Origin: Klebsiella sp. RIT-PI-d
GTDB taxonomy: Bacteria > Pseudomonadota > Gammaproteobacteria > Enterobacterales > Enterobacteriaceae
Assembly (NCBI RefSeq): GCF_001187865.1
Contig: NZ_LGIT01000009.1
Coordinates: forward strand, 1,426,001-1,490,000
Length of the DNA: 64,000 bases
Reading direction: 5' to 3'
Position 1 is the stretch's first letter. The number at the start of each line of letters is the position of its first letter. The notes under the pieces are model-generated. The model was not told the origin of the DNA and made no database searches. It worked only from the letters and a program-made list of their open reading frames with translations. This document shows positions 1 to 64,000 of this stretch, piece after piece. The position numbers were made by a program, and so were the translations under genes.

Positions 1-365
1 GTTGTGCTGCGCCCGATACCCTCGTCATCAACAACAAGTTGCCGGTAAGCGGGAACCGCAGCCAGCCAGGCGTTAAGCGCCTGTGGCTCCAGCGTATTTG
101 CGGATTTTTTTTGCACCACCAGCGTGCGAACGATCTCCCGCAGATGCCGGGCATCGTTCAGTAATGCTCCGGCAGGCCAGATGATTTTTTCATCCGGACT
201 GATTAGGCTCGCGTCTACCAGCCAGCGCCAGACATCTTCATCCGACTGCCAGAGATCGTGCGCCGATCCATTCACCTGCATTACCGTATTAAGAAAATCC
301 AGCGCGGCGTGATCCGCCAGAAATAACGGCTGGCGATCGGTCTGCGCCGGGGTTTCAGAAGTCAT
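1..365 (-). CDS. ABATE-domain (CGNR zinc-finger type) putative regulator, partial
   Basis: The reading frame opens at an ATG (complement of 363-365) and runs off the left edge, so only about 121 N-terminal residues are visible. The start of the protein carries the motif FLADHAALDFLNT, which resembles the N-terminal ABATE domain of putative stress-induced regulators that end in a CGNR zinc finger. That C-terminal finger would lie outside the window. The gene is divergent from the alpha/beta hydrolase at 522, and the shared spacer has repeated GTAACC/GGTTAC words, so it may control that hydrolase. The family call rests on motif memory only; ligand and function are unknown. Confidence 0.7.
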   Translation of the reverse strand, partial: MTSETPAQTDRQPLFLADHAALDFLNTVMQVNGSAHDLWQSDEDVWRWLVDASLISPDEKIIWPAGALLNDARHLREIVRTLVVQKKSANTLEPQALNAWLAAVPAYRQLVVDDEGIGRST

Positions 366-444
366 AACTCACCTCAATGCTCAATAAGCGTCAACGCATA
401 ATAGCCGATGCCGGGTCGCATGTAACCTTTAAAAATAATTTGAC

Positions 445-482
445 TGGTTACTTATTTGGCCCATACTGACATTAAGTAACCA
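445..482. promoter_or_regulatory. Inverted repeat, putative operator
   Basis: TGGTTACTTA at 445-454 is the exact reverse complement of TAAGTAACCA at 473-482, with an 18-base spacer. Further GTAACC (422-427) and GTTAC (500-504) words flank it. It lies in the divergent spacer between the ABATE-type gene and the hydrolase, so an operator is the likeliest reading; the bound protein is unknown. Confidence 0.5.
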
Positions 483-521
483 CTCAAATAGCAATTTAAC
501 AGTTACAAGAAGGAAGATCGT

Positions 522-1400
522 ATGACGATGAATATTCATTACCCCGTGCGTTACCAGTTTGTCGATGCTGATGGCGTACGCGTATTTTATCGGGAAGCCG
601 GAGAACCCACGCTGCCGACCCTGCTGCTGGTCCATGGTTTTGCCGCTTCGTCCCATCAATTTCGGCAATTAATTCCTTTGCTGGCAGATAAATTTCATCT
701 GATTGCGCCTGACTTGCCGGGATTTGGATTTACCGAAATTCCGCCAGAACGCCACTATCGTTACACGTTTGATGCCCTCGGCCAGACATTGACGGCCTTT
801 GTCGATGCCCTGGATCTGCAACGCTACGCGCTGTACATCTTCGATTATGGCGCACCTGCTGGTTTGCGACTGGCGCTGAATTATCCTGAGCGGGTAAGCG
901 GCTTGATCTCACAAAATGGCAACGCGTATCTTGAGGGTCTGGGTGAGGCCTGGGCTCCGGTCCGCGCATACTGGGCGTCACCCACGGCAGAAAACCGCCA
1001 GGTCGTCAATGATGCAGTATTGAATCTGGAAGGGATACGCTGGCAGTATCTGCACGGCGTAAAAGATCCGCAGAGCGTGGCCCCGGAAACCTGGCATCTT
1101 GATACCCTGTTAATGGAGCGGCCGGGCAACAGGGATATTCAGCTGGATCTGTTTCTCGACTATGCCAATAATCTGACCCGCTACCCGGAGTTTCAGGCTT
1201 TTTTCCGCGCCAGACAGCTTCCCACGCTGGTTATTTGGGGCCAGCACGATCCGTTCTTTATTCCACCCGGCGCCAAAGCCTGGCAGCGTGATAACCCGCG
1301 TGCGGTGGTGGAACTGCTGGACACCGGTCATTTCGCGCTGGAAACCCATGTGAATCATATCGCCACCCGCATCCGCGACGTGATTGGCGATGCGAGGTAA
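522..1400 (+). CDS. Alpha/beta hydrolase, haloalkane dehalogenase / epoxide hydrolase type
   Basis: The 292-residue protein has a classical alpha/beta hydrolase fold. The oxyanion region is LLLVHGFAASSHQF (about residues 34-47). The nucleophile elbow reads IFDYGAPAG with Asp108, where lipases and esterases have Ser. The acid is probably Asp243 (GQHDPF) and the base His270 (DTGHFALETH). An Asp nucleophile is typical of haloalkane dehalogenases and epoxide hydrolases, so the enzyme probably opens a C-halogen or epoxide bond through an ester intermediate; the substrate cannot be told. The start is preceded by an AAGGAAG ribosome binding site. No signal peptide is visible, so it should be cytoplasmic. 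Confidence 0.85.
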   Translation: MTMNIHYPVRYQFVDADGVRVFYREAGEPTLPTLLLVHGFAASSHQFRQLIPLLADKFHLIAPDLPGFGFTEIPPERHYRYTFDALGQTLTAFVDALDLQRYALYIFDYGAPAGLRLALNYPERVSGLISQNGNAYLEGLGEAWAPVRAYWASPTAENRQVVNDAVLNLEGIRWQYLHGVKDPQSVAPETWHLDTLLMERPGNRDIQLDLFLDYANNLTRYPEFQAFFRARQLPTLVIWGQHDPFFIPPGAKAWQRDNPRAVVELLDTGHFALETHVNHIATRIRDVIGDAR

Positions 1401-1443
1401 TCACGATTATTGCCGCGCAACAGAACGCTGCGCGGCGTCAACG

Positions 1444-2676
1444 CTAACGTGAGGCCCGCTCGCGGGGCTGAGAAGAGGCCGGATTACTTTGTACTTTTGT
1501 GCCAATCACTAGCGCAGCCAGCAGCATAACGCTCCCTGCCGCAATAAAGACGCCGCTAATTCCGTTGACGCTAAACATCAGCCCACCTCCGGCCGCGCCT
1601 GCAGCTATCGCCGACTGAACGGATGCCACGACCATTCCTCCAGCGCTTTCCGCCCTGTCTGGTACTGCCCGGGTCACCCAATTCGACCACGCTACCGGAA
1701 TGCCTCCAAACGCCAGCCCCCATAGCGCTATCAGCGCTGCCTGAAGCGGTAGCGTGGCGGGTAGGCATACCAGCGCCAGTGCGGTTACGCCGATCACCAT
1801 CGGCATTATGACCATTGTGGCACGAACGCTACGTGCAAGTAGCGACCCCGTCAGCAGCGTCCCGATGAAGTTGGCGACCCCAAAGCCCAACAGGATCAAC
1901 GCAATACCGTTTGTACCCGGCCCGCTGGTAGTTTCAAGAAAAGGCCGAATGTAGGTAAACAGCGCAAAATGCCCGCTGTGTACCAGTATGCAGGCCAGCA
2001 TTCCCATCGCAATGCCACGGCGGCGCAGTACTTCAATAATCGTTTTCAGCTGCGCCGGTTTACCGGGCACCAGCGAAGGAAGCGAGGACCACTGGACTAT
2101 CAGGGTTATCCCGCCCAGCGCGGCGGACGCGATAAACGCGCTGCGCCAGCCAAACAGGCCGCCCATGTAACTGCCAAGCGGCACGGCAACTACAGTGCCC
2201 ACCGCCACGCCGCTAAAAATAATCGATAACGCGCGCGGCAGCAGCGCCAGCGGCACGAGGCGCATCGCTATCGCAGCGGCCATGCTCCAGAATCCTCCCA
2301 GCGCGACGCCTAATACGATACGCATCAGCAACAAGATGCCCAGGCTGGATGACCAGGCCACCAGTAAACTGGATACAATCATTAAGGCGGTGAAAATAAG
2401 GAGCACTGTCCGACGGTCGATATTACGCGTTAGTCCAGGCACCAGCAGTCCGGCAAAGAGCGCAGCCACTGCTGTCACAGTCACGGCCTGCCCGGTTAAC
2501 GCTTCAGAAACACCCAATTCTGTTGCCATTGGAGATAATAAGCTGGCAGGCAGATATTCTGCGGTCAACAGACTAAATACGCCCATCGCCAGTGAAAATA
2601 CCGCCAGCCAGGCGGGAGTAGTGGGCGCTGAATGCTCCGTTAAGGCGCAACGGCTGTCGCACACGGTATGGCTCAT
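1444..2676 (-). CDS. MFS transporter, NepI-like (DHA1 family) efflux protein
   Basis: A 410-residue, very hydrophobic protein with about 12 predicted membrane helices. It aligns by eye along most of its length with NepI (YicM), the inner-membrane purine ribonucleoside exporter, for example VFSLAMGVFSLLTAEYLPAS, GQAVTVTAVAALFAG and ALGGFWSMAAAIAMRLVP. It is too divergent to call NepI itself, so the substrate is open: nucleosides, sugars or a drug. It is divergently transcribed from the AraC-type regulator at 2738 with only about 61 bases between the starts, so that protein is its likely regulator. Confidence 0.82.
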   Translation of the reverse strand: MSHTVCDSRCALTEHSAPTTPAWLAVFSLAMGVFSLLTAEYLPASLLSPMATELGVSEALTGQAVTVTAVAALFAGLLVPGLTRNIDRRTVLLIFTALMIVSSLLVAWSSSLGILLLMRIVLGVALGGFWSMAAAIAMRLVPLALLPRALSIIFSGVAVGTVVAVPLGSYMGGLFGWRSAFIASAALGGITLIVQWSSLPSLVPGKPAQLKTIIEVLRRRGIAMGMLACILVHSGHFALFTYIRPFLETTSGPGTNGIALILLGFGVANFIGTLLTGSLLARSVRATMVIMPMVIGVTALALVCLPATLPLQAALIALWGLAFGGIPVAWSNWVTRAVPDRAESAGGMVVASVQSAIAAGAAGGGLMFSVNGISGVFIAAGSVMLLAALVIGTKVQSNPASSQPRERASR

Positions 2677-2737
2677 TGTAATAATCCTGAAAAGAGTGAG
2701 AGAGGTAAAATTGTGGAGGCTAAAAGCAGGATGGTCT

Positions 2738-3742
2738 ATGATGCAAAACCCGCTATTTTTGACTCAAACACCTGAAATGAAGCCTCAAGCGCCCTTTGCC
2801 CTTTCTTCAGCATTAATTAGTGAATTATTAACCGGAATGCGTCTGCGTGGCGTGCAATATCGCCGGGTAGTGACCGGTAGCGAATTTGGCCTGAACTTCC
2901 CGGCCAAAGCGGGGCGTGCCTATTTCCATTTTCTGGCGTCCGGCACGGCTCTACTACGCCTGCACGATGGTCAACTGCATCGGCTTGACGCTGGAAATGC
3001 TGTGTTTATGCCGAAGGGTACGCAACATCAGCTGGTATCGCATTCTGCCGCCGCTGTGCACTGCCTGGAAAGTCTCGATGCTGCGCCAATAGGAGAAACC
3101 GTCTATGCAGTAAAAACCTGCCAGAAAGCCAGCCCGGCATCGGGGGCGGTCTTTTTCTACGGCTGTATGGAATTTAACCTGGGCGGGATGCAGGGGCTGG
3201 AGCCATTAATGCCCGATATGATGCTGGTTGATATTCACAGTGGACGCTATCCGGGGCTGGTTCCGGTACTGGGATCGATGCAGCAGGAGATGTGCTCATC
3301 ACGCGTGGGCTTCGCCGGGATACTTGCCCGGCTGGCCGATGTCGTGGCTGCGATGATTGTTCGCGGCTGGGTGGAATGCGGCTGCGATAATGAGTCCGGG
3401 CTGGTCGCCGCACTGCGCGATCCCCGACTGGCACGGGCTATCCTGGCACTGCACCGCGAGCCAGGACGTAGCTGGACGGTCAGCGAACTGGCGGCGGAAT
3501 GCCATATCTCACGCTCGGTTTTCGCCGATCGCTTCCAGGCGACTATTGGCACTTCCCCTTTACGTTATGTCACTGAATTACGTATGCACCTTGCCAGCCA
3601 GTGGTTAGCCGAGCATCGACTGCCGATCGAAACGGTTGCACAGCGGCTGGGTTATACTTCCCAGGCGGCCTTCAGCCGGGCATTCAAACGTGTCACCGGA
3701 CAGGCGCCAGGCGCCAGGCGTCTGAAACAGGCGTCGCTATGA
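2738..3742 (+). CDS. AraC-family transcriptional regulator with cupin N-terminal domain
   Basis: The 334-residue protein has an N-terminal cupin-like sensor domain (about residues 30-190, AraC-binding type) and a C-terminal double helix-turn-helix of the AraC family. The latter shows WTVSELAAECHISRSVFADRF and the second-helix signature QRLGYTSQAAFSRAFKRVTG. The frame is open far upstream over the divergent transporter. I chose the ATG pair at 2738/2741 because an AGGA element lies just upstream and the longer reading runs antisense through the neighbouring gene. It probably controls the NepI-like exporter in response to an unknown ligand. Confidence 0.85.
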   Translation: MMQNPLFLTQTPEMKPQAPFALSSALISELLTGMRLRGVQYRRVVTGSEFGLNFPAKAGRAYFHFLASGTALLRLHDGQLHRLDAGNAVFMPKGTQHQLVSHSAAAVHCLESLDAAPIGETVYAVKTCQKASPASGAVFFYGCMEFNLGGMQGLEPLMPDMMLVDIHSGRYPGLVPVLGSMQQEMCSSRVGFAGILARLADVVAAMIVRGWVECGCDNESGLVAALRDPRLARAILALHREPGRSWTVSELAAECHISRSVFADRFQATIGTSPLRYVTELRMHLASQWLAEHRLPIETVAQRLGYTSQAAFSRAFKRVTGQAPGARRLKQASL

Positions 3743-3787
3743 CCGCTATGCCGCTGGCGCAGAAAGGTTCGCGATAGCGATCAGCGA

Positions 3788-5296
3788 TTAAACAGGGTGC
3801 GGCGTCTGCCCGGCAAGCTGCTGCAGTGCCTGTCTGCGTAACGCATGGCGGTCCACTTTGTTGGTCCCCGCCAGCGGGAAAAATGCGGTCAACCAGATAT
3901 GACGAGGGTGTAAATACGCCGGGCCGTGCTGTAATGTCCAGGCTTTAATGGCCTCTGGCTGCACCGGGTAGCCCTCGCGGGGGATCACCCACGCCACCGG
4001 TTTGCTGCCTTTAATTTCATCCGGAATAGCCACCACGCACGCCTGCTGGACAGCGGGATGCTGCTCAAGCAGCCGTTCTACTTCGCCGGGATAAATATTC
4101 TCACCGCCGCAGACAAACATATCGTCCTGCCGTCCGACAAAGGTGTAAAAGCCCTGTTCATCACGGGTAAAGACATCTCCGCTGCGGTAGTAGCCATCAT
4201 CGGTAAACGGGCTGGCGATATCAGGTCGCTGATGGTAGCCCTGCATTAAGGCCGGGCTTTTTATTTCCAGCACACCGTGATGAGTCAGCGTACCGTGCTC
4301 ATCACGCAGGCGTAAAGAGACCGCCGGATGCGCATAGCCATTTGCAGATTGCGGGGCCACCAGCCCGTCAGGATGTGGACCAAACACAATTGGGCCGCCC
4401 TCGGTCGTGCCATAGGCATTAATGATCCGCGCCTGCGGCCAGATTTGCTGGATCTGCTGAAACAGGCCATCGTTAACCGGGGCCGACCCCATGCGCACCA
4501 CCCGAACGGAGGAGAGATCGCTTTGTGCCAGCAGCGTTTTCTCTTTCATCATCATTGCAATCATCGGCGGAACGGCGGTCAGCCAGCTGCAACGATAGTG
4601 GGCAATCGCCGCGATGTAATCGCGTACCTGAAACTGGGGTAGCAGAACGGTGGTCACTCCGCTTGCCAGAGTCAATAATGCCAGGGCCAGCGCATTCATA
4701 TGGTAAAACGGTGCGGCAATCAGTACTCGCTGGCCGGCCAGTTCATTCATTGCCAGCCGGGTCTCGACTACCCAGCGATGGCTGGCATGGGTCAGACGGA
4801 CGCCCTTTGGCATTCCGGTGGAGCCGGAGGTGTAGAGCAGCATTGCGAGGCTGTCGGCCTGCGGCTGAAACGGCATAAAGCCGACGGCAGCAGGAAGATC
4901 GACTAACGCGTCAAACGTCCACTGCGGACCGGCAAACGTTACGCTCTCCAGTAATTCCGGCTCACCGATAACCTGCCGGGCATCGCAATCGATGAGAATA
5001 TCGGCAAGCGTTGCCGGCGGGAATTTAATGTTGACAGGCACCGCCACCAGCCCGGCGCGCAGGATGCCGAGAAAGGCGATCATCCAGGCAACCGAATTAC
5101 GCCCCAGCAGCGCTACCCGCTCGCCGGGTTGATATCCCTGCTGATACAGCGCCGCCCCCACCGCATCCGCGCGGGCGTCGAGTTCAGCAAAGGTTATGCT
5201 GTACTCATGATTATTATCATGTGCGGGCTGAATAAATGCGGCCTGCTGCACAGCGCGAACCGTGGACGATAGCGAACCAAGATTAGTCAGGATCAT
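3788..5296 (-). CDS. AMP-forming acyl-CoA synthetase / ligase
   Basis: A 502-residue member of the ANL (AMP-binding) superfamily, which activates a carboxylic acid to an acyl-adenylate and then an acyl-CoA. The P-loop-like motif LLYTSGSTGMPKG (about residue 155) is intact, as are the A5 motif NAYGTTEGG, the hinge YRSGDVFTRDEQGFY and the C-terminal domain with GTNKVDRHALR. The Lys in that last motif (TNKVDR) is the expected catalytic lysine. It is the last gene of the leftward operon and overlaps the VOC gene by four bases. Its position suggests that it CoA-activates the compound brought in by the linked ABC importer. The acid is not identifiable. Confidence 0.88.
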   Translation of the reverse strand: MILTNLGSLSSTVRAVQQAAFIQPAHDNNHEYSITFAELDARADAVGAALYQQGYQPGERVALLGRNSVAWMIAFLGILRAGLVAVPVNIKFPPATLADILIDCDARQVIGEPELLESVTFAGPQWTFDALVDLPAAVGFMPFQPQADSLAMLLYTSGSTGMPKGVRLTHASHRWVVETRLAMNELAGQRVLIAAPFYHMNALALALLTLASGVTTVLLPQFQVRDYIAAIAHYRCSWLTAVPPMIAMMMKEKTLLAQSDLSSVRVVRMGSAPVNDGLFQQIQQIWPQARIINAYGTTEGGPIVFGPHPDGLVAPQSANGYAHPAVSLRLRDEHGTLTHHGVLEIKSPALMQGYHQRPDIASPFTDDGYYRSGDVFTRDEQGFYTFVGRQDDMFVCGGENIYPGEVERLLEQHPAVQQACVVAIPDEIKGSKPVAWVIPREGYPVQPEAIKAWTLQHGPAYLHPRHIWLTAFFPLAGTNKVDRHALRRQALQQLAGQTPHPV

Positions 5297-6081
5297 AGAC
5301 TGAACTCAAGTAAAGTGTGAATAGCCGGAATGGCAATAAGCAGCCGCTCCTCAGTCTGAATATGGGGCAGTCCAGCCTGTTGTGCCGCGCGGATAAGCCG
5401 CTGCGGATTGCCGCCGCGAAATGCGATCGCCGCAAACTGGCTCTGACGCGCCGGGTTCAGCCCCGGAAGACCTGCCGAATAGTGCGTCCACTGCTCGCCG
5501 GAAATGATGCGCAGCGTAAAACCCGGAGACAGCGTGCCAGCACGCTGCCACGCGCGCTGTTCCTGATCAGGAGAATCGGTTACCAGAATCAGGCTCTCAA
5601 TGCCTCTGACACCGTTGGCGTGCTGTAGCCACGGCTCGCGCCACAGCCACTGCGGAGTATGGTGCTGGCAAAAGTAAACCCGCCCGGCCGCAAAGCTGCC
5701 AGGCGCCAGGCGTACGGTGCTAAACCGCGCTTCACCGCGCTCGCCGTCAGCCTCAACGGTGCGGGAAAAATGCTGTACCGGCAGGACTGAAAACCCCTGC
5801 GCGGCCAGCTGCCGCGCGGTATCGAAGGCATCTGGGCTGCGAAACACCAGGCCGTCAATACCGCGTGGGCTGTCGAGCAACTCCTGACGCACCCGACTCC
5901 CGTCACCCGGGAGACCAATCAGCTCAAGATAATGATCGCTGAACATAATCAGCTGATTCAGCGAGCCCAGCGAATGATGGCTTTCCGGCGTGAGGGTAAA
6001 TCCGAGGGCGGTAAACGCCTCGCGGGCAATGGTCAGCTCAAAATGATTATTGATGACCAGATGATCGAGCGTCAGCGGCAT
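5293..6081 (-). CDS. VOC / glyoxalase-like domain protein
   Basis: A 262-residue protein that begins LTLDHLVINNHFE and continues with the beta-alpha-beta pattern of the vicinal-oxygen-chelate superfamily, most like the Glyoxalase_3 group. His7 is a plausible metal ligand. Members are metal-dependent lyases, dioxygenases, isomerases or non-catalytic binding proteins, so the reaction is not predictable. It overlaps the acyl-CoA ligase start by four bases and follows the thioesterase by nine, so the three are surely co-translated. It has no signal peptide. Confidence 0.75.
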   Translation of the reverse strand: MPLTLDHLVINNHFELTIAREAFTALGFTLTPESHHSLGSLNQLIMFSDHYLELIGLPGDGSRVRQELLDSPRGIDGLVFRSPDAFDTARQLAAQGFSVLPVQHFSRTVEADGERGEARFSTVRLAPGSFAAGRVYFCQHHTPQWLWREPWLQHANGVRGIESLILVTDSPDQEQRAWQRAGTLSPGFTLRIISGEQWTHYSAGLPGLNPARQSQFAAIAFRGGNPQRLIRAAQQAGLPHIQTEERLLIAIPAIHTLLEFSL

Positions 6082-6090
6082 AATGTCTCC

Positions 6091-6504
6091 CTATGCCGCA
6101 GGCATGGCGTACAGGCCGCGACCGCTGGCCACCAGCCGGTTTTCTGCGTCATAGACCCAGGCTTCTGCGCTGGATACCTGCTTACCCACTTTAATCACTT
6201 TGCCTGTAATGCGCAGATCGCCACGCGCGGCGCGGTGATAATCGACGCGAATATCCAGCGTCGGCACACCTTTGCCGGTCCAGGCCACCAGCGCCCAGTC
6301 GGCGGTCAGGTCGACCAGCGCCGCAAGAATGCCGCCGTGAATGTAGCCACCCGCCGGGTTAACCACCCATTCATCACGAAAACGGGCGCGCAGCGTAATT
6401 TCGCCTTCTGCCACGGCCTCGACTTCCAGCCCGAGCCACTGGTGATACGCTCCTTTCAACAATTTTTCCTGCACCTGTGCAGCGTTTAAAAGTATTTCGC
6501 TCAT
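6091..6504 (-). CDS. PaaI-family hotdog thioesterase
   Basis: A 137-residue single hotdog-fold protein. The signature GGYIHGGILAALVDLTADWA (about residues 52-71) is the HGG motif and helix of PaaI / 4-hydroxybenzoyl-CoA-type thioesterases; Asp65 in that helix is the probable catalytic acid. Such enzymes release CoA from aryl or short acyl thioesters, often as a rescue step in CoA-dependent catabolism. It sits between the reductase and VOC genes of the same operon as an acyl-CoA ligase, which fits a CoA-thioester pathway. Confidence 0.85.
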   Translation of the reverse strand: MSEILLNAAQVQEKLLKGAYHQWLGLEVEAVAEGEITLRARFRDEWVVNPAGGYIHGGILAALVDLTADWALVAWTGKGVPTLDIRVDYHRAARGDLRITGKVIKVGKQVSSAEAWVYDAENRLVASGRGLYAMPAA

Positions 6505-6516
6505 GGTGTTTTCTCC

Positions 6517-7533
6517 TTAAGGGGTGACGATGACTTTGCCGAGGACTTCCCGGTCGCGGATAAGCCGTAATCCTTCTGCCGCCTGCTCCAGCGGTACTTC
6601 CCGGTCGATTAACGGCACGATGACGCCCCGGGCAACAAGTTGCAGCAGCGCCTCTAAATCGTCCTGATAGAAACTGTTAGACCCTTTGATGGTGAGTTCA
6701 AAACTCCAGATATAGCGCAGGTCTTCCACCGGGTCATAGCCTGCGGTGGCACCACACACCAGAAGCGTACCGCCGCGTTTCAGGCATTTAAGTGACGGGC
6801 GCCAGGTATCGCCGCCGGTGAAGTTGATCACCACATCCACACCGCCTTCATAGTTGCGGCGCTGCGGTTTGCCGTAGCGATTTATCGCCCAGCGCGAGAA
6901 GTCCTCCTCCCGGTAGTTCACCACCCAGTCAGCGCCCAAATTGCGCAATGCCTCTGCTTTTTCCGCGCTGCCTGCGCAGGCAATCACTTCTGCTCCCAAT
7001 TTTTTGGCCAGCACCACGCAGGCGCTCCCGACGCCGCCGCTGGCTCCGAGGATCAGCACCCGATCGCCGGGTTTAATGGTGTTATGGGTAAACAGCATCC
7101 GGTGCGCAGTCCCGTAAGCCACGGGCAGTGCGGCAGCCTGAGCAAAACTTACGCCGTCAGGCAGGGCAATAAGCTGTGCCGCCTCAACCAGCGCATACTC
7201 GGCCATGCCGCCGTCGGTCATTTCACCCATCAGCCCGACGCCGGGTTTTAACGGATTAACTAGTACCCTGTCCCCCGGGGTCCAGCCGCTGACGTCATCG
7301 GCAACGTCATCAATAACGCCGGCCAGATCCAGGCCTGGCACCACCGGCAGCGGCACTTTAATGCCTGGCATACCGTTAACGGTAAACACATCGTGATAGT
7401 TAAATGAGGAGGCTTTAACCCGCACAATGACATGTCCGGCCTGTAGCACTGGCCGGGGCTTATCGGTTACGACCGACAGATTGTCGAGGCTGCCGTGCTG
7501 ATTGAGCTGTAATGCTTTCATGGTATGGCTCAC
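6517..7533 (-). CDS. Zinc-type alcohol dehydrogenase / quinone oxidoreductase-like (MDR) protein
   Basis: A 338-residue medium-chain dehydrogenase/reductase. The N-terminal GroES-like domain contains VVPGLDLAGVIDDVADDV. The Rossmann domain shows the nucleotide-binding motif ILGASGGVGSACVVLAKKLGA. Acidic or His zinc ligands are not obvious, so it may be a zinc-free NADPH quinone/enoyl reductase rather than a true alcohol dehydrogenase. The GTG start is supported by a GGAG element six bases upstream; an in-frame ATG lies four codons later. It is co-transcribed with the ABC importer genes upstream and the thioesterase downstream. Confidence 0.85.
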   Translation of the reverse strand: MSHTMKALQLNQHGSLDNLSVVTDKPRPVLQAGHVIVRVKASSFNYHDVFTVNGMPGIKVPLPVVPGLDLAGVIDDVADDVSGWTPGDRVLVNPLKPGVGLMGEMTDGGMAEYALVEAAQLIALPDGVSFAQAAALPVAYGTAHRMLFTHNTIKPGDRVLILGASGGVGSACVVLAKKLGAEVIACAGSAEKAEALRNLGADWVVNYREEDFSRWAINRYGKPQRRNYEGGVDVVINFTGGDTWRPSLKCLKRGGTLLVCGATAGYDPVEDLRYIWSFELTIKGSNSFYQDDLEALLQLVARGVIVPLIDREVPLEQAAEGLRLIRDREVLGKVIVTP

Positions 7534-7545
7534 GGTGATCTCCGT

Positions 7546-8526
7546 TTATTGAATGGATTTGGCCGCGCGATAGGCGGAGTCGTTATACAGGTTGTCGGGC
7601 ACGTCGCCCTTTACCGTGCCGCTGGCGACGAAGACCTGGTGCTGGCGCTTGAGGGTGTCGATATCCTCAGGCTCAAACGTAAGGCGGTTCATACTGTCCC
7701 AGCGGCTGAAATAGACTTCGGCATCATGCTTTGGCAGATTGGCATTTTTTTGCAGCAGCTCAACCACCTCCTGCGGGTGAGTTTTGCCCCATGCCAGGGT
7801 GTCACGCAGCGCGGCGATGACGCGGGCGACGGTCTGCGGGTGCTTTTCAATCAGCTCGCTGCGCACCGCCCCGACGCCGATGTACGGCACCGCTTCGCTA
7901 TGCGTTAATTTTTTCCACTCGTCGGCAAAGCTGCCGAGCGACGTCACGTTTAGCTCGTTGAGCTGGGCGATGGTTAGCGAGCGCAATGCTGCCGCATCCA
8001 CCTGCTTTTGCACCAGGAACTGCGCCAGCCGCGACTCATTGCCGCCAATAAGCTGGAAATCGCTGGCGTCGATGTGGTTATTGTTCTGCAATAGCGTGGA
8101 GGCGATAACCGCCACCGAGGAGCCAGCGGGCGACATGCCGATCTTCTTGCCCTTAAGCTGATCGAGCGAGGTAATCGGCGATCCTTTCGGCACGACAAAT
8201 TGCACATCCGCAGGCTGCGTGGCGGCAAAAATCTGGATTGGCACCCCCTGCGCGCTACTGCTAAACACTCCCGCCAGCGGCGCACCAAAGGCCAGATCGA
8301 TAGAGCCTGACGCCAGTGCTTTGATCGGCGCATTCACATCCGGGAAATGAACAAACTCGGCGTCAATGCCGCGTTTAGCTAAAAAGTCTTTATTTTCCAG
8401 TACGGTACCGTAGCCGAGGCTGACACCACTGCTCCAGTAACCAATACGCACTTTGTCAGCGGCTGCTGTGTTCAGGGCAAAGAGCGCCCCGGCAGCCAGG
8501 ATAGCCGCCTTTAACCCGTTTTTCAT
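7546..8526 (-). CDS. ABC importer substrate-binding protein (SsuA/TauA/NMT1-like)
   Basis: A 326-residue periplasmic binding protein. It has a Sec signal peptide (MKNGLKAAILAAGALFALNT, probable cut after ...TAAA) and a mature part starting DKVRIGYWSSGVS, typical of the nitrate/sulfonate/taurine/THI5 binding family. LKGKKIGMSPAGSS is the usual mid-domain motif of these proteins. The permease gene starts four bases away and the ATPase is contiguous, so 7546-10072 is a complete importer. The bound ligand is unknown; the downstream CoA ligase suggests an organic acid rather than taurine. No monooxygenase or desulfonase gene is nearby. Confidence 0.87.
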   Translation of the reverse strand: MKNGLKAAILAAGALFALNTAAADKVRIGYWSSGVSLGYGTVLENKDFLAKRGIDAEFVHFPDVNAPIKALASGSIDLAFGAPLAGVFSSSAQGVPIQIFAATQPADVQFVVPKGSPITSLDQLKGKKIGMSPAGSSVAVIASTLLQNNNHIDASDFQLIGGNESRLAQFLVQKQVDAAALRSLTIAQLNELNVTSLGSFADEWKKLTHSEAVPYIGVGAVRSELIEKHPQTVARVIAALRDTLAWGKTHPQEVVELLQKNANLPKHDAEVYFSRWDSMNRLTFEPEDIDTLKRQHQVFVASGTVKGDVPDNLYNDSAYRAAKSIQ

Positions 8527-8530
8527 ACTG

Positions 8531-9304
8531 TTAGTCCTGTGTCGATGATTTCCAGCGAAAAAGATGACGCTCCAGCGGCTTAAGTACCCCGCCTTCCAGC
8601 AGCAGCATCAGTGAGACAAGCAATAGCGTCCAGGCGAAAACCTGATCGGTTTGCACCAGATCCCCGGCCTGACGCAGGCGATAGCCGATGCCATCCGACG
8701 CGCCAAGGGTTTCGGCCACCAGCGACACGCGCCAGCCAAAGCCGAAGGCCAGCCGCGCGCCCGAGAAGAAGTACGGCAAAATGGTCGGCAGGTAGATTTT
8801 GCCGAGCGTTTGCAGGCGGCTCATGCGAAAGCTCTGTGCCAGTTCGACATAGTGCCGCTCAACGGTTTGCGCCCCCTGCCAGACGTTGGTCAGGATCAGC
8901 GGCATGGCGGTCATGAACACCACAAAAACCGTGGTTGCATTAGAGATGCCAAACCAGATAATGGCGAAAATCGCCCAGATCGCCGAGGAGACCGTATTGA
9001 ACACCGCCAGCAGCGGCTCAAAAAATTGTGCCAGCTGACGACTGGCTCCCAGCGCCAGCCCGGCGAGAGTACCCACCAGTGTCGCCAGCAGAAAGCCGCT
9101 GAGCACTCGCGAGAACGTCACGCTTACATCCTGCAACAGAGTATCGTTTTGCCACAGTGCCAGCAGCGCCTGAAACGTTTTTTGCGGCCCCGGCAGGACA
9201 AACGCAGGCATATTGTGCGCGGCCAGCATCCAGGCCAGAAAGAAGATCCCCAGCAGCACCAGGCGTTGAACGATCAACGAGCGTCTTTTACGCAGCCAGT
9301 TCAT
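8531..9304 (-). CDS. ABC importer permease (SsuC/TauC-like)
   Basis: A 257-residue inner-membrane permease of the BPD_transp_1 family with about six helices. The EAA-type coupling loop is seen as QSFRMSRLQTLGKIYLPTILP (about residues 155-175), and the conserved GFGWRVSLVAETLGASDGIGY segment follows. The stop is next to the substrate-binding gene and its start touches the end of the ATPase gene (9305), so translation is coupled. It forms the channel of the importer. Confidence 0.87.
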   Translation of the reverse strand: MNWLRKRRSLIVQRLVLLGIFFLAWMLAAHNMPAFVLPGPQKTFQALLALWQNDTLLQDVSVTFSRVLSGFLLATLVGTLAGLALGASRQLAQFFEPLLAVFNTVSSAIWAIFAIIWFGISNATTVFVVFMTAMPLILTNVWQGAQTVERHYVELAQSFRMSRLQTLGKIYLPTILPYFFSGARLAFGFGWRVSLVAETLGASDGIGYRLRQAGDLVQTDQVFAWTLLLVSLMLLLEGGVLKPLERHLFRWKSSTQD

Positions 9305-10072
9305 CTATACCTCCAGGCGCAGCAGGCGCACTTTTTCCGCGACATCGCGCCCGGTGGGCAGCCGTGGACGCGGTAATGCGAGGGTGACGCTCTGTTTGAT
9401 GCGCCCCGGATTGGGCTGCAAAATCACAATCCGGTCGGCGAGGATCACCGCCTCTTCAACGTCATGCGTGACGATGACCACCGTCATATTTTTCAGCGCG
9501 CAGATGCGCAACAGTTCACTGTGCATGGTGCTACGGGTATGTGGATCGAGCCGGGAAAAGGGTTCGTCCATCAACAATATCTGCGGATCGGCCACCAGGC
9601 TGCGCGCCAGGGCAATACGGCTGCGCATCCCGCCGGAGAGCTGGTGCGGCCACTTCGCCGCGACCTTTTCCATGCCGACCAGCCGTAACGCGTCGTCAAC
9701 CCGCTGACGGCGTACCTGACGCGTAAGCCTGCTGTTTTCCAGCGCAAAGTTAACGTTCTGATGAACCGTGCGCCACGGCAAAAGGCGATCCTCCTGAAAC
9801 AAATAGGCCACCTGACGCCACTGACTAAAGCGCGTAATGTCCTCTCCCTGCAGCGTGATAGCGCCGCTGTCAGCCGGCAACAGACCTGAGATAATATTCA
9901 GTAAGGTACTTTTGCCGCCGCCGGATGCACCGAGCAGGGCGACTATTTCGCCGGGCCAGACATCAAGGGCGATATTCTCCAGCACCGTTTGTCCATCAAA
10001 TTGCTTGCTGACGCCGTCCAGATGGATCACCGGGTCAACAGGCGCGGGAAAATCGTTAAGCTGTGCGCTCAT
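9305..10072 (-). CDS. ABC importer ATPase (SsuB/TauB-like)
   Basis: A 255-residue ABC ATPase. Walker A is GASGGGKST (about residues 53-61), the signature is LSGGMRSRIALARSLV, Walker B is ILLMDEPFSRLD and the switch His is in VIVTHDVEEAV. It energises the neighbouring permease. The signature motif has RS where family members often have QR, a small difference that should not prevent activity. Its start overlaps the last four bases of the GntR-type regulator gene, which makes the regulator the first gene of the operon. Confidence 0.88.
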   Translation of the reverse strand: MSAQLNDFPAPVDPVIHLDGVSKQFDGQTVLENIALDVWPGEIVALLGASGGGKSTLLNIISGLLPADSGAITLQGEDITRFSQWRQVAYLFQEDRLLPWRTVHQNVNFALENSRLTRQVRRQRVDDALRLVGMEKVAAKWPHQLSGGMRSRIALARSLVADPQILLMDEPFSRLDPHTRSTMHSELLRICALKNMTVVIVTHDVEEAVILADRIVILQPNPGRIKQSVTLALPRPRLPTGRDVAEKVRLLRLEV

Positions 10073-10767
10073 AAGCCGGGACTCCGTTTCTGTATCGGCA
10101 GCAGCGTGCCGCCGGTGGTGAGGGTGGCGTAAATTTTTTCCAGGGTCATCGCCTGAAAGGTTTCAATGTGCCGCCGGGCGATAAACTCAACCCGTTTGCG
10201 GTCCTGCTCTTCGAAAGCCTGGATCATGGCATTATGATCGTGGCGAATTTCTGGTTTGGTTTGCTGGACATTAAATCCCAGCGCCACCAGCCGCGACATT
10301 TCATCCATCAGCGTCGAAAGCGTGCGCAGTAAATGCTGGTTTCCCGCCGCCCCGGCAATGGCCAGATGAAAACGTTTATTGGCATTCATAAAGACGTCGA
10401 TACGCGTTGGCAGCGGTGCAGCAACCTCGACCCGGCAGTCAGCTTCCAGCTGTTTAAGCAGGTCAATATCCACTTTGCCCACTGCCAGCCGGGCAGCCAA
10501 CGGCTCAAGCTGGGCGCGCAGGGTAAAAATTTCCTCCACATCCTGTAGGGTGATAGGCGCGATGCGGTAGCCTTTACGCGGCCGGGACTCAATCAAAAAC
10601 TCATGGCTAAGCCGCGCCAGCGCCAGACGACAGGTGCTTTTTCCCAGCAGATAGCGCTCCATGAGTTCAGATTCTGTCACCAGCGCGCCCGGCATCATGC
10701 GACAGGTCAGAATGTCGCGGCGGATGGCCTGATATGCCCGATCGCTTAATGATAAAGAGTGCGCCAT
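10069..10767 (-). CDS. GntR-family regulator with FCD domain
   Basis: A 232-residue regulator. The N-terminal winged helix begins SLSDRAYQAIRRDILTCRMMPG (in two parts, residues 5-26) and is followed by a C-terminal FCD ligand domain. The FCD metal-site histidines are visible in NKRFHLAI, HDHNAM and ARRHIETF. It is the first gene of the leftward catabolic operon and faces the second ABC operon across a 411-base spacer holding two TGAGCATCTCA-type sites, so it probably regulates itself and possibly both operons. FadR/FCD proteins usually bind organic acids or acyl-type metabolites, in line with the CoA ligase downstream. Confidence 0.88.
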   Translation of the reverse strand: MAHSLSLSDRAYQAIRRDILTCRMMPGALVTESELMERYLLGKSTCRLALARLSHEFLIESRPRKGYRIAPITLQDVEEIFTLRAQLEPLAARLAVGKVDIDLLKQLEADCRVEVAAPLPTRIDVFMNANKRFHLAIAGAAGNQHLLRTLSTLMDEMSRLVALGFNVQQTKPEIRHDHNAMIQAFEEQDRKRVEFIARRHIETFQAMTLEKIYATLTTGGTLLPIQKRSPGL

Positions 10768-10798
10768 GTTTTCCTCACGCTGGGTAACGCGCCGGCGG

Positions 10799-10809
10799 TG
10801 AGCATCTCA
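10799..10809. promoter_or_regulatory. Putative GntR-type operator, copy 1
   Basis: TGAGCATCTCA, extended to GTGAG-CAT-CTCAC with perfectly complementary 5-base arms. It lies about 31 bases upstream of the GntR-regulator start codon. The same word in inverse orientation recurs at 10910-10920. Binding by the regulator is inferred from position and symmetry only. Confidence 0.5.
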
Positions 10810-10909
10810 CAGCCCGGCGTTGGTCGTCTTAGTGAGGCCATTCTAGGATCGGTTTCCGGCCAAATTCTAATAACAAAACCGGCAATATAATCCCTGAATT
10901 TGTCTGAGC

Positions 10910-10920
10910 TGAGATGCTCA
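10910..10920. promoter_or_regulatory. Putative GntR-type operator, copy 2
   Basis: TGAGATGCTCA is the exact reverse complement of the 11-mer at 10799-10809, and the two are 111 bases apart. Each is itself a near-palindrome (TGAG-N3-CTCA). A pair of sites flanking a divergent promoter region would allow joint control or DNA looping. Confidence 0.5.
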
Positions 10921-11178
10921 CAGCGCCACGCTGTACTGATCACTGAATCAATACCAGAGGGTTAACATGGTGCCAGGTCAGTATCCATGCAGGCCGGCAG
11001 CGTGCCAGCCGCTGGGTTTTCACTCGCCTGATGCAGGCTTTCGATGGGTGGAAAAAGGCGCTTTGCCGATGAGCTGCTCAACAAACACATTTTGCGCATA
11101 TTGATAGCGAGAATTGTTCGTTCTGTGAAAGCCGGTCATGCTCTAACCTGGCCGTTTTCTCCCGGTCAAGGATCGTGT

Positions 11179-12243
11179 ATGCGCTTATCCTCATTATTAC
11201 TGACTGTTGGCCTCAGCGGCGTTGCCCATGCGCAGACGCCGGATGAGGTCACCGTTGCGTTAGCTATTCCTCCCGCCGTTCATGACGGTGCGCCGTACGC
11301 GGCGGCAGAAGAGCTGGGGCTGTTTAAAGAGCAAAACCTGGCGGTGAAAGTACTGGTCTTCCAGGGTGCAGGCGCGCTGTTACCGCAGGTTGCCAGTAAA
11401 CGCGTGACCTTTGGTTATCCGGTCGCGGAACCGGTTATCTCCAGCTATTTCAACGGCAAAAATCCGCTGCCGCTACGCTATTTCTATAACGGAACACCGG
11501 CGCAAACCCTGGAATATACGGTCCTGGCGGACTCCCCAATCAAAACGCTGGCCGATTTAAAAGGAAAAACCATTGGGGTCGGTGCGCTGACCTGGGGCAC
11601 CCTGCCCAATAGTCGCGCTGCGCTGCGGGTCGCCGGGCTGGAGCCGGGTAAAAACGTGCAGTTTGTGGCGGTGGGCGTCCTCGGCTCCGGTTTCCAGGCG
11701 CTGCGCAGTCATCGGGTTGATGCCCTTAACTACAACAATAGCTGGGGAGATATTTTTGAGCTGACCGGAACGAAAATCCGCCGTATTCCCTATCCGGATG
11801 TTTTCCAGCAGGCCCCCGGCAACGGCTTTATTGCCCATCAGGACACCTTCACCGAAAATCCCGATCTGATCCGTCGTTTTGGCCGGGCCTACACCGAAGC
11901 GCAGTATGTCTGCGAAATTAATCCCGGCTACTGCGTGCGGGCCTTCTGGCGACAACACCCTGAAAGTAAACCAGCCAATGCAGATGGCAAAGGATTTGAA
12001 GAGGCCAAAACGCTGCTGACCAGACGTCTTCAGCGCACGCTTTACTCTCCTGATGGCACCCGCCGTAAACCCGGTGAGTACGATCTGGCCGTCATTCGCA
12101 CGGCAATTACCGCGATGGCGAAGGCGGGAGAATTCCCCGATGCCAACGTACCGGTTGAGAAAATTTTCTCCCGTGAATTTGTTGCCGACTTTGATGATTT
12201 TGATAAAACCGCCCTGCGGGCCAGAGCGGAGGCGGCAAAATGA
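11179..12243 (+). CDS. ABC importer substrate-binding protein (NMT1/SsuA-like), second system
   Basis: A 354-residue secreted binding protein. I chose the ATG at 11179 because it follows an AAGGA element and gives a compact signal peptide, MRLSSLLLTVGLSGVAHAQ, cut after AHA. The mature protein has the family pattern of the NMT1/sulfonate group: AAEELGLFKEQNL, a LADLKGKTIGVGAL motif and FRALRSHRVDA-like ligand-site sequence (FQALRSHRVDALNY). It is only distantly similar to the binding protein at 7546, so the two importers should carry different ligands. The stop overlaps the next gene by four bases (ATGA). Confidence 0.85.
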   Translation: MRLSSLLLTVGLSGVAHAQTPDEVTVALAIPPAVHDGAPYAAAEELGLFKEQNLAVKVLVFQGAGALLPQVASKRVTFGYPVAEPVISSYFNGKNPLPLRYFYNGTPAQTLEYTVLADSPIKTLADLKGKTIGVGALTWGTLPNSRAALRVAGLEPGKNVQFVAVGVLGSGFQALRSHRVDALNYNNSWGDIFELTGTKIRRIPYPDVFQQAPGNGFIAHQDTFTENPDLIRRFGRAYTEAQYVCEINPGYCVRAFWRQHPESKPANADGKGFEEAKTLLTRRLQRTLYSPDGTRRKPGEYDLAVIRTAITAMAKAGEFPDANVPVEKIFSREFVADFDDFDKTALRARAEAAK

Positions 12244-13547
12244 GTGCCACGCTTTACGTTGATAAACCTGACGGGCTGATTGACCAGCCGCGTCGTCTGT
12301 CTGCGCAGGGACTCGCGCCCGGCATCGCCCACCTCAGTGCCTCGCTGGGGCTGGCAGATGGCAGCCGCTGGCAGAGCCATACCCGTTTTATGATTGCGGA
12401 TGACGGCACCCTCGAGGTAAATGACGCCTCGCCGCTGACGGACAATACCGTATCACATGAGCCAATGGCGGCGCTGTGGTCACTGCGCCAGGTGACACCG
12501 CCGGTTGACGCTGCGCTGAGCGATTCTCTGCAACCGCGTCGGACAGAGCTTGAAATCGTTGACGCGGCGGGTCAGACGGCCCGGGCCCACATCACGCAGC
12601 GGTTTCTCGCTGACGGCGTAACCTGCCGTGAGGTACGGGAGCACGGCCTGTCCGGCACGCTGTTTATTCCTGCCGGGGAAGGCCCGCATCCGGCCGTTAT
12701 TGTATTGAATGGCTCCGGTGGCGGTACGCCCGGGCAGCGTGCGGCGCTGCTGGCCGCGCATGGTTATCTGGCGTTCGCGCTGGCTTACTTTAAGGCCCCG
12801 GGACGTCCTGAGACTATTTCCGCTACGCCGCTGGAATATTTTTCAACCGCCCTCGACTGGGTTCATCAGACGCTGCACCCGCGCCACGGGTTTGTGGCGG
12901 TGGCCGGTCATTCACGCGGCGGCGAGCTGGCCCTGCTGCTGGGCGCCACCTTTCCGGAGCGCGTCTCTGCGGTGATTGGCTACGTCCCCAGCGCCGTGAT
13001 CCACGGCACGCTGCGGGCCGGACGCCCTGACGAACCCCGCGATGCCCCGGCCTGGACCTGGCGTGGACAGCCGCTGCGTAATATCTGGCAGGATAATCCC
13101 TGCGCCGACTGGCATGCCTTTGACCATCCGGCGCGTGCGGGCGTACCTATTCGCCAGGCCCCGGCGTTCGTTAATGTCGAACGCGATGCAGACAGCCTGG
13201 CGGCGGCGCGTATTCCGGTAGAGCGCATTGCCGGGCCGGTGCTGTTAATTTCAGCAACCGACGACGGATTCTGGCCCTCCACCGATTACTGCTCGCGGAT
13301 CGCGGCCGACCTGAGCGATCGCCAGCACCGCTGGCCGGTCGTGCATCAGCGCAATGAAGGGAGCGGCCACGCTATCGGCTTTCCATTCGTTCCCACCACG
13401 GATATTGCCAAAGTACACCCGGTTGCCGGGGTGATCATCGACGGCGGCGGTACGCCTGTAGCCAATGCCCGCGCCAATCGGCTGAGCTGGCAACAGGTGC
13501 TGACATTCCTTACGGCAGCGGTTGGCGCACATCAGGAGCAAACATGA
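12240..13547 (+). CDS. BAAT-type acyl-CoA thioester hydrolase / acyltransferase-like protein
   Basis: A 435-residue protein with the two-domain layout of the acyl-CoA thioester hydrolase / bile-acid-CoA:amino-acid N-acyltransferase family. An N-terminal beta-sandwich (about 1-130) is followed by an alpha/beta hydrolase domain. The nucleophile elbow is GHSRGGELALLLG with Ser225; the likely acid is Asp341 or Asp342 (ISATDDGFWPS) and the base His377 (GSGHAIGFP). Eukaryotic BAAT uses Cys and bacterial members mostly Ser or Cys. There is no signal peptide. The gene overlaps both the binding-protein and ATPase genes by four bases, so a hydrolase built into the importer operon probably processes the imported ester, amide or thioester. 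Confidence 0.83.
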   Translation: MSATLYVDKPDGLIDQPRRLSAQGLAPGIAHLSASLGLADGSRWQSHTRFMIADDGTLEVNDASPLTDNTVSHEPMAALWSLRQVTPPVDAALSDSLQPRRTELEIVDAAGQTARAHITQRFLADGVTCREVREHGLSGTLFIPAGEGPHPAVIVLNGSGGGTPGQRAALLAAHGYLAFALAYFKAPGRPETISATPLEYFSTALDWVHQTLHPRHGFVAVAGHSRGGELALLLGATFPERVSAVIGYVPSAVIHGTLRAGRPDEPRDAPAWTWRGQPLRNIWQDNPCADWHAFDHPARAGVPIRQAPAFVNVERDADSLAAARIPVERIAGPVLLISATDDGFWPSTDYCSRIAADLSDRQHRWPVVHQRNEGSGHAIGFPFVPTTDIAKVHPVAGVIIDGGGTPVANARANRLSWQQVLTFLTAAVGAHQEQT

Positions 13548-14302
13548 GTATAGCGCTGGAACTGCGTGGCGTCGGGCTAACCTATGCGACCCGCCGGGGC
13601 GAAATTGACGCCCTCGACGGTGTCGATTTACAGGTTGGCGCAGGTGAATTTGTCGCACTACTGGGGCCTTCCGGCTGCGGAAAATCCACCGTATTAAAGC
13701 TGGCAGCGGGCCTGATGCACGCCACTCGCGGGGAGGTTCTGCTGGCCGCCCAGCCGGTTAACGGTCCGGGTCGTGACGCGGGGGTGGTGTTTCAAAAGCC
13801 GAATCTGCTGCCGTGGAAGAGCGTTCTCGAAAATGTTCTGCTGCCGGCCCGTACGCTGGGAATGCCGCGTGCCGCAGCCAGCGTCCGCGCCCGGCAAATG
13901 CTGGAGCTGGTAGGGTTGGCTGATTTTGCCACCGATTATCCTTTTGAGCTGTCGGGCGGGATGCAGCAGCGCGTTGGCATTGCCCGCATGCTGCTCCACG
14001 ATCCGCAGTTGTTATTGATGGACGAACCGTTTGCCGCACTGGATGCGCTGTCGCGGGAAGCGCTGACGCTTGAGCTTCAGCGCATCTGGGGGCAGCAGCG
14101 TAAGTCGGTACTGTTTATTACTCATAGTATCCAGGAAGCAGTGTTTCTGGCCGACCGGGTGCTGGTGATGTCACCGCGCCCGGGCCGCATCATTGAGGAG
14201 CTGCCTGTCCCTCTGGCGCGCCCCCGCACGTCACAGACCCTCGGCGATCCGCAGTTTATGGCCCTGTGCCAGCATTTACGGAGGTACTTTACCCATGCGT
14301 AG
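13544..14302 (+). CDS. ABC importer ATPase (SsuB/TauB-like), second system
   Basis: A 252-residue ABC ATPase. Walker A is GPSGCGKST (about residues 42-50), the signature is LSGGMQQRVGIARMLL, Walker B is LLLMDEPFAALD and the switch His is in LFITHSIQEAVFLADR. The C-terminal MSPRPGRIIEELPVPL is typical of nitrate/sulfonate/taurine ATPases. It overlaps the hydrolase gene by four bases and the permease gene by eight. Confidence 0.88.
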   Translation: MSIALELRGVGLTYATRRGEIDALDGVDLQVGAGEFVALLGPSGCGKSTVLKLAAGLMHATRGEVLLAAQPVNGPGRDAGVVFQKPNLLPWKSVLENVLLPARTLGMPRAAASVRARQMLELVGLADFATDYPFELSGGMQQRVGIARMLLHDPQLLLMDEPFAALDALSREALTLELQRIWGQQRKSVLFITHSIQEAVFLADRVLVMSPRPGRIIEELPVPLARPRTSQTLGDPQFMALCQHLRRYFTHA

Positions 14303-15092
14303 ATTTTTACCGCATCTGTATCCTTTTATTAGTCTGGCCGTTCTGCTGGTTATCTGGGACGGCTGTGTACGCATTTTCGCTATTCCGGACTATCTGCTGC
14401 CCTCCCCGGCTGCGGTCTGGCAGGCGTTGCTGACCGGTTTTCGCGATGGCAGCCTGTGGCCGCACATTGCCACCACGCTAAGTGAAACCCTGAGTGGGTA
14501 TGTCATTGGCAGCCTGCTGGCGATTATTCTTGGCATCGCGCTGGCACAGTCGCGCACCTTTGAGCAGTTTATCTACCCGCTACTGGTCGCCCTACAGGCA
14601 ACACCGAAAGTGGCGCTGGGGCCCATTATTCTGGTGTGGTTCGGTTTTGGGATGCTGTCAAAAGTCGTGCTGGTGTCGCTGGTCTGCTTTTTCCCGCTAT
14701 TTGTGAATACGGTAAACGGTATTCGCCGTACCGATGCAGAGTTACTCGACGCCTGCAGGGCATTTTCAGCGTCACCGCGCTGGCTGCTGTTTCACGTCAA
14801 ACTGCCCTCGGCCGCAGGTGAGATTTTCGCCGGGCTGCAAATTGGCGTGGCGCTGGCGCTGATCGGCGCGGTAGTGGCGGAATTTCTTTCAGCCCAAAGC
14901 GGACTGGGGTATCTCATCGCCTCAAGCTCGGTCAGCATGAACCTGTCGGCGATGTTTTCCGGCGTTGTTCTGCTGGCGCTGCTGGGTCTCTGCGGGGCGC
15001 AGACTGTGCGCTGGCTACAGCAGCGGGTGGTCTTCTGGGAAGGCGGCGCGGCGGTACGCCATCGTCGGGGAAGAAAAACCGCCGGTCGCTAA
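14295..15092 (+). CDS. ABC importer permease (SsuC/TauC-like), second system
   Basis: A 265-residue BPD_transp_1 permease with about six membrane helices. The coupling loop is ELLDACRAFSASPRWLLFHV followed by KLPSAAGEIFAGLQIG. I start it at ATG 14295 (MRRFLPHLYPF), which gives a normal-length protein and an eight-base overlap with the ATPase gene; the frame is open 34 codons further upstream inside that gene. The Arg/Lys-rich C-terminus is cytoplasmic by the positive-inside rule. It is the last gene of the rightward operon. Confidence 0.87.
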   Translation: MRRFLPHLYPFISLAVLLVIWDGCVRIFAIPDYLLPSPAAVWQALLTGFRDGSLWPHIATTLSETLSGYVIGSLLAIILGIALAQSRTFEQFIYPLLVALQATPKVALGPIILVWFGFGMLSKVVLVSLVCFFPLFVNTVNGIRRTDAELLDACRAFSASPRWLLFHVKLPSAAGEIFAGLQIGVALALIGAVVAEFLSAQSGLGYLIASSSVSMNLSAMFSGVVLLALLGLCGAQTVRWLQQRVVFWEGGAAVRHRRGRKTAGR

Positions 15093-15238
15093 GTTGCGGT
15101 GGCATCTGGTGAAGCGAAAATGTCTGTTGTACCGCAAAATGCCACATTCATCACTCGCAGGGGCCGATATTCGTCTAAGGTTTTCAGAAGGTTGATGCAG
15201 CGGTTGCGCTGATATACCTGTCTTAAGGAGAATAATCG

Positions 15239-16918
15239 ATGATAATACCTGCTATGCGCCGCCCTCGCGTGCTGGCGCTGAACATTGCGCTCAGCACCCT
15301 GCTTTTTACCGCCGGTTCTGCACTGGCTGACGATGCCCTTAAACAGCCGCCTGATGTCCTGCTCGGCCCGCTGTTTACCGACGTACAGAGTGCCAAACTG
15401 TTCCCCGATCAGAAAACCTTTGCCGATGCGGTGCCAAAAGGCGATCCGCTGATGATCCTCGCCGACTATCGGATGCAGCGCGGCCAGCGCGGTTTTGATT
15501 TGCGCCGTTTTGTTGATCTGAACTTTACCCTGCCTGGCGAAGGCGAAAAGTATGTTCCGCCCGCGGGTCAGAGCCTGCGCGCGCATATTGATGGCCTGTG
15601 GCCGGTGCTGACCCGCACCACCGATCGCGCAAGTAAATGGGATTCGTTGCTTCCGCTGCCTGAATCTTACGTGGTGCCCGGCGGGCGCTTTCGCGAGATC
15701 TACTACTGGGACAGTTATTTCACCATGCTGGGTCTGGCAGAGAGCGGGCACTGGGACAAGATTGAAGACATGATTGCCAACTTCGCCTGGGAAATTGACA
15801 CCTTTGGCCATATTCCTAACGGTAACCGCAGCTACTATCTCAGCCGTTCACAGCCGCCTTTCTTCGCTTTTATGGTCGAGCTGCTGGCCGATCACAATGG
15901 TGATGAGGTGTTAAAAAAATATTTGCCCCAGCTTGAGAAAGAACATAACTACTGGATGGATGGCGCGAGTTCACTGACCGCAGGACAAGGCAATAAGCGG
16001 GTGGTGAAACTTGATGATGGCGCGCTGCTTAACCGCTACTGGGATGAGCGTGATGCGCCGCGTACTGAGTCCTGGCTCGACGATGTGACGACCGCTAAAA
16101 ATACGCCAAATCGCCCGGCGACCGAGGTGTATCGTGACCTGCGCGCCGGTGCCGCCTCCGGCTGGGATTTCAGCTCGCGCTGGATGGACGATCCTCATCA
16201 GCTCGGCAGCCTGCGCACCACCAGCATCGTGCCGGTGGACTTAAACTCGCTGATGTTCAAAATGGAGAAAGTGCTGGCCCGTGCCAGTAAAGCGGCAGGC
16301 GACGAGGCGAAGGCCAGTCAGTATGATGCCGAAGCCAGCGCACGTCAGCGGGCAATGGAAACCTGGCTGTGGAATGATAAACAAGGCTGGTACGCCGATT
16401 ATGATCTGAAAACGAAAAAAGTGCGCAGTCAGTTGACGGCGGCGGCCCTGTTCCCGCTGTACGTCAATGCCGCCGCGCGAGATCGGGCCGACAAAGTGGC
16501 GGCGGTCACCGCCTCACAGTTACTCAAACCCGGCGGCATCACTACCACCACGGTTAACACCGGTCAGCAGTGGGATGCGCCGAACGGCTGGGCACCATTG
16601 CAGTGGGTAGCGGCCGAAGGCCTGCAAAATTACGGTCATCATAAAGTGGCGATGGACGTCACCTGGCGCTTCCTGACCAATGTGCAGCATACGTATGACC
16701 GGGAGAAAAAGCTGGTCGAGAAATACGACGTCAGCTCAACCGGAACCGGCGGTGGCGGCGGAGAATATCCTCTTCAGGACGGATTTGGCTGGACTAACGG
16801 GGTCACCCTGAAAATGCTGGATCGCGTCTGTCCAAAAGAAAAACCCTGCGATAACGTGCCTGCCACCCGTCCGGATGCGGCAAACGATGATGCAGTAAGC
16901 ACAAAACAGGCGCAGTAA
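15239..16918 (+). CDS. treA: Periplasmic trehalase
   Basis: A 559-residue GH37 trehalase that splits trehalose into two glucose molecules in the periplasm, letting cells use trehalose at high osmolarity. A signal peptide ([20 protein letters not shown], cut after SALA) opens the protein. Trehalase signature 1 is [15 protein letters not shown] (about residues 148-162) and signature 2 is [13 protein letters not shown] (about 441-453). The Gly-rich [18 protein letters not shown] near the end is typical of TreA. The start follows TAAGGAG. Its position beside ymgE and ycgR matches E. coli synteny apart from the siderophore receptor inserted after it. Confidence 0.96.
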
Positions 16919-16926
16919 CCTGTGTA

Positions 16927-16952
16927 CCCCACTACCCATTCTGGTAGTGGGG
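16927..16952 (+). terminator. Hairpin downstream of treA
   Basis: CCCCACTACC (16927-16936) pairs perfectly with GGTAGTGGGG (16943-16952) around a six-base loop, nine bases after the treA stop. The U-tract is poor, so termination may be partial or the hairpin may protect the 3' end. Confidence 0.6.
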
Positions 16953-17054
16953 TAGCGCTTGTGTCGTAAATATTCCTTTCCTGATGCGTACTTAACCGCT
17001 GAGTCCTTTGATTTGGCAGGGATTTATCCGCGCAAATCGCTTGAATATAAAAAC

Positions 17055-17073
17055 GATAACAATAATAATTCGC
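17055..17073 (+). promoter_or_regulatory. Putative Fur box upstream of siderophore receptor
   Basis: GATAACAATAATAATTCGC matches the Fur consensus GATAATGATAATCATTATC at about 14 of 19 positions by eye. It lies 40 bases before the receptor start codon, which suggests iron-repressed expression. Confidence 0.6.
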
Positions 17074-17112
17074 ATTTCCTGCTTACACTTTTACATAACT
17101 CCGGAATTTGCG

Positions 17113-19230
17113 ATGACCCGATTGATGGCTAAACGCTCCACGCTGGCCTGCGCACTCGCGCTGGCGCTTCCTCATTTTGCGCTGGCAGAAGAAACGGTGG
17201 TGGTGACTGCCGCACCTGCTGACTCTGCCCTCACCCCGACCGAAGGCTATACGGCTAAAACCTCACGCGGCGCGACCAAAACCGATAAACCGCTGATCAC
17301 CACCGCACAGTCGGTTTCGGTAGTCACCCGCCAGCAAATGGACGATCAAGGCGCGAATACCATCAGTCAGGCCCTGAATTATACCCCGGGGGTTTATTCC
17401 AACTTTAGCGGCGGTGCGACCCGTTTTGACACCGTGTCGCTGCGCGGTTTCCACGGCGGCGACGTGGACAACCTGTTCCTCGACGGTATGCGCCTGATGA
17501 GCGACGGCGGCAGCCATAACGTCATTCAGATCGATCCGTGGTTTATCGAACGCGTGGACGTGGTAAAAGGCCCGTCATCCGCGCTGTACGGTCAGAGCGT
17601 ACCGGGCGGACTGGTGAATTTGACCTCTAAACGTCCACAGTTTACCCCGCAGGGACATGTTCGCCTCAGCGGCGGCACCCAGAATACCAAAGGCGGCGCG
17701 TTTGATTTTACCGACGCCATTAACGATCAGTGGGCGTGGCGCATTATCGGCATGACCCGCACCAGTGATACCCAGTACGACAATACCCGTGAAGAACGCT
17801 ATGCGATCTCACCTTCCCTGCTCTGGCAGCCGGATACCGACACCAGCCTGCTGCTGCGCGCGTACCTGCAAAAAGATCCGTCCGGTGGCTATCACGGTTC
17901 CCTGCCGCTGGAGGGAACGCGCTATGCCCACAACGGTCGTAAGCTGTCGACAGACACCAATGAAGGCGATCCGGGTGATGGCTATAAGCGTCGCGAGCAG
18001 ATTTACAGTATCGAATTCGATCATCAGTTCGATGATATCTGGTCAGTACACTCCAGCGGCAGCTATACCCACTCCAACGTGTCGCTGGATCAGGTGTATC
18101 AGGTTGGCTGGATTGACGGCTCCGATAACCTGGCGCGCGGCTACAGTGGTTCGCGCGGTTCGCTGGATGCGTGGTCTACGGATAACCGCGTGCAGGCCGA
18201 TTTCGCAACCGGCGATGTTGCGCATACCCTGGTGCTGGGCGGCGAATATCATCGTTTCCGCAATGATTTATGGACCGGTGCCGGCTCTGCCGCCATGCTC
18301 GATCCATTTACCGGCTATACGCTGCAGACCGGCCATACCGTGACCTACAGCGACTATAACAACCGTCGCTACTATCAGACTGGCGTTTATCTCCAGGATG
18401 AAATGGTCTGGAACCGCTGGCATTTGGATCTCTCCGGCCGTTTCGATCGTCTGGTCTCTGAGCAGGTCAGCGATACGTTTGATACTAAAAACCGCCGCTC
18501 GGACGATCATGTCAGCACCCGCGCCTCGCTGCTTTATGCCTTTGAAAACGGATTATCACCCTATATCAGCTACAGTGAAGCCATTACGCCGGCAACGCTT
18601 GCCGGGGCGAACGGGAAGCTGTTAAAACCGACCACTGCCGAGCAGTATGAAGCGGGGATTAAATTCCAGCCGCCGGGCACTGCCGATATGTATAGCGTGG
18701 CCATGTATGATTTGACGCAGAAGGATGTGGCAACGCGCGATATTAACATCGCCACGGCCACCTTTATTCCCGCGGGCAAAGTCCATTCGCAGGGCGTAGA
18801 GCTGGAAGCGCGTAATCAAATTACGCCGGAACTGAGCACTATCGCCTCTTATAGCTGGAACCGTCTGCGCTTCCAGGATTCACTGGACGGTAATGATGGC
18901 AATACGCCGCAGCTGACACCGGATCAGATGGCCTCGTTATGGGCGCACTATCGGATCACCGATGGAATAAGTGTCGGCACCGGCGTGCGCTATATTGGCA
19001 AGCAGTGGGCTGACGATCGCAACACCGAGCGTTTACCGTCAACAACGTTGCTGGATGCCTCCGTGCGGGCCGATCTGGGCGCGTGGACACCATCGTTAAA
19101 AGGGGCGTTTGTTCAGGTTAATGCGAACAATTTGACCGATCGTGATTATGTGGCGGGCTGCTACGGGACAGGAAACTGTTATGTGGGCGCTGAACGAAGC
19201 GTGATAGCGACAGTGGGTTACGACTTCTGA
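17113..19230 (+). CDS. TonB-dependent siderophore receptor (FhuA/FoxA/FcuA type)
   Basis: A 705-residue outer-membrane receptor. The signal peptide ends LPHFALA, and a TonB box ETVVVTAAP follows at the mature N-terminus. The plug domain (about 55-190) shows SVVTRQQMDDQGANTISQAL and VDVVKGPSSALYGQSVPGG, typical of hydroxamate siderophore receptors. The beta-barrel ends in the aromatic terminus ATVGYDF required for outer-membrane insertion. It probably imports a ferric hydroxamate siderophore, but the ligand cannot be fixed from sequence. The Fur-like box upstream agrees with iron control. It stands alone between treA and ymgE, so it looks like a local insertion. The in-frame ATG at 17125 is a possible alternative start. 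Confidence 0.9.
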   Translation: MTRLMAKRSTLACALALALPHFALAEETVVVTAAPADSALTPTEGYTAKTSRGATKTDKPLITTAQSVSVVTRQQMDDQGANTISQALNYTPGVYSNFSGGATRFDTVSLRGFHGGDVDNLFLDGMRLMSDGGSHNVIQIDPWFIERVDVVKGPSSALYGQSVPGGLVNLTSKRPQFTPQGHVRLSGGTQNTKGGAFDFTDAINDQWAWRIIGMTRTSDTQYDNTREERYAISPSLLWQPDTDTSLLLRAYLQKDPSGGYHGSLPLEGTRYAHNGRKLSTDTNEGDPGDGYKRREQIYSIEFDHQFDDIWSVHSSGSYTHSNVSLDQVYQVGWIDGSDNLARGYSGSRGSLDAWSTDNRVQADFATGDVAHTLVLGGEYHRFRNDLWTGAGSAAMLDPFTGYTLQTGHTVTYSDYNNRRYYQTGVYLQDEMVWNRWHLDLSGRFDRLVSEQVSDTFDTKNRRSDDHVSTRASLLYAFENGLSPYISYSEAITPATLAGANGKLLKPTTAEQYEAGIKFQPPGTADMYSVAMYDLTQKDVATRDINIATATFIPAGKVHSQGVELEARNQITPELSTIASYSWNRLRFQDSLDGNDGNTPQLTPDQMASLWAHYRITDGISVGTGVRYIGKQWADDRNTERLPSTTLLDASVRADLGAWTPSLKGAFVQVNANNLTDRDYVAGCYGTGNCYVGAERSVIATVGYDF

Positions 19231-19237
19231 TAATCGT

Positions 19238-19261
19238 GCCGGGCAGCATCTGCTGCCCGGC
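19238..19261. terminator. Hairpin between receptor and ymgE (convergent)
   Basis: GCCGGGCAGC (19238-19247) and GCTGCCCGGC (19252-19261) form a perfect 10-base-pair stem with a four-base loop between two convergent genes. There is no strong U-tract on either side. It may act as a bidirectional terminator. Confidence 0.5.
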
Positions 19262-19278
19262 AAAAACATGACTACGGG

Positions 19279-19530
19279 TTACCGGCGTACCATTCGGAAG
19301 ATCGCCAGTACCACAATGGCGCCCACTACCGCGACCATGAAGCTGCCGAAGTTAAAGCCGCTTACCGGGCCACCGATCCCAAACAGCGTACTCAGCCAGC
19401 CACCTACTACCGCACCAATAATCCCCAGGATACAGGTCAGAAAAAATCCACCCCCGTCGCGTCCCGGCATGATCAGCTTGGCAATAATACCTGCAATAAG
19501 TCCAAATACGATCCAGGCAATAATACCCAT
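19279..19530 (-). CDS. ymgE: GlsB/YeaQ/YmgE-family stress membrane protein
   Basis: An 83-residue inner-membrane protein of the transglycosylase-associated family (the name is historical; no catalytic activity is known). It begins MGIIAWIVFGLIAGIIAKLI and has the family motif MPGRDGGGFFLT, with three hydrophobic segments. The frame is open 17 codons further upstream, but the ATG at 19530 gives the length and start of E. coli YmgE and follows a GGAGGA site. Its place beside ycgR is as in E. coli. Confidence 0.93.
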   Translation of the reverse strand: MGIIAWIVFGLIAGIIAKLIMPGRDGGGFFLTCILGIIGAVVGGWLSTLFGIGGPVSGFNFGSFMVAVVGAIVVLAIFRMVRR

Positions 19531-19728
19531 CAGTCCATCCTCCTGTAAGTCACACAAAAAGCAGGCGTTGTTCCCCTGCACTAACGTTTCAAGTATAGGT
19601 AAATCCTGGTAAATGTGCGGCGCCGGAGAAAATTTTTCTCACTGGCAAAAAAACCACGCTCTGCTATGAAGTTCTGCCGCCAGCCGCCGATACTTCAGCA
19701 AAGGAATATCATCAGGGAACCTTTCGGC

Positions 19729-20460
19729 GTGACGCAATACAGTGAACAGTTTCTTAAACAAAGCCCGCTGGCGGTGCTCGGCGTCCTGCGCGATCTGCAT
19801 AAACAGCAAATTCCGATCCGCGTATGCTGGGCGTCGGGGCAGTTTATCAGCCGTATTCTGGATGTAACTCAGGAGCAGCTGGTTATTGATTTTGGCAGCC
19901 AGGGTTATGAAAACAGCGCCGTCCAGCGCGCACAGAATATTGAGATCACCGCCGAGACACAGGGCGCTAAGGTTGAATTTCATCTGCCCTCACTGCAAAG
20001 CGTCAGCTGGCAACAGCTTCCGGCATTTGTGACCCCTCTGCCGTCAACGCTGTGGTTTCTCCAGCGCCGGGAATATTTCCGCATCAATGCTCCGCTGCAT
20101 CCGGCCTACTTCTGTCATGCAAAACTGGCTGATAAAAGTGCAATTCGCTTTCGGCTATATGACCTGTCGCTGGGCGGGCTGGGCGCGCTGATGGAAAATG
20201 CGCCACCACAGCTGTTACAGCCGGGAACGCGTTTGTCGCAGATTGAACTGGATATGGGCGAATGGGGACGTTTTCATTTTGACGTTCAGCTGATTGCCAT
20301 CACCGAGCGCAAAGTAGTGGACGGTAAAAATGAGACTATCAGCACGCCACGCCTGAGTTTTCGTTTTCTTAACGTCAGCCCAGCGGCGGAGCGCGAACTG
20401 CAGCGGATCATCTTCTCGCTGGAGCGCGAGGCGCGCGAACGCGCCAAAAAAGTGCGCTGA
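19729..20460 (+). CDS. ycgR: Flagellar brake protein, c-di-GMP-binding PilZ domain
   Basis: A 243-residue YcgR: an N-terminal YcgR domain followed by PilZ. It binds the flagellar motor and slows rotation when loaded with c-di-GMP. The c-di-GMP signature is present as QRREYFR and YDLSLGGLGAL. I start it at the GTG at 19729, because VTQYSEQFLKQSPLAVLGVL then aligns with the start of E. coli YcgR at the right length. The upstream frame to 19615 has no similarity. It is convergent with emtA, with no base between the two stops. Confidence 0.93.
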   Translation: MTQYSEQFLKQSPLAVLGVLRDLHKQQIPIRVCWASGQFISRILDVTQEQLVIDFGSQGYENSAVQRAQNIEITAETQGAKVEFHLPSLQSVSWQQLPAFVTPLPSTLWFLQRREYFRINAPLHPAYFCHAKLADKSAIRFRLYDLSLGGLGALMENAPPQLLQPGTRLSQIELDMGEWGRFHFDVQLIAITERKVVDGKNETISTPRLSFRFLNVSPAAERELQRIIFSLEREARERAKKVR

Positions 20461-21072
20461 TTACATGGCGTCCATGGCTTTCTGAACTTTCCAGATATAG
20501 CGCGGGGCCTGCGGTGCAGGATGGTTATCGGCTACGTGCTCAACAAATTCATCCGGGCTTAGCGCGTTAATCTTCTTGATCGCTTCTTTGCGGTTAGAGG
20601 AGAAGGTTCTTAATAATGCGCCTGCCCCGTTGGCATACGACACCACCAGCGCGTACTGCATGATGACAGGATCCTGGATCCCCGCCAGCGACCCGTGTTC
20701 CAGAATGCTCAAATAGGCGGTGCCCATAGAGATATTCCGTTCCGGATTTTTCAGCTCGCTGGTCGATGGCTCTCCGCGCCAGCCCATGTGGCGATAGACA
20801 TCGCGCCCCGACGTTGAGGCTTTAAGCTGCATTAATCCTACGGCATTCGATTTGCTGACAACCGTTGGATTCCCCCCGGACTCAATGGCGATGATCGCGG
20901 TGATAAGCCGCGGACTGACGCCCCACGCCGCGCCCGCTTTCTGACTTATTGGCATCCACTGCATTGCGCGTTTTACCGGAACTTCAGGGTTCCACGGCGG
21001 GTTGGTATACTCTTTTTTTGACGAACATCCGGCCAGTAATACAATCAGAAAAGCAAACCATCTTAATTTCAC
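20461..21072 (-). CDS. emtA: Membrane-bound endo-type lytic murein transglycosylase EmtA (MltE)
   Basis: A 203-residue lipoprotein. The lipobox is LLAG-Cys16. The SLT domain follows with the catalytic Glu64 in [10 protein letters not shown], plus [10 protein letters not shown] and [11 protein letters not shown]. It cleaves glycan strands internally, leaving 1,6-anhydromuramyl ends, from the inner face of the outer membrane. Residues after the lipid Cys (SSK) do not give an inner-membrane retention signal. It is nearly identical to E. coli EmtA by eye and divergent from ldcA, another murein-recycling gene. Confidence 0.96.
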
Positions 21073-21167
21073 GCATCAATCCTTTTAAACCTGAGATCTG
21101 CCGCTGCGGATGACAACGGTGGGGGTTAAATGCATGATAACCGTTTCATTCCCAGCAAGGAAATGCC

Positions 21168-22082
21168 ATGTCTCTGATTCATCTTGTTGCCCCGTCCGGC
21201 TATTGCATTAACCAGATTGCCGCGGCGCGCGGCGTTGAACGCCTTGAAGCCGCCGGGCACGTGGTGGAAAACCGTGACGCTATCTTGCGCCGCGACCAGC
21301 GATTTGCCGGAAGCGAGCAGGCCCGGCTGGCGGAGATTAACGGCCTGGCGACACTCGCTGGCGCCGATCGGATTGTGCTGGCGGTGCGCGGCGGCTACGG
21401 TGCCAGTCGCCTGCTGGCAGAGATTGACTGGCCGGCGCTGGTCAAGCGCCAGCAGCAGGACCCGCTGTTGATTTGCGGCCACAGTGATTTTACGGCTATC
21501 CAGATGGGGCTGTTGGCTACCGGCAACATCATTACCTTTAGCGGCCCGATGCTGGCCGGTAATTTTGGCGCGGACACGCTGGATGAATTTACGGAGCATC
21601 ATTTCTGGCAGGCTCTGCGCGAGCCGGAATTTACCCTCGAATGGCAAGGTAATGGTCCGGCCTGCCGCGCCACCGGTACGCTATGGGGCGGCAACCTGGC
21701 AATGCTGGTTTCGCTCATCGGCACGCCATGGCTTCCGACTATCGACAACGGTATTCTGGTCGTCGAAGACATCAACGAACATCCGTTCCGCGTTGAGCGT
21801 ATGCTGCTGCAACTTCATTACGCCGGGCTGCTTAACCGCCAGCAGGCTATTGTGCTCGGCAGCTTTAGCGGCGTGGCGGCCAACGACTATGATGCAGGGT
21901 ACGATCTTGACGTAATGTGTGACTACCTGCGCTCGCGCCTTGACGTACCGGTGATTAGCGGGCTGGATTTTGGTCATGAGCCGCGTACCGTCACCCTGCC
22001 GCTCGGGGCGCAGGCAACATTACTTCATACTGGCCATCGTTCGGCGCTCACCATCAGTGGTCACCCGGTCATGAGACAGTAA
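21168..22082 (+). CDS. ldcA: Murein tetrapeptide LD-carboxypeptidase
   Basis: A 304-residue cytoplasmic serine peptidase of family S66. It removes the terminal D-Ala from recycled murein tetrapeptides before Mpl reuses the tripeptide. The nucleophile is Ser106 in CGHSDFTAIQ; the Glu and His of the S66 triad are expected in the C-terminal half (VVEDINEHPFRVERM and DFGHEP). The ATG at 21168 follows an AAGGAAA site. It is divergent from emtA, as in E. coli. Confidence 0.96.
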   Translation: MSLIHLVAPSGYCINQIAAARGVERLEAAGHVVENRDAILRRDQRFAGSEQARLAEINGLATLAGADRIVLAVRGGYGASRLLAEIDWPALVKRQQQDPLLICGHSDFTAIQMGLLATGNIITFSGPMLAGNFGADTLDEFTEHHFWQALREPEFTLEWQGNGPACRATGTLWGGNLAMLVSLIGTPWLPTIDNGILVVEDINEHPFRVERMLLQLHYAGLLNRQQAIVLGSFSGVAANDYDAGYDLDVMCDYLRSRLDVPVISGLDFGHEPRTVTLPLGAQATLLHTGHRSALTISGHPVMRQ

Positions 22083-22180
22083 AAAAAATCCCTATAAGGC
22101 ACGTATTAGTCCCATCAACGTAGCGTAATTATGGTAACTTTTTGTAAAGATCATTCACGAAGATGAGGAGTACGTGAACT

Positions 22181-23914
22181 TTGGACGCCACGGCGATAAT
22201 TAGTCTGTTTATTCTGGGTTCGGTGTTAATCACCAGTAGCATTTTATTAAGTTCATTTTCGTCGCGTCTTGGTATTCCAATCCTGGTTATTTTTTTGGCT
22301 ATCGGCATGCTGGCAGGTGTCGATGGCATCGGTGGTATTCCATTTGATAACTATCCGCTGGCGTACCTGATCAGTAACCTGGCGCTGGCGGTGATCCTGC
22401 TGGACGGCGGGATGCGCACCCAGGCCAGCTCATTCCGCGTCGCGCTGGGTCCGGCCCTGTCGCTGGCAACAATAGGCGTGCTAATCACCTCCGCATTAAC
22501 CGGCATGATGGCCGCGTGGCTCTTTAACCTGAATGTGATCGAAGGTCTGCTGATTGGCGCCATTGTCGGTTCGACCGACGCGGCAGCAGTCTTCTCTCTG
22601 CTGGGCGGTAAAGGGCTTAACGAACGCGTGGGGTCGACGCTTGAGATTGAATCCGGTAGCAACGATCCGATGGCGGTATTCCTGACCATCACCTTGATAG
22701 AGATGATCCAGCAGCATGAAACCGGGCTGAGCTGGCTATTTGTGGTACACATTATTCAGCAGTTCGGACTGGGCATCGCGATTGGCCTGTTTGGAGGCTA
22801 TCTGCTACAGCAGATGATTAACCGCATCGTTCTGCCCGCCGGGCTCTATCCGCTGCTGGCGCTGAGCGGAGGCATACTGGTTTTCGCCCTGACCACCTCA
22901 CTTGATGGCAGCGGCATTCTGGCGGTCTACCTGTGCGGCTTCTGGCTGGGTAATCACCCTATTCGCAATCGCTTTGGCATTCTGCAAAACTTTGATGGCC
23001 TTGCGTGGCTATCGCAGATTGGCATGTTCCTGGTGCTGGGCCTGCTGGTTACGCCCTCGGATCTGCTGCCGATTGCTGCGCTGGCGCTGGTGCTGTCGGC
23101 ATGGATGATTTTCATTGCCCGTCCGCTATCAGTGTTTGCCGCCCTGCTGCCGTTTCGCGGATTCAATCTGCGCGAGCGTATTTTTATCAGTTGGGTCGGC
23201 CTGCGCGGCGCGGTGCCGATTATCCTGGCGGTATTCCCGATGATGGCCGGGCTGGAAAACGCCCGATTATTCTTTAATGTGGCCTTTTTCGTAGTGTTGA
23301 TTTCGCTGCTGCTCCAGGGGACCTCCCTCGGCTGGGCGGCAAAAAAAGCCAAAGTGGTGGTGCCGCCGGTTGGTCGTCCCGGCTCCCGGATTGGGCTGGA
23401 TATTCATCCGGATAACCCGTGGGAGCAGTTTATTTATCAGCTTAGCGCCGATCAGTGGTGCGTCGGGGCTGCGCTGCGCGATCTGCATATGCCACGTGAA
23501 ACCCGCATTGCCGCGCTGTTTCGTGATAATGCGCTGTTACACCCGACCGGCAGCACGCGTCTTCGCGAGAACGATGTGCTGTGCGTGATCGGTCGCGAGC
23601 GCGATCTCCCGGCGCTGGGTAAACTGTTCAGCCAGTCTCCACCGGTGTCGCTTGACCAACGCTTCTTCGGCGACTTTATTCTGGAGGCCAGCGCTAAATT
23701 TGCCGACGTAGCCGTGATTTATGGTCTTGAAGGCGGGGAAGCGTTTCGCGACAGTCAGCAATCGCTGGGCGAAATTGTGCAGCATCTGTTAGGTGCTGCT
23801 CCGGTGGTCGGCGACCAGGTTGAGTTCGCCGGAATGGTATGGACAGTCGCGGAAAAAGAGGATAATGACGTGCGCAAGGTGGGTGTGCGCGTGGCAGAGG
23901 ATGATGTCGAGTAG
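22181..23914 (+). CDS. cvrA: K+/H+ antiporter (CvrA / NhaP2)
   Basis: A 577-residue CPA1-type cation/proton antiporter. It has about 12 helices with the family motif [21 protein letters not shown] and a second core motif [18 protein letters not shown] cytoplasmic TrkA-C-like domain and CorC-type C-terminal domain follow. The E. coli protein helps growth at low osmolarity and NhaP2 homologues move K+. The start is TTG at 22181, giving [14 protein letters not shown], the exact start position of E. coli CvrA. A GAGGAG element lies upstream. Confidence 0.94.
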
Positions 23915-23963
23915 CGCGCGTATACCGGCGCTGGACTTAACATATAGAACCGATCTGACCTCC

Positions 23964-23991
23964 AGACCCGGTAAGCGTAGCGCCACCGGGC
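23964..23991. repeat. REP-like palindromic element
   Basis: The core CCCGGTAAGCGTAGCGCC with CACCGGGC is an imperfect palindrome of the sort that enterobacteria carry as REP elements in intergenic spaces. It lies between the convergent cvrA and dadX genes and may stabilise or terminate transcripts. I saw only this one clear copy in the window. Confidence 0.65.
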
Positions 23992-24012
23992 AAAAGGCAC
24001 AGATGTTAAACG

Positions 24013-25083
24013 TTACACTGTCACTACAGGCACGCGCGGCGCCAGGGCGCACATTAATTCATAGCCCACGGTGCCTGCTGCACGTGCCACATCATCGATC
24101 TTAATCTCCTGTCCCCACAGTTCGACCGATGATCCAATTCCGGCCTGCGGGCACGGCGTAAGATCGACAGTCAGCATATCCATAGAAATGGTGCCAATCA
24201 CCCGGGTACGCACGCCATCCACCATTACCGGCGTGTCGTTCGGGGCATGACGCGGATATCCGTCGGCATAGCCACAGGCCACAATCCCTATCCGCTGTTC
24301 GCCGCCTGCGCGATAGCGGCTACCGTAGCCAACGGTCTCTCCGGCCCGCAAATTTTGAATACCGATGATTTCACTGCGCAGGGTCATAACCGGTTTAAGC
24401 CCGCTATTAGCAATATCCTGCCAGTGTCCGGAGGGCGATGCTCCGTACAGCACGATCCCCGGCCGTACCCAGTCAAAATGCGCCTGCGGATGCCATAACG
24501 TCGCCGCTGAATTCGACAATGAGCGCGGCGCATCAATGCCTTCTGCCGCCTGCTCAATTCGCTGCATGGCGTCGTCGATCCCGTCTGGCTTATCGGCGTT
24601 AGCAAAATGCGACATCAGCGTCAGACTACCGACATTGCGCAGGGCGCGCAGCTGCTGACACACACTGTAAATACGATCCGGCATAAAGCCGAGGCGATTC
24701 ATACCGCTGTTGATCTTCAGATAGATATCCAGCGGCGCATGAAGCCGCGCCGTTTGAATCGCTTTAATTTGCCAGTTGCTGTGAACGCTGGTGGTGAGCC
24801 GGTATTTATCAAACAGCTCCAGCTCATCTGCATGAAAAAAGCCCTCGAGCATCAGAATGGGCCCCTTCCAGCCGCGCTCACGTAACAGAATGGCCTCTTC
24901 CAGATTTAACAGCGCAAACCCGTCCGTGGCGTTTAACGCGCCCCAGATCCGATCCAGCCCGTGTCCGTATGCGTTGGCTTTAACCACTGACCAGACGCGC
25001 GACTGCGGCGCAGCCCGGCGGATAATCAGCAGATTCTGCCGCAGGGCGTTAAGATCCACCGTGGCGTGGACAGGTCGGGACAT
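24013..25083 (-). CDS. dadX: Catabolic alanine racemase
   Basis: A 356-residue PLP-dependent racemase that converts L-alanine to D-alanine for DadA. The PLP lysine is Lys35 in VVKANAYGHGL. The second catalytic residue, a Tyr, is expected in GETVGYGSRYRAG, and SLSNSAATLWHP is another family block. It follows dadA by nine bases and must be co-transcribed with it. The operon end carries the REP-like element shared with cvrA. Confidence 0.96.
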   Translation of the reverse strand: MSRPVHATVDLNALRQNLLIIRRAAPQSRVWSVVKANAYGHGLDRIWGALNATDGFALLNLEEAILLRERGWKGPILMLEGFFHADELELFDKYRLTTSVHSNWQIKAIQTARLHAPLDIYLKINSGMNRLGFMPDRIYSVCQQLRALRNVGSLTLMSHFANADKPDGIDDAMQRIEQAAEGIDAPRSLSNSAATLWHPQAHFDWVRPGIVLYGASPSGHWQDIANSGLKPVMTLRSEIIGIQNLRAGETVGYGSRYRAGGEQRIGIVACGYADGYPRHAPNDTPVMVDGVRTRVIGTISMDMLTVDLTPCPQAGIGSSVELWGQEIKIDDVARAAGTVGYELMCALAPRVPVVTV

Positions 25084-25092
25084 AACAACTCC

Positions 25093-26391
25093 TTATGAGT
25101 GTGCGCCGTGCAAATGCGCGGGCGTTGACGGTCTGAAGCCCGCGCTGTAGCGTGCGACGCCCAAATCGTCAAAGGGAATAGCCGGCGTGCGTCCGGAAAT
25201 AAGATCGCTGATGAGCTGGCCGGAGCCGCAGGCCATTGTCCATCCCAGCGTGCCGTGACCGGTATTCAGCCACAGATTTTTAAACGGCGTGCGTCCGACA
25301 ATCGGCGTACCGTCCGGCGTCATCGGCCGCAGGCCGGTCCAGAACGTTGCCTGCTCAACGTGCCCGCCGCGAGGAAACAGATCGCGGACGACCATTTCGA
25401 GGGTTTCGCGGCGCGGGGGTAAGAGCCGGGTATTAAAACCGACGATCTCCGCCATGCCGCCAACGCGGATACGCTGCTCAAAGCGCGTAATGGCAATTTT
25501 GTAGGTTTCATCCAGAATAGTCGAAACGGGTGCACCGCTCTCGTCATCAATTGGGATGGTCAGCGAGTAGCCCTTCAGAGGATACACCGGGATATCCATC
25601 AGCCCCTTTAACATCGTAGTGGAGTAAGAGCCAAACGCCATCACGTACGCGTCGGCCTTGATAATATTGTCGCCACATTTCACGCCGTAAATTTTATTGC
25701 TCTCATACAACAGGCGATCGACCGACATGTTATAGCGAAAAACCACGCCCGCCTGCTCAGCCATCTCAGCCAGCCGCTGACTGAAAAGCTGACAATCACC
25801 GGTTTCGTCGTTAGGAAGCCGTAGTCCGCCGGTAAGACGGTGCGATACGCCACCCAACGCAGGTTCTATCTGCGCCAGATCGCGGGCTTCCAGCAGCTGA
25901 TACGGGACGCCGGCGTCTTTCAGCACCGCAATATCGCGCGCCGCATTTTCATACTGCTGCGCGGTACGGAAGAGCTGAAGCGTACCGCCCTGCCGCCCTT
26001 CATACTGAATACCGGTATCGGCACGCAGTGTTCTCAGGCAGTCGCGGCTGTACTCAGCAAGACGCACCATGCGGCCTTTGTTTTCCATATAGTGGCGCGT
26101 ATCGCAATTGCGCAGCATCTGCCACATCCATTTTAGCTGGAACGACGATCCGTCAAGCGAGACGGCCAGCGGAGCGTGACGCTGGAACATCCATTTGATG
26201 GCCTTTAGCGGAACGCCGGGTGCCGCCCACGGTGCCGCATAGCCAGGGGAGATTTGTCCGGCATTAGCGGCGCTGGTTTCAAGCGCCGGCCCGGCGGCCC
26301 TGTCGATAACCGTGACATCATGCCCGGCCTGACGTAAATACCAGGCGCTGGTTACGCCCACCACGCCACTTCCCAGTACGACAACGTGCAT
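25093..26391 (-). CDS. dadA: D-amino acid dehydrogenase, small (FAD) subunit
   Basis: A 432-residue FAD-dependent, membrane-associated enzyme that oxidises D-alanine to pyruvate and ammonia and passes electrons to quinone. The dinucleotide-binding motif [16 protein letters not shown] opens the protein, and [18 protein letters not shown] is the C-terminal FAD block. I start it at the ATG at 26391 (MHVVVLGSG), which matches E. coli DadA in length; nine upstream codons are open but dispensable. A CRP-like site lies about 90-105 bases upstream, in line with the known CRP/Lrp control of dadAX. Confidence 0.96.
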
Positions 26392-26711
26392 ATCCACTCC
26401 ATCATGAGTAAAGAACAATCGTCTGATTACAAATTGATAACCCAGATGAATATATTATTCAACATTCGACTTTTTTATGGTGAGCTACCTCACATCATGC
26501 CCGTCAGTTATGGAAACGTAACTTTTGGCATCTCCTGCTGACGACGATTTTTATCCAGCATAAACGGCTGCTAACCAGCTTTTTTTTATCGCTTTACGTT
26601 GAGAAGGCGGGGAAGAAAAGCGTTCTCACCCTGCACACATTTTATCCGGTGTTCTATGCTTGAAATGAGGCTTTCCAGACAGAGAGAGCCGCTAACAATG
26701 AGGGCGCGCTA
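26392..26711. other. Divergent promoter region dadA / ycgB
   Basis: No gene is visible. The region holds the CRP-like site described separately and, ahead of ycgB, CTATGCT at 26654-26660, which resembles the extended -10 of sigma-S promoters (CTATACT). ycgB is known as a sigma-S-dependent gene in E. coli, so this is a reasonable but untested promoter call. Confidence 0.5.
26479..26494. promoter_or_regulatory. Putative CRP site of the dadAX operon
   Basis: GGTGA-GCTACC-TCACA fits the CRP consensus TGTGA-N6-TCACA at nine of ten defined positions. It lies upstream of dadA, whose E. coli orthologue is cAMP-CRP activated. Confidence 0.65.
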
Positions 26712-28244
26712 ATGGCAACGATTGATTCCATGAACAAGGACACGATACGTTTGAGCGATGGACCCGACTGGACGTTTGACTTACTGGACGTCTACCTGCA
26801 GGAGATTGACCGGGTTGCAAAACACTATCGGCTCGATACCTACCCGCATCAAATTGAAGTGATCACCTCAGAACAGATGATGGACGCCTATTCCAGCGTC
26901 GGAATGCCGATTAACTATACCCACTGGTCGTTCGGCAAAAAATTTATTGAGACGGAACGGCTGTATAAGCACGGCCAGCAAGGGCTGGCTTATGAAATCG
27001 TCATAAACTCAAACCCCTGCATCGCCTATCTGATGGAAGAGAATACCATCACTATGCAGGCGCTGGTCATGGCCCATGCCTGCTACGGTCACAATTCCTT
27101 CTTCAAAAACAATTATCTTTTCCGCAGCTGGACTGATGCCAGTTCCATTGTTGACTACCTGCTTTTCGCCCGCAACTATATTAGCCAGTGCGAAGAACGC
27201 TACGGCGTTGAAGAAGTCGAAAAGCTGCTGGACTCCTGCCATGCCCTGATGAATTATGGCGTCGATCGCTATAAGCGTCCGCAAAAAATCTCGCTTCAGG
27301 AAGAGAAAGCCCGGCAGAAAAGCCGCGAGGAATATCTGCAAAGTCAGGTAAATACGCTGTGGCGCACGCTGCCAAAACGGGAAGAGGAAAAGGCGGTAAC
27401 CGAGGCGCGCCGCTATCCTTCCGAGCCGCAGGAGAATTTACTCTATTTTATGGAGAAAAATGCGCCGCTGCTGGAGCCGTGGCAGCGTGAGATCCTGCGT
27501 ATTGTGCGTAAAGTCAGTCAGTATTTTTATCCGCAAAAACAGACTCAGGTCATGAATGAAGGCTGGGCCACGTTCTGGCACTACACCATTCTCAATCATC
27601 TCTACGATGAAGGAAAAGTAACCGAACGGTTTATGCTGGAGTTTTTACACAGTCATACGAATGTTGTGTTCCAGCCCCCGTACAACAGTCCGTGGTACAG
27701 CGGTATTAACCCGTACGCGCTGGGTTTTGCCATGTTCCAGGATATTAAACGGATTTGCCAGTCGCCTGAGGAAGAAGATAAATACTGGTTCCCGGACATC
27801 GCCGGTTCCGACTGGCTGGAAACGCTGCATTTCGCCATGCGCGATTTTAAAGACGAAAGTTTTATCAGTCAGTTTCTGTCGCCGAAAGTGATGCGTGATT
27901 TTCGGCTGTTCAGCGTGGTGGATGACGATCATCACAACTATCTGGAGATTTCTGCGATCCATAATGAGGACGGTTATCGCGAACTACGCTCTCGTCTGTC
28001 GGCACAATATAATCTGAGTAATCTTGAACCTAATATTCAGGTCTGGAATGTGGATTTACGCGGAGATCGCTCCCTGACCTTGCGCTACATTCCGCATAAC
28101 CGTGTGCCGCTGGACAAGGGCCGGCGAGACGTGCTGAAACACGTACATCGGCTGTGGGGGTTTGACGTAAAGCTTGAACAGCAGAACGCGGACGGCAGTA
28201 TTGAGTTACTGGAACGCTGTCCGACAAAAATGAATACGTTGTAA
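26712..28244 (+). CDS. ycgB: SpoVR-family protein YcgB
   Basis: A 510-residue cytoplasmic protein of the SpoVR family, equal in length to E. coli YcgB. Family blocks seen include DWTFDLLDVYLQEIDRVAK, MAHACYGHNSFFKNNY and MNEGWATFWHYTILN; the His/Glu in the last two could bind a metal, as in zincin-like proteins, but no activity is established. In Bacillus the family acts in spore cortex formation; in enterobacteria YcgB is a sigma-S-dependent stationary-phase protein usually linked to the serine-kinase gene yeaG elsewhere on the chromosome. It stands alone here, convergent with fadR. Confidence 0.95.
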   Translation: MATIDSMNKDTIRLSDGPDWTFDLLDVYLQEIDRVAKHYRLDTYPHQIEVITSEQMMDAYSSVGMPINYTHWSFGKKFIETERLYKHGQQGLAYEIVINSNPCIAYLMEENTITMQALVMAHACYGHNSFFKNNYLFRSWTDASSIVDYLLFARNYISQCEERYGVEEVEKLLDSCHALMNYGVDRYKRPQKISLQEEKARQKSREEYLQSQVNTLWRTLPKREEEKAVTEARRYPSEPQENLLYFMEKNAPLLEPWQREILRIVRKVSQYFYPQKQTQVMNEGWATFWHYTILNHLYDEGKVTERFMLEFLHSHTNVVFQPPYNSPWYSGINPYALGFAMFQDIKRICQSPEEEDKYWFPDIAGSDWLETLHFAMRDFKDESFISQFLSPKVMRDFRLFSVVDDDHHNYLEISAIHNEDGYRELRSRLSAQYNLSNLEPNIQVWNVDLRGDRSLTLRYIPHNRVPLDKGRRDVLKHVHRLWGFDVKLEQQNADGSIELLERCPTKMNTL

Positions 28245-28254
28245 AGAAGAGACG

Positions 28255-28279
28255 CCGGGTAGCGCTCAGGGCTACCCGG
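28255..28279. terminator. Bidirectional hairpin between ycgB and fadR
   Basis: CCGGGTAGC (28255-28263) pairs with GCTACCCGG (28271-28279) between two convergent genes. T-rich sequence is weak on both sides. Confidence 0.6.
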
Positions 28280-28289
28280 TTAAGTATGA

Positions 28290-29009
28290 TTACCGACTCT
28301 GAATGACGAGATCGCCGGGCAGCGTTTTTTGCATCCTGTGCCAGATCTCACCGCTTTCGCGCCCATAGCGGCGGATCGTATCATAAACCTGCTCGTGCAG
28401 ACCCTGCTCACAAATCTCCACCAGCCGGTGGTAAAAGCCCAGCGCCAGACTGCGCGCTTCCGGATTAGCGAAATAGTGGCGTCCGATGCGGGTATACAAG
28501 CCTTTCATGCCGTTAAGGATCAGACCGTAAATAGGATTGCCGGAAGCAAACGCCAGCCCCCGGAAAATGTTGTAATCGAGTTCGGCAAACGCATCGGCGT
28601 GGTCTTCTATCAGGCGCGCGCGACTCAGGACCTCCAGCGCACGGTCGGGATGCTGACGAAATGCCGTACGGATAAAAATCGTGGAAATATTGGTCCGCAC
28701 CGACAGCAGGTTGTCGATAAGCTGCGGGACGCTTTCATGATCGAGGCGGGCCAGCGTTTCGAGGATATTCAGCCCGGACGTTTCCCAGAAGTTGTTCACT
28801 TTTGTCGGCTTACCATGCTGAATGGTGAGCCAGCCATCACGCGCCAGACGTTGCAAGACTTCACGTAGAGTCGTCCGCGTCACGCCAATTAATTCAGAGA
28901 GTTCGCGTTCAGCAGGCAGAATAGAGCCTGGAGGAAAACGGCTATTCCAGATGCTCTCAATAATGTACTCTTCAGCGAAACCCGCCGGGCTTTGCGCCTT
29001 TATAACCAT
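28290..29009 (-). CDS. fadR: Fatty-acid metabolism regulator FadR
   Basis: A 239-residue GntR-family regulator. The N-terminal winged helix contains [19 protein letters not shown] and the recognition wing [12 protein letters not shown]. The C-terminal domain binds long-chain acyl-CoA, which releases DNA. FadR represses beta-oxidation genes such as fadD and activates fabA/fabB. A matching site is present upstream of fadD in this window (40979-40995). In E. coli nhaB is its divergent neighbour, but here the next gene is dsbB. Confidence 0.97.
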
Positions 29010-29296
29010 AGTGCTATTTCCATTACTCAGCGTTGCAACGTTGACTCATCATACCAGAGCTCCCACCAGGCAGGTAGCACGTACCGTCAATTAAAAAGGG
29101 ATCGCTGTTTCATTTTCACGCTTTTATTTTGCCCACTGACATATCAATTTCTTATTTACTGATAATACGCTTTACGGCGCCATTTGACTTTTCGCATAAT
29201 AAATACTCATTTACGCACTATTTTCGTTACGGCTAGTGGCCTGCTGAATGATTTCGTTTACACTGCCGTCTCTTAGCATGTTCCAGGGAAATAATT

Positions 29297-29827
29297 ATGT
29301 TGCGATTTTTAAACCAATGCTCTCGCGGACGCGGAGCATGGTTATTAATGGCGCTAACCGCCTTTGCGCTGGAGATGGTTGCGTTGTGGTTCCAGCACGT
29401 TATGTTGCTCAAGCCCTGCGTGCTGTGTATTTATGAGCGTAGCGCGCTGTTTGGTATTATGGGAGCGGGTCTGGTGGGTGCCGCTGCACCGAAAACACCG
29501 CTACGTTACGTGGCGATCCTTATCTGGCTGTACAGCGCATGGCGCGGCCTGCAGCTGGCATGGGAACATACAATGATCCAGCTGCATCCGTCACCGTTCC
29601 AGACCTGTGATTTCGCCGCACGCTTCCCGCAGTGGCTGCCGCTGGACAAGTGGCTTCCCAGCGTGTTCGTTGCCTCGGGCGACTGCGCCGAGCGTCAGTG
29701 GTCGTTCCTGACGCTGGAGATGCCGCAATGGCTGGTGGGTATTTTCGCTGCCTATCTGGTTGTTGCGATCCTGGTGGTCATTGCCCAGCCGCTAAAGCCA
29801 AAAAAACGCGATTTGTTCGGCCGATAA
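29297..29827 (+). CDS. dsbB: Disulfide bond formation protein DsbB
   Basis: A 176-residue inner-membrane oxidase with four helices. It reoxidises periplasmic DsbA and passes electrons to quinone. All four catalytic cysteines are present at the E. coli positions: Cys41 and Cys44 (KPCVLCIYE), Cys104 (FQTCDF) and Cys130 (SGDCAERQW). Arg48, which interacts with quinone in E. coli, is also kept. The gene lies directly downstream of the fadR promoter region, without nhaB. Confidence 0.97.
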
Positions 29828-29835
29828 GATTTTGC

Positions 29836-29864
29836 AGCCCGGCTTATTGCCGGGCTTTCTTTAT
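29836..29864. terminator. Terminator downstream of dsbB, shared with umuC
   Basis: AGCCCGGC (29836-29843) pairs with GCCGGGCT (29849-29856), followed by TTCTTT. This is a typical intrinsic terminator for dsbB and ends at the umuC stop of the convergent gene. Confidence 0.8.
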
Positions 29865-31136
29865 CTAGCGCACGCGCACGCGCGGCAAATCAGAAAAGCG
29901 GGTGGTATAGCGCGGCGACAGCATCTCACGCTTCATTTGCCACTGCTGCTCCATTCCCTGTCCGGCAAAAAAAAGCGTTCCCCGCCCCTGCTTTTGATTC
30001 AACTTATCCATCACACCCATTAATGCTTCGCTATCCACGCGCGGTGTATTGCTGTCGAACAGATTAAGCTGAGCCACACCCTGACTGAAGAAATCGCTCA
30101 ACATCACCCCGGCTTTTTGATAGTGATGGCCTTCGCGCCAGATGGCATCAAGGCATTTCATCGCCGCGTCGATGATGTCGCGCGTATCGTGGGTGGGAAT
30201 GTGGAGTCGTACTGAGGCGCTGTTATCGTAGCGGGCAGCATAAGGCGCAAAGGGGGACGTTTTAATAAATACGGAGATAAACCGACAATACTGGTGCTGC
30301 CCACGCATTCGTTCTGCTGCCCGTGACGCGTAATAGCAAACGGCCTCACGCATCGGTGGGTAGTCACAGATCCGTTCGCCAAAAGAGCGGGAGCACATAA
30401 TTTCCTGCTTCTCAGGAATAAACTCATCCACTTGCAGACAGGACTCACCGCGCAGTTCACGCACGGTTCTTTCCAGAACGACGCTAAAATGTTTTCTGAT
30501 CAGGCGAATATCGGCGTCGGCCAGTTGCAGTACGTTATCGATACCCAGGGTGGACAGTTTTTTGGCAATATTTCTGCCTACGCCCCAGACATCACCCACC
30601 GACAGATGCGCCATTAATTTACGCTGGCGCTCGGGGTTTGACAGATCGACCACCCCCTTCGTCTGCGGCCATTTTTTGGCAGCAAGATTTGCAAGTTTGG
30701 CCAGCGTTTTAGTGGGCGCGATCCCGACGCCGACGGTCAGATGCGTACTTTGTCGCAGGATATTTTGCACTTCCATGCCAAATGAGGCCAGGTCGCGACA
30801 GTGGCTGACGCCGGTCAGATCGCAAAACGCTTCATCGATGCTGTAAATTTCTATTCCGGGCATGATGTCTTCCAGAATCGACATAACCCGCTGGCTCATA
30901 TCGGCATACAGTTCATAATTACTGCTAAAAACAGCAACCCGATGCTGCTGGAAAAGTATGCGCTGCTTAAAGTACGGCTCTCCCATTTTAATGCCCAGCC
31001 GCGCAGCTTCAGCGCTGCGGGCAATAACGCATCCGTCATTATTGGAAAGCACGACCACCGGCCATCCTTTTAAATCGGGGCGAAAAACCGTCTCGCAGCT
31101 GGCATAAAACGAATTAACATCAACCAGCGCAAACAT
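29865..31136 (-). CDS. umuC: DNA polymerase V catalytic subunit UmuC
   Basis: A 423-residue Y-family polymerase. With two cleaved UmuD' subunits it forms Pol V, which copies past UV and other lesions and causes SOS mutagenesis. The palm catalytic block FALVDVNSFYASCE opens the protein and YSIDEAFCDLTG carries the second acidic pair (about Asp101/Glu102). A beta-clamp-binding motif is likely in QLNLFD near residue 360. It follows umuD by two bases, so the two are translated together. Confidence 0.96.
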   Translation of the reverse strand: MFALVDVNSFYASCETVFRPDLKGWPVVVLSNNDGCVIARSAEAARLGIKMGEPYFKQRILFQQHRVAVFSSNYELYADMSQRVMSILEDIMPGIEIYSIDEAFCDLTGVSHCRDLASFGMEVQNILRQSTHLTVGVGIAPTKTLAKLANLAAKKWPQTKGVVDLSNPERQRKLMAHLSVGDVWGVGRNIAKKLSTLGIDNVLQLADADIRLIRKHFSVVLERTVRELRGESCLQVDEFIPEKQEIMCSRSFGERICDYPPMREAVCYYASRAAERMRGQHQYCRFISVFIKTSPFAPYAARYDNSASVRLHIPTHDTRDIIDAAMKCLDAIWREGHHYQKAGVMLSDFFSQGVAQLNLFDSNTPRVDSEALMGVMDKLNQKQGRGTLFFAGQGMEQQWQMKREMLSPRYTTRFSDLPRVRVR

Positions 31137-31138
31137 AC

Positions 31139-31555
31139 TCAGCCCGCCGCTTTAACAATCCATGTGACGACACCAAATATCTCCAGTACCTCGTCACAGC
31201 CGACGAAGATGGGCGCGTAGGCTTTATTGAGCGCATTTAAACGGATGGCCGGGCGCAACTGTAGCTGTTTTACCGTAAACTCACCTTCGACGGAGGCGAT
31301 AACAATATCCCCATGCCCTGCGGTCTTTGAGCTGTCTACTATCAGTAAATCCCCATCGCTAATTCCTCCTTCAATCATTGAATCGCCTGATGCGCGAACA
31401 AAATAGGTTGCGCTGGGGTGCTGGATCATCAGTTCATTGAGGTCAATGCGCTGCTCGACATAGTCCTGCGCGGGGGATGGAAAACCGCACTGAACCAGAT
31501 CGCTGAATAAAGGCAGCAAAACGATCGGACGCAGTTCCGCTGGTTGAATAAACAT
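31139..31555 (-). CDS. umuD: DNA polymerase V subunit UmuD (self-cleaving)
   Basis: A 138-residue LexA-type S24 peptidase. RecA-stimulated cleavage at Cys23-Gly24 (QCGFP) yields UmuD'. The catalytic dyad is Ser59 (ASGDSM) and Lys96 (FTVKQL). I start it at the ATG at 31555 ([10 protein letters not shown]), aligned with E. coli UmuD; eight further upstream codons are open but overlap the LexA-box side of the promoter. Its expression is surely SOS-controlled through the box at 31578-31597. Confidence 0.95.
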
Positions 31556-32260
31556 CAAAATGAGTACCTCAATGAACAACTGTATATTTAAACAGTAATT
31601 TGAGTTGCCGTTGAGATCAAGTCAGAGAATAACTATTAATTTCTTTCACAGAAAATTTTGCTGCAAACAGAGAGGTTAGTGACAACAAATTTGTCACTTT
31701 GCACGCGAAGCGTGTTTACCCGAAGCCTGAGCAAAAAAAGATAAATCATTAACATCGTTTTTGTTGCAGAAGAATACCGTTGGCCTGTTTCATAACCAGG
31801 CCAGGCACGTTAATTACAAAATACTGCCGCAATGCACATGCCGCCAGACTGCCACGGTAAAGACTGTTTTTGAGTCTATATGCAAAACTTATGGTTAACG
31901 GAGAAACATATTCTGTGTTTTTGACATTATTAGCGAAAGAAAAAGACACCTTGGTAACGAAGCGGGTCAATAATTTGCGGTAAAAAACACGCTAACCTGT
32001 AAGCAAAAGTAAGCGAAAACACATCCGTCACCCAGGGTAAAATAATCACTGACGCTGTTAACATGTAAAAAAGCTGAGAGTTTCAATCTGTTGCCATGAG
32101 TGCGCATAAAAGCGAAGCGGCAAATTTCCAGGCAACGAAGCGGCAGCCAGGTTTTTATATAATTTGACGCCCTTTCTTTTTAAGCTAACTTTAGATCTGA
32201 AAGCAGTCGATATTTATCATAAGTATCGATTATATGTCTAACGTACAGTGGAGATATATG
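31556..32260. other. Gene-poor region upstream of umuD
   Basis: About 700 AT-rich bases lacking a gene I can support. They contain the umuDC LexA box, a perfect palindrome GTGACAA-N5-TTGTCAC at 31679-31697 followed by a CACGC-GAA-GCGTG hairpin at 31702-31714, and a 10-base direct repeat CGAAGCGGCA at 32113 and 32136. A 73-codon open frame on the minus strand (31749-31970) starts with TTG, has no clear ribosome binding site and resembles no family I know. Confidence 0.5.
31578..31597. promoter_or_regulatory. LexA (SOS) box of umuDC
   Basis: AACTGTATATTTAAACAGTA contains the required CTG-N10-CAG with the AT-alternating centre of strong LexA boxes. It lies about 23 bases upstream of the umuD start codon, where the E. 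coli umuDC operator lies. Confidence 0.92.
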
Positions 32261-32434
32261 ATGGCTGAACATCGTGGTGGTTCTGGTAATTTTAAAGATG
32301 ATCCGCAGAAAGCGTCTGAAGCCGGCAAGAAAGGCGGAAAGAGCGGCGGCGGTAGCGGCGGTAACTTTAAAGATGACCCGCAAAAAGCGTCTGAAGCCGG
32401 TAAAAAAGGCGGACAGAGCAGCGGTAAAAAGTAA
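32261..32434 (+). CDS. KGG-repeat stress-induced protein (YciG/YmdF/con-10 family)
   Basis: A 57-residue, Gly- and Lys-rich hydrophilic protein. It has two near-identical copies of NFKDDPQKASEAGKKGG separated by a Ser-Gly linker. The KGG repeat is the hallmark of YciG, YmdF and fungal con-10 proteins, which in enterobacteria are sigma-S and stress induced; YciG affects motility. A GGAG site lies eight bases upstream of the ATG at 32261. The gene is at neither the yciG nor the ymdF locus of E. coli, so I give no symbol. A terminator follows at 32502. Confidence 0.9.
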   Translation: MAEHRGGSGNFKDDPQKASEAGKKGGKSGGGSGGNFKDDPQKASEAGKKGGQSSGKK

Positions 32435-32501
32435 GACCACCTGATAACGCATAAAAGTAATGTAATGAAAGATTAAAAATACATTAATTTTATAGCTGCA
32501 A

Positions 32502-32531
32502 TGGCGAGCTGATTCTGGCTCGCCACGTTTT
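32502..32531 (+). terminator. Terminator of the KGG-repeat gene
   Basis: TGGCGAGC (32502-32509) pairs perfectly with GCTCGCCA (32518-32525), followed by CGTTTTA. Confidence 0.7.
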
Positions 32532-32981
32532 ATCCCGCCTTCCTTATATAAACCTTCGGGCATTTAAAATCTATTACGTTTATAAAACAGATCGCAGGTG
32601 ACCTGCTGATACTGTCCTCAATCGCGTAAAATGTATTTGCGTCATTCGCATTCATTTACCGCTTAAAATTTGGACTGACCCCGCGGAATATTCCAACTAA
32701 CTACCAATCCATGGCGACGAGGTCAGTGCGCAGAATAATATACATTGACCTGCGTTAATTTTTAGCGCTTTGTGCTTAATAGGCGTTGTTTTTAATCAGG
32801 TTGAATAAACGCATAAAAAATACAGAAAGTCATTCTGCTGGCTGGCCTAATTAATACTTATCAGGCTATTTATAGTGCAACAAAATATTTTAATTATGAC
32901 TGCGGTAAATTGTACACGCGGTATCCTGTTTATGTTTTGATGAGCCCGTTTAACCAGTACCGTGTTAGCCGGGAACAAAGT

Positions 32982-33010
32982 AAAGGCATTTTACTGTTGT
33001 CAATGCCTTT
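32982..33010 (-). terminator. Terminator-like hairpin downstream of the 51-residue gene
   Basis: AAAGGCATT (32982-32990) and AATGCCTTT (33002-33010) form a perfect nine-base-pair stem. Read on the minus strand it is followed by a T-rich run (ACTTTGTT). It lies 23 bases beyond the stop of the small gene, which supports that gene being real. Confidence 0.55.
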
Positions 33011-33033
33011 GACCGTACAGGGACTCAGCGTCG

Positions 33034-33189
33034 CTAGCGGGAGGTGTTCTCGTCTTTATAAGGATCCTCTTTATCATCATCACTGCTGTCGCGCGTGCGC
33101 GGGATCTCCCCCTGCTCTTTTGGATTATCCTTAACGGAACGCGTGTGTTGGTCTTTCTCTTGCTCACGGTTGACATCGTGCTTGCTCAT
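33034..33189 (-). CDS. Small, highly charged hydrophilic protein, unknown
   Basis: A 51-residue protein, MSKHDVNREQEKDQHTRSVK at the start and SSDDDKEDPYKDENTSR at the end. More than half of the residues are charged and almost none are hydrophobic, so it is probably disordered, like hydrophilins or other stress-protective peptides. An AGAAGGAG ribosome binding site lies seven bases upstream of the ATG, and a hairpin terminator follows the stop. I do not recognise a family. It lies with other small stress-type genes, so a role in stress tolerance is a guess. Confidence 0.7.
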   Translation of the reverse strand: MSKHDVNREQEKDQHTRSVKDNPKEQGEIPRTRDSSDDDKEDPYKDENTSR

Positions 33190-33331
33190 TTTGCTTTCTC
33201 CTTCTGACTGTCGTTGCATTAAGCCTGGAAGAAAAACGGGGTTTTAACAAGTAAGTACGGTACTTCCCTGACCACAACTGATTATCAGGCAGTCTATTGC
33301 TTTAACAAACCGGTTAGTTTTCCCCTTTTTA

Positions 33332-33667
33332 TTACCAGGTTAACGTTCGGCGCTTCCAGACAGTGATGTTTTTCTTTTTCTCATGAGTCTGCAATTTCTG
33401 ATACACAACAGAACCCGCTGCCACAGATAACAACAGACAAATGATGCCGGTGAGCATTATGTGGTTAAGATAAATCGCAGAAATTAAAAAACCCAGTAAC
33501 GGCAGGAAGGCGACAATGCCGGTTAACGCTTTTATTTTTAGTCGGACGTCATGGGGAATATAGTTGTCTATTTTATGGGCATGGCAATGCTCACATGCCT
33601 CAGCGTCTACCGTAATCAGCTCATTACACGATGGGCAGTGAGTATGGTGGGTGGATACGTCTTTCAT
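33332..33667 (-). CDS. Zinc-ribbon membrane protein, unknown
   Basis: A 111-residue protein. The N-terminus holds a zinc ribbon (HCPSCNEL about residue 10 and CEHCHAH about residue 25: C-x2-C and C-x2-C). Two membrane helices follow (about 47-65 and 69-88), and the tail is basic (EKKKNITVWKRR). Such short zinc-ribbon plus two-helix proteins are common in enterobacteria but of unknown function. Two ATG codons are adjacent; I take the second (33667), which has better spacing from GGGAG. It is not in operon with a neighbour. Confidence 0.72.
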   Translation of the reverse strand: MKDVSTHHTHCPSCNELITVDAEACEHCHAHKIDNYIPHDVRLKIKALTGIVAFLPLLGFLISAIYLNHIMLTGIICLLLSVAAGSVVYQKLQTHEKKKNITVWKRRTLTW

Positions 33668-34116
33668 CATCTTCTCCCGATGCTATGAGTTACATTGCAG
33701 ATGTTATGCTGGAACCTGATATTACCTTTTTTTAATACGCCTGTTTTTTCGAGCGCACAAAAAGCAAATATCGGCAGGACATCGCAAGGGAATCATAAAA
33801 AAGCTTAATGCTTAAATAATATTGGCATAACAATGCGTTATAAATCTTGTTTGGTATTGATAACCGTCAGCGGTGTGCGACTTTTTAAGAACTATCCTTC
33901 TTTAAGGAGGTTATTCCAGCGGTGCGTTGTGCCCCGCCATAACCGAAAAGCGTAAAGTGATGGGCGATGTACCGTCTAATAACGTTTAGATTTAGCTAAC
34001 CTGTGGCCTACCATTATTAGGGAATGATTTCATTTATACTTTCATTTATCTGATGATTAACGCTATAAAGGGAACGGCTGCAAAATGTGGCAGCGATATT
34101 TATTATGGAGAAAACG
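33668..34116. other. Non-coding region ahead of the small membrane protein pair
   Basis: No gene is supportable in this stretch of about 450 bases. It includes a full-length anti-16S Shine-Dalgarno sequence, TAAGGAGGT at 33903-33911, with no good start codon at the right distance. The promoter of the gene at 34117 should lie in its right part. Confidence 0.45.
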
Positions 34117-34278
34117 ATGTCCACATTTGCTATCATCGCCGTGCCGTTTTTTGTGATGGCGCTCATTTTTCTTGCGCTGGCGTTCAGACAACGCCAGCGC
34201 GTCTGGACCATTCTGGGCGGCGTTTTTATGATTTCTGCCCTGGTGAATGCGATTATTGGTGTAGCACTGCAAGGGTAA
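34117..34278 (+). CDS. Small inner-membrane protein, unknown
   Basis: A 53-residue protein with two hydrophobic helices (about residues 3-23 and 32-51) joined by the basic loop RQRQRV. The ATG at 34117 follows GGAG with six bases between. It is followed after four bases by a YoaK homologue, so the two are very probably one transcript. I do not recognise its family. The basic loop between two helices implies an N-out/C-out hairpin with a cytoplasmic turn. Confidence 0.72.
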   Translation: MSTFAIIAVPFFVMALIFLALAFRQRQRVWTILGGVFMISALVNAIIGVALQG

Positions 34279-34282
34279 AACT

Positions 34283-34381
34283 GTGAGATTAGGTATCGCT
34301 TTTCCCATCGTGATCTTTTTTGTCGCCGTCGCTTTTCTGACGTGGTTCATTGGCGGCGGCTACGCGACGCCCGGCTCATAA
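34283..34381 (+). CDS. yoaK: YoaK-type small membrane protein
   Basis: A 32-residue, single-helix protein that is the same length as E. coli YoaK and aligns with it throughout: MRLGIAFPIV at the start and WFIGGGYATPGS at the end. The start is GTG, with an AAGGG site overlapping the stop of the preceding small gene. E. coli YoaK is one of the short inner-membrane proteins confirmed by tagging, but its function is unknown. In K-12 the gene is not at this locus, from memory. It is too short for usual gene finders. Confidence 0.8.
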   Translation: MRLGIAFPIVIFFVAVAFLTWFIGGGYATPGS

Positions 34382-34509
34382 GTAAGGCCGCCCTTATGTT
34401 AACCACTTCACGTTTGCGATGTTCCTGACGCGCCGCCGAGCCGGGTATACCGCCTTACCGCGCAACAATGGCAGCGGGCAGTTAACCCTGGCGAATAACA
34501 GGGAGTAAA

Positions 34510-34956
34510 TTACTGCGCCCAGTCCGGTTTATTGAGGATATGGTCCTGCCAGTCGCTCACTTCAGACTCACGTACCGCAATATGGCGAACTGAAATACGT
34601 TCGCCGTGCATCGCGGCTTTTGAACCGCTTAACAGCGGATGCCAGGCCGGTAAATCTTTCCCTTCTGCCAGTAAGCGATAGGCGCAGGTATGCGGCAGCC
34701 ATTCGAAGGTTGGCAGATTATCACGGGTTAGCTTGATACAATCCGGCTCGTACTCGAAACGACGCTCATAGTTACGGCACTGGCAGGTTTTAATATTGAG
34801 CTGGCGGCAGGCGACATTAGTGAAGTAGATCTCATCGGTATCTTCATCCATCAGCTTATGCAAACAGCATTGTCCGCAGCCGTCACACAGCGATTCCCAC
34901 TCTGCGTCGGACATTTCGTCAAGGGTTTTGCTCTGCCAGAAGGGTAAATTGCTCAT
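34510..34956 (-). CDS. ycgN: YcgN family (UPF0260) Cys-cluster protein
   Basis: A 148-residue protein almost identical to E. coli YcgN. It has a dense set of cysteines: [27 protein letters not shown] and DCIKL. This pattern fits the Fe-S or zinc-binding YkgJ/CxxCxxCC family, whose role is unknown. I place the start at the ATG at 34956 ([10 protein letters not shown]); an in-frame GTG four codons upstream is possible. It is the last of the ycgL-ycgM-ycgN run of genes, as in E. coli. Confidence 0.93.
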
Positions 34957-35049
34957 AAAGATGTCCACGATTAAGATCCAGGGTGCTCCTTATAACCACT
35001 CTGACACCCTGATGCAAGTTTTGCCGCCTGTGCCGGCGGCAAGAGTGCG

Positions 35050-35709
35050 TTACAACACACGCGTAGTCAAAGAATGACCGTTGAAACTGACCTCAAGTTC
35101 ATCGCCGCTGTGCAACGGCCCCACGCCTTCTGGCGTGCCGGTTAATATCACATCTCCGGCTTTCAGGGTGAAAAAGCGGCTCATATAGGCGATAAGCGGA
35201 ATAATTTTATGGATCATATCCGCCGTCGTGCCCTGCTGGCGCACTTCGCCGTTAATTTTCAGGCCCAGCGGGGTGTCCTGCGGGTCACCGCTGAATTCGG
35301 CGGCCGGAATAAATCCCGAAAGTGGGCAGGAGTTATCAAACCCTTTAGCTTTTTCCCAGGGCTGCCCCGCCTTTTTCATTTTTCCCTGCACGTCGCGCAG
35401 CGTAAGATCGAGTGCCACCCCGTAGCCTGCAATCGCTTTGGCAACGTGTTCTTCTGACGCCTGACGCAGCGTGGCACCGATAAGCACCGCCAGCTCTACT
35501 TCATGATGCACTGAGCCGTGCCCCTGGAGCAACGACAATGGCTGGCGCAGATCGCACAGCGCGGTTTCAGGCTTAATGAACAGCACCGGCTCTTCCGGCG
35601 TGGCGCTGCCCATTTCTTTAATGTGCTTAGCATAATTACTGCCCACACAGACCACTTTACTAACCGGGTAATCCAGCAGAGCGCCCTGCCAGTTATGATG
35701 TTGATACAT
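35050..35709 (-). CDS. ycgM: Fumarylacetoacetate hydrolase-family protein YcgM
   Basis: A 219-residue protein of the FAH fold. Family blocks are VVCVGSNYAKHIKEM, LFIKPETAL, the metal-binding HHEVELAVLIG and DVILTGTPEGVGPL. Homologues are acylpyruvases or oxaloacetate decarboxylases (human FAHD1), so it probably hydrolyses acylpyruvates or decarboxylates oxaloacetate with Mg2+. The metal-site Glu residues (E in HHEVE) are kept. It lies between ycgL and ycgN. Confidence 0.95.
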   Translation of the reverse strand: MYQHHNWQGALLDYPVSKVVCVGSNYAKHIKEMGSATPEEPVLFIKPETALCDLRQPLSLLQGHGSVHHEVELAVLIGATLRQASEEHVAKAIAGYGVALDLTLRDVQGKMKKAGQPWEKAKGFDNSCPLSGFIPAAEFSGDPQDTPLGLKINGEVRQQGTTADMIHKIIPLIAYMSRFFTLKAGDVILTGTPEGVGPLHSGDELEVSFNGHSLTTRVL

Positions 35710-35745
35710 ATTTTCCCCTGCAGTTAATCAAATGTTCGATTGAGG

Positions 35746-36021
35746 TTATTTTTTGCCTGCCAATTCCAGATGTTGCTTCAGTAAATTCTCAGGCGGCGGC
35801 GGGAGCTGTAAATAATAGCCCTGCTCAGTTAATGCCTGTTTCACTTTTTGTAAATCAGCCCCGGCTAATTTTTTGCGGCCATCGAGCGGCAGCAGCATAG
35901 TGAGCTGAGGTTTACCAAAACCGTCCATCAGTTCTGGCGGCACGCGTGAAAAATCGTCCTTTTTTTCAACATACAAATAGGTCTGCTCGCGTCGGATACT
36001 TCTGTAGATCACACAAAACAT
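35746..36021 (-). CDS. ycgL: YcgL-domain protein
   Basis: A 91-residue cytoplasmic protein with the YcgL domain: [33 protein letters not shown] and the Pro-rich [16 protein letters not shown]. coli YcgL has extra N-terminal residues in some annotations; this start aligns with the domain start. The family is small, conserved in gamma-proteobacteria next to min genes, and of unknown molecular function. It is divergent from minC with about 126 bases between the starts. Confidence 0.94.
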
Positions 36022-36147
36022 AACTTTTACTCTGAATTAAGCGGGAGGTGACTTGCCTCAATATAATAGTGACTATAACATGCCAGAGAGTCTTCGGAAT
36101 ATCATCCCACATCGGCGGTGGTAAAAAGCAAATTGAGTAAGGCCAGG

Positions 36148-36846
36148 ATGTCAAACACGCCAATCGAACTTAAAGGAAGTAGTTTCACCTTATCAGTGGT
36201 TCATTTGCATGAGGCAAAGCCGGAAGTTATTCGTCAGGCGTTAGAAGACAAAATCGCCCAGGCACCGGCGTTTTTACGCCATGCCCCGGTGGTCGTTAAC
36301 GTGAGTACACTGGACGTGCCCTTTAACTGGCTGCCTATTCAGCAAGCAATCACTGCAACAGGTTTACGTATTATCGGCGTGAGCGGTTGTAAGGACCCTG
36401 CACTTAAAGCAGAAATAGACAGAGCGGGTTTTCCTCTTCTTACTGAGGGTAAGGAAAAAGTTATTCGGCCGGTCCCGGCAGATGAACCACCCGCCCCCGC
36501 GGTCGTGACGCCCGTCACAAAAACACGGCTAATTGATGTTCCCGTTCGTTCTGGTCAGCGCGTCTATGCACCACAATGTGATTTAATTGTGACAAGCAAC
36601 GTCAGCGCAGGTGCAGAATTAATTGCCGACGGAAATATCCATGTTTATGGCATGATGAGAGGTCGTGTTCTCGCAGGTGCCAGCGGTGACAGAGAAGCAC
36701 AAATATTTTGTACGCACCTGACGGCGGAATTAATTTCTATCGCAGGTGAATACTGGCTGAGCGATCAAATACCAGCCGAATTTTACGGCAAAGCCGCGCG
36801 CTTACGTCTGGCGAATGATGCTTTGTCGATCGAACCCTTAGAGTAA
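36148..36846 (+). CDS. minC: Septum-site determining inhibitor MinC
   Basis: A 232-residue inhibitor of FtsZ ring assembly. The N-terminal FtsZ-binding domain (about 1-110) is joined by a Pro-rich linker ([14 protein letters not shown]) to the C-terminal beta-helix domain that dimerises and binds MinD ([17 protein letters not shown]). I start it at ATG 36148 ([10 protein letters not shown]), matching E. coli; ten upstream in-frame codons are probably leader. It is followed by minD after 22 bases. Confidence 0.96.
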
Positions 36847-36868
36847 TCCCTTTTAACAAGGAATTTTT

Positions 36869-37681
36869 ATGGCACGCATTATTGTAGTTACTTCGGGTAA
36901 AGGGGGCGTTGGCAAGACCACCTCCAGCGCGGCCATCGCTACAGGTTTAGCCCAGAAGGGTAAAAAAACCATCGTTATTGATTTCGATATCGGCCTGCGT
37001 AACCTCGATTTAATTATGGGTTGTGAGCGGCGCGTGGTTTACGATTTCGTTAACGTGATTCAGGGCGATGCCACGCTGAATCAGGCAATGATTAAAGACA
37101 AGCGCACGGAGAACCTCTACGTTCTTCCGGCGTCGCAAACGCGTGATAAAGACGCGTTGACCCGCGAAGGCGTCGAAAAAGTGCTTGATGAGCTAAAGGG
37201 AATGGATTTTGATTTCATTGTCTGCGACTCACCGGCCGGTATAGAAACCGGGGCGCTGATGGCCCTCTATTTTGCGGATGAAGCCATTATTACCACCAAC
37301 CCGGAAGTCTCATCGGTGCGTGACTCCGATCGTATTCTGGGTATTCTGGCCTCCAAATCACGCCGGGCAGAAAATGGTGATGAACCAATTAAAGAGCATC
37401 TGTTGTTAACCCGCTACAACCCAGGGCGCGTGAGCAGAGGTGATATGTTAAGCATGGAAGACGTGCTGGAAATTCTGCGCATCAAATTAGTTGGTGTGAT
37501 CCCGGAAGACCAGTCCGTCCTGCGCGCTTCCAACCAGGGGGAGCCTGTCATTCTGGATACCGTTTCAGATGCGGGCAAAGCATACGCCGATACGGTGGAT
37601 CGCCTGTTGGGAGAAGAACGCCCTTTCCGCTTCGTTGAAGAAGAGAAGAAAGGTTTCCTCAAGCGCCTGTTCGGAGGATAA
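36869..37681 (+). CDS. minD: Septum-site determining ATPase MinD
   Basis: A 270-residue ParA/MinD ATPase that recruits MinC to the membrane and oscillates pole to pole with MinE. The deviant Walker A is GKGGVGKT (residues 10-17) with the signature Lys11 and Lys16. The C-terminal amphipathic membrane-targeting helix EEKKGFLKRLFGG is intact. The length equals E. coli MinD. minE begins three bases after its stop. Confidence 0.98.
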   Translation: MARIIVVTSGKGGVGKTTSSAAIATGLAQKGKKTIVIDFDIGLRNLDLIMGCERRVVYDFVNVIQGDATLNQAMIKDKRTENLYVLPASQTRDKDALTREGVEKVLDELKGMDFDFIVCDSPAGIETGALMALYFADEAIITTNPEVSSVRDSDRILGILASKSRRAENGDEPIKEHLLLTRYNPGRVSRGDMLSMEDVLEILRIKLVGVIPEDQSVLRASNQGEPVILDTVSDAGKAYADTVDRLLGEERPFRFVEEEKKGFLKRLFGG

Positions 37682-37684
37682 GTT

Positions 37685-37951
37685 ATGGCATTACTCGACT
37701 TTTTTCTGTCACGGAAAAAGAATACGGCTAATATCGCGAAAGAGCGATTACAGATTATTGTTGCAGAACGTCGCCGTAGTGACGCCGAGCCGCACTACCT
37801 GCCGCAGCTGAAACGCGATATTCTGGAAGTGATTTGCCGCTACGTGCAGATCGACCCTGAAATGGTCACCGTGCAACTGGAACAGAAGGGAGATGATATT
37901 TCCATTCTGGAACTGAACGTCACTCTGCCTGAAGCGGAAGAGTCAAAGTAG
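37685..37951 (+). CDS. minE: Cell division topological specificity factor MinE
   Basis: An 88-residue protein that drives MinD off the membrane and sets the Min oscillation. The N-terminal membrane-targeting and anti-MinCD segment is [20 protein letters not shown], followed by [10 protein letters not shown] and a C-terminal dimerisation domain (about 32-88). The length equals that of E. coli. It is the last gene of minCDE, and a terminator follows. Confidence 0.98.
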
Positions 37952-37960
37952 CCGCACTTC

Positions 37961-37997
37961 ACCGGGCGGTCAGCGCCGCCCGGTATCCTTTTCTGTT
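37961..37997 (+). terminator. Terminator of minCDE
   Basis: ACCGGGCGG (37961-37969) pairs with CCGCCCGGT (37976-37984), followed by ATCCTTTTCTGTTTT. It ends at the stop of the convergent rnd gene. Confidence 0.85.
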
Positions 37998-39128
37998 TTA
38001 GCTGCGCGGATACTTCGCCAGCAACGTCTCAAGTGGCTCGCGCATTAATTCACCACGCCAGCCAGAAATCAGCTCGGGCAGCGCCGCAGGCGTTTTCAGC
38101 TTCCAGTGCCAGTTTAGCAGCTGGTTAATCTGCCGGCGCGACGCCAGCAGTTCAGCACTCAAGCCTTTCACCGCGCTGATCTCCTGCACTATCGCTTTAA
38201 TATCTTTGAAGACTTTACGATAACCGGGCATATCCATCAGATTCAGCAGTGGCTGCGGTAAGTCTTCATCCGCAATCGCCTGTGCTTTTTCAACCAGCGC
38301 CAGCAGCGCTTTGCCATGAAAACGAATTTCGCTGCCTGAAAGACCGAGACTGCTCAGTTCACCGAGACTGCCCGGCATATAGCGCGCCACTGTCCACAGA
38401 TGCTCTTCCCGGACCACGAAGTTGACGGCCATGTCGCGATCGCGCGCTTTATTCAGTCGCCACGCGGCCAGCAGTTGTAAACACGCCAGCTGACGAGGGC
38501 GCAATTGCCATGCATTAGTAACATCACGCCATGCCTCTTGCGGGTCAACACTCTCCTGACGACGCTTTTTCATTAGCTCGCATTCATCCAGCGCCGCGGC
38601 AAGCCAGCCAGCACGTTCGGTTTCGGCCAGCAGCTGGTGGGCGATGGGCAGCAGATACCAGACATCAGCCGCAGCATAATCACATTGTCGCTCGGTCAGC
38701 GGACGCGCCAGCCAGTCGGTACGCGACTCGCTTTTGTCCAGCTTCAGACCGGTAAACTCTTCGACCATTGGCGCAAAGCCCCACGATCCCGGGCGACCGC
38801 AAAAGGCGGCCAGGATCTGGGTGTCGATAAAGGGCTGCGGCATCACGCCGAACTCTTTCAGAAAAACTTCCAGATCTTCACTACCGGCATGCAGAAATTT
38901 AGTGACGTTTTGGTTTTGCAATAACTCGCGTACCGGCGACCAGTCGGTGATCCCCAGCGGATCAATCAGCGTTACGCGCTGTCCGTCAAATAATTGCAGC
39001 AGGCCTAACTGTGGATGGTAAGTGCGAGTGCGGACAAACTCGGTGTCCAGCGCGATTGCCGGAACGTGGCGCGCCTCTTCACACAGGGTGAGCAGCGCGT
39101 CATTAGTGGTGATCATCTGATAGTTCAA
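37998..39128 (-). CDS. rnd: Ribonuclease D
   Basis: A 376-residue 3'-5' exoribonuclease that trims tRNA precursors. The DEDD exonuclease motifs are IALDTEFVRT, KFLHAGSEDLE and CDYAAADVWYL, and two HRDC domains follow (NFVVREEHLW region and RRQINQLLNWHW region). I start it at the TTG at 39128, because E. coli rnd is known to start with UUG and NYQMITT aligns with its N-terminus; an ATG nine codons upstream is the alternative. Confidence 0.95.
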   Translation of the reverse strand: MNYQMITTNDALLTLCEEARHVPAIALDTEFVRTRTYHPQLGLLQLFDGQRVTLIDPLGITDWSPVRELLQNQNVTKFLHAGSEDLEVFLKEFGVMPQPFIDTQILAAFCGRPGSWGFAPMVEEFTGLKLDKSESRTDWLARPLTERQCDYAAADVWYLLPIAHQLLAETERAGWLAAALDECELMKKRRQESVDPQEAWRDVTNAWQLRPRQLACLQLLAAWRLNKARDRDMAVNFVVREEHLWTVARYMPGSLGELSSLGLSGSEIRFHGKALLALVEKAQAIADEDLPQPLLNLMDMPGYRKVFKDIKAIVQEISAVKGLSAELLASRRQINQLLNWHWKLKTPAALPELISGWRGELMREPLETLLAKYPRS

Positions 39129-39175
39129 ATCGTATTCTCTTAAACCCTGATTCATCAGGCTATTAACTTGCGCCC

Positions 39176-39201
39176 ATAAAAAACGCCGGATTAACCGGCG
39201 T
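39176..39201 (-). terminator. Terminator of fadD
   Basis: Read on the minus strand, ACGCCGG and CCGGCGT (39183-39201) form a stem around a five-base loop, followed by TTTTTT. It lies 20 bases after the fadD stop and ahead of rnd. Confidence 0.85.
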
Positions 39202-39220
39202 CTGGCGACTTACTCGTGGC

Positions 39221-40906
39221 TCAGGCTTTATTGTCCACATTACTACGCGCTTCGTCACGCAGTTCTCGCCGCAAAATTTTACCGACGTTCGATTTTGGCA
39301 GCTCGGTACGAAACTCTACCTGTTTTGGCACTTTGTAACCGGTTAACTGGCGGCGGCAGAAAGCGATCAGCGACTCTTCGCTGAGACTGTTCTCTTTTTT
39401 GACCACGAAAATCTTTACCGCTTCGCCGCTGCTGCCGGACGGTACCCCGACCGCCGCCACTTCCAGCACACCGGGATGCTGCATCACGATGTCTTCGATT
39501 TCGTTGGGGTACACGTTAAAACCGGATACCAGGATCATGTCTTTCTTGCGATCGACAATGCGCAGGAAGCCTTCATCATCCATTACGGCGATATCACCGG
39601 TGTGCAGCCAGCCATCTTTGATGATTTCATCAGTGGCATCCGGGCGCTGCCAGTAGCCGAGCATCACCTGCGGACCTTTAATGCACAGCTCGCCTGCTTC
39701 GCCAGCCGCCACTTCGTTGTCCTCATCATCCACCAGCTTCACTTCAGTAGAGGGCACGGGCAGGCCGATACTGCCGCTGTGATAATCAATATCGTGTGGA
39801 TTTACGCTTACCAGAGGAGAGCATTCGGTCAGGCCGTACCCTTCCAGCAAATATTGCCCGGTTAATTTCACCCAGCGCTCTGCCACCGCCTGCTGGACCG
39901 GCATTCCGCCGCCCGCAGAAAGATGCAGAGTAGAGAAATCGAGCTGCTGGAAATCTTTGTTGTTCAGCAGCGCGTTGAAAAGGGTATTTACACCGGTCAT
40001 GGCAGTGAACGGATATTTCGCCAGCTCTTTCACCAGCCCGGGAATATCACGCGGGTTGGTTATCAATACGTTTTGCCCACCCAGCTCAATAAACAGCAGG
40101 CAATTCATGGTAAGCGCAAAGATGTGATACAGCGGGAGCGCAGTAATAACCAGCTCAGTACCGCGATGCAGCAGCGGCCCGTAAGTCGCGTTAACCTGTT
40201 CCAGGTTCGCCAGCATATTACGGTGGGTGAGCATAGCGCCTTTCGCCACGCCGGTAGTGCCGCCGGTATATTGCAGGAACGCCAGGTCGTCCGGCACCAG
40301 ATCGGGCTTAACGTACTGGAGTCGATAGCCGTTATGCAGGGCGCTGCGAAACGAGATAGCATCCGGCAGATGGTATTTCGGTACCAGCCGCTTGACGTAT
40401 TTGACCACGAAATTGACCAGCGTGCCTTTGCCAGGCGAGAGCTGATCGCCCATGCGGGTCAGGATGACATGCTTTACCTGAGTCTTATCAACGACTTTTT
40501 CCAGCGTGTGGGCAAAGTTGGAAACGATGACAATGGCCGTTGCGCCGCTGTCATTCAGCTGATGTTCCAGTTCGCGTGGCGTATACAGGGGATTGACGTT
40601 AACCACCGTCATGCCGGCGCGCAGAATGCCAAACAGGGCGACCGGATATTGCAGCAGATTGGGCATCATCAGCGCGACACGATCGCCCTTTTTCATGCCC
40701 AGCCCCTGCTGGAGCCAGGCGGCGAAGGCCCGGCTACGCTCCTCCAGCTTGCGGAAGGTCATCACCTCACCCATATTCACAAAGGCAGGTTGATCGGCGT
40801 AGCGTGCAACTGAGTGTTCAAACAGTTCAATCAGGGTGTGATAACGGTCAGGATTGATCTCCGCCGGAACGTCGGCGGGATAACGGTTTAGCCAAACCTT
40901 TTTCAA
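39221..40906 (-). CDS. fadD: Long-chain fatty-acid-CoA ligase FadD
   Basis: A 561-residue AMP-forming acyl-CoA synthetase that couples uptake of exogenous long-chain fatty acids to activation at the inner membrane. The ATP/AMP motif is [18 protein letters not shown] (about residues 208-225) and the FACS signature lies in [21 protein letters not shown] start it at TTG 40906 (KKVWLNRYP), which follows AGAGGTG and equals E. coli FadD in length; the open frame extends 22 codons further. A FadR-like site lies upstream at 40979-40995. Confidence 0.96.
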
Positions 40907-40978
40907 TGCAGCACCTCTAAAACGTGAATTCGTCGTCATCACAACCCCAGATAATAAACAAGCCGTTAACATTATATT

Positions 40979-40995
40979 AACTCAGCGTACCAGTT
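40979..40995 (-). promoter_or_regulatory. Putative FadR operator of fadD
   Basis: Read on the minus strand, AACTGGTACGCTGAGTT fits the FadR consensus AACTGGTCNGACCNGTT at most positions, including the TGGT core and flanking AAC/GTT. It lies about 73 bases upstream of the fadD start, which fits FadR repression of fadD. Confidence 0.72.
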
Positions 40996-41111
40996 TATTA
41001 ATCAACCAGAATTCAGGTTGCGAAGCGCGTCACTATTTATTTTTGTAATGCCTGTAAACCACAGAGAAGCAGCGGACCTGCCGCTGCTTATTTGTTATAG
41101 ATTACAAGTAG

Positions 41112-41693
41112 TTATTCGGTTACAACACTCTGTACCTGAGCCGGTCCAGGGTTGTACCAGCCGCCGTAGCCATAGCCCCAGGGGTGGGGTCCGGCTCCCC
41201 AGAACCAGGGGTCAATCGGCTGTGGCGGCAGCATAACCTGCTGCATGACGCGCCAGCGTTTATAGCCGTTCACCTGCATGACCATAAAGGTGTAGGGCGT
41301 GTTGCCGACCTTACCTTCAGTGGTTCCGGTAATCGGCCCAACGACGGTCACCAGTTGATTGCGGAAGTCGACCGGATCGAGGAAACCGCTGACGTCGGCG
41401 TAGATCCGCCCACGAGACGGTTCACCGAGCGCCGGGCGTGCGCCATCGTCCAGCGAGACGGTGGCAATTTCCAGACGGGTTTTGCCCTGCAGGTTCTCAA
41501 TGCCAACAACTTTACCACCGAAGCGCGCTTCCTGGCCGATATACAGTTGTGGCGCATTCATTACCCGGACCAAATCCTGCTGCGGCGTGGGGCTGGAGCC
41601 TTTAATCGCATCAGGAATGGTGACGCACCCGCTAAGCGCCAGGGTCACTGCACCCGCGGCTATCCAGCGTAAAATCTGTTTTTGAACCGCCAT
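41112..41693 (-). CDS. yeaY: Slp-family outer-membrane lipoprotein YeaY
   Basis: A 193-residue lipoprotein of the Slp family. The lipobox is LALSGC with Cys23, and residues after it (VTIPD) suggest outer-membrane location. The C-terminal part is Trp-, Gly- and Pro-rich ([19 protein letters not shown]). Slp is carbon-starvation inducible; YeaY is reported as a sigma-E-type regulated paralogue in E. coli. Function is unknown. It lies between fadD and tsaB as in E. coli. Confidence 0.94.
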
Positions 41694-41730
41694 AATACAT
41701 CCTCTTTACTGAGTCTTTGTGTACTCAGAT

Positions 41731-42426
41731 TCATTCCCGGCCAGGAAGTTTCTTCCACGCGACTTCATTACGTAAATATATTGGTTCAGCCGCCTCAACC
41801 GTCACGGTCTGCTGACGCGCCAGCAGTTGACAGGCCAGCGGAAGCATATCTTCAGCTGCTGGAAGGAGAATGTCACCGTCGGTAACGACAAGATCGCTGC
41901 CCTGCGCTAAATCAGGCCAGGCAGGCCAGCCGGTACCGACCGTGGCCCACTCTCCGTGCAGATTTTTTAACCGTGCGCTGACAGCCTCAGGTTTAAGCAC
42001 TGCTTCGGTCGCCTCTCCATGCCAGACGCCGTTGTCATCACGCTGGTATTCGGCCCAGTAAACCTCGCCCATTCGGGCATCTATGGCGGCCAGCACCCGA
42101 GTTGCCCCGGTTTTACGCCAGGCTCCCTGCGCCATGGTCATCAGGGTCGATACGCCAATCATCGGCAGTCCGGCCCCTAATGCCAGCCCTTGCGCAATGC
42201 CGATGCCAATCCGCACCCCGGTAAAGCTTCCCGGTCCACGTCCGAAGGCCAGCGCGTCAAGTTCCGCCAGCGTAACGCCGCCTTCACTCAGCTGCTGCTG
42301 TACGAGGGGCAAAATACGTTGAGTATGTTCTCGCGGACACAGTTCAAAATGAGCACCGATTTTACCGTCATTCCACAAGGCAACGGAACAAGCCTCAGTG
42401 GCGGTATCAATAGCCAGAATTCGCAT
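41731..42426 (-). CDS. tsaB: tRNA t6A biosynthesis protein TsaB
   Basis: A 231-residue ASKHA-fold scaffold subunit of the TsaBDE complex, which makes N6-threonylcarbamoyladenosine at position 37 of ANN-decoding tRNAs. The N-terminal [15 protein letters not shown] and [20 protein letters not shown] are the usual blocks. It is essential in E. coli. It precedes yeaY and follows yoaA by 63 bases on the same strand. Confidence 0.96.
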
Positions 42427-42489
42427 GGGGATGGCGTCTTACGCTCCATATCACTAAATTAGGCTGATTTTATCACAGCCTCAGAGAAA

Positions 42490-44400
42490 TTACCGCGCTG
42501 GCGGAACGGCAAGGAAGCGAACGGCCCGGCCGATATCGCGGGTGCGCGGCGTCGGTGGCAGGCTGGCAAGAAACACCGCCCCGTAAGGTCGCATCACCAG
42601 CCGATTATCGCAGATAACCAGCACGCCACGGTCTTCAACGTCGCGAATAAGACGCCCTACCCCCTGCTTGAGGGTGATTACGGCATCCGGGAGCTGGACG
42701 TCATCAAAAGGATCGCCCCCGCGCAGGCGGCAATCCTCCATGCGCGCTTTAAGCAGCGGGTCTTCCGGCGAGGTAAACGGCAGTTTATCAATGATCACCA
42801 GCGACAGCGCATCGCCACGCACATCGACCCCTTCCCAGAAGCTACTGGTTGCCACCAGTAACGCATTACCGGCACTAACAAACTGCTGCAAAAGCTGGCC
42901 TTTGCTGGTTTCGCCCTGGAGCAGAACCGGCAGCGTCATGGTGGCACGAAACTGTTCGGCCAGGTCGCGCATCATGGCGTGAGAGGTGCAGAGCATAAAG
43001 CAGCGGCCGTTGTTCGCCTCAATCATCGGCTTCAGCATTGCCGCCAGCTGACGCGCGGCACCGGGTTGATTAGCGGTTGGCAGGTTACGCGGCACGCACA
43101 GTAACGCCTGCGTGGCGTAGTCGAAGGGACTGGGCAGCAACAGAGAATGTGCCTCATCAATGCCCAGACGCGAGGTAAAATGATGAAGTTCATCGTTAAC
43201 TGAAAGCGTTGCGGAAGTGAAGATCCAGCTTCCCGGTTTCTGCGCCATCACCTCTTTGAATTTTTCAGCCACGGTCAGGGGCGTCAGCGCAAGGGTAAAG
43301 TGACGCGAGTTACATTCATACCAGTAGCTGTAGCCCGGCTGGTTAATCTCCTTCAGCCGTTTTAAACGGGCGCGATACAGCGTGGCACGTTCAAACGCCG
43401 CATCCAGCAGCGCTGAACGCCCCAGAGACAGTTTTGCCACGTCATAACAAAGCTCAAGCGCATCATCAAGCAACAGCAGCGCACGCTGAATACTGGCATC
43501 CGCCAGCAGCTCCCGCAGATTACCGCGATAGCCCGGCTCACCTAACTGCACGCGAAAATCCTGCGCGCTTTGCGCCAGGCGGTCGGCACATTTTTGCAGC
43601 TGCTGAGTGTCTTTTACCTCGGTGCGGTAGGCAATACTGATGTCCCTCGCCAGATCCAGCAGTTGACGGCTGGAGAGCGACTGGCCGAAATACTGGCTGG
43701 CAATGTCCGGTAGCTGATGCGCTTCATCGAAAATCATAACCTCGGCTTCAGGAATAAGCTCGCCGAAACCGCTGTCTTTGACCACCATATCGGCGAGAAA
43801 AAGATGGTGGTTCACCACCACCACATCCGCGTCCATCGCTTTTTTACGCGCTTTAACCACGAAGCACTCTTTGTACAGCGGACAATCGCTGCCCAGACAG
43901 TTGTCATTGGTGCTGGTGACCAGCGGCCACGCCTGAGAATCTTCCGCCACGCTTGCGCAGGTGCTGATGTCGCCATCGATAGTGTGATTGGCCCACGAAC
44001 GCAGGAGGATCACATCGCTTAACGTTTGTACCGGAAGATCGCCGCCCGCCAGCGCCTGTTGTTCCAGACGCTCAAGGCAAAGATAGTTGGAGCGCCCTTT
44101 CAACAGCGCCAGCTTGCCGGTAAATTCCAGTGCTTTAGCGACGGTAGGCAGATCGCGGCTATAGAGCTGATCCTGTAAGGCTTTTGAACCGGTGGAAATA
44201 ATGACTTTTTTACCCGCACGCAGCGCAGGCGCAAGATAGGCATAGGTTTTGCCGGTCCCGGTTCCCGCTTCAACCACCAGCGGCTGCGTTTTCTCAATCG
44301 CGCTGGCAACGGCTGCCGCCATCTGGCGCTGCGGCTCACGCGGTTTAAAGCCCGGTATGGCTTTGGCTAACTGGCCGTCTGTTGCAAAATCGTCCGTCAC
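42490..44400 (-). CDS. yoaA: ATP-dependent helicase YoaA (XPD/DinG-like)
   Basis: A 636-residue superfamily 2, 5'-3' DNA helicase with an expected 4Fe-4S cluster. Walker A is VEAGTGTGKTYAYL (about 39-52), Walker B/DEAH is IFDEAHQLPD, and VGRLIRDVEDRGV is motif VI. Four cysteines fit the cluster: YLCLERLE, STCASV, NDNCLGSDC and KECFVV. YoaA works with the Pol III chi subunit in repair of stalled forks. The start is GTG after AGGGGGT. A CTG-N10-CAG sequence at 44409-44424 lies immediately upstream. Confidence 0.95.
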   Translation of the reverse strand: MTDDFATDGQLAKAIPGFKPREPQRQMAAAVASAIEKTQPLVVEAGTGTGKTYAYLAPALRAGKKVIISTGSKALQDQLYSRDLPTVAKALEFTGKLALLKGRSNYLCLERLEQQALAGGDLPVQTLSDVILLRSWANHTIDGDISTCASVAEDSQAWPLVTSTNDNCLGSDCPLYKECFVVKARKKAMDADVVVVNHHLFLADMVVKDSGFGELIPEAEVMIFDEAHQLPDIASQYFGQSLSSRQLLDLARDISIAYRTEVKDTQQLQKCADRLAQSAQDFRVQLGEPGYRGNLRELLADASIQRALLLLDDALELCYDVAKLSLGRSALLDAAFERATLYRARLKRLKEINQPGYSYWYECNSRHFTLALTPLTVAEKFKEVMAQKPGSWIFTSATLSVNDELHHFTSRLGIDEAHSLLLPSPFDYATQALLCVPRNLPTANQPGAARQLAAMLKPMIEANNGRCFMLCTSHAMMRDLAEQFRATMTLPVLLQGETSKGQLLQQFVSAGNALLVATSSFWEGVDVRGDALSLVIIDKLPFTSPEDPLLKARMEDCRLRGGDPFDDVQLPDAVITLKQGVGRLIRDVEDRGVLVICDNRLVMRPYGAVFLASLPPTPRTRDIGRAVRFLAVPPAR

Positions 44401-44530
44401 GCTACCCCCTGGTTAAATCGCCAGTGATTATGTCAGGGGAAGCGCACTTTAGCCAGTCGAAGAGATGACGGCGCGCCGACTCTGTGGCAGTCTTAGCCGC
44501 TGAAGATGAGAATGTAAAAAGGATAATACC

Positions 44531-44875
44531 ATGACAATTACCCGTATTGATGCCGAGGCCCGCTGGTCTGATGTGGTGATCCACAATCAGACCCTGTACT
44601 ACACTGGCGTACCGGAAAATCTGGATGCCGATGCCGAGGCGCAAACCGCCAACACGCTGGCGCAAATTGACGCCGTGCTGGCAAAACAGGGCAGCGATAA
44701 AACGCAGATTCTGGACGCAACGATTTTTCTGGCGGATCGCGAAGATTTTGCCGCGATGAATAACGCGTGGGACGCGTGGGTTGTCGCAGGCCATGCGCCG
44801 GTACGCTGTACGGTACAGGCAACGCTAATGAAACCGCAGTATAAAGTTGAGATCAAAATTATTGCTGCGGTTTAA
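44531..44875 (+). CDS. yoaB: RidA-family protein YoaB
   Basis: A 114-residue RidA/YjgF-family protein. These trimeric enzymes hydrolyse reactive enamine/imine intermediates to keto acids and ammonia. The conserved active-site Arg is in APVRCTVQATLMKP, with the Glu in KVEIK as in the family. The ATG follows AAAAAGGATAATACC. It is divergent from yoaA, as in E. coli. Confidence 0.94.
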   Translation: MTITRIDAEARWSDVVIHNQTLYYTGVPENLDADAEAQTANTLAQIDAVLAKQGSDKTQILDATIFLADREDFAAMNNAWDAWVVAGHAPVRCTVQATLMKPQYKVEIKIIAAV

Positions 44876-44909
44876 TCGCGATGCCGCAGGTGAGGTCCAG
44901 GAAATCACC

Positions 44910-45074
44910 CTATTCGCTGTAGTGATGTAGCGCGTTAATCCTCGCCTCGTAACTGGCCTGCGGCTTATGCTCAATGGCCAGTTCTGCCACGCGATGAAAC
45001 CGATCCCCGGCGTAGGTATGATGCAGCGTAACCCCGTTTCCATGCGGTAAAACTCGATGCCCGCGCCGCATCAT
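44910..45074 (-). CDS. Small hypothetical protein downstream of yoaH
   Basis: A 54-residue open frame starting ATG-ATG after GGGAG (three or six bases of spacing). It starts 14 bases after the yoaH stop on the same strand. It reads MMRRGHRVLPHGNGVTLHHT and ends YEARINALHHYSE, so it is basic, His-rich and soluble. I do not recognise it. It does not resemble E. coli YoaC, which occupies this place there. Its spacing suggests co-transcription with yoaH; it may be a real small gene or a remnant. Confidence 0.5.
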   Translation of the reverse strand: MMRRGHRVLPHGNGVTLHHTYAGDRFHRVAELAIEHKPQASYEARINALHHYSE

Positions 45075-45088
45075 GTGCTCCCGGGCAC

Positions 45089-45271
45089 TTACTCGTCGTC
45101 TTCATCCTCAAAACGCGCCACAATCCGTTCACCGGTATGACTGGCACGCAGCTCACTGGCAACCAGTGAAATGGCTTCACCGCTGCTCATGCCTTGCGAC
45201 ATCAGTTCCTGGATACGCTCGACCGCTTGTTGCTGTTGCTCATGACTGAGCGAAGGTAAACCTGCAAACAT
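45089..45271 (-). CDS. yoaH: YoaH-family (UPF0181) small protein
   Basis: A 60-residue acidic protein nearly identical to E. coli Yoa[36 protein letters not shown] and the acidic tail FEDEDDE. The UPF0181 family is short, helical and of unknown function. It is divergent from pabB across 83 bases. Confidence 0.93.
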
Positions 45272-45354
45272 GACGTACTCCTGCTACATTGTTAGCGCTT
45301 ATTATTTCATGCTGTCCGGCGCTTAGCCAGCGGGAGAGCACAGAGTCAGATACG

Positions 45355-46716
45355 ATGAATACCCAATCCCCCACTTTAATTGATTTACCCTGGCGTTGCG
45401 ACGCTGCCGAATATTACTTCTCCGCCATTAGCCACCTGCCGTGGGCGATGTTACTGCATTCAGGTTATGCCAGCCATCCGCACAGCCGCTTCGATATTCT
45501 GGTCGCCGATCCGTGCACCACGCTGGTGACGCAGGGTGATACCACGACGATAGCCAGCACTGCCGAACAATACTGTTCAGCGGACGATCCATTAACGCTG
45601 GTGCAACACGCGCTGGAGAGGCTAAATCTCCATCCTGAAAAGCAGGATGATCTGCCGTTTCAGGGCGGCGCGCTGGGTCTTTTTGGCTACGATTTAGGCC
45701 GACGTTTCGAAAAACTCCCTGAACACGCGCTGGCGGATATTTCGCTGCCGGATATGGCGGTGGGGATTTATGACTGGGCGCTGATAGTCGATCACTGTCG
45801 CCAACGGGTCATTCTGCTCAGCCATACTGATGCCCGTCAGCGTCTGACCTGGCTTCTTGAGCGCCCCTTACCTGACCGCACTGCGTTTAGTTTAACGTCG
45901 ACGTGGCGCTCTAATATGACCCGCGAAGAGTACGGGGAAAAATTTCGCCTGGTGCAGGCCTGGTTACACAGCGGCGACTGCTATCAGGTCAACCTGGCGC
46001 AGCGTTTTCAGGCGCAATATTGTGGCGATGAGTGGCCGATGTTTTGTCAGCTTAACGCCGCTAATAAAGCCCCGTTTAGCGCATTTATTCGTCTTAATGA
46101 GGGGGCGATTATCAGCCTGTCGCCGGAGCGTTTTATCCAGTTGCGCGCAGGGCAGATCCAGACCCGACCGATTAAAGGCACCCTGCCGAGGCTGGATAAT
46201 CCTGATGACGATGCCCGGCAGGCGGCCAAACTGGCTGACTCGCCAAAAGATCGCGCTGAAAATCTGATGATTGTGGATTTAATGCGTAATGATATTGGTC
46301 GCGTTGCGGTTCCCGGTACGGTCAGGGTACCGGAGCTGTTCGTGGTTGAACCGTTTCCGGCGGTGCATCATCTGGTCAGTACCGTGACTGCGACGCTGCC
46401 TGAACAGACTCATGCTACTGACTTACTGCGCGCCGCCTTTCCCGGCGGCTCTATCACCGGTGCCCCCAAGGTCAGGGCGATGGAAATCATTGATGAACTG
46501 GAGCCGCACCGCCGCAATGCCTGGTGCGGGAGTATCGGCTATCTGAGCCTGTGCAAAAATATGGATACCAGCATTACGATCCGTACGCTTATCGCACAAG
46601 ACGGACAGCTTTACTGCTCCGCAGGCGGCGGAATTGTCGCAGATAGCCAGCAAGAAGCGGAATATCAGGAAACCTTCGATAAAGTGAATCGTATCCTGCA
46701 ACAACTGGAGAAATGA
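45355..46716 (+). CDS. pabB: Aminodeoxychorismate synthase component I
   Basis: A 453-residue chorismate-using enzyme. With PabA it makes 4-amino-4-deoxychorismate, the precursor of p-aminobenzoate and folate. Chorismate-binding blocks are IQTRPIKGTLPR (the reactive Lys lies in PIKGT), ENLMIVDLMRNDIGRVA, FPGGSITGAPKVRAMEII and the C-terminal YCSAGGGIVADS. I start it at ATG 45355 (MNTQSPTLID), the E. coli length; the frame is open 22 codons further upstream. nudL follows after three bases. Confidence 0.95.
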   Translation: MNTQSPTLIDLPWRCDAAEYYFSAISHLPWAMLLHSGYASHPHSRFDILVADPCTTLVTQGDTTTIASTAEQYCSADDPLTLVQHALERLNLHPEKQDDLPFQGGALGLFGYDLGRRFEKLPEHALADISLPDMAVGIYDWALIVDHCRQRVILLSHTDARQRLTWLLERPLPDRTAFSLTSTWRSNMTREEYGEKFRLVQAWLHSGDCYQVNLAQRFQAQYCGDEWPMFCQLNAANKAPFSAFIRLNEGAIISLSPERFIQLRAGQIQTRPIKGTLPRLDNPDDDARQAAKLADSPKDRAENLMIVDLMRNDIGRVAVPGTVRVPELFVVEPFPAVHHLVSTVTATLPEQTHATDLLRAAFPGGSITGAPKVRAMEIIDELEPHRRNAWCGSIGYLSLCKNMDTSITIRTLIAQDGQLYCSAGGGIVADSQQEAEYQETFDKVNRILQQLEK

Positions 46717-46719
46717 CTG

Positions 46720-47298
46720 GTGGATGCCCACAATCTGACCCTCGATGATTTTTTATCACGCTTTCAGCTTTTACGGCCGCAGGCGAACGACGCGACCCTT
46801 AACCGTCGGCAGGCAGCCGTCTTGATCCCGATTATCCGCCGGCCGCAGCCGGGACTGTTACTCACCCGCCGCGCCCCTCACCTGCGTAAACACGCCGGGC
46901 AGGTCGCCTTTCCCGGCGGCGCAGTGGATGCAAGCGATGCGTCGCTGATTGCCGCCGCGTTGAGAGAAGCGCAGGAAGAAGTGGCTATTCCGCCGCAGGC
47001 CGTAGACGTCATCGGCGTCCTGCCGCCGGTTGACAGCGTTACCGGCTTTCAGGTCACCCCTGTCGTCGGTATTATTCCGCCGGATCTGCGCTGGCGCGCC
47101 AGTGAAGATGAAGTTGCCGCCGTATTCGAAATGCCGCTGGCAGAGGCCCTGCGTCTGGGGCGTTACCATCCTCTTGATATCCACCGACGCGGCAATTCGC
47201 ATCGCGTCTGGCTCTCCTGGTATCAGCACTATTTTGTCTGGGGCATGACCGCGGGCATTATTCGTGAGCTGGCGCTACAAGTGGGACTGAAACCCTGA
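46720..47298 (+). CDS. nudL: Nudix hydrolase NudL (putative CoA pyrophosphatase)
   Basis: A 192-residue Nudix protein, equal in length to E. coli NudL (YeaB). The Nudix box is seen as [20 protein letters not shown] followed by AQEEVAI. The UPF0035/NudL group is thought to cleave coenzyme A or its derivatives to 3',5'-ADP and phosphopantetheine. The start is GTG, three bases after the pabB stop, so the two are translationally coupled. Confidence 0.93.
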
Positions 47299-47459
47299 CT
47301 ATAGTTGTTATGACGCAGCCTGTATTCATTAGAAAATCAGTCGTTATTGATTAGTTTAATTCATGTGAATAGTCAGGCTGAAAATCCCGTTCCCTCTTAC
47401 ACTAAGCCCAATTTTTACATCGTTACTGTTACCCAGTAACCCTGTCAGGAGTACATACC

Positions 47460-48824
47460 GTGATTAGTCTATTCGACATGTTTAAGGTGGGGATAGGTCC
47501 CTCATCTTCCCACACTGTAGGGCCAATGAAGGCCGGTAAACAGTTCGTCGATGATCTGGTCGAAAAAGATCTGCTGACCCAGGTCACCCGCGTATCGGTC
47601 GACGTCTATGGCTCACTCTCGCTGACCGGTAAAGGTCACCATACGGATATCGCGATTATTATGGGCCTGGCCGGTAACCTGCCTGCAACCGTTGACATCG
47701 ACAGTATTCCGGCGTTTATCCGCGATGTCGAAACCCGCGGTCGCCTGCTGCTGGCAAACGGGGCCCATGAGGTGGATTTTCCCGCTAATGACGGGATGCA
47801 TTTTCGCAGCGATAACTTATCGCTGCATGAAAACGGCATGCAAATTCACGCGTGGAACGGCGATAAGGTTATCTACAGCAAAACCTACTACTCCATCGGC
47901 GGCGGTTTTATTGTTGATGAAGAGCATTTTGGTCAGGATGCTGGCGGCGATGTTAACGTGCCGTACCCGTTTAAATCGGCCCAGGAGATGCTTAACTACT
48001 GCAAAGAAACCGGGCTTTCTTTGTCCGCAATGGTCATGCAGAACGAGCTGGCCCTGCACAGTAAAGCTGAAATTGAAGCGTACTTTGCTGATGTCTGGCA
48101 GACCATGCGGGCCTGCATCGATCGCGGCTTAAATACTGAAGGCGTGCTGCCCGGCCCACTGCGCGTTCCCCGTCGCGCTTCTGCGCTGCGTCGGATGCTG
48201 GTTTCCAGCGATAAAATGTCCAACGATCCAATGATCGTCATTGACTGGGTAAATATGTTTGCGCTGGCCGTCAATGAAGAGAACGCTGCGGGCGGGCGCG
48301 TGGTGACCGCGCCAACCAACGGTGCCTGCGGTATCGTTCCGGCGGTACTGGCCTATTACGATCATTTTATCGAGCCGGTTAGCCCGGATATCTATATTCG
48401 CTATTTTATGGCGGCGGGCGCGATTGGCGCGCTGTATAAAATGAATGCCTCTATTTCTGGCGCTGAGGTCGGGTGTCAGGGCGAGGTTGGCGTTGCCTGC
48501 TCGATGGCCGCAGCAGGTCTGGCAGAGTTGCTGGGAGCCAGTCCTGAGCAAGTGTGTGTTGCAGCTGAAATTGGCATGGAACACAACCTTGGTCTGACCT
48601 GCGATCCGGTAGCCGGACAGGTTCAGGTTCCGTGCATTGAACGTAACGCGATTGCCTCGGTTAAAGCGATTAACTCGGCGCGTATGGCGATGCGTCGCAC
48701 CAGCGAACCGCGCGTGTCTCTGGATAAAGTTATTGAGACGATGTACGAAACCGGCAAGGATATGAACGCGAAATATCGTGAAACTTCACGCGGTGGCCTG
48801 GCCATCAAAGTCCAGTGTGACTAA
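47460..48824 (+). CDS. sdaA: L-serine ammonia-lyase 1
   Basis: A 454-residue iron-sulfur L-serine deaminase that converts serine to pyruvate and ammonia. The N-terminal beta domain starts [18 protein letters not shown], with the Ser-rich signature of the family. Cysteines that should ligate the 4Fe-4S cluster are in [22 protein letters not shown] and VPCIERNA. The length equals E. coli SdaA. The start is GTG after CAGGAG. Confidence 0.97.
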
Positions 48825-48873
48825 CCCCCGGCCCGTCTTTCATTGATGGGATAAATTTTTCGGTCTCTATTCT

Positions 48874-48907
48874 GCCCGTATCACACGCCGTGATGCGGGC
48901 ATTTTTA
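48874..48907 (+). terminator. Terminator of sdaA
   Basis: GCCCGTATCAC and GTGATGCGGGC (48874-48900) form a stem with one T-G pair, followed by ATTTTTATT. Confidence 0.8.
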
Positions 48908-49111
48908 TTGGCGCTGAATAAGCCTGCCCGACTAAACGTTATACCCTACTCAATGCATCAGGATTGATGGACAATTGCGACGTATGAATACGATTTATTT
49001 CGCAGCGTAGCCTAATTCAGAATGCGCGCGATTTTATTGCTGGCTCGCAGCATGTTTAAATAAGCAGAAATAAGGGGCGGCTCGATAAGCGGTTTTAAAA
49101 GCGGGGTATAT

Positions 49112-49151
49112 TAAGTGCGCCACACTTCCCAGCGGGAAAATATGGCGCACT
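49112..49151 (-). terminator. Terminator of yoaE
   Basis: Read on the minus strand, AGTGCGCCA (49151-49143) pairs with TGGCGCACT (49122-49114), with an inner TTCCC/GGGAA stem. The T-tract after it is short. Confidence 0.65.
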
Positions 49152-49158
49152 CGTCAAA

Positions 49159-50718
49159 TTACTCTTCTTCGTCGTGTTCCGACGGCTCTTTAACCACGCG
49201 CACCAGGTCAACGCGATAATCGTTAGCGTTAACAATAGTAATACGCAGCGGAGACAGTTCAATAACGTCGCCAACGGCAGGAATATGCCCATTAACCGCG
49301 ATTACCAGGCCTGCAACCGTTGCCACATCGTCTTCGTCATTAACAAGAGTATCCAGCCCCAGCGCATGTTGCAGGGCGTGAAGATCGGTTCCGCCTTTCA
49401 CCAGCCAGCCTTCAGCATCGGCAATGATTTCTGGCGTTTCATCCGCATCCGGGAATTCACCGGCAATAGCTTCCAGCACGTCCAGCGGCGTAACCAGCCC
49501 CTGTACCACGCCAAACTCGTTGGTAACGATCACGAAGCTACCGCGTGCCCGGCGCAAAACGCCCAGCAGGTTAATGGGGTCCAGCGTTTCCGGAACCACA
49601 ATCGCTGGTGATGCCGAGGCCATCGCGATGACGTCCTCGCCCGCCTCAAGTGCTACCAGCAATTCTTTTGCCCGCACGATACCAATCACTTCATCCAGCT
49701 CGCCACGGCACACCGGGAAAAGACTATGTGGTGATGAAAGCAGCTGCTGACGGATAGCATCAGTGCTCAGATTGGCATCGACCCAGCTGATATCCCCGCG
49801 CGGCGTCATGATGCTGCGCAGCGAGCGGGAAGCCAGAGTAAGCACGCCATTGATCATGTAGCGTTCTTCGTCGGCAAATGCCCCTTCCGGAATGGGCACG
49901 TGAGTATGGGTATCCGATTCGCTCTGGCTGTTATTACGTTTGCGCCCGCCCATTAACCGTAAGATAGCATCGGCAGTACGCGCGCGCAGCGGCAGCGTGG
50001 ACTGATGGCGGATAAAATTGCGGCGCGCCACCTGATTGAAAAATTCGATAATAATCGAAAAACCAATGGCCGCGTACAGATAGCCTTTCGGAATATGGAA
50101 ACCAAAGCCTTCAGCCACCAGACTCAGACCAATCATCAGCAGGAAGCTCAGACACAGCACCACTACCGTCGGATGCTGGTTAACGAAGTTGGTCAACGGC
50201 TTCGAGGCCAGAAGCATAACCGTCATTGCAATCACCACCGCCGCCATCATTACCGGCAGGTGGTTAACCATCCCTACCGCAGTGATGACTGCGTCAAGCG
50301 AGAACACCGCATCCAGGATAACGATCTGCACGACGACCACCCAAAAGCTGGCGTACCCTTTGCCATGTCCACCGTCATGCTGGCGATTTTCCAGCCGCTC
50401 GTGGAGCTCCGTTGTCGCTTTAAACAACAGGAAAAGTCCCCCCAGCAGCATAATCAAATCGCGGCCTGAGAAAGCGTAGTCCCAGACGCTAAACAGCGGT
50501 TTGGTGAGCGTAACCATCCACGAAATAACCGACAGCAGCGCCAGTCGCATAATTAACGCCAGCGACAGACCAATCAAACGGGCTTTATCGCGCTGTTTAG
50601 GCGGTAGCTTATCCGCGAGGATGGCGATAAACACCAGGTTATCAATGCCAAGCACAATCTCAAGGACGACGAGCGTAAGCAGCCCGACCCAGATTGAGGG
50701 GTCCATTAACAATTCCAT
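49159..50718 (-). CDS. yoaE: TerC-family membrane protein with CBS and CorC domains (YoaE)
   Basis: A 519-residue inner-membrane protein. The N-terminal TerC domain (about 1-240, seven helices) contains [18 protein letters not shown] and [10 protein letters not shown], whose Asp residues may take part in metal transport. A CBS pair follows (about 300-420), then a CorC/HlyC transporter-associated domain (about 430-510). E. coli YoaE has the same layout; the related Alx (YgjT) exports manganese, so metal export is plausible. It is divergent from manX. Confidence 0.94.
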
Positions 50719-50956
50719 GACAGGCTCCTGCTGGCGACGAGTTTGGTTAACGCCGGGATTATTTCAGGCGTGACAATGGCGAAAGGGATCATGTGATGAC
50801 GAGAAATGGCACGAGGGTGCGTGAATGCAAAAAGGCGTCGGTGACGGTCCATACGACGGGCGGCTGCCCTGTTCTCCTGCTAGGTTAAACGAAAGTTAAA
50901 CATATCAGACAAAACCCAGGTTTGGCAAAGATTTACCTGTCTTTGCATAATGTGCG

Positions 50957-50979
50957 ATCTTTTGCGTCGCGAAATTAAT
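50957..50979. promoter_or_regulatory. Putative Mlc/NagC site of manXYZ
   Basis: ATCTTTTGCGTCGCGAAATTAAT resembles the Mlc/NagC consensus (A/T-rich arms around a GCG-CGC-like core, TTATTTTGCGnnGCGAAATAA-like). It lies upstream of manX, a gene repressed by Mlc in E. coli. Confidence 0.65.
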
Positions 50980-50995
50980 CTCGACACATATTTAA

Positions 50996-51017
50996 ATTAC
51001 GGATCTTCATCACATTA
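50996..51017. promoter_or_regulatory. Putative CRP site of manXYZ
   Basis: ATTACGGATCTTCATCACATTA has a perfect right CRP half (ATCACATT) and a degenerate left half. It lies about 150 bases upstream of manX, as in the E. coli operon, which needs CRP. Confidence 0.55.
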
Positions 51018-51157
51018 TTTATTTTTTTACTATCTAAAATAATTCACCGTAGTAATGAGTTTTGGGCCAAATAGAGATCTGAATCGATTCGGTTTCCTAA
51101 AACGATTCACAATGCATCCGAGAGTCGATGTATTAACGATAATAAAGGAGGTAGCAA

Positions 51158-52129
51158 GTGACGATTGCTATTGTAATTGGTACACACGGTTGGGCTGCAG
51201 AACAACTGCTTAAAACCGCTGAAATGCTTTTAGGCGAGCAGGAAAACGTCGGCTGGATTGATTTTGTGCCCGGCGAAAATGCAGAAACGCTGATTGAGAA
51301 GTATAACGCGCAATTAGCAAAGCTTGATACTACCCACGGTGTGCTATTTCTCGTCGATACATGGGGAGGCAGCCCGTTTAATGCTGCAAGCCGTATTGTC
51401 GTCGATAAAGAGCACTACGAAGTTATCGCCGGCGTGAATATCCCGATGCTGGTCGAAACGTTAATGGGTCGCGATGATAATCCGACGTTTGATGAACTGG
51501 TAGCTCTGGCGGTTGAAACGGGTCGTGAAGGTGTGAAAGCACTGAAAGCGAAACCGGTTGAACAGGCTGCGCCTGCGCCCGTTGCAGCGGCGGCACCACG
51601 CCCGGCAACGCCTGCAAAACCTATGGGTGAGAATGACTACATGGTCATTGGTCTTGCCCGCATCGACGACCGTTTAATTCACGGTCAGGTGGCGACCCGC
51701 TGGACGAAAGAAACCAACGTACGTCGTATTATCGTTGTCAGTGATGAAGTGGCGGCAGATACCGTGCGTAAAACGCTGCTAACCCAGGTTGCGCCTCCGG
51801 GCGTGACGGCACACGTAGTTGATATCGATAAAATGATCCGCGTTTACAATAATCCGAAATACGCGGGTGAGCGCGTCATGCTGCTGTTTACCAATCCAAC
51901 GGATGTTGAGCGTCTGGTGGAAGGTGGGGTGAAAATCACCTCAGTCAATATTGGCGGCATGGCATTCCGTCAGGGTAAAACGCAGGTTAATAACGCGGTT
52001 TCAGTCGATGAAAAAGATATCGCAGCGTTCAGACAATTGAACGATCGCGGCATTGAGCTTGAAGTTCGTAAAGTTTCAAGCGATCAAAAACTGAAAATGA
52101 TGGAATTGATCGCAAAAGTCAGTAAATAA
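51158..52129 (+). CDS. manX: Mannose PTS enzyme IIAB (ManX)
   Basis: A 323-residue cytoplasmic two-domain PTS protein. The IIA domain has the phosphorylated His10 in IGTHGWAAEQ. An Ala/Pro-rich hinge (about 134-156) leads to the IIB domain with His175 in DDRLIHGQVATRW. It takes phosphate from HPr and gives it to mannose, glucose and related sugars entering through ManYZ. The start is GTG after AAAGGAGGT, a very strong ribosome binding site. It is the first gene of manXYZ. Confidence 0.97.
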   Translation: MTIAIVIGTHGWAAEQLLKTAEMLLGEQENVGWIDFVPGENAETLIEKYNAQLAKLDTTHGVLFLVDTWGGSPFNAASRIVVDKEHYEVIAGVNIPMLVETLMGRDDNPTFDELVALAVETGREGVKALKAKPVEQAAPAPVAAAAPRPATPAKPMGENDYMVIGLARIDDRLIHGQVATRWTKETNVRRIIVVSDEVAADTVRKTLLTQVAPPGVTAHVVDIDKMIRVYNNPKYAGERVMLLFTNPTDVERLVEGGVKITSVNIGGMAFRQGKTQVNNAVSVDEKDIAAFRQLNDRGIELEVRKVSSDQKLKMMELIAKVSK

Positions 52130-52188
52130 CCCATCGCGCAGACGTTATTTATTTCATATTTTAGTCTTACGTTCATAGGAGAAGTGCA

Positions 52189-52989
52189 ATGGAGATTACC
52201 ACTCTTCAGATTGTACTGGTATTTATCGTAGCGTGTATCGCGGGCATGGAATCGATTCTCGATGAGTTTCAGTTTCACCGCCCGCTGGTGGCCTGTACCC
52301 TCATCGGTATCGTTCTTGGAGATATGAAGACCGGTATTATTATCGGTGGTACTCTGGAAATGATTGCCCTGGGGTGGATGAACATCGGTGCCGCTGTTGC
52401 ACCTGATGCGGCACTGGCCTCCATTATTTCGACCATTCTGGTCATTGCGGGACATCAAAGCATCGGTGCTGGTATCGCGCTGGCTATCCCACTGGCAGCC
52501 GCCGGTCAGGTTCTGACTATCATCGTTCGTACTATTACCGTGGCGTTCCAGCACGCAGCGGATAAGGCGGCAGACAGCGGCAACCTGACGGCCCTCTCCT
52601 GGATCCACGTCTCTTCCCTGTTCCTGCAAGCGATGCGTATCGCTATTCCGGCCGTGATCGTGGCAATTTCTGTCGGGACCAGTGAAGTCCAGAATATGCT
52701 GAACGCTATTCCGGAAGTGGTGACCGGCGGTCTGAATATCGCAGGTGGGATGATCGTAGTCGTCGGTTATGCGATGGTCATCAACATGATGCGCGCAGGC
52801 TACCTGATGCCGTTCTTCTACCTGGGCTTTGTAACTGCAGCCTTTACTAACTTCAACCTGGTTGCACTCGGCGTTATCGGCGCAGTGATGGCAGTTCTGT
52901 ACATCCAGCTGAGCCCGAAATACAACCGTAGCGCAGGCGCCCCGGCTCCGGCGGCTGGTGCAAACGATCTTGATAATGAACTGGACTAA
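52189..52989 (+). CDS. manY: Mannose PTS enzyme IIC (ManY)
   Basis: A 266-residue membrane subunit of the mannose-family PTS. It starts MEITTLQIVLVFIVACIAGM, and LGDMKTGIIIGGTLEMIALG is the family signature block. Together with ManZ it forms the sugar channel; in E. coli it is also the receptor for several class II bacteriocins and the route of phage lambda DNA. It lies 59 bases after manX. Confidence 0.97.
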   Translation: MEITTLQIVLVFIVACIAGMESILDEFQFHRPLVACTLIGIVLGDMKTGIIIGGTLEMIALGWMNIGAAVAPDAALASIISTILVIAGHQSIGAGIALAIPLAAAGQVLTIIVRTITVAFQHAADKAADSGNLTALSWIHVSSLFLQAMRIAIPAVIVAISVGTSEVQNMLNAIPEVVTGGLNIAGGMIVVVGYAMVINMMRAGYLMPFFYLGFVTAAFTNFNLVALGVIGAVMAVLYIQLSPKYNRSAGAPAPAAGANDLDNELD

Positions 52990-53001
52990 CAGGTGAACGA
53001 A

Positions 53002-53853
53002 ATGGTTGATATCACTAAAACGACTACCGAGAAGAAACTGACTCCGGGTGATATTCGTGGCGTATTCCTGCGTTCTAACCTGTTTCAGGGTTCATGGAAC
53101 TTCGAACGTATGCAGGCGCTGGGCTTTTGCTTCTCCATGGTGCCGGCTATTAAACGCCTGTATCCGGAAAATAACGAAGCGCGCCGTCAGGCAATTAAAC
53201 GTCACCTGGAATTTTTTAACACCCATCCTTATGTCGCAGCACCGGTTCTGGGCGTGACGCTGGCGATGGAAGAACAGCGTGCCAATGGTGCAGAGATCGA
53301 CGACGGGGCCATTAACGGCATCAAAGTCGGTCTGATGGGGCCTTTGGCCGGCGTCGGCGACCCGATTTTCTGGGGAACGGTACGCCCGGTATTTGCCGCG
53401 CTGGGTGCCGGTATCGCGATGAGCGGTAGCCTGCTGGGACCCCTGCTGTTCTTCATCCTGTTTAACGCGGTTCGTCTGGCAACCCGTTATTACGGTGTGG
53501 CCTACGGATACCGTAAAGGTATTGATATCGTAAAAGATATGGGCGGCGGCTTTCTGCAGAAACTGACTGAGGGGGCGTCAATTCTCGGCCTGTTTGTCAT
53601 GGGAGCGCTGGTAAACAAGTGGACGCACGTTAACATTCCGCTGGTCGTATCGCGGATCACCGACCAGACCGGTAAAGAAAACGTCACCACCGTCCAGACG
53701 ATCCTTGACCAGCTTATGCCGGGTCTGGTTCCTCTGCTGCTTACTTTCGCCTGTATGTGGCTACTGCGTAAGAAAGTTAACCCACTTTGGATCATCATCG
53801 GGTTCTTTGTTATCGGTATCGCCGGATATGCGGTTGGCCTGCTGGGTCTGTAA
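53002..53853 (+). CDS. manZ: Mannose PTS enzyme IID (ManZ)
   Basis: A 283-residue membrane subunit that pairs with ManY. Family blocks are GVFLRSNLFQGSWNFERMQ, GLMGPLAGVGDPIFWGT and TEGASILGLFVMGALVNKW. I use the ATG at 53002 (MVDITKTTTEKK), which gives the E. coli length and follows AGGTG at a good distance; a GTG three codons earlier overlaps that site. It is the last gene of manXYZ, with a terminator 15 bases after. Confidence 0.96.
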   Translation: MVDITKTTTEKKLTPGDIRGVFLRSNLFQGSWNFERMQALGFCFSMVPAIKRLYPENNEARRQAIKRHLEFFNTHPYVAAPVLGVTLAMEEQRANGAEIDDGAINGIKVGLMGPLAGVGDPIFWGTVRPVFAALGAGIAMSGSLLGPLLFFILFNAVRLATRYYGVAYGYRKGIDIVKDMGGGFLQKLTEGASILGLFVMGALVNKWTHVNIPLVVSRITDQTGKENVTTVQTILDQLMPGLVPLLLTFACMWLLRKKVNPLWIIIGFFVIGIAGYAVGLLGL

Positions 53854-53867
53854 TAATACGTTGTGCC

Positions 53868-53894
53868 GCCGGGGCTATGCCCCGGCTTTTTTTT
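53868..53894 (+). terminator. Terminator of manXYZ
   Basis: GCCGGGGC (53868-53875) pairs with GCCCCGGC (53879-53886), followed by eight T. It is a textbook intrinsic terminator and separates manZ from yobD. Confidence 0.92.
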
Positions 53895-53905
53895 GAGGAA
53901 AATAA

Positions 53906-54361
53906 ATGACCCTGACCGATATTGTGCTGGTTCTGTTTATCGCCCTGCTGTTGGGATTTGCTCTCTACGATCAGTTCATCATGCCTCGCCGTCATGGCCC
54001 TGTCCTGCTCGCGGTACCTCTGCTGCGACGTGGGCGCATTGACAGCTTTATCTTCGTCGGATTAATCGGCATCCTTATCTACAATAACGTGAGCATCCAT
54101 GGCGCAATAATAACCACATGGTTATTAAGTGCGCTGGCATTAATGGGACTGTATCTATTTTGGATCAGGGTGCCGAAAATCATTTTCAAGAAAGACGGGT
54201 TTTTCTTTGCCAATGTGTGGATAGAATATAGCCGGATTAAAGAGATGAATTTATCCGAAGATGGTGTTCTGGTTATACAACTGGAACATCGCCGGCTGCT
54301 GGTAAGGGTACGAAATATAGACGATTTAGAGAGAATATATAAATTACTTGTTGCAAATTAG
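53906..54361 (+). CDS. yobD: DUF986 inner-membrane protein YobD
   Basis: A 151-residue protein with three hydrophobic helices (about 1-22, 45-63 and 69-86). The C-terminal soluble region has [17 protein letters not shown]. It is nearly identical to E. coli YobD; function is unknown. A TGAGGAAA ribosome binding site overlaps the end of the manZ terminator. Confidence 0.94.
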
Positions 54362-54741
54362 TTAGTTATAAAATTAGCCATAGCTATATTTCTTTTTAGC
54401 CTGAGGTTATGAATATAGCCACGGCTATATTCACTCATGAATACGCTTATACTTATTAACGTTTTATTTACGTATGGCAGCAAATGAAAATCGTTATCAC
54501 TCTGACGATGAAATAACTATTTTTTGTTATTGTCTGATATTAATTAAATATGTTAAGGTTGCGCCCGTCATTGGGGAGTAGCCGATTTCCACCGTTCCCG
54601 GAAATGTACGTGTCAACATACTCGTTGAAAGACGTGGCGCGTACGGGTCGCAGTACTGCGATCAGGCGAGACCATAGGCGCATCAACCACTGTTTACTGG
54701 GGGTGGTGATGTGTTTAATGGTTCCCGGTCAGGACGTTATT
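54362..54741. other. mntP leader region
   Basis: The first half has no recognised gene or site. From about 54565 it is the 5' leader of mntP with the manganese riboswitch entered separately. Confidence 0.7.
54565..54692 (+). ncRNA. yybP-ykoY manganese riboswitch of mntP
   Basis: The leader has the conserved 5' strand TTGGGGAGTAGCCGATTTCC (54571-54590) and the 3' strand GGCGAGACCATAGGCGCATC (54665-54684), as in the E. coli mntP (yebN) leader. These two strands make the Mn2+-binding loops of the yybP-ykoY class. Mn2+ binding turns on mntP expression, in addition to MntR control. The ends are approximate. Confidence 0.9.
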
Positions 54742-55308
54742 ATGAATTTATCCGCTACCGTTCTCCTTGCTCTCGGCATGTCGATGGATGCTTTCGCCGC
54801 CTCTATCGGAAAGGGTGCCACTCTTCACAAACCTAAATTCTCTGAAGCCCTGCGTACCGGTCTTATCTTTGGGGCAGTCGAAACGCTAACGCCGCTGATT
54901 GGTTGGGCACTGGGTATGCTGGCCACCCAGTTTGTACTGGAGTGGAACCACTGGATTGCCTTTTTCCTGCTGCTGTTTTTAGGCTGCCGTATGGTTATCG
55001 AAGGTTTTCGCGATAATGAGGATGAGAGGGGCGAGCCGCAGCACCGCCATGGTTTTTTCCTGCTGGTCACTACGGCGATTGCCACCAGTCTTGATGCAAT
55101 GGCGGTTGGCGTCGGTCTGGCATTTTTGCAGGTCAACATTATTACCACCGCGCTGGCCATTGGCTGCGCAACACTTGTGATGTCCACCCTCGGTATCATG
55201 CTTGGTCGCTTTATAGGCCCGCTGCTGGGCAAGCGGGCAGAGATCCTCGGCGGCGTGGTGCTTATCGGCATCGGCTGCCAGATCCTCTGGAGCCACTACG
55301 CCGGTTAA
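54742..55308 (+). CDS. mntP: Manganese exporter MntP
   Basis: A 188-residue inner-membrane Mn2+ exporter with six helices. The two family repeats are visible: [14 protein letters not shown] (Asp16 region) and [13 protein letters not shown], whose Asp residues take part in transport. I start it at ATG 54742 ([12 protein letters not shown]), the E. coli length; a longer frame runs through the riboswitch and is not real. Its stop overlaps that of the convergent rlmA by four bases. Confidence 0.96.
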
Positions 55309-56099
55309 CTTTCCCGCTGCCAGCAGTGAATACTGAAATCAGTCTGGCAGCGAAATACCGCCTGGGTTGCTAACGTTTGCCACACTGACGGCTTTGCCCG
55401 CCAGGCAAAAGGCGTCATTTGCAGTAGTGCCACGGCCTCTTCCCCACGTAACGCCATCTCATAACTCAGCGAGTTATGTTCATAAAGCTCAAAATGGGTA
55501 AGTGGTTCGTTGGTCGGTTCATGCAAATGAATTTGCGGATAGATAAGCCCTTTCAGCTCCATTAAATGCCGGGGCCCCGGCGTTACTGTGATCACCCACC
55601 CTCCAGGCTTAACTACTCTCGCCAGCTCCTGCGGATTACAGGGCGCATAAATACGCATAACGGCGTCCATGCTGTGCGCATTAAACGGCAGACGCTGGCT
55701 GGAGGCAACGCAAAAATTCACCTGAGGATAGCGTTTAGCCGCCGGCCGGATAGCCGCTTTTGCGACATCAAGCCCCCATGTATCTCCGGCAACATCAGCA
55801 AAAGCATGGGTGTAATATCCCTCTCCACATCCAATATCCAGAAGCGTTTGCGGAGCAATATGCCGCAACCTTTCCACCAGCGCGTCACGCAGCGGCTGAT
55901 AATGCCCGGCATCGAGAAAGGCACGCCGCGCCTGCATCATCTCTGCACTGTCACCCGGATCGCGTGAACGCTTATGTTGTACCGGCAGCAGATTTACGTA
56001 CCCCTCTTTTGCCTGGTCGAACTGATGCCGCTGCGGGCAAAGATAGCTGTTATCATGCCGGGTCAGTGGGGCATGGCAAAGCGGGCAACTGTAAGACAT
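55305..56099 (-). CDS. rlmA: 23S rRNA (guanine745-N1)-methyltransferase RlmA
   Basis: A 264-residue methyltransferase that modifies G745 of 23S rRNA. The N-terminal zinc site is SCPLCHAP and YLCPQRHQF (three Cys and one His). The SAM motif I is [16 protein letters not shown], followed by motif [11 protein letters not shown]. Its stop overlaps that of mntP. The next gene upstream is the PBP3 paralogue. Confidence 0.95.
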
Positions 56100-56160
56100 A
56101 ACGACTCCGGGAAAAATTCGAGGGCGAAAGTGTAACGCTTATCGCCCATGGAGGAAATCA

Positions 56161-57906
56161 TTACAATGAGGTCCGGTCAACAGAGGACGCGTGCACTACC
56201 AGCAGGTGTTCGGCGTCCGGAGCCATACCATCCGGCATGACATTTTCCAGTCGTAATACATCACCCATAATCTGGCTGAAAACGGGCGCGGAAACTGCCC
56301 CGCCATAGTATTTGCCGTTCTGCGGATCGTTAATGACTACCGCCAGGGCAAACAACGGATGACTGGCAGGCGCGACACCTGCGGTATAAGCGACATATTT
56401 ATCAATATATTTTCCGTCATCGCCAATTTTTTTGGCCGTCCCGGTTTTCACCGCCACCCGGTAGTCGCGTACTGCGGCTTTAGTTCCCCCACCGCCTGGC
56501 AGGGCAACGCTTTCCATCATATGTTCAACCTGATGAACGATCTCTTCCGGCATCACTCTTTTACCTAACACCGGCGGATCGATACGGGTAATCGACAGCG
56601 GTTTCTCAAGACCAAAGCTGCCAATCGTGGCATACACATGCGCCAGCTGTAGCGGCGTAACCATCAGACCGTAGCCGAAAGAAAAGGTTGCGCGATCCAG
56701 CAGCCCCCAGTAGCGACGCTGTGGCAGAAGGCCACGGCTCTCACCTGTCAGCCCAAGCCCGGTTGGCTCACCAAAGCCAAAATGTTCATACGTATCCAGC
56801 AGGTGTTGCACCGGCATTGCCAGCGAAAGCCTGGAAACGCCGGTATCACTCGATTTCTGTAAGATGCCGGTCAGGGTCAGTTCGGGATAAAAGCCCACAT
56901 CGCGAATACGATGGCCATCAAGGGTATAGGGATGGGTATCGACCACGCTTCCCGGTTGCACAATACCCTGCTGAAGTGCAGTCATGATAACCAGGGGTTT
57001 AACCGTAGAACCCGGTTCAAACGTATCGCTGATCGCCCGGTTACGAAAATCATCCAGCGTGGCCTTTTCCCGGTTGTTAGGGTTGAAATCCGGATAACTG
57101 GCCATCGAGAGAATTTCACCGGTATCGATCTTAATAAGCACTGCCGCCCCCGACTGAGCTTTATTCCAGCGGACAGCGTTATCCAGTGCATCTTCCGTTA
57201 CGGTTTGCAAACGCTCATCGATACTGAGCTGGATGTTGTGCGCCGGAACCGGCGTAATGTCGGTGAGATTTTCGATAACCTGACCATGACGATCGCGGCG
57301 GACCAGCCGGGCACCAGGTTTACCGGTTAACTCAGCATTAAAGCTTTTTTCTACACCCTCAATTCCCTGCCCGTCGATATTGGTAAATCCAATCAGATTA
57401 GCAGCAACGTGTCCCGCCGGATAAAAGCGCCGGGACTCTTCGCGCAGGTTAATGCCGGGTAAGTTAAGTTTGCCGACCCATTTTGCCTGTTGGGGATCGA
57501 CCTGCCGGGCAAGGTAAATAAACCTTGAATGTGGATGCTCGTTAATACGTTGCGAGAGCGTATCCAGTGACATATTCAAAAGCGTTGCCAGCCCCTGCCA
57601 GCGCGCATCGGTGCCTGGCCCACCTTTGTCTAACAACGTCAGAGGGTCGGCCCAGATGGCATCCACCGGTACGCTGACCGCCAGCGGTCTGCCATTGCGA
57701 TCCTCGATCATTCCGCGAGGTGCTGCCGACGGAATTTCACGTAATGAACGCATATCCTCTTGCTTCACCAGATCGTCTGGCTCCACAATTTGTAACCAGC
57801 CGACCCGCGCCAGCAATAGCCCCAGACAACCTAAAATGACGACACATACCAGCCCAAAACGCACCGCAGTGAAAGGATGACCTGTATTACTTTTTTTATT
57901 CTGCAC
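56161..57906 (-). CDS. Second PBP3 (FtsI-like) peptidoglycan transpeptidase
   Basis: A 581-residue class B penicillin-binding protein with a cytoplasmic tail, one membrane anchor (about 17-38), a pedestal domain and a transpeptidase domain. The active-site motifs are STVK (Ser300-Lys303), SSD at 352-354 and KTGT (487-490). True FtsI has SSN at the second motif; here the codon is GAT, so it is Asp. It is closely similar to FtsI elsewhere but not part of a dcw cluster, which should be outside this window. Its position between rlmA and cspC matches PBP3SAL of Salmonella, a division transpeptidase used in acidic intracellular conditions. Confidence 0.93.
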   Translation of the reverse strand: MQNKKSNTGHPFTAVRFGLVCVVILGCLGLLLARVGWLQIVEPDDLVKQEDMRSLREIPSAAPRGMIEDRNGRPLAVSVPVDAIWADPLTLLDKGGPGTDARWQGLATLLNMSLDTLSQRINEHPHSRFIYLARQVDPQQAKWVGKLNLPGINLREESRRFYPAGHVAANLIGFTNIDGQGIEGVEKSFNAELTGKPGARLVRRDRHGQVIENLTDITPVPAHNIQLSIDERLQTVTEDALDNAVRWNKAQSGAAVLIKIDTGEILSMASYPDFNPNNREKATLDDFRNRAISDTFEPGSTVKPLVIMTALQQGIVQPGSVVDTHPYTLDGHRIRDVGFYPELTLTGILQKSSDTGVSRLSLAMPVQHLLDTYEHFGFGEPTGLGLTGESRGLLPQRRYWGLLDRATFSFGYGLMVTPLQLAHVYATIGSFGLEKPLSITRIDPPVLGKRVMPEEIVHQVEHMMESVALPGGGGTKAAVRDYRVAVKTGTAKKIGDDGKYIDKYVAYTAGVAPASHPLFALAVVINDPQNGKYYGGAVSAPVFSQIMGDVLRLENVMPDGMAPDAEHLLVVHASSVDRTSL

Positions 57907-58045
57907 GCAGACTCCATTCGTCGATGATAACGCGATGATCGGGCTGGAGAATACCCGTTACGACGAGAGAGCGGTGCGAATTATGATGTCGTTTTGCAAC
58001 AAAGCACGACGAGAAGAGGCTTACTGTAACACTTTGAAAAATAAT

Positions 58046-58073
58046 CGTAAAAAAGCCCCGCTATGGCGAGGCT
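58046..58073 (-). terminator. Terminator of cspC
   Basis: Read on the minus strand, AGCCTCGC (58073-58066) pairs with GCGGGGCT (58061-58054) with one T-G pair, followed by TTTTTTACG. Confidence 0.85.
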
Positions 58074-58123
58074 TTAAAGCTGATAGTGATGCGCTGCGCG
58101 CGACAAGATCAGTGGTATTAAAT

Positions 58124-58333
58124 TCAGATTGCAGTTACGTTAACAGCAGCCGGACCTTTCTGGCCGTCCTGAATTTCGAACTCAACGTTCTGGCCTTCAG
58201 CCAGAGTTTTGAAGCCGTTACCCTGGATTGCAGAGAAGTGTACAAACACATCTTTGCTGCCGTCAGCAGGCGTAATGAAACCAAAACCTTTAGATTCGTT
58301 GAACCACTTAACTTGACCTTTGATCTTTGCCAT
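58124..58333 (-). CDS. cspC: Cold-shock-like protein CspC
   Basis: A 69-residue OB-fold RNA chaperone. RNP1 is KGFGFI (about 18-23) and RNP2 is VFVHF (about 31-35). CspC is not cold-induced; it stabilises rpoS and other stress mRNAs. I start it at ATG 58333 ([10 protein letters not shown]); two more codons upstream are open but the E. coli start is this one. TAAGGAA is the ribosome binding site, and it overlaps the remnant stop of yobF. Confidence 0.97.
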
Positions 58334-58345
58334 TTGCAAAATTCC

Positions 58346-58491
58346 TTAGAGAGTTTTCTTTGCCCGAAGGCTCTAGCATGGATAAAACTGAGACTTTACA
58401 TTACTGCTTGAGGCACAAATAAAAGGTTCGGCAGAGAAGCGGTATTCAACGCAAGGTGTTTACTCAGAACTTCTTTACTGAAATGCCACAT
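58346..58491 (-). pseudogene. yobF: Frameshifted yobF remnant
   Basis: E. coli yobF (47 codons) lies directly upstream of cspC. Here the same place can be aligned with it only by changing frame. The start MWHFSKEVLSKH is in one frame; EYRFSAEPFICASSSNVKS is in another; LRAKKTL followed by TAA, 12 bases before the cspC start, is in a third. The frames are broken by small indels after the KH codons and after the SNV codons. The first frame stops after 31 codons. YobF is a small stress protein co-transcribed with cspC. Alignment rests on my memory of the K-12 sequence. Confidence 0.75.
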
Positions 58492-59136
58492 ATAAACAGG
58501 ACTGTACCTCGTTTAACCTGAAGGTGTTATCACATATAACGTTAATTATGGCAAGCCATTTTTAAACAGGTATCGATCCATCGCACATATTTATTAGTCG
58601 TTTTATTGCCGATCCACATTTTATGCGATTTCTACAGCATCCGTAATTTTTACCGATCCGAGGCCTGAGGCAGGGAAATAGCGCTATGAAGGGCTTCAGC
58701 ACCCTCTTTCGTCTTGTTTTGCGGAAGCATAAACGTGGATACTGGCCACTACTCATCGCCAACTTAGATGATTTTATGCATAGTTATGCGTAAAAAATCA
58801 TAGACAAGAATTAGCCAGGGCATGTTTTTTAACCAGACCAGCTAAAGTTTAATCAATGCTTAATGATAATTTAATGCTTTTATAATATGCACCAAAATAA
58901 TGAAACACGGGTAATATTGCATCATTGAAAGGCAATGAAAACGTTTCGATGAAGATAAGTTCATTCTTAAAGAGAAATGATGTCGGAGATATTGTTTATA
59001 CAGTGCCAATAGAACGCGGCTTATTAAGCCATCATACTTTACACACTTATCGATATCACCATACCCGATTTGCACTGAAAACGAGCAGAGGTAAGAAAAA
59101 ACCCGGCACGGTAAAATGCCTGCCGGGTAATGCTGA
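58492..59136. other. Intergenic region between yobF remnant and yebO
   Basis: These 645 AT-rich bases hold the cspC promoter region and the yebO terminator. The only open frames are short. One on the plus strand (58686-58793, 35 codons, starts MKGFSTLFRLVLRKHKRGYW) is basic at its N-terminus, but its ribosome binding site is weak and I cannot support it. Confidence 0.5.
59095..59128 (-). terminator. Terminator of yebO
   Basis: Read on the minus strand, ACCCGGCA (59128-59121) pairs with TGCCGGGT (59108-59101), followed by TTTTTT. It lies nine bases beyond the yebO stop. Confidence 0.85.
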
Positions 59137-59424
59137 TTAGCGTTCGGCTACCAGGCGAATAAAATCATCTTCGCCCGCACTAACGTCTGCAGAATGGGAG
59201 GGCGTCGCCGCTTTCTCAGGTTCATTGGCTTCACAAAGCCGACGAAGCAACGCATTCTGTCGCTTTTGCTGATCGAGCAGCGCTTCCAGAAGTTCTATTT
59301 GCTCATTGGTTCGGGAGCTTGCGCGATTGATAAAAAACCACAGCACCAGCCCCACAATCAGTACAAGCAGAGACACCAGCAGGGAGGCAATATTCAGCAT
59401 CCCGGAATTGATTAATTCATTCAT
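59137..59424 (-). CDS. yebO: Small membrane protein YebO
   Basis: A 95-residue protein nearly identical to E. coli YebO. It has one membrane helix (about 9-32: IASLLVSLLVLIVGLVLWFF) followed by a soluble helix (TNEQIELLEALLDQQKRQNA) and an acidic tail. Function is unknown. It lies 72 bases after mgrB on the same strand, so co-transcription is possible. Confidence 0.93.
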   Translation of the reverse strand: MNELINSGMLNIASLLVSLLVLIVGLVLWFFINRASSRTNEQIELLEALLDQQKRQNALLRRLCEANEPEKAATPSHSADVSAGEDDFIRLVAER

Positions 59425-59496
59425 TTCACCACCTCAAAGGAAACACGCTATCTTACCACTCGCGCTAAGGAAGGAAATCACTGATGCAAAAAATGC

Positions 59497-59640
59497 TTAC
59501 CAGGGAATGAATTTATTTATCGCACAAATGCCACTGAAAAATTGTACGTCCTCATCGCACAATGCATTGAGCAACTGGGTCCAGATCAGCAAACCAACAA
59601 CAATTGCGCCTGCCAGAAGCACCCATCTAAATTTTTTCAC
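59497..59640 (-). CDS. mgrB: PhoQ inhibitor peptide MgrB
   Basis: A 47-residue inner-membrane peptide that inhibits the sensor kinase PhoQ, giving negative feedback on the PhoPQ regulon. It is the E. coli length. The N-terminal helix is [19 protein letters not shown]; the periplasmic part has the two functional cysteines Cys28 and Cys39 in [14 protein letters not shown], and it ends FIPW. The start is GTG after GGAG. Loss of this gene causes colistin resistance in Klebsiella and related species; here it is intact. A PhoP-box-like repeat lies upstream. Confidence 0.93.
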
Positions 59641-59689
59641 ACCGGACTCCACATCGTCATCTTATAAAGCCAGGTTAACATGCTTATCT

Positions 59690-59706
59690 TAAACAGGGAG
59701 TTAACT
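59690..59706 (-). promoter_or_regulatory. Putative PhoP box of mgrB
   Basis: Read on the minus strand, AGTTAA-CTCCC-TGTTTA approximates the PhoP repeat (T/G)GTTTA-N5-(T/G)GTTTA, with a perfect second half. A -10-like TAACCT is 12 bases downstream, as in PhoP-activated promoters. Confidence 0.6.
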
Positions 59707-59826
59707 GCCTGAAAGTCTGGTTATTAAGATATTTTGGCTTTGCCTTAACGACGCGGACAGGTTGCCGTCGTCAACGATAAGTTAAACTCTGTGACTATCA
59801 CGCCGCATTGGGCGGCGTGATAATAA

Positions 59827-60618
59827 TCAGAACGGGTAAGCGTTATACCCCATTTGCTCTGAAATTTTACGTGCCGCGGTATGTAACATTGCGACATACT
59901 CGTGCAGTCTTTCTTCAGAAAAACGCAGCGTTGGGAAAGAGATGCTCAACCCAGCAATGACCACGCCAAAACGGTCAAAAACCGGCACGCCGATGCAGCG
60001 CAGACCTTCTTCTTGCTCCTGATTATCTTCGCCAAACCCCTGTGCTTTCACCTGATCGAGCAGCGGCAGCAGCGCTTGCGTACTGGTGATCGTGCTATCG
60101 GTGCTGCGTTTATACTCCACGCCGTCAAGGATCTGCACGACTTCATCCCGCTCGCGCCATGCCAGCAGCACTTTACCAATTGCGGTGCTATAAAGCGGAT
60201 TGCGGCGGCCAATACGTGAATACATGCGCAGGTTGTACATGGAATCAATTTTATGGATGTAGACAATGCTGTCTTCATCCAGGGCACCAAGGTGAATCGT
60301 CTCTTTTGTCAGGCGCGAAAGCTCCCGCATCTGGATGTCCGCGCTGCGGATTAAATCAACATTTTGCAGCGCGCGCGCGCCCAGTTCAAACAGCTTAAGG
60401 GTCAGGGAGTATTTTTCAGACTCCCCTTCCTGAGCGACATACCCCAGTGATTTCATGGTCTGCAAAAAGCGATAAACGGTGCTTTTCGACATCATGACGC
60501 GCTGCGACAGTTCGGTGATCCCAATTTCACGCTCTTCGCCAAGCGCCTGCAGGATGCCAAAAACCTTCAATACTGAAGAGACAGAATCTGGCTGCTTATC
60601 CAAATCTGCGAGTGCCAT
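59827..60618 (-). CDS. kdgR: IclR-family regulator KdgR
   Basis: A 263-residue repressor of pectin, hexuronate and 2-keto-3-deoxygluconate genes. The N-terminal winged helix contains ITELSQRVMMSKSTVYRFLQ, and the C-terminal IclR effector domain (about 90-260) binds 2-keto-3-deoxygluconate. It is very close to E. coli KdgR by eye. It is divergent from yebQ across 176 bases. E. coli has yobH beside it on the mgrB side; no such frame was found here. Confidence 0.96.
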   Translation of the reverse strand: MALADLDKQPDSVSSVLKVFGILQALGEEREIGITELSQRVMMSKSTVYRFLQTMKSLGYVAQEGESEKYSLTLKLFELGARALQNVDLIRSADIQMRELSRLTKETIHLGALDEDSIVYIHKIDSMYNLRMYSRIGRRNPLYSTAIGKVLLAWRERDEVVQILDGVEYKRSTDSTITSTQALLPLLDQVKAQGFGEDNQEQEEGLRCIGVPVFDRFGVVIAGLSISFPTLRFSEERLHEYVAMLHTAARKISEQMGYNAYPF

Positions 60619-60794
60619 TTATCACCTCGGGTTTTGTTTTATAAAAATCAGAACGAGTTTTTATTATAAATTCGCGCCCCTCCGGCCGCAACGGTTCTTC
60701 TGCTTCTTCGTTACAAATCTGCGAACTGGCTTCGAATTATTAGTGCTAGAATTATTTTCCAGACAATCATTTGCTCACCTTATCTTTTTACACT

Positions 60795-62168
60795 ATGAAA
60801 AACACGTTTTCTGACGGCCTGCCGACGGCTCAGCGTTACGGTGCAATTGCGACCATCGTTCTTGGCATCGCAATGGCCGTATTGGATGGTGCAATCGCTA
60901 ATGTCGCCCTGCCAACCATTGCAGGCGACCTGAATGCCTCGCCCGCGTCGTCCATATGGATAGTCAATGCCTATCAAATCGCGATTGTTATCACCCTCTT
61001 ATCGCTGGCATTTCTCGGAGACATGTTTGGTTATCGGCGGATCTATAAAATCGGACTGGTGGTTTTCACGTTTTCGTCGCTTGCCTGTGCGCTCTCTGAC
61101 TCATTACTCACGCTGACGCTTGCCCGTGTCGCACAGGGATTCGGCGGCGCGGCATTAATGAGTGTGAATACCGCGTTAATCCGCCTTATTTATCCGGCGC
61201 GTCAACTGGGCCGGGGAATGGGAATTAACTCGTTTGTGGTTGCCGTTTCGTCTGCTGCCAGTCCGACCATCGCAGCAGGTATTCTCTCAGTGGCCTCCTG
61301 GCAGTGGCTATTTTTGATTAATGTGCCGTTAGGGATTATCGCCCTGGTGCTGGCGCTGCGTTTTCTGCCGGCCAACGGCCCGCGTACCAGCACGCCACGA
61401 TTTGATCTCCCGAGTGCAGTAATGAATGCGCTGACATTTGGCTTATTGATCGCGGCCCTAAGCGGTTTTGCGCAGGGGCAATCGAAAGAACTGGTCATGC
61501 TTGAGGTATTCGTGATGCTGGTCGCAGGCTATTTCTTTGTTCGCCGCCAGTTACAGCTTCCGGTGCCGCTTCTGCCTATTGATCTGCTGCGTATTCCTGT
61601 TTTTTCGTTATCTCTTTGCACGTCAATTTGCTCGTTCTGTGCGCAAATGCTGGCAATGGTCTCCCTGCCCTTTTTCCTGCAATCCATTGTCGGACGCAGT
61701 GAGGTAGAAACCGGGCTATTACTGACGCCGTGGCCTCTGGCGACAATGATCATGGCTCCGCTGGCAGGATATTTGATTGAAAAAGTTCACGCGGGCTTGC
61801 TGGGGTCATTGGGCATGATAGTGATGGCCTGCGGTTTGTTTGGACTGGCCTTACTACCCGCCTCGCCATCTGACTGGAATATCATCTGGCCAATGCTGCT
61901 GTGCGGTGCGGGATTCGGTTTGTTTCAGTCTCCCAATAACCATACTATTATTTCATCAGCGCCACGTCAGCGCAGTGGCGGAGCCAGTGGAATGCTGGGT
62001 ACGGCACGCTTGCTGGGGCAAAGTATTGGTGCGGCGCTGGTGGCCCTGATGTTTAATTTGTTTAGCGATGCGGGCACCCATACCTGTCTGCTGCTGGCGG
62101 GTGTACTGGCCGTTATGGCGGCAATTGTCAGCGGTTTACGCATGACCCAGCCCCGGGCGCAGGCATAA
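60795..62168 (+). CDS. yebQ: MFS transporter YebQ (DHA2, 14-helix)
   Basis: A 457-residue inner-membrane transporter with about 14 helices, equal in length to E. coli YebQ. DHA2 motifs are AVLDGAIANVALPTIAGDL (motif D1-like) and LARVAQGFGGAALMSVNTAL (motif C region). The substrate is unknown; a multidrug-type exporter is likely. I start it at the ATG at 60795 (MKNTFSDGLPTAQRYG), matching E. coli. It is divergent from kdgR and convergent with htpX. Confidence 0.94.
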   Translation: MKNTFSDGLPTAQRYGAIATIVLGIAMAVLDGAIANVALPTIAGDLNASPASSIWIVNAYQIAIVITLLSLAFLGDMFGYRRIYKIGLVVFTFSSLACALSDSLLTLTLARVAQGFGGAALMSVNTALIRLIYPARQLGRGMGINSFVVAVSSAASPTIAAGILSVASWQWLFLINVPLGIIALVLALRFLPANGPRTSTPRFDLPSAVMNALTFGLLIAALSGFAQGQSKELVMLEVFVMLVAGYFFVRRQLQLPVPLLPIDLLRIPVFSLSLCTSICSFCAQMLAMVSLPFFLQSIVGRSEVETGLLLTPWPLATMIMAPLAGYLIEKVHAGLLGSLGMIVMACGLFGLALLPASPSDWNIIWPMLLCGAGFGLFQSPNNHTIISSAPRQRSGGASGMLGTARLLGQSIGAALVALMFNLFSDAGTHTCLLLAGVLAVMAAIVSGLRMTQPRAQA

Positions 62169-62195
62169 AAAACCCGGCCGTGTTTAGCAGCCGGG
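62167..62195 (-). terminator. Terminator of htpX
   Basis: Read on the minus strand, CCCGGC (62195-62190) pairs with GCCGGG (62178-62173), followed by TTTTTT. It overlaps the yebQ stop of the convergent gene. Confidence 0.8.
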
Positions 62196-62210
62196 CATTG
62201 AGGACAACAA

Positions 62211-63092
62211 CTACTTGAGGTATTCGCCGCTGCGCAGCGCTTCAATACGCTTATCCAGCGGCGGGTGAGTCATAAAAAACTCACTCAGCGATTTCGACTT
62301 ACCGTTAATACAGAATGCCATCATGCTGCTGGCCTCCTGCGGCTCATAGCTGGTTTTCAGACGCTGCAGGGCGGCAATCATTTTTTCACGCCCCACCAGA
62401 CGTGCCGAGCCCGCATCTGCATGGAACTCACGGTGGCGCGAGAACCACATGGTGATCATGCTCGCCAGAATGCCGAACAGCAGTTCCAGCACCATCGCAA
62501 CCGCAAAATAAATCAGCGGGTTGCCGTTGTTACTTTCACCTTCATCCCGGTTGCCACCGAGAAAACCCGCGGCTATCTGGGCCAGTACGCGCGAGATGAA
62601 AATCACAAACGTGTTCACCACCCCCTGAATCAGGGTCATGGTGACCATATCACCATTCGCGATGTGACTGATTTCATGGGCGATAACCGCCTCAGCTTCA
62701 TCACGGCTCATGTTCTGTAACAGCCCGGTACTGACCGCCACCAGCGACACATCACGGCGCGCACCCGTGGCAAACGCGTTGATATCCGGCGCATGGTAAA
62801 TGGCCACCTGCGGCATGGCGATACCCGCCTGATTAGCCTGCTGTGATACGGTTTGCATCAGCCAGCGCTCTGTTTCGTTGCGCGGCTGCTCAATCACTTC
62901 ACCGCCGACAGATTTAAGGGCCATCCATTTCGACATTAATAGTGAAACAATCGAACCACCAAAACCAAACAGCAGCGCCATAATTAGCAGGCCAGTCATA
63001 CTGCTCGACTGAATTCCCGTCAGGCTTAGCACCAGCCCAAACACCACCATAACAGCCAGGTTGGTCATCAGGAAAAGCGCGATTCGCATCAT
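62211..63092 (-). CDS. htpX: Membrane zinc metalloprotease HtpX
   Basis: A 293-residue M48B protease that degrades misfolded inner-membrane proteins alongside FtsH. The zinc motif HEISH lies at about residues 139-143 ([14 protein letters not shown]), and the third ligand Glu is expected in [10 protein letters not shown]. Four hydrophobic segments are seen. I start it at ATG 63092 ([11 protein letters not shown]), the E. coli start; the frame is open 25 more codons. It is part of the Cpx and heat-shock response in E. coli. Confidence 0.96.
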
Positions 63093-63242
63093 AATATTTT
63101 TTAACCTCAGCTTAACAAAACGCACTATGCGATACCCATATCGTATGGGTATTATCGCCATTTTCAAGCAATCTGGCGCGCTAAGTCACGAGAATAACGC
63201 AACTTTACATTTTAGCGGGGGTTTCTTACGTCGGGGGAGAAT

Positions 63243-63277
63243 GTAAAAAAAGCACCGAACAGAAATTTGTCCGGTGC
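63243..63277 (-). terminator. Terminator of prc
   Basis: Read on the minus strand, GCACCGGACA (63277-63268) and TGTTCGGTGC (63261-63252) pair with one mismatch, followed by TTTTTTT. Confidence 0.85.
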
Positions 63278-63283
63278 CTGTTA

Positions 63284-64000
63284 CTATTTGCTTTTCGCCG
63301 GCTGCTCTTTTTGCAGATGGGATAAATCCACGGCGATATGCACCGTTTCATCAAGATACGGGTCAGGTTCCTGATAATCCTTCGGCAAATCGTCGAGTTT
63401 TTTCAGTAACGGCTTACCTTCCCGCGCAAATCGGTCGTTAATCCGCGCCAGACGCGTCGCATCATCTTCAGCATTTTCTTTCTCACGCTGGGCGTAATTA
63501 AGAGAAACGTTGTTTCGCTTATCCTTCAGCGCATTAAAGCGGGCGATGTCTTTAATGATGTACTGGAACTCGTGATCTTCAGCAATGCGTGCATTGTGAT
63601 CTTTCAGCAGTTCAGGTCCAAAAGGCGTCAAATCACCTGACTTCACAAAGGTTGCCGCATTGATGCTATCCCACGGCAGCGCATTATCTTCAAATTTCTC
63701 GCCGGTTTCCGTCTCTTCCGTGCCGGTTGGCATGAGGATATCGGGGGTCACACCTTTGCGCTGAGTACTGCCGCCGTTGATGCGGTAGAATTTCTGGATG
63801 GTATACTGCACAGAACCTAGCGCAGGCCATTCCGGACGCAACATCTGATCGTAAATACGGTTCAGAGAACGATACTGTTGCACCGTACCTTTACCGAAGG
63901 TAGGTTCACCCACAATCAGCGCCCGGCCATAATCCTGCATTGCCGCCGCAAAGATTTCAGAAGCTGAAGCGCTGAAACGGTCGACCAGCACGACGAGTGG
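63284..64000 (-). CDS. prc: Tail-specific protease Prc (Tsp), C-terminal part
   Basis: The frame reaches the right edge, so 238 C-terminal residues are seen. They include the catalytic Ser in LVDRFSASASEIFAAA and the catalytic Lys in PTFGKGTVQQY of this S41 periplasmic protease, plus the C-terminal domain ending LQKEQPAKSK. Prc processes FtsI and degrades misfolded and ssrA-tagged proteins in the periplasm, and with NlpI controls the murein hydrolase MepS. It lies next to htpX as in E. coli. The PDZ domain and signal peptide are outside the window. Confidence 0.95.
   Translation of the reverse strand, partial: PLVVLVDRFSASASEIFAAAMQDYGRALIVGEPTFGKGTVQQYRSLNRIYDQMLRPEWPALGSVQYTIQKFYRINGGSTQRKGVTPDILMPTGTEETETGEKFEDNALPWDSINAATFVKSGDLTPFGPELLKDHNARIAEDHEFQYIIKDIARFNALKDKRNNVSLNYAQREKENAEDDATRLARINDRFAREGKPLLKKLDDLPKDYQEPDPYLDETVHIAVDLSHLQKEQPAKSK

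Follow-up and report, generated by a model that had tools for sequence, protein, structure and literature searches.

Analysis of a 64,000-nt stretch of the Klebsiella sp. RIT-PI-d genome (contig NZ_LGIT01000009.1; hereafter the window) revealed a unit of no fewer than 12 genes, arranged as two operons. Its best explanation, to which we assign a probability of about 0.5, is a self-regulated accessory island of two divergent operons for the uptake and CoA-dependent catabolism of an organic acid, i.e. the operons probably enable such a compound to be imported and broken down.

The minus strand at positions 3788–10767 harbors eight ORFs, spaced, from the ligase gene (LIG) to the GntR gene, by –4, 9, 12, 12, 4, 0 and –4 bases. 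Both the coordinates and the spacing agree with the original prediction of eight packed same-strand genes with gaps of at most 13 bases, and the Pfam domains of all eight proteins bear out the roles it had given them. Its view of these genes as the whole unit proved too narrow: all eight are present, but a divergent second operon (~11179–15092) had been overlooked, encoding a second binding protein, a putative ACOT/BAAT-type thioesterase, an ATPase and a permease. A 411-bp promoter region is common to both operons. In a sister genome (G002), the flanks lie adjacent and everything between them is missing, so the ~13.7 kb represent one accessory block, with a GC content of 58.6% (vs. 52.6%). The block also contains genes for an MFS protein (1444–2676, minus strand) and an AraC regulator (about 2774–3742, plus strand); as conserved members, these two (1444..3742) were not seen outside Superficieibacter.

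The domains of three proteins support the initially proposed logic of CoA ligation, reduction and thioester release. LIG (3788..5296, minus strand; 502 aa), an AMP-forming acyl-CoA ligase, possesses both the AMP-binding (PF00501, 2.7e-72) and the AMP-binding_C domain (PF13193) and hence belongs to the ANL superfamily. Among the best 25 of its 107 NCBIfam matches, no cut-off was reached and no named-substrate equivalog was obtained, and it scored only ~200 bits against its best solved relatives. MDR (6517..7533, minus strand; GTG start), a medium-chain dehydrogenase/reductase with ADH_N and ADH_zinc_N domains, resembles enoyl-reductase/quinone-reductase proteins; when its sequence was judged by eye, the catalytic-zinc residues usual for this family were not seen. 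It is similar to acrylyl-CoA/crotonyl-CoA reductase-like enzymes, but falls far under the cut-offs of the AcuI/YhdH acrylyl-CoA reductase and crotonyl-CoA reductase models (122/440, 134/297 and 161/379 bits, score/cut-off). TE (6091..6504, minus strand; 137 aa; PF03061 (4HBT), 5e-11) is a PaaI-type hotdog thioesterase that exceeded the cut-off of TIGR00369 (hotdog thioesterase; 83.4 vs. 36.6 bits), matched 3e29 in the PDB (2e-27) and stayed below the cut-off of the PaaI hydroxyphenylacetyl-CoA thioesterase equivalog TIGR02286 (19.6 vs. 118.9 bits).

The second operon contributes the ACOT/BAAT-type alpha/beta-hydrolase (12240..13547, plus strand), whose domains PF04775 (40 bits, cut-off 27) and PF08840 (85.1 bits, cut-off 20.9) are common to the type I thioesterases ACOT2 and ACOT4 (matched at 1e-40 and 3.8e-40, respectively) and to BAAT. 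Its Ser, Asp and His line up with those of ACOT2, which we take to be the catalytic residues, the Ser in GHSRGGEL aligning with that in GISKGGEL of ACOT2. The nucleophile of BAAT is a Cys; Ser at this position makes a thioesterase likelier than amino-acid conjugation, and the alignment points to the enzyme being likely an acyl-CoA thioesterase. A BAAT-type amino-acid N-acyltransferase was rejected on the same ground. None of the eight proteins of the first operon reached the cut-off of an NCBIfam equivalog model among the matches listed, and the annotated Methylobacterium orthologues bear generic names; no assigned pathway was found, in line with the earlier remark that no described enterobacterial pathway with this set was known.

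The remaining enzyme, VOC (5293..6081, minus strand; 262 aa), is a Glyoxalase_3 protein (PF13468; 100.2 bits, gathering score 25.1) with an HPPD-like double-barrel fold. No sequence homologue was found in the PDB at E up to 0.1 (protein) or up to 1 (profile). The closest folds to its AF2 model (pLDDT 95.8) were 3p8a (Z 20.6) and those of HPPD and hydroxymandelate synthase (HMS; Z about 17–19), the latter sharing 10–14% identity among the matches listed. H7, E53, R107 and H140 were invariant across 45 aligned sequences, and H7/E53/H140 are candidate metal ligands. Once looser relatives were included, H140 was changed in 2 of 53 sequences, with Q and D in its place in Sodalis and Paenibacillus, so the metal site there may differ or be misread. 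VOC shares the double-barrel fold of HPPD and HMS but has its conserved candidate ligands in the N-terminal half, whereas the metal site of HPPD is C-terminal. PF13468 is also carried by Amm15, with no role assigned in the relevant passages of PMC12424672; VOC and PaaI entries in a table of PMC9736018 are separate, unrelated genes.

Such a set of enzymes might instead process an aromatic or phenylpropanoid acid, with a CoA ester being formed, its side chain reduced and the reduced acid released to ring cleavage, a reading we consider conceivable but doubtful. The feruloyl-CoA synthetase among the best PDB matches of LIG and the HPPD/HMS-like fold of VOC would fit this route, as would a Burkholderiales variant of the locus (L101, L103, L104, L106, L107, L109 and L111) with genes for UbiD, both Rieske subunits (alpha and beta) and a D-2-hydroxyacid dehydrogenase in 7/7 cases and for UbiX in 6/7 (not found in L104). 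The Rieske alpha subunit there has terephthalate and anthranilate dioxygenases as its nearest relatives, and in two Bradyrhizobium MAG loci, the core is adjoined by UbiX, a molybdopterin hydroxylase subunit and a distantly related UbiD (31%). However, a ring-attacking enzyme was not seen in the gammaproteobacterial operons, the Rieske alpha subunit scored 407 bits against an AndAc cut-off of 750, the low ligase score speaks for no particular acid, and a common fold demonstrates no function.

The organic-acid island, as the preferred reading, is not confined to this strain. With respect to how conserved the set is, a neighborhood search seeded with VOC found the four enzymes together in 52 of the 80 best named loci and, in 48 of the 80, accompanied by binding protein, permease and ATPase inside the fetched stretch. 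The complete cores are 3.3–4.3 kb long, and in 50 of the 52, the four enzyme genes share a strand and run in the order MDR-TE-VOC-LIG; as this fixed arrangement and the accompanying importer show, the grouping is not due to chance. All 80 loci were found via VOC, and the frequencies of the other genes accordingly apply to VOC-containing loci. By the thresholds used (33–60% identity depending on the gene, over no less than 35% of the query), VOC stood alone in 26/80 loci, among them L113, where the four families are present at lower identity, and L049, at a contig end, was scored incomplete. In G385, a VOC of 48% identity occurs without the rest of the set. The full second operon accompanies 18 of the 52 cores and is missing from 34 by the same thresholds, with ~10 kb fetched per side for this count and that of GGT-family genes, and some contigs ending sooner; it is divergent in enterics and, in Pseudomonas, follows immediately downstream without a change of strand.

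The core set spans alpha-, beta- and gammaproteobacteria. In Sodalis, Tistrella and Paenibacillus, the last a Firmicute, looser relatives combine the same four protein families with different importers. Of the claim that no enterobacterial pathway with this set has been described, the first part stood, as none assigned was found, but the restriction to enterics did not, given the three proteobacterial classes. Titles and abstract openings in the open-licence literature yielded no paper on the gene set. Close-match searches gave no match in E. coli genomes and, among plasmids, four Methylobacterium records covering the permease stretch only; 18 pattern matches in viral contigs included no relative. 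Genes for an MFS protein (c41) and an enolase-family protein (c100) adjoin some copies by eye, albeit inconsistently. The best reading is a mobile pathway, widely spread among bacteria and as yet unassigned.

Its named hosts comprise, among others, the plant- or soil-associated genera Lonsdalea, Brenneria, Erwinia, Caballeronia, Paraburkholderia and Methylobacterium. This would suit a function in degrading or disarming a plant or microbial acid that acts as a toxin or signal (or an amide conjugate of it), not in growth, as would the amide hydrolases near several copies and the accessory nature of the block. Nonetheless, we regard such a function as rather unlikely, since two dedicated importers would be costly for that purpose.

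For the catabolic island, too, an amide may be relevant. Genes for a GGT-family amidohydrolase are present in 20/80 loci, where they follow either LIG or the second operon. One stands 3′ of the ligase in each of the two named Superficieibacter relatives, and one adjoins the ACOT/BAAT gene in Ketogulonicigenium; the present strain has none, a point that had escaped the original prediction. By the thresholds used, 32 of the 52 complete cores likewise lack a GGT-family gene and 34 lack the second operon. An amide would hence be an optional feed at best, and the organic acid is perhaps partly supplied in this form.

The first importer comprises SBP, an SsuA/NMT1-type periplasmic binding protein (7546..8526; NMT1 in Pfam), PERM (8531..9304; PF00528, BPD_transp_1) and ATP (9305..10072; PF00005, ABC_tran), all on the minus strand. 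Its plus-strand counterpart consists of SBP2 (11179..12243; NMT1-type by Pfam), ATP2 (13544..14302; PF00005) and PERM2 (14286..15092; PF00528). The start of SBP2, listed as an ORF from 11044, was placed at the ATG at 11179, which begins a signal-peptide-like stretch, and that of PERM2 inside an ORF listed from 14193. Architecture and SBP fold are those of SsuABC/TauABC-type importers, but here scores lie under the family cut-offs, the desulfonating enzyme is lacking and the importer is coupled to CoA chemistry. SBP remained under the cut-offs of the NCBIfam models for both SsuA (TIGR01728, aliphatic sulfonate binding; 116 vs. 163.5 bits) and TauA. The closest fold to its AF2 model (pLDDT 95.4) was SsuA (3e4r, Z 29.4), and PQQ-, pyrimidine-, thiamine- and bicarbonate-binding proteins matched at Z 24.9–27.8, the neighbors including PqqT, a formylaminopyrimidine binder and Thi5.

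These neighbors, together with the molybdopterin hydroxylase and hydantoinase/oxoprolinase-type genes adjoining some copies, might hint at salvage of a cofactor-like or heterocyclic compound, yet a CoA ligase with two thioesterases would be atypical of it and the flanking genes vary from genus to genus, making it very improbable. Sulfonate or sulfur scavenging of the Ssu/Tau kind, despite the SsuA-like fold and the SsuA-family match, is highly unlikely in view of the missed cut-offs, the fold-alike binders of other ligands and the lack of SsuD, TauD or other desulfonating enzymes among the twelve genes of both operons (Pfam). Ordinary taurine or alkanesulfonate use was therefore rejected as the best reading, in keeping with the earlier observation, confirmed by Pfam, that the eight proteins include no monooxygenase or desulfonase domain.

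The first gene of the minus-strand operon (10069..10767) encodes an FCD-type GntR regulator with both the GntR HTH (PF00392) and the FCD domain (PF07729). Three copies of the palindrome TGAGNNNCTCA lie inside the 411-bp shared promoter region: two predicted operators, TGAGCATCTCA (10799..10809) and TGAGATGCTCA (10910..10920), and a possible third, TGAGCTGCTCA (11070..11080), upstream of the likely SBP2 start. Across 50 loci with a GntR match of >45% identity (from the 80 named loci plus L008, L027 and L029), the palindrome occurs upstream of 38 of the orthologues, at 3.47/kb vs. 0.013/kb elsewhere in the same loci, with related promoters that are not independent included in this count; the other 12, among them the sister L038, lack an exact copy. 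Palindrome pairs at 88–116 spacing occupy a single place in the strain's own genome, with none for the reversed control. A strict 13-mer gave 24 sites (five for the reversed control) in 19 genomes/records picked because they carry the system, and was absent from all three Superficieibacter genomes. Searching the open-licence literature for the operator strings returned no title on a bacterial regulator among the matches listed. We predict the palindrome to be the GntR operator, and both operons look to be under one common genetic switch.

In the proposed pathway, the two SsuABC-like importers would admit the organic acid and probably also import it in bound form, as an amide from which the GGT-family amidohydrolase, where encoded, would free the acid; in looser relatives, an M20 or CN-hydrolase encoded nearby perhaps takes over this role. 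LIG would convert the acid to its acyl-CoA, the zinc-less MDR with NADPH would reduce a double bond adjoining the thioester, VOC would use its candidate metal site to rearrange the intermediate or to oxygenate it, and TE and the ACOT/BAAT-type hydrolase would liberate a free acid that could feed into general metabolism. Until relieved by a pathway compound, the FCD/GntR protein would sit on GTGAGC(A/T)GCTCAC palindromes in the promoter region common to both operons. The substrate class, an organic acid, we infer from the ligase and importers. Gene order does not fix step order.

CoA serves as a handle in the degradation of 4-chlorobenzoate and, via salicylyl-CoA/gentisyl-CoA, of salicylate, by a ligase, a modifying enzyme and a hotdog thioesterase. 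The present set is akin to these pathways in CoA-ester activation, modification and hydrolytic release, but differs in having MDR and a PF13468 VOC protein as modifiers, with neither dehalogenase nor hydroxylase. More tentatively, the set might constitute an unrecognised CoA pathway, spread horizontally through three proteobacterial classes and, in looser form, in Firmicutes, where HPPD-fold PF13468 metal chemistry would act on an acyl-CoA between enoyl-type reduction and thioester release, with free acid and amide conjugates entering via the two importers within a single GTGAGC(A/T)GCTCAC regulon. If true, PF13468 would gain a pathway role of a kind found in no search made. Conserved in distant bacteria, with enzymes that lack a named-function model among the matches listed, the set marks a compound handled by many bacteria yet missed by annotation; its substrate is directly searchable by binding and coupled assays, thanks to the predicted operator, the constant enzyme order and the small size of the proteins, each encoded by a single gene.

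Scans for further signals were uninformative, returning 19 terminator-like matches, with 15.0 expected, and 7 promoter-like matches, with 6.2 expected. One 10/12 promoter-like match on the minus strand (5321–5292) overlaps the LIG start.

All eight open reading frames of the catabolic operon lie on the minus strand at 3788–10767, where the original prediction had placed them, with gaps of −4, 9, 12, 12, 4, 0 and −4 bases (window: G000:C9:1426001-1490000 within the 4.25-Mb genome). Its domain assignments were likewise borne out: an AMP-forming ligase (LIG), a PF13468 VOC protein, a 4HBT/PaaI-type thioesterase (TE), an MDR reductase, an NMT1/SsuA-type binding protein (SBP), a permease, an ATPase and a GntR/FCD regulator. 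Among the NCBIfam matches listed (best 25 per protein), the sole model exceeding its cut-off was TIGR00369, the general hotdog thioesterase; none of the eight proteins scored above a listed equivalog cut-off, and no listed model names the pathway. Annotated Methylobacterium orthologues carry generic names, and no publications on the gene set were found in the open-licence literature, from which absence from print does not follow. An importer combined with a CoA-dependent catabolic operon is a familiar kind of system; this gene combination, its regulon and its spread have, as far as testable, no existing assignment.

The system is patchily distributed, its nearest named relatives belonging to Superficieibacter. 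VOC was found in three of four genus genomes and in 16 of 149 genomes of the family draw (own included in both; E up to 1e-10 for the latter), and the own genome was the only match among the 369 of the class draw (E up to 1e-20). Four of the five other family-draw genomes with at least 47% VOC identity possess all eight genes; the fifth (G385) has VOC alone. Scanning the VOC alignment A1 against genome contigs yielded 342 relatives, the best 80 of which were used for counts. A complete core (LIG, VOC, TE and MDR) spanning 3346–4281 bases was present at 52 of these 80 loci, in 50 cases on a single strand in the order MDR-TE-VOC-LIG; the two exceptions, Bradyrhizobium MAGs, have VOC inverted. 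Importer genes for binding protein, permease and ATPase accompany 48 of the 52 cores, and Methylobacterium plasmids carry the identical eight-gene set in identical order.

The remaining 28 loci comprised 26 with VOC alone, one with three of the four core genes at a contig end and one below every threshold; VOC thus has uses outside the core as well, for instance next to ABC importers of the peptide or branched-chain type or to a tripartite tricarboxylate transporter. Recurring VOC relatives beside other importers (L028 9974–10822, L127 9001–9840, L124 7983–8846), together with a luciferase-type monooxygenase, an M20 aminoacylase or a GST, hint that members of this little-studied family act as partners more generally. 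One MAG contig labelled Bordetella parapertussis (L070) holds a VOC relative only, and its species label looks doubtful. Looser relatives with the four families were also seen, with MDR 49–56% identical and different importers (another ABC type in Sodalis praecaptivus and Paenibacillus, TRAP in Tistrella). As identity falls to 34–38% for TE and 26–42% for LIG, and VOC either aligned over only a portion, with no more than 33% identity, or gave no BLAST alignment, common ancestry of the entire module is likely rather than proven.

Directly upstream, on the plus strand, a second operon encodes SBP2, an ACOT/BAAT-type hydrolase, ATP2 and PERM2. All four genes accompany 18 of the 52 complete cores (own thresholds), divergently in the enterics that have them, and on the same strand downstream of LIG in Pseudomonas, Duganella and two Paraburkholderia. 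Both operons, together with an MFS transporter and a cupin-type AraC regulator (1444–3742; a pair seen at this position only in Superficieibacter loci), form an accessory block of 58.6% GC, as against 52.6% over the remainder of the window. In the sister genome G002, window positions 73–1401 and 15117–19996 match C1:2593616-2594926 and C1:2595239-2600117, respectively, just 312 bases apart; nothing between these flanks matches 1402–15116, and elsewhere in G002 the block has only short matches of no more than 204 bases. The simplest reading is that the block was gained or lost as one unit and acquired from a higher-GC source.

A GGT-family amidohydrolase, an Ntn hydrolase (PF01019; TIGR00066 score 347.7 bits, cut-off 357.85), belongs to the system at 20 loci, where it comes after LIG (enterics) or after the second operon (Pseudomonas). 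The sister locus L038 has the order LIG, GGT, AraC, MFS, hydrolase; the last three are colinear with the window at 78–89% identity, but GGT is gone, leaving ~45 bases between LIG and AraC (3742–3788) where L038 has a complete gene. The window strain has thus lost it cleanly, if it ever had it. Its nearest paralogue elsewhere in the genome was taken for a different gene, being ~54% identical to the L038 copy, which shares 73–90% with other operon copies (except L110, whose match is split into two segments, 65 and 54% identical). On a Ketogulonicigenium vulgare plasmid (L136 9899–12764), an ACOT/BAAT-type gene adjoins a GGT-family gene; a VOC relative lies ~13 kb off, and the displayed stretch lacks the ligase core.

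GntR and the probable start of SBP2 are separated by 411 bases that contain TGAGNNNCTCA at 10799, 10910 and 11070; the SBP2 start listed at 11044 is probably too early, as ATG 11179 opens a signal-peptide-like stretch. This palindrome (consensus GTGAGC(A/T)GCTCAC), a predicted GntR operator, was first spotted in the window and afterwards tested in other loci. At least one site lies within 300 bases upstream of GntR in 38 of 50 orthologue loci, and two or more in 14, these promoters being partly related and hence not independent samples. GntR upstream stretches held 52 predicted sites (3.47/kb) vs. 13 across the remainder of the same loci (0.013/kb). Site pairs spaced 88–116 occur at a single place in the own genome, the GntR/SBP2 promoter region, and nowhere for the reversed control. 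The strict 13-mer GTGAGCNGCTCAC gave 24 sites vs. 5 for its reversed control in 19 genomes or records, all picked as system carriers or genus members; with 18 sites in fetched loci and six elsewhere (contig identity inferred from position), the excess is located at the operon. Counting against the operator prediction, the 13-mer is absent from all three Superficieibacter genomes, own included, and L038 has no exact predicted operator site. A lone fourth TGAGNNNCTCA match at 31561, without partner, is probably due to chance.

Read by eye, the MDR protein shows none of the Cys/His/Glu zinc pattern that marks alcohol dehydrogenases, and its resemblance is to enoyl- and quinone-reductases; from this we infer NADPH-linked C=C reduction. 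The VOC model (pLDDT 95.8) adopts an HPPD-like double-barrel fold, with 3p8a as best match (Z 20.6, rmsd 2.8, 217 aligned) and HPPD/HMS at Z about 17–19. H7, E53 and H140, invariant in 45 sequences and placed on model strands 5–11, 51–56 and 134–140, suggest a candidate metal site in the N-terminal barrel. After addition of eight rows, H7, E53 and R107 were still invariant; H140 is replaced in Sodalis and Paenibacillus, by Q in one and D in the other (pairing either way). The SBP model (pLDDT 95.4) is closest to both SsuA (Z 29.4) and PqqT (Z 27.8), so the fold does not settle the ligand. Ser, Asp and His of the BAAT-like protein align with those of ACOT2, which we take to be catalytic.

Variants of the system hint at its chemistry. 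Seven Burkholderiales loci each combine the core with UbiD, Rieske alpha and beta subunits and a D-2-hydroxyacid dehydrogenase, where the common gene set stops in the three genomes read further; six of them also have UbiX. Their Rieske alpha is closest to terephthalate and anthranilate dioxygenases. In two Bradyrhizobium MAG loci, UbiX and a distant UbiD (31%) adjoin the core. These genes favour an aromatic or conjugated acid as substrate, at least in the UbiD-type branches; gammaproteobacterial operons showed no UbiD/UbiX/Rieske-type enzyme. Caballeronia sordidicola LMG 22029 carries both a plain and a UbiD/UbiX/Rieske version in one genome (L081, L103), which probably serve related substrates.
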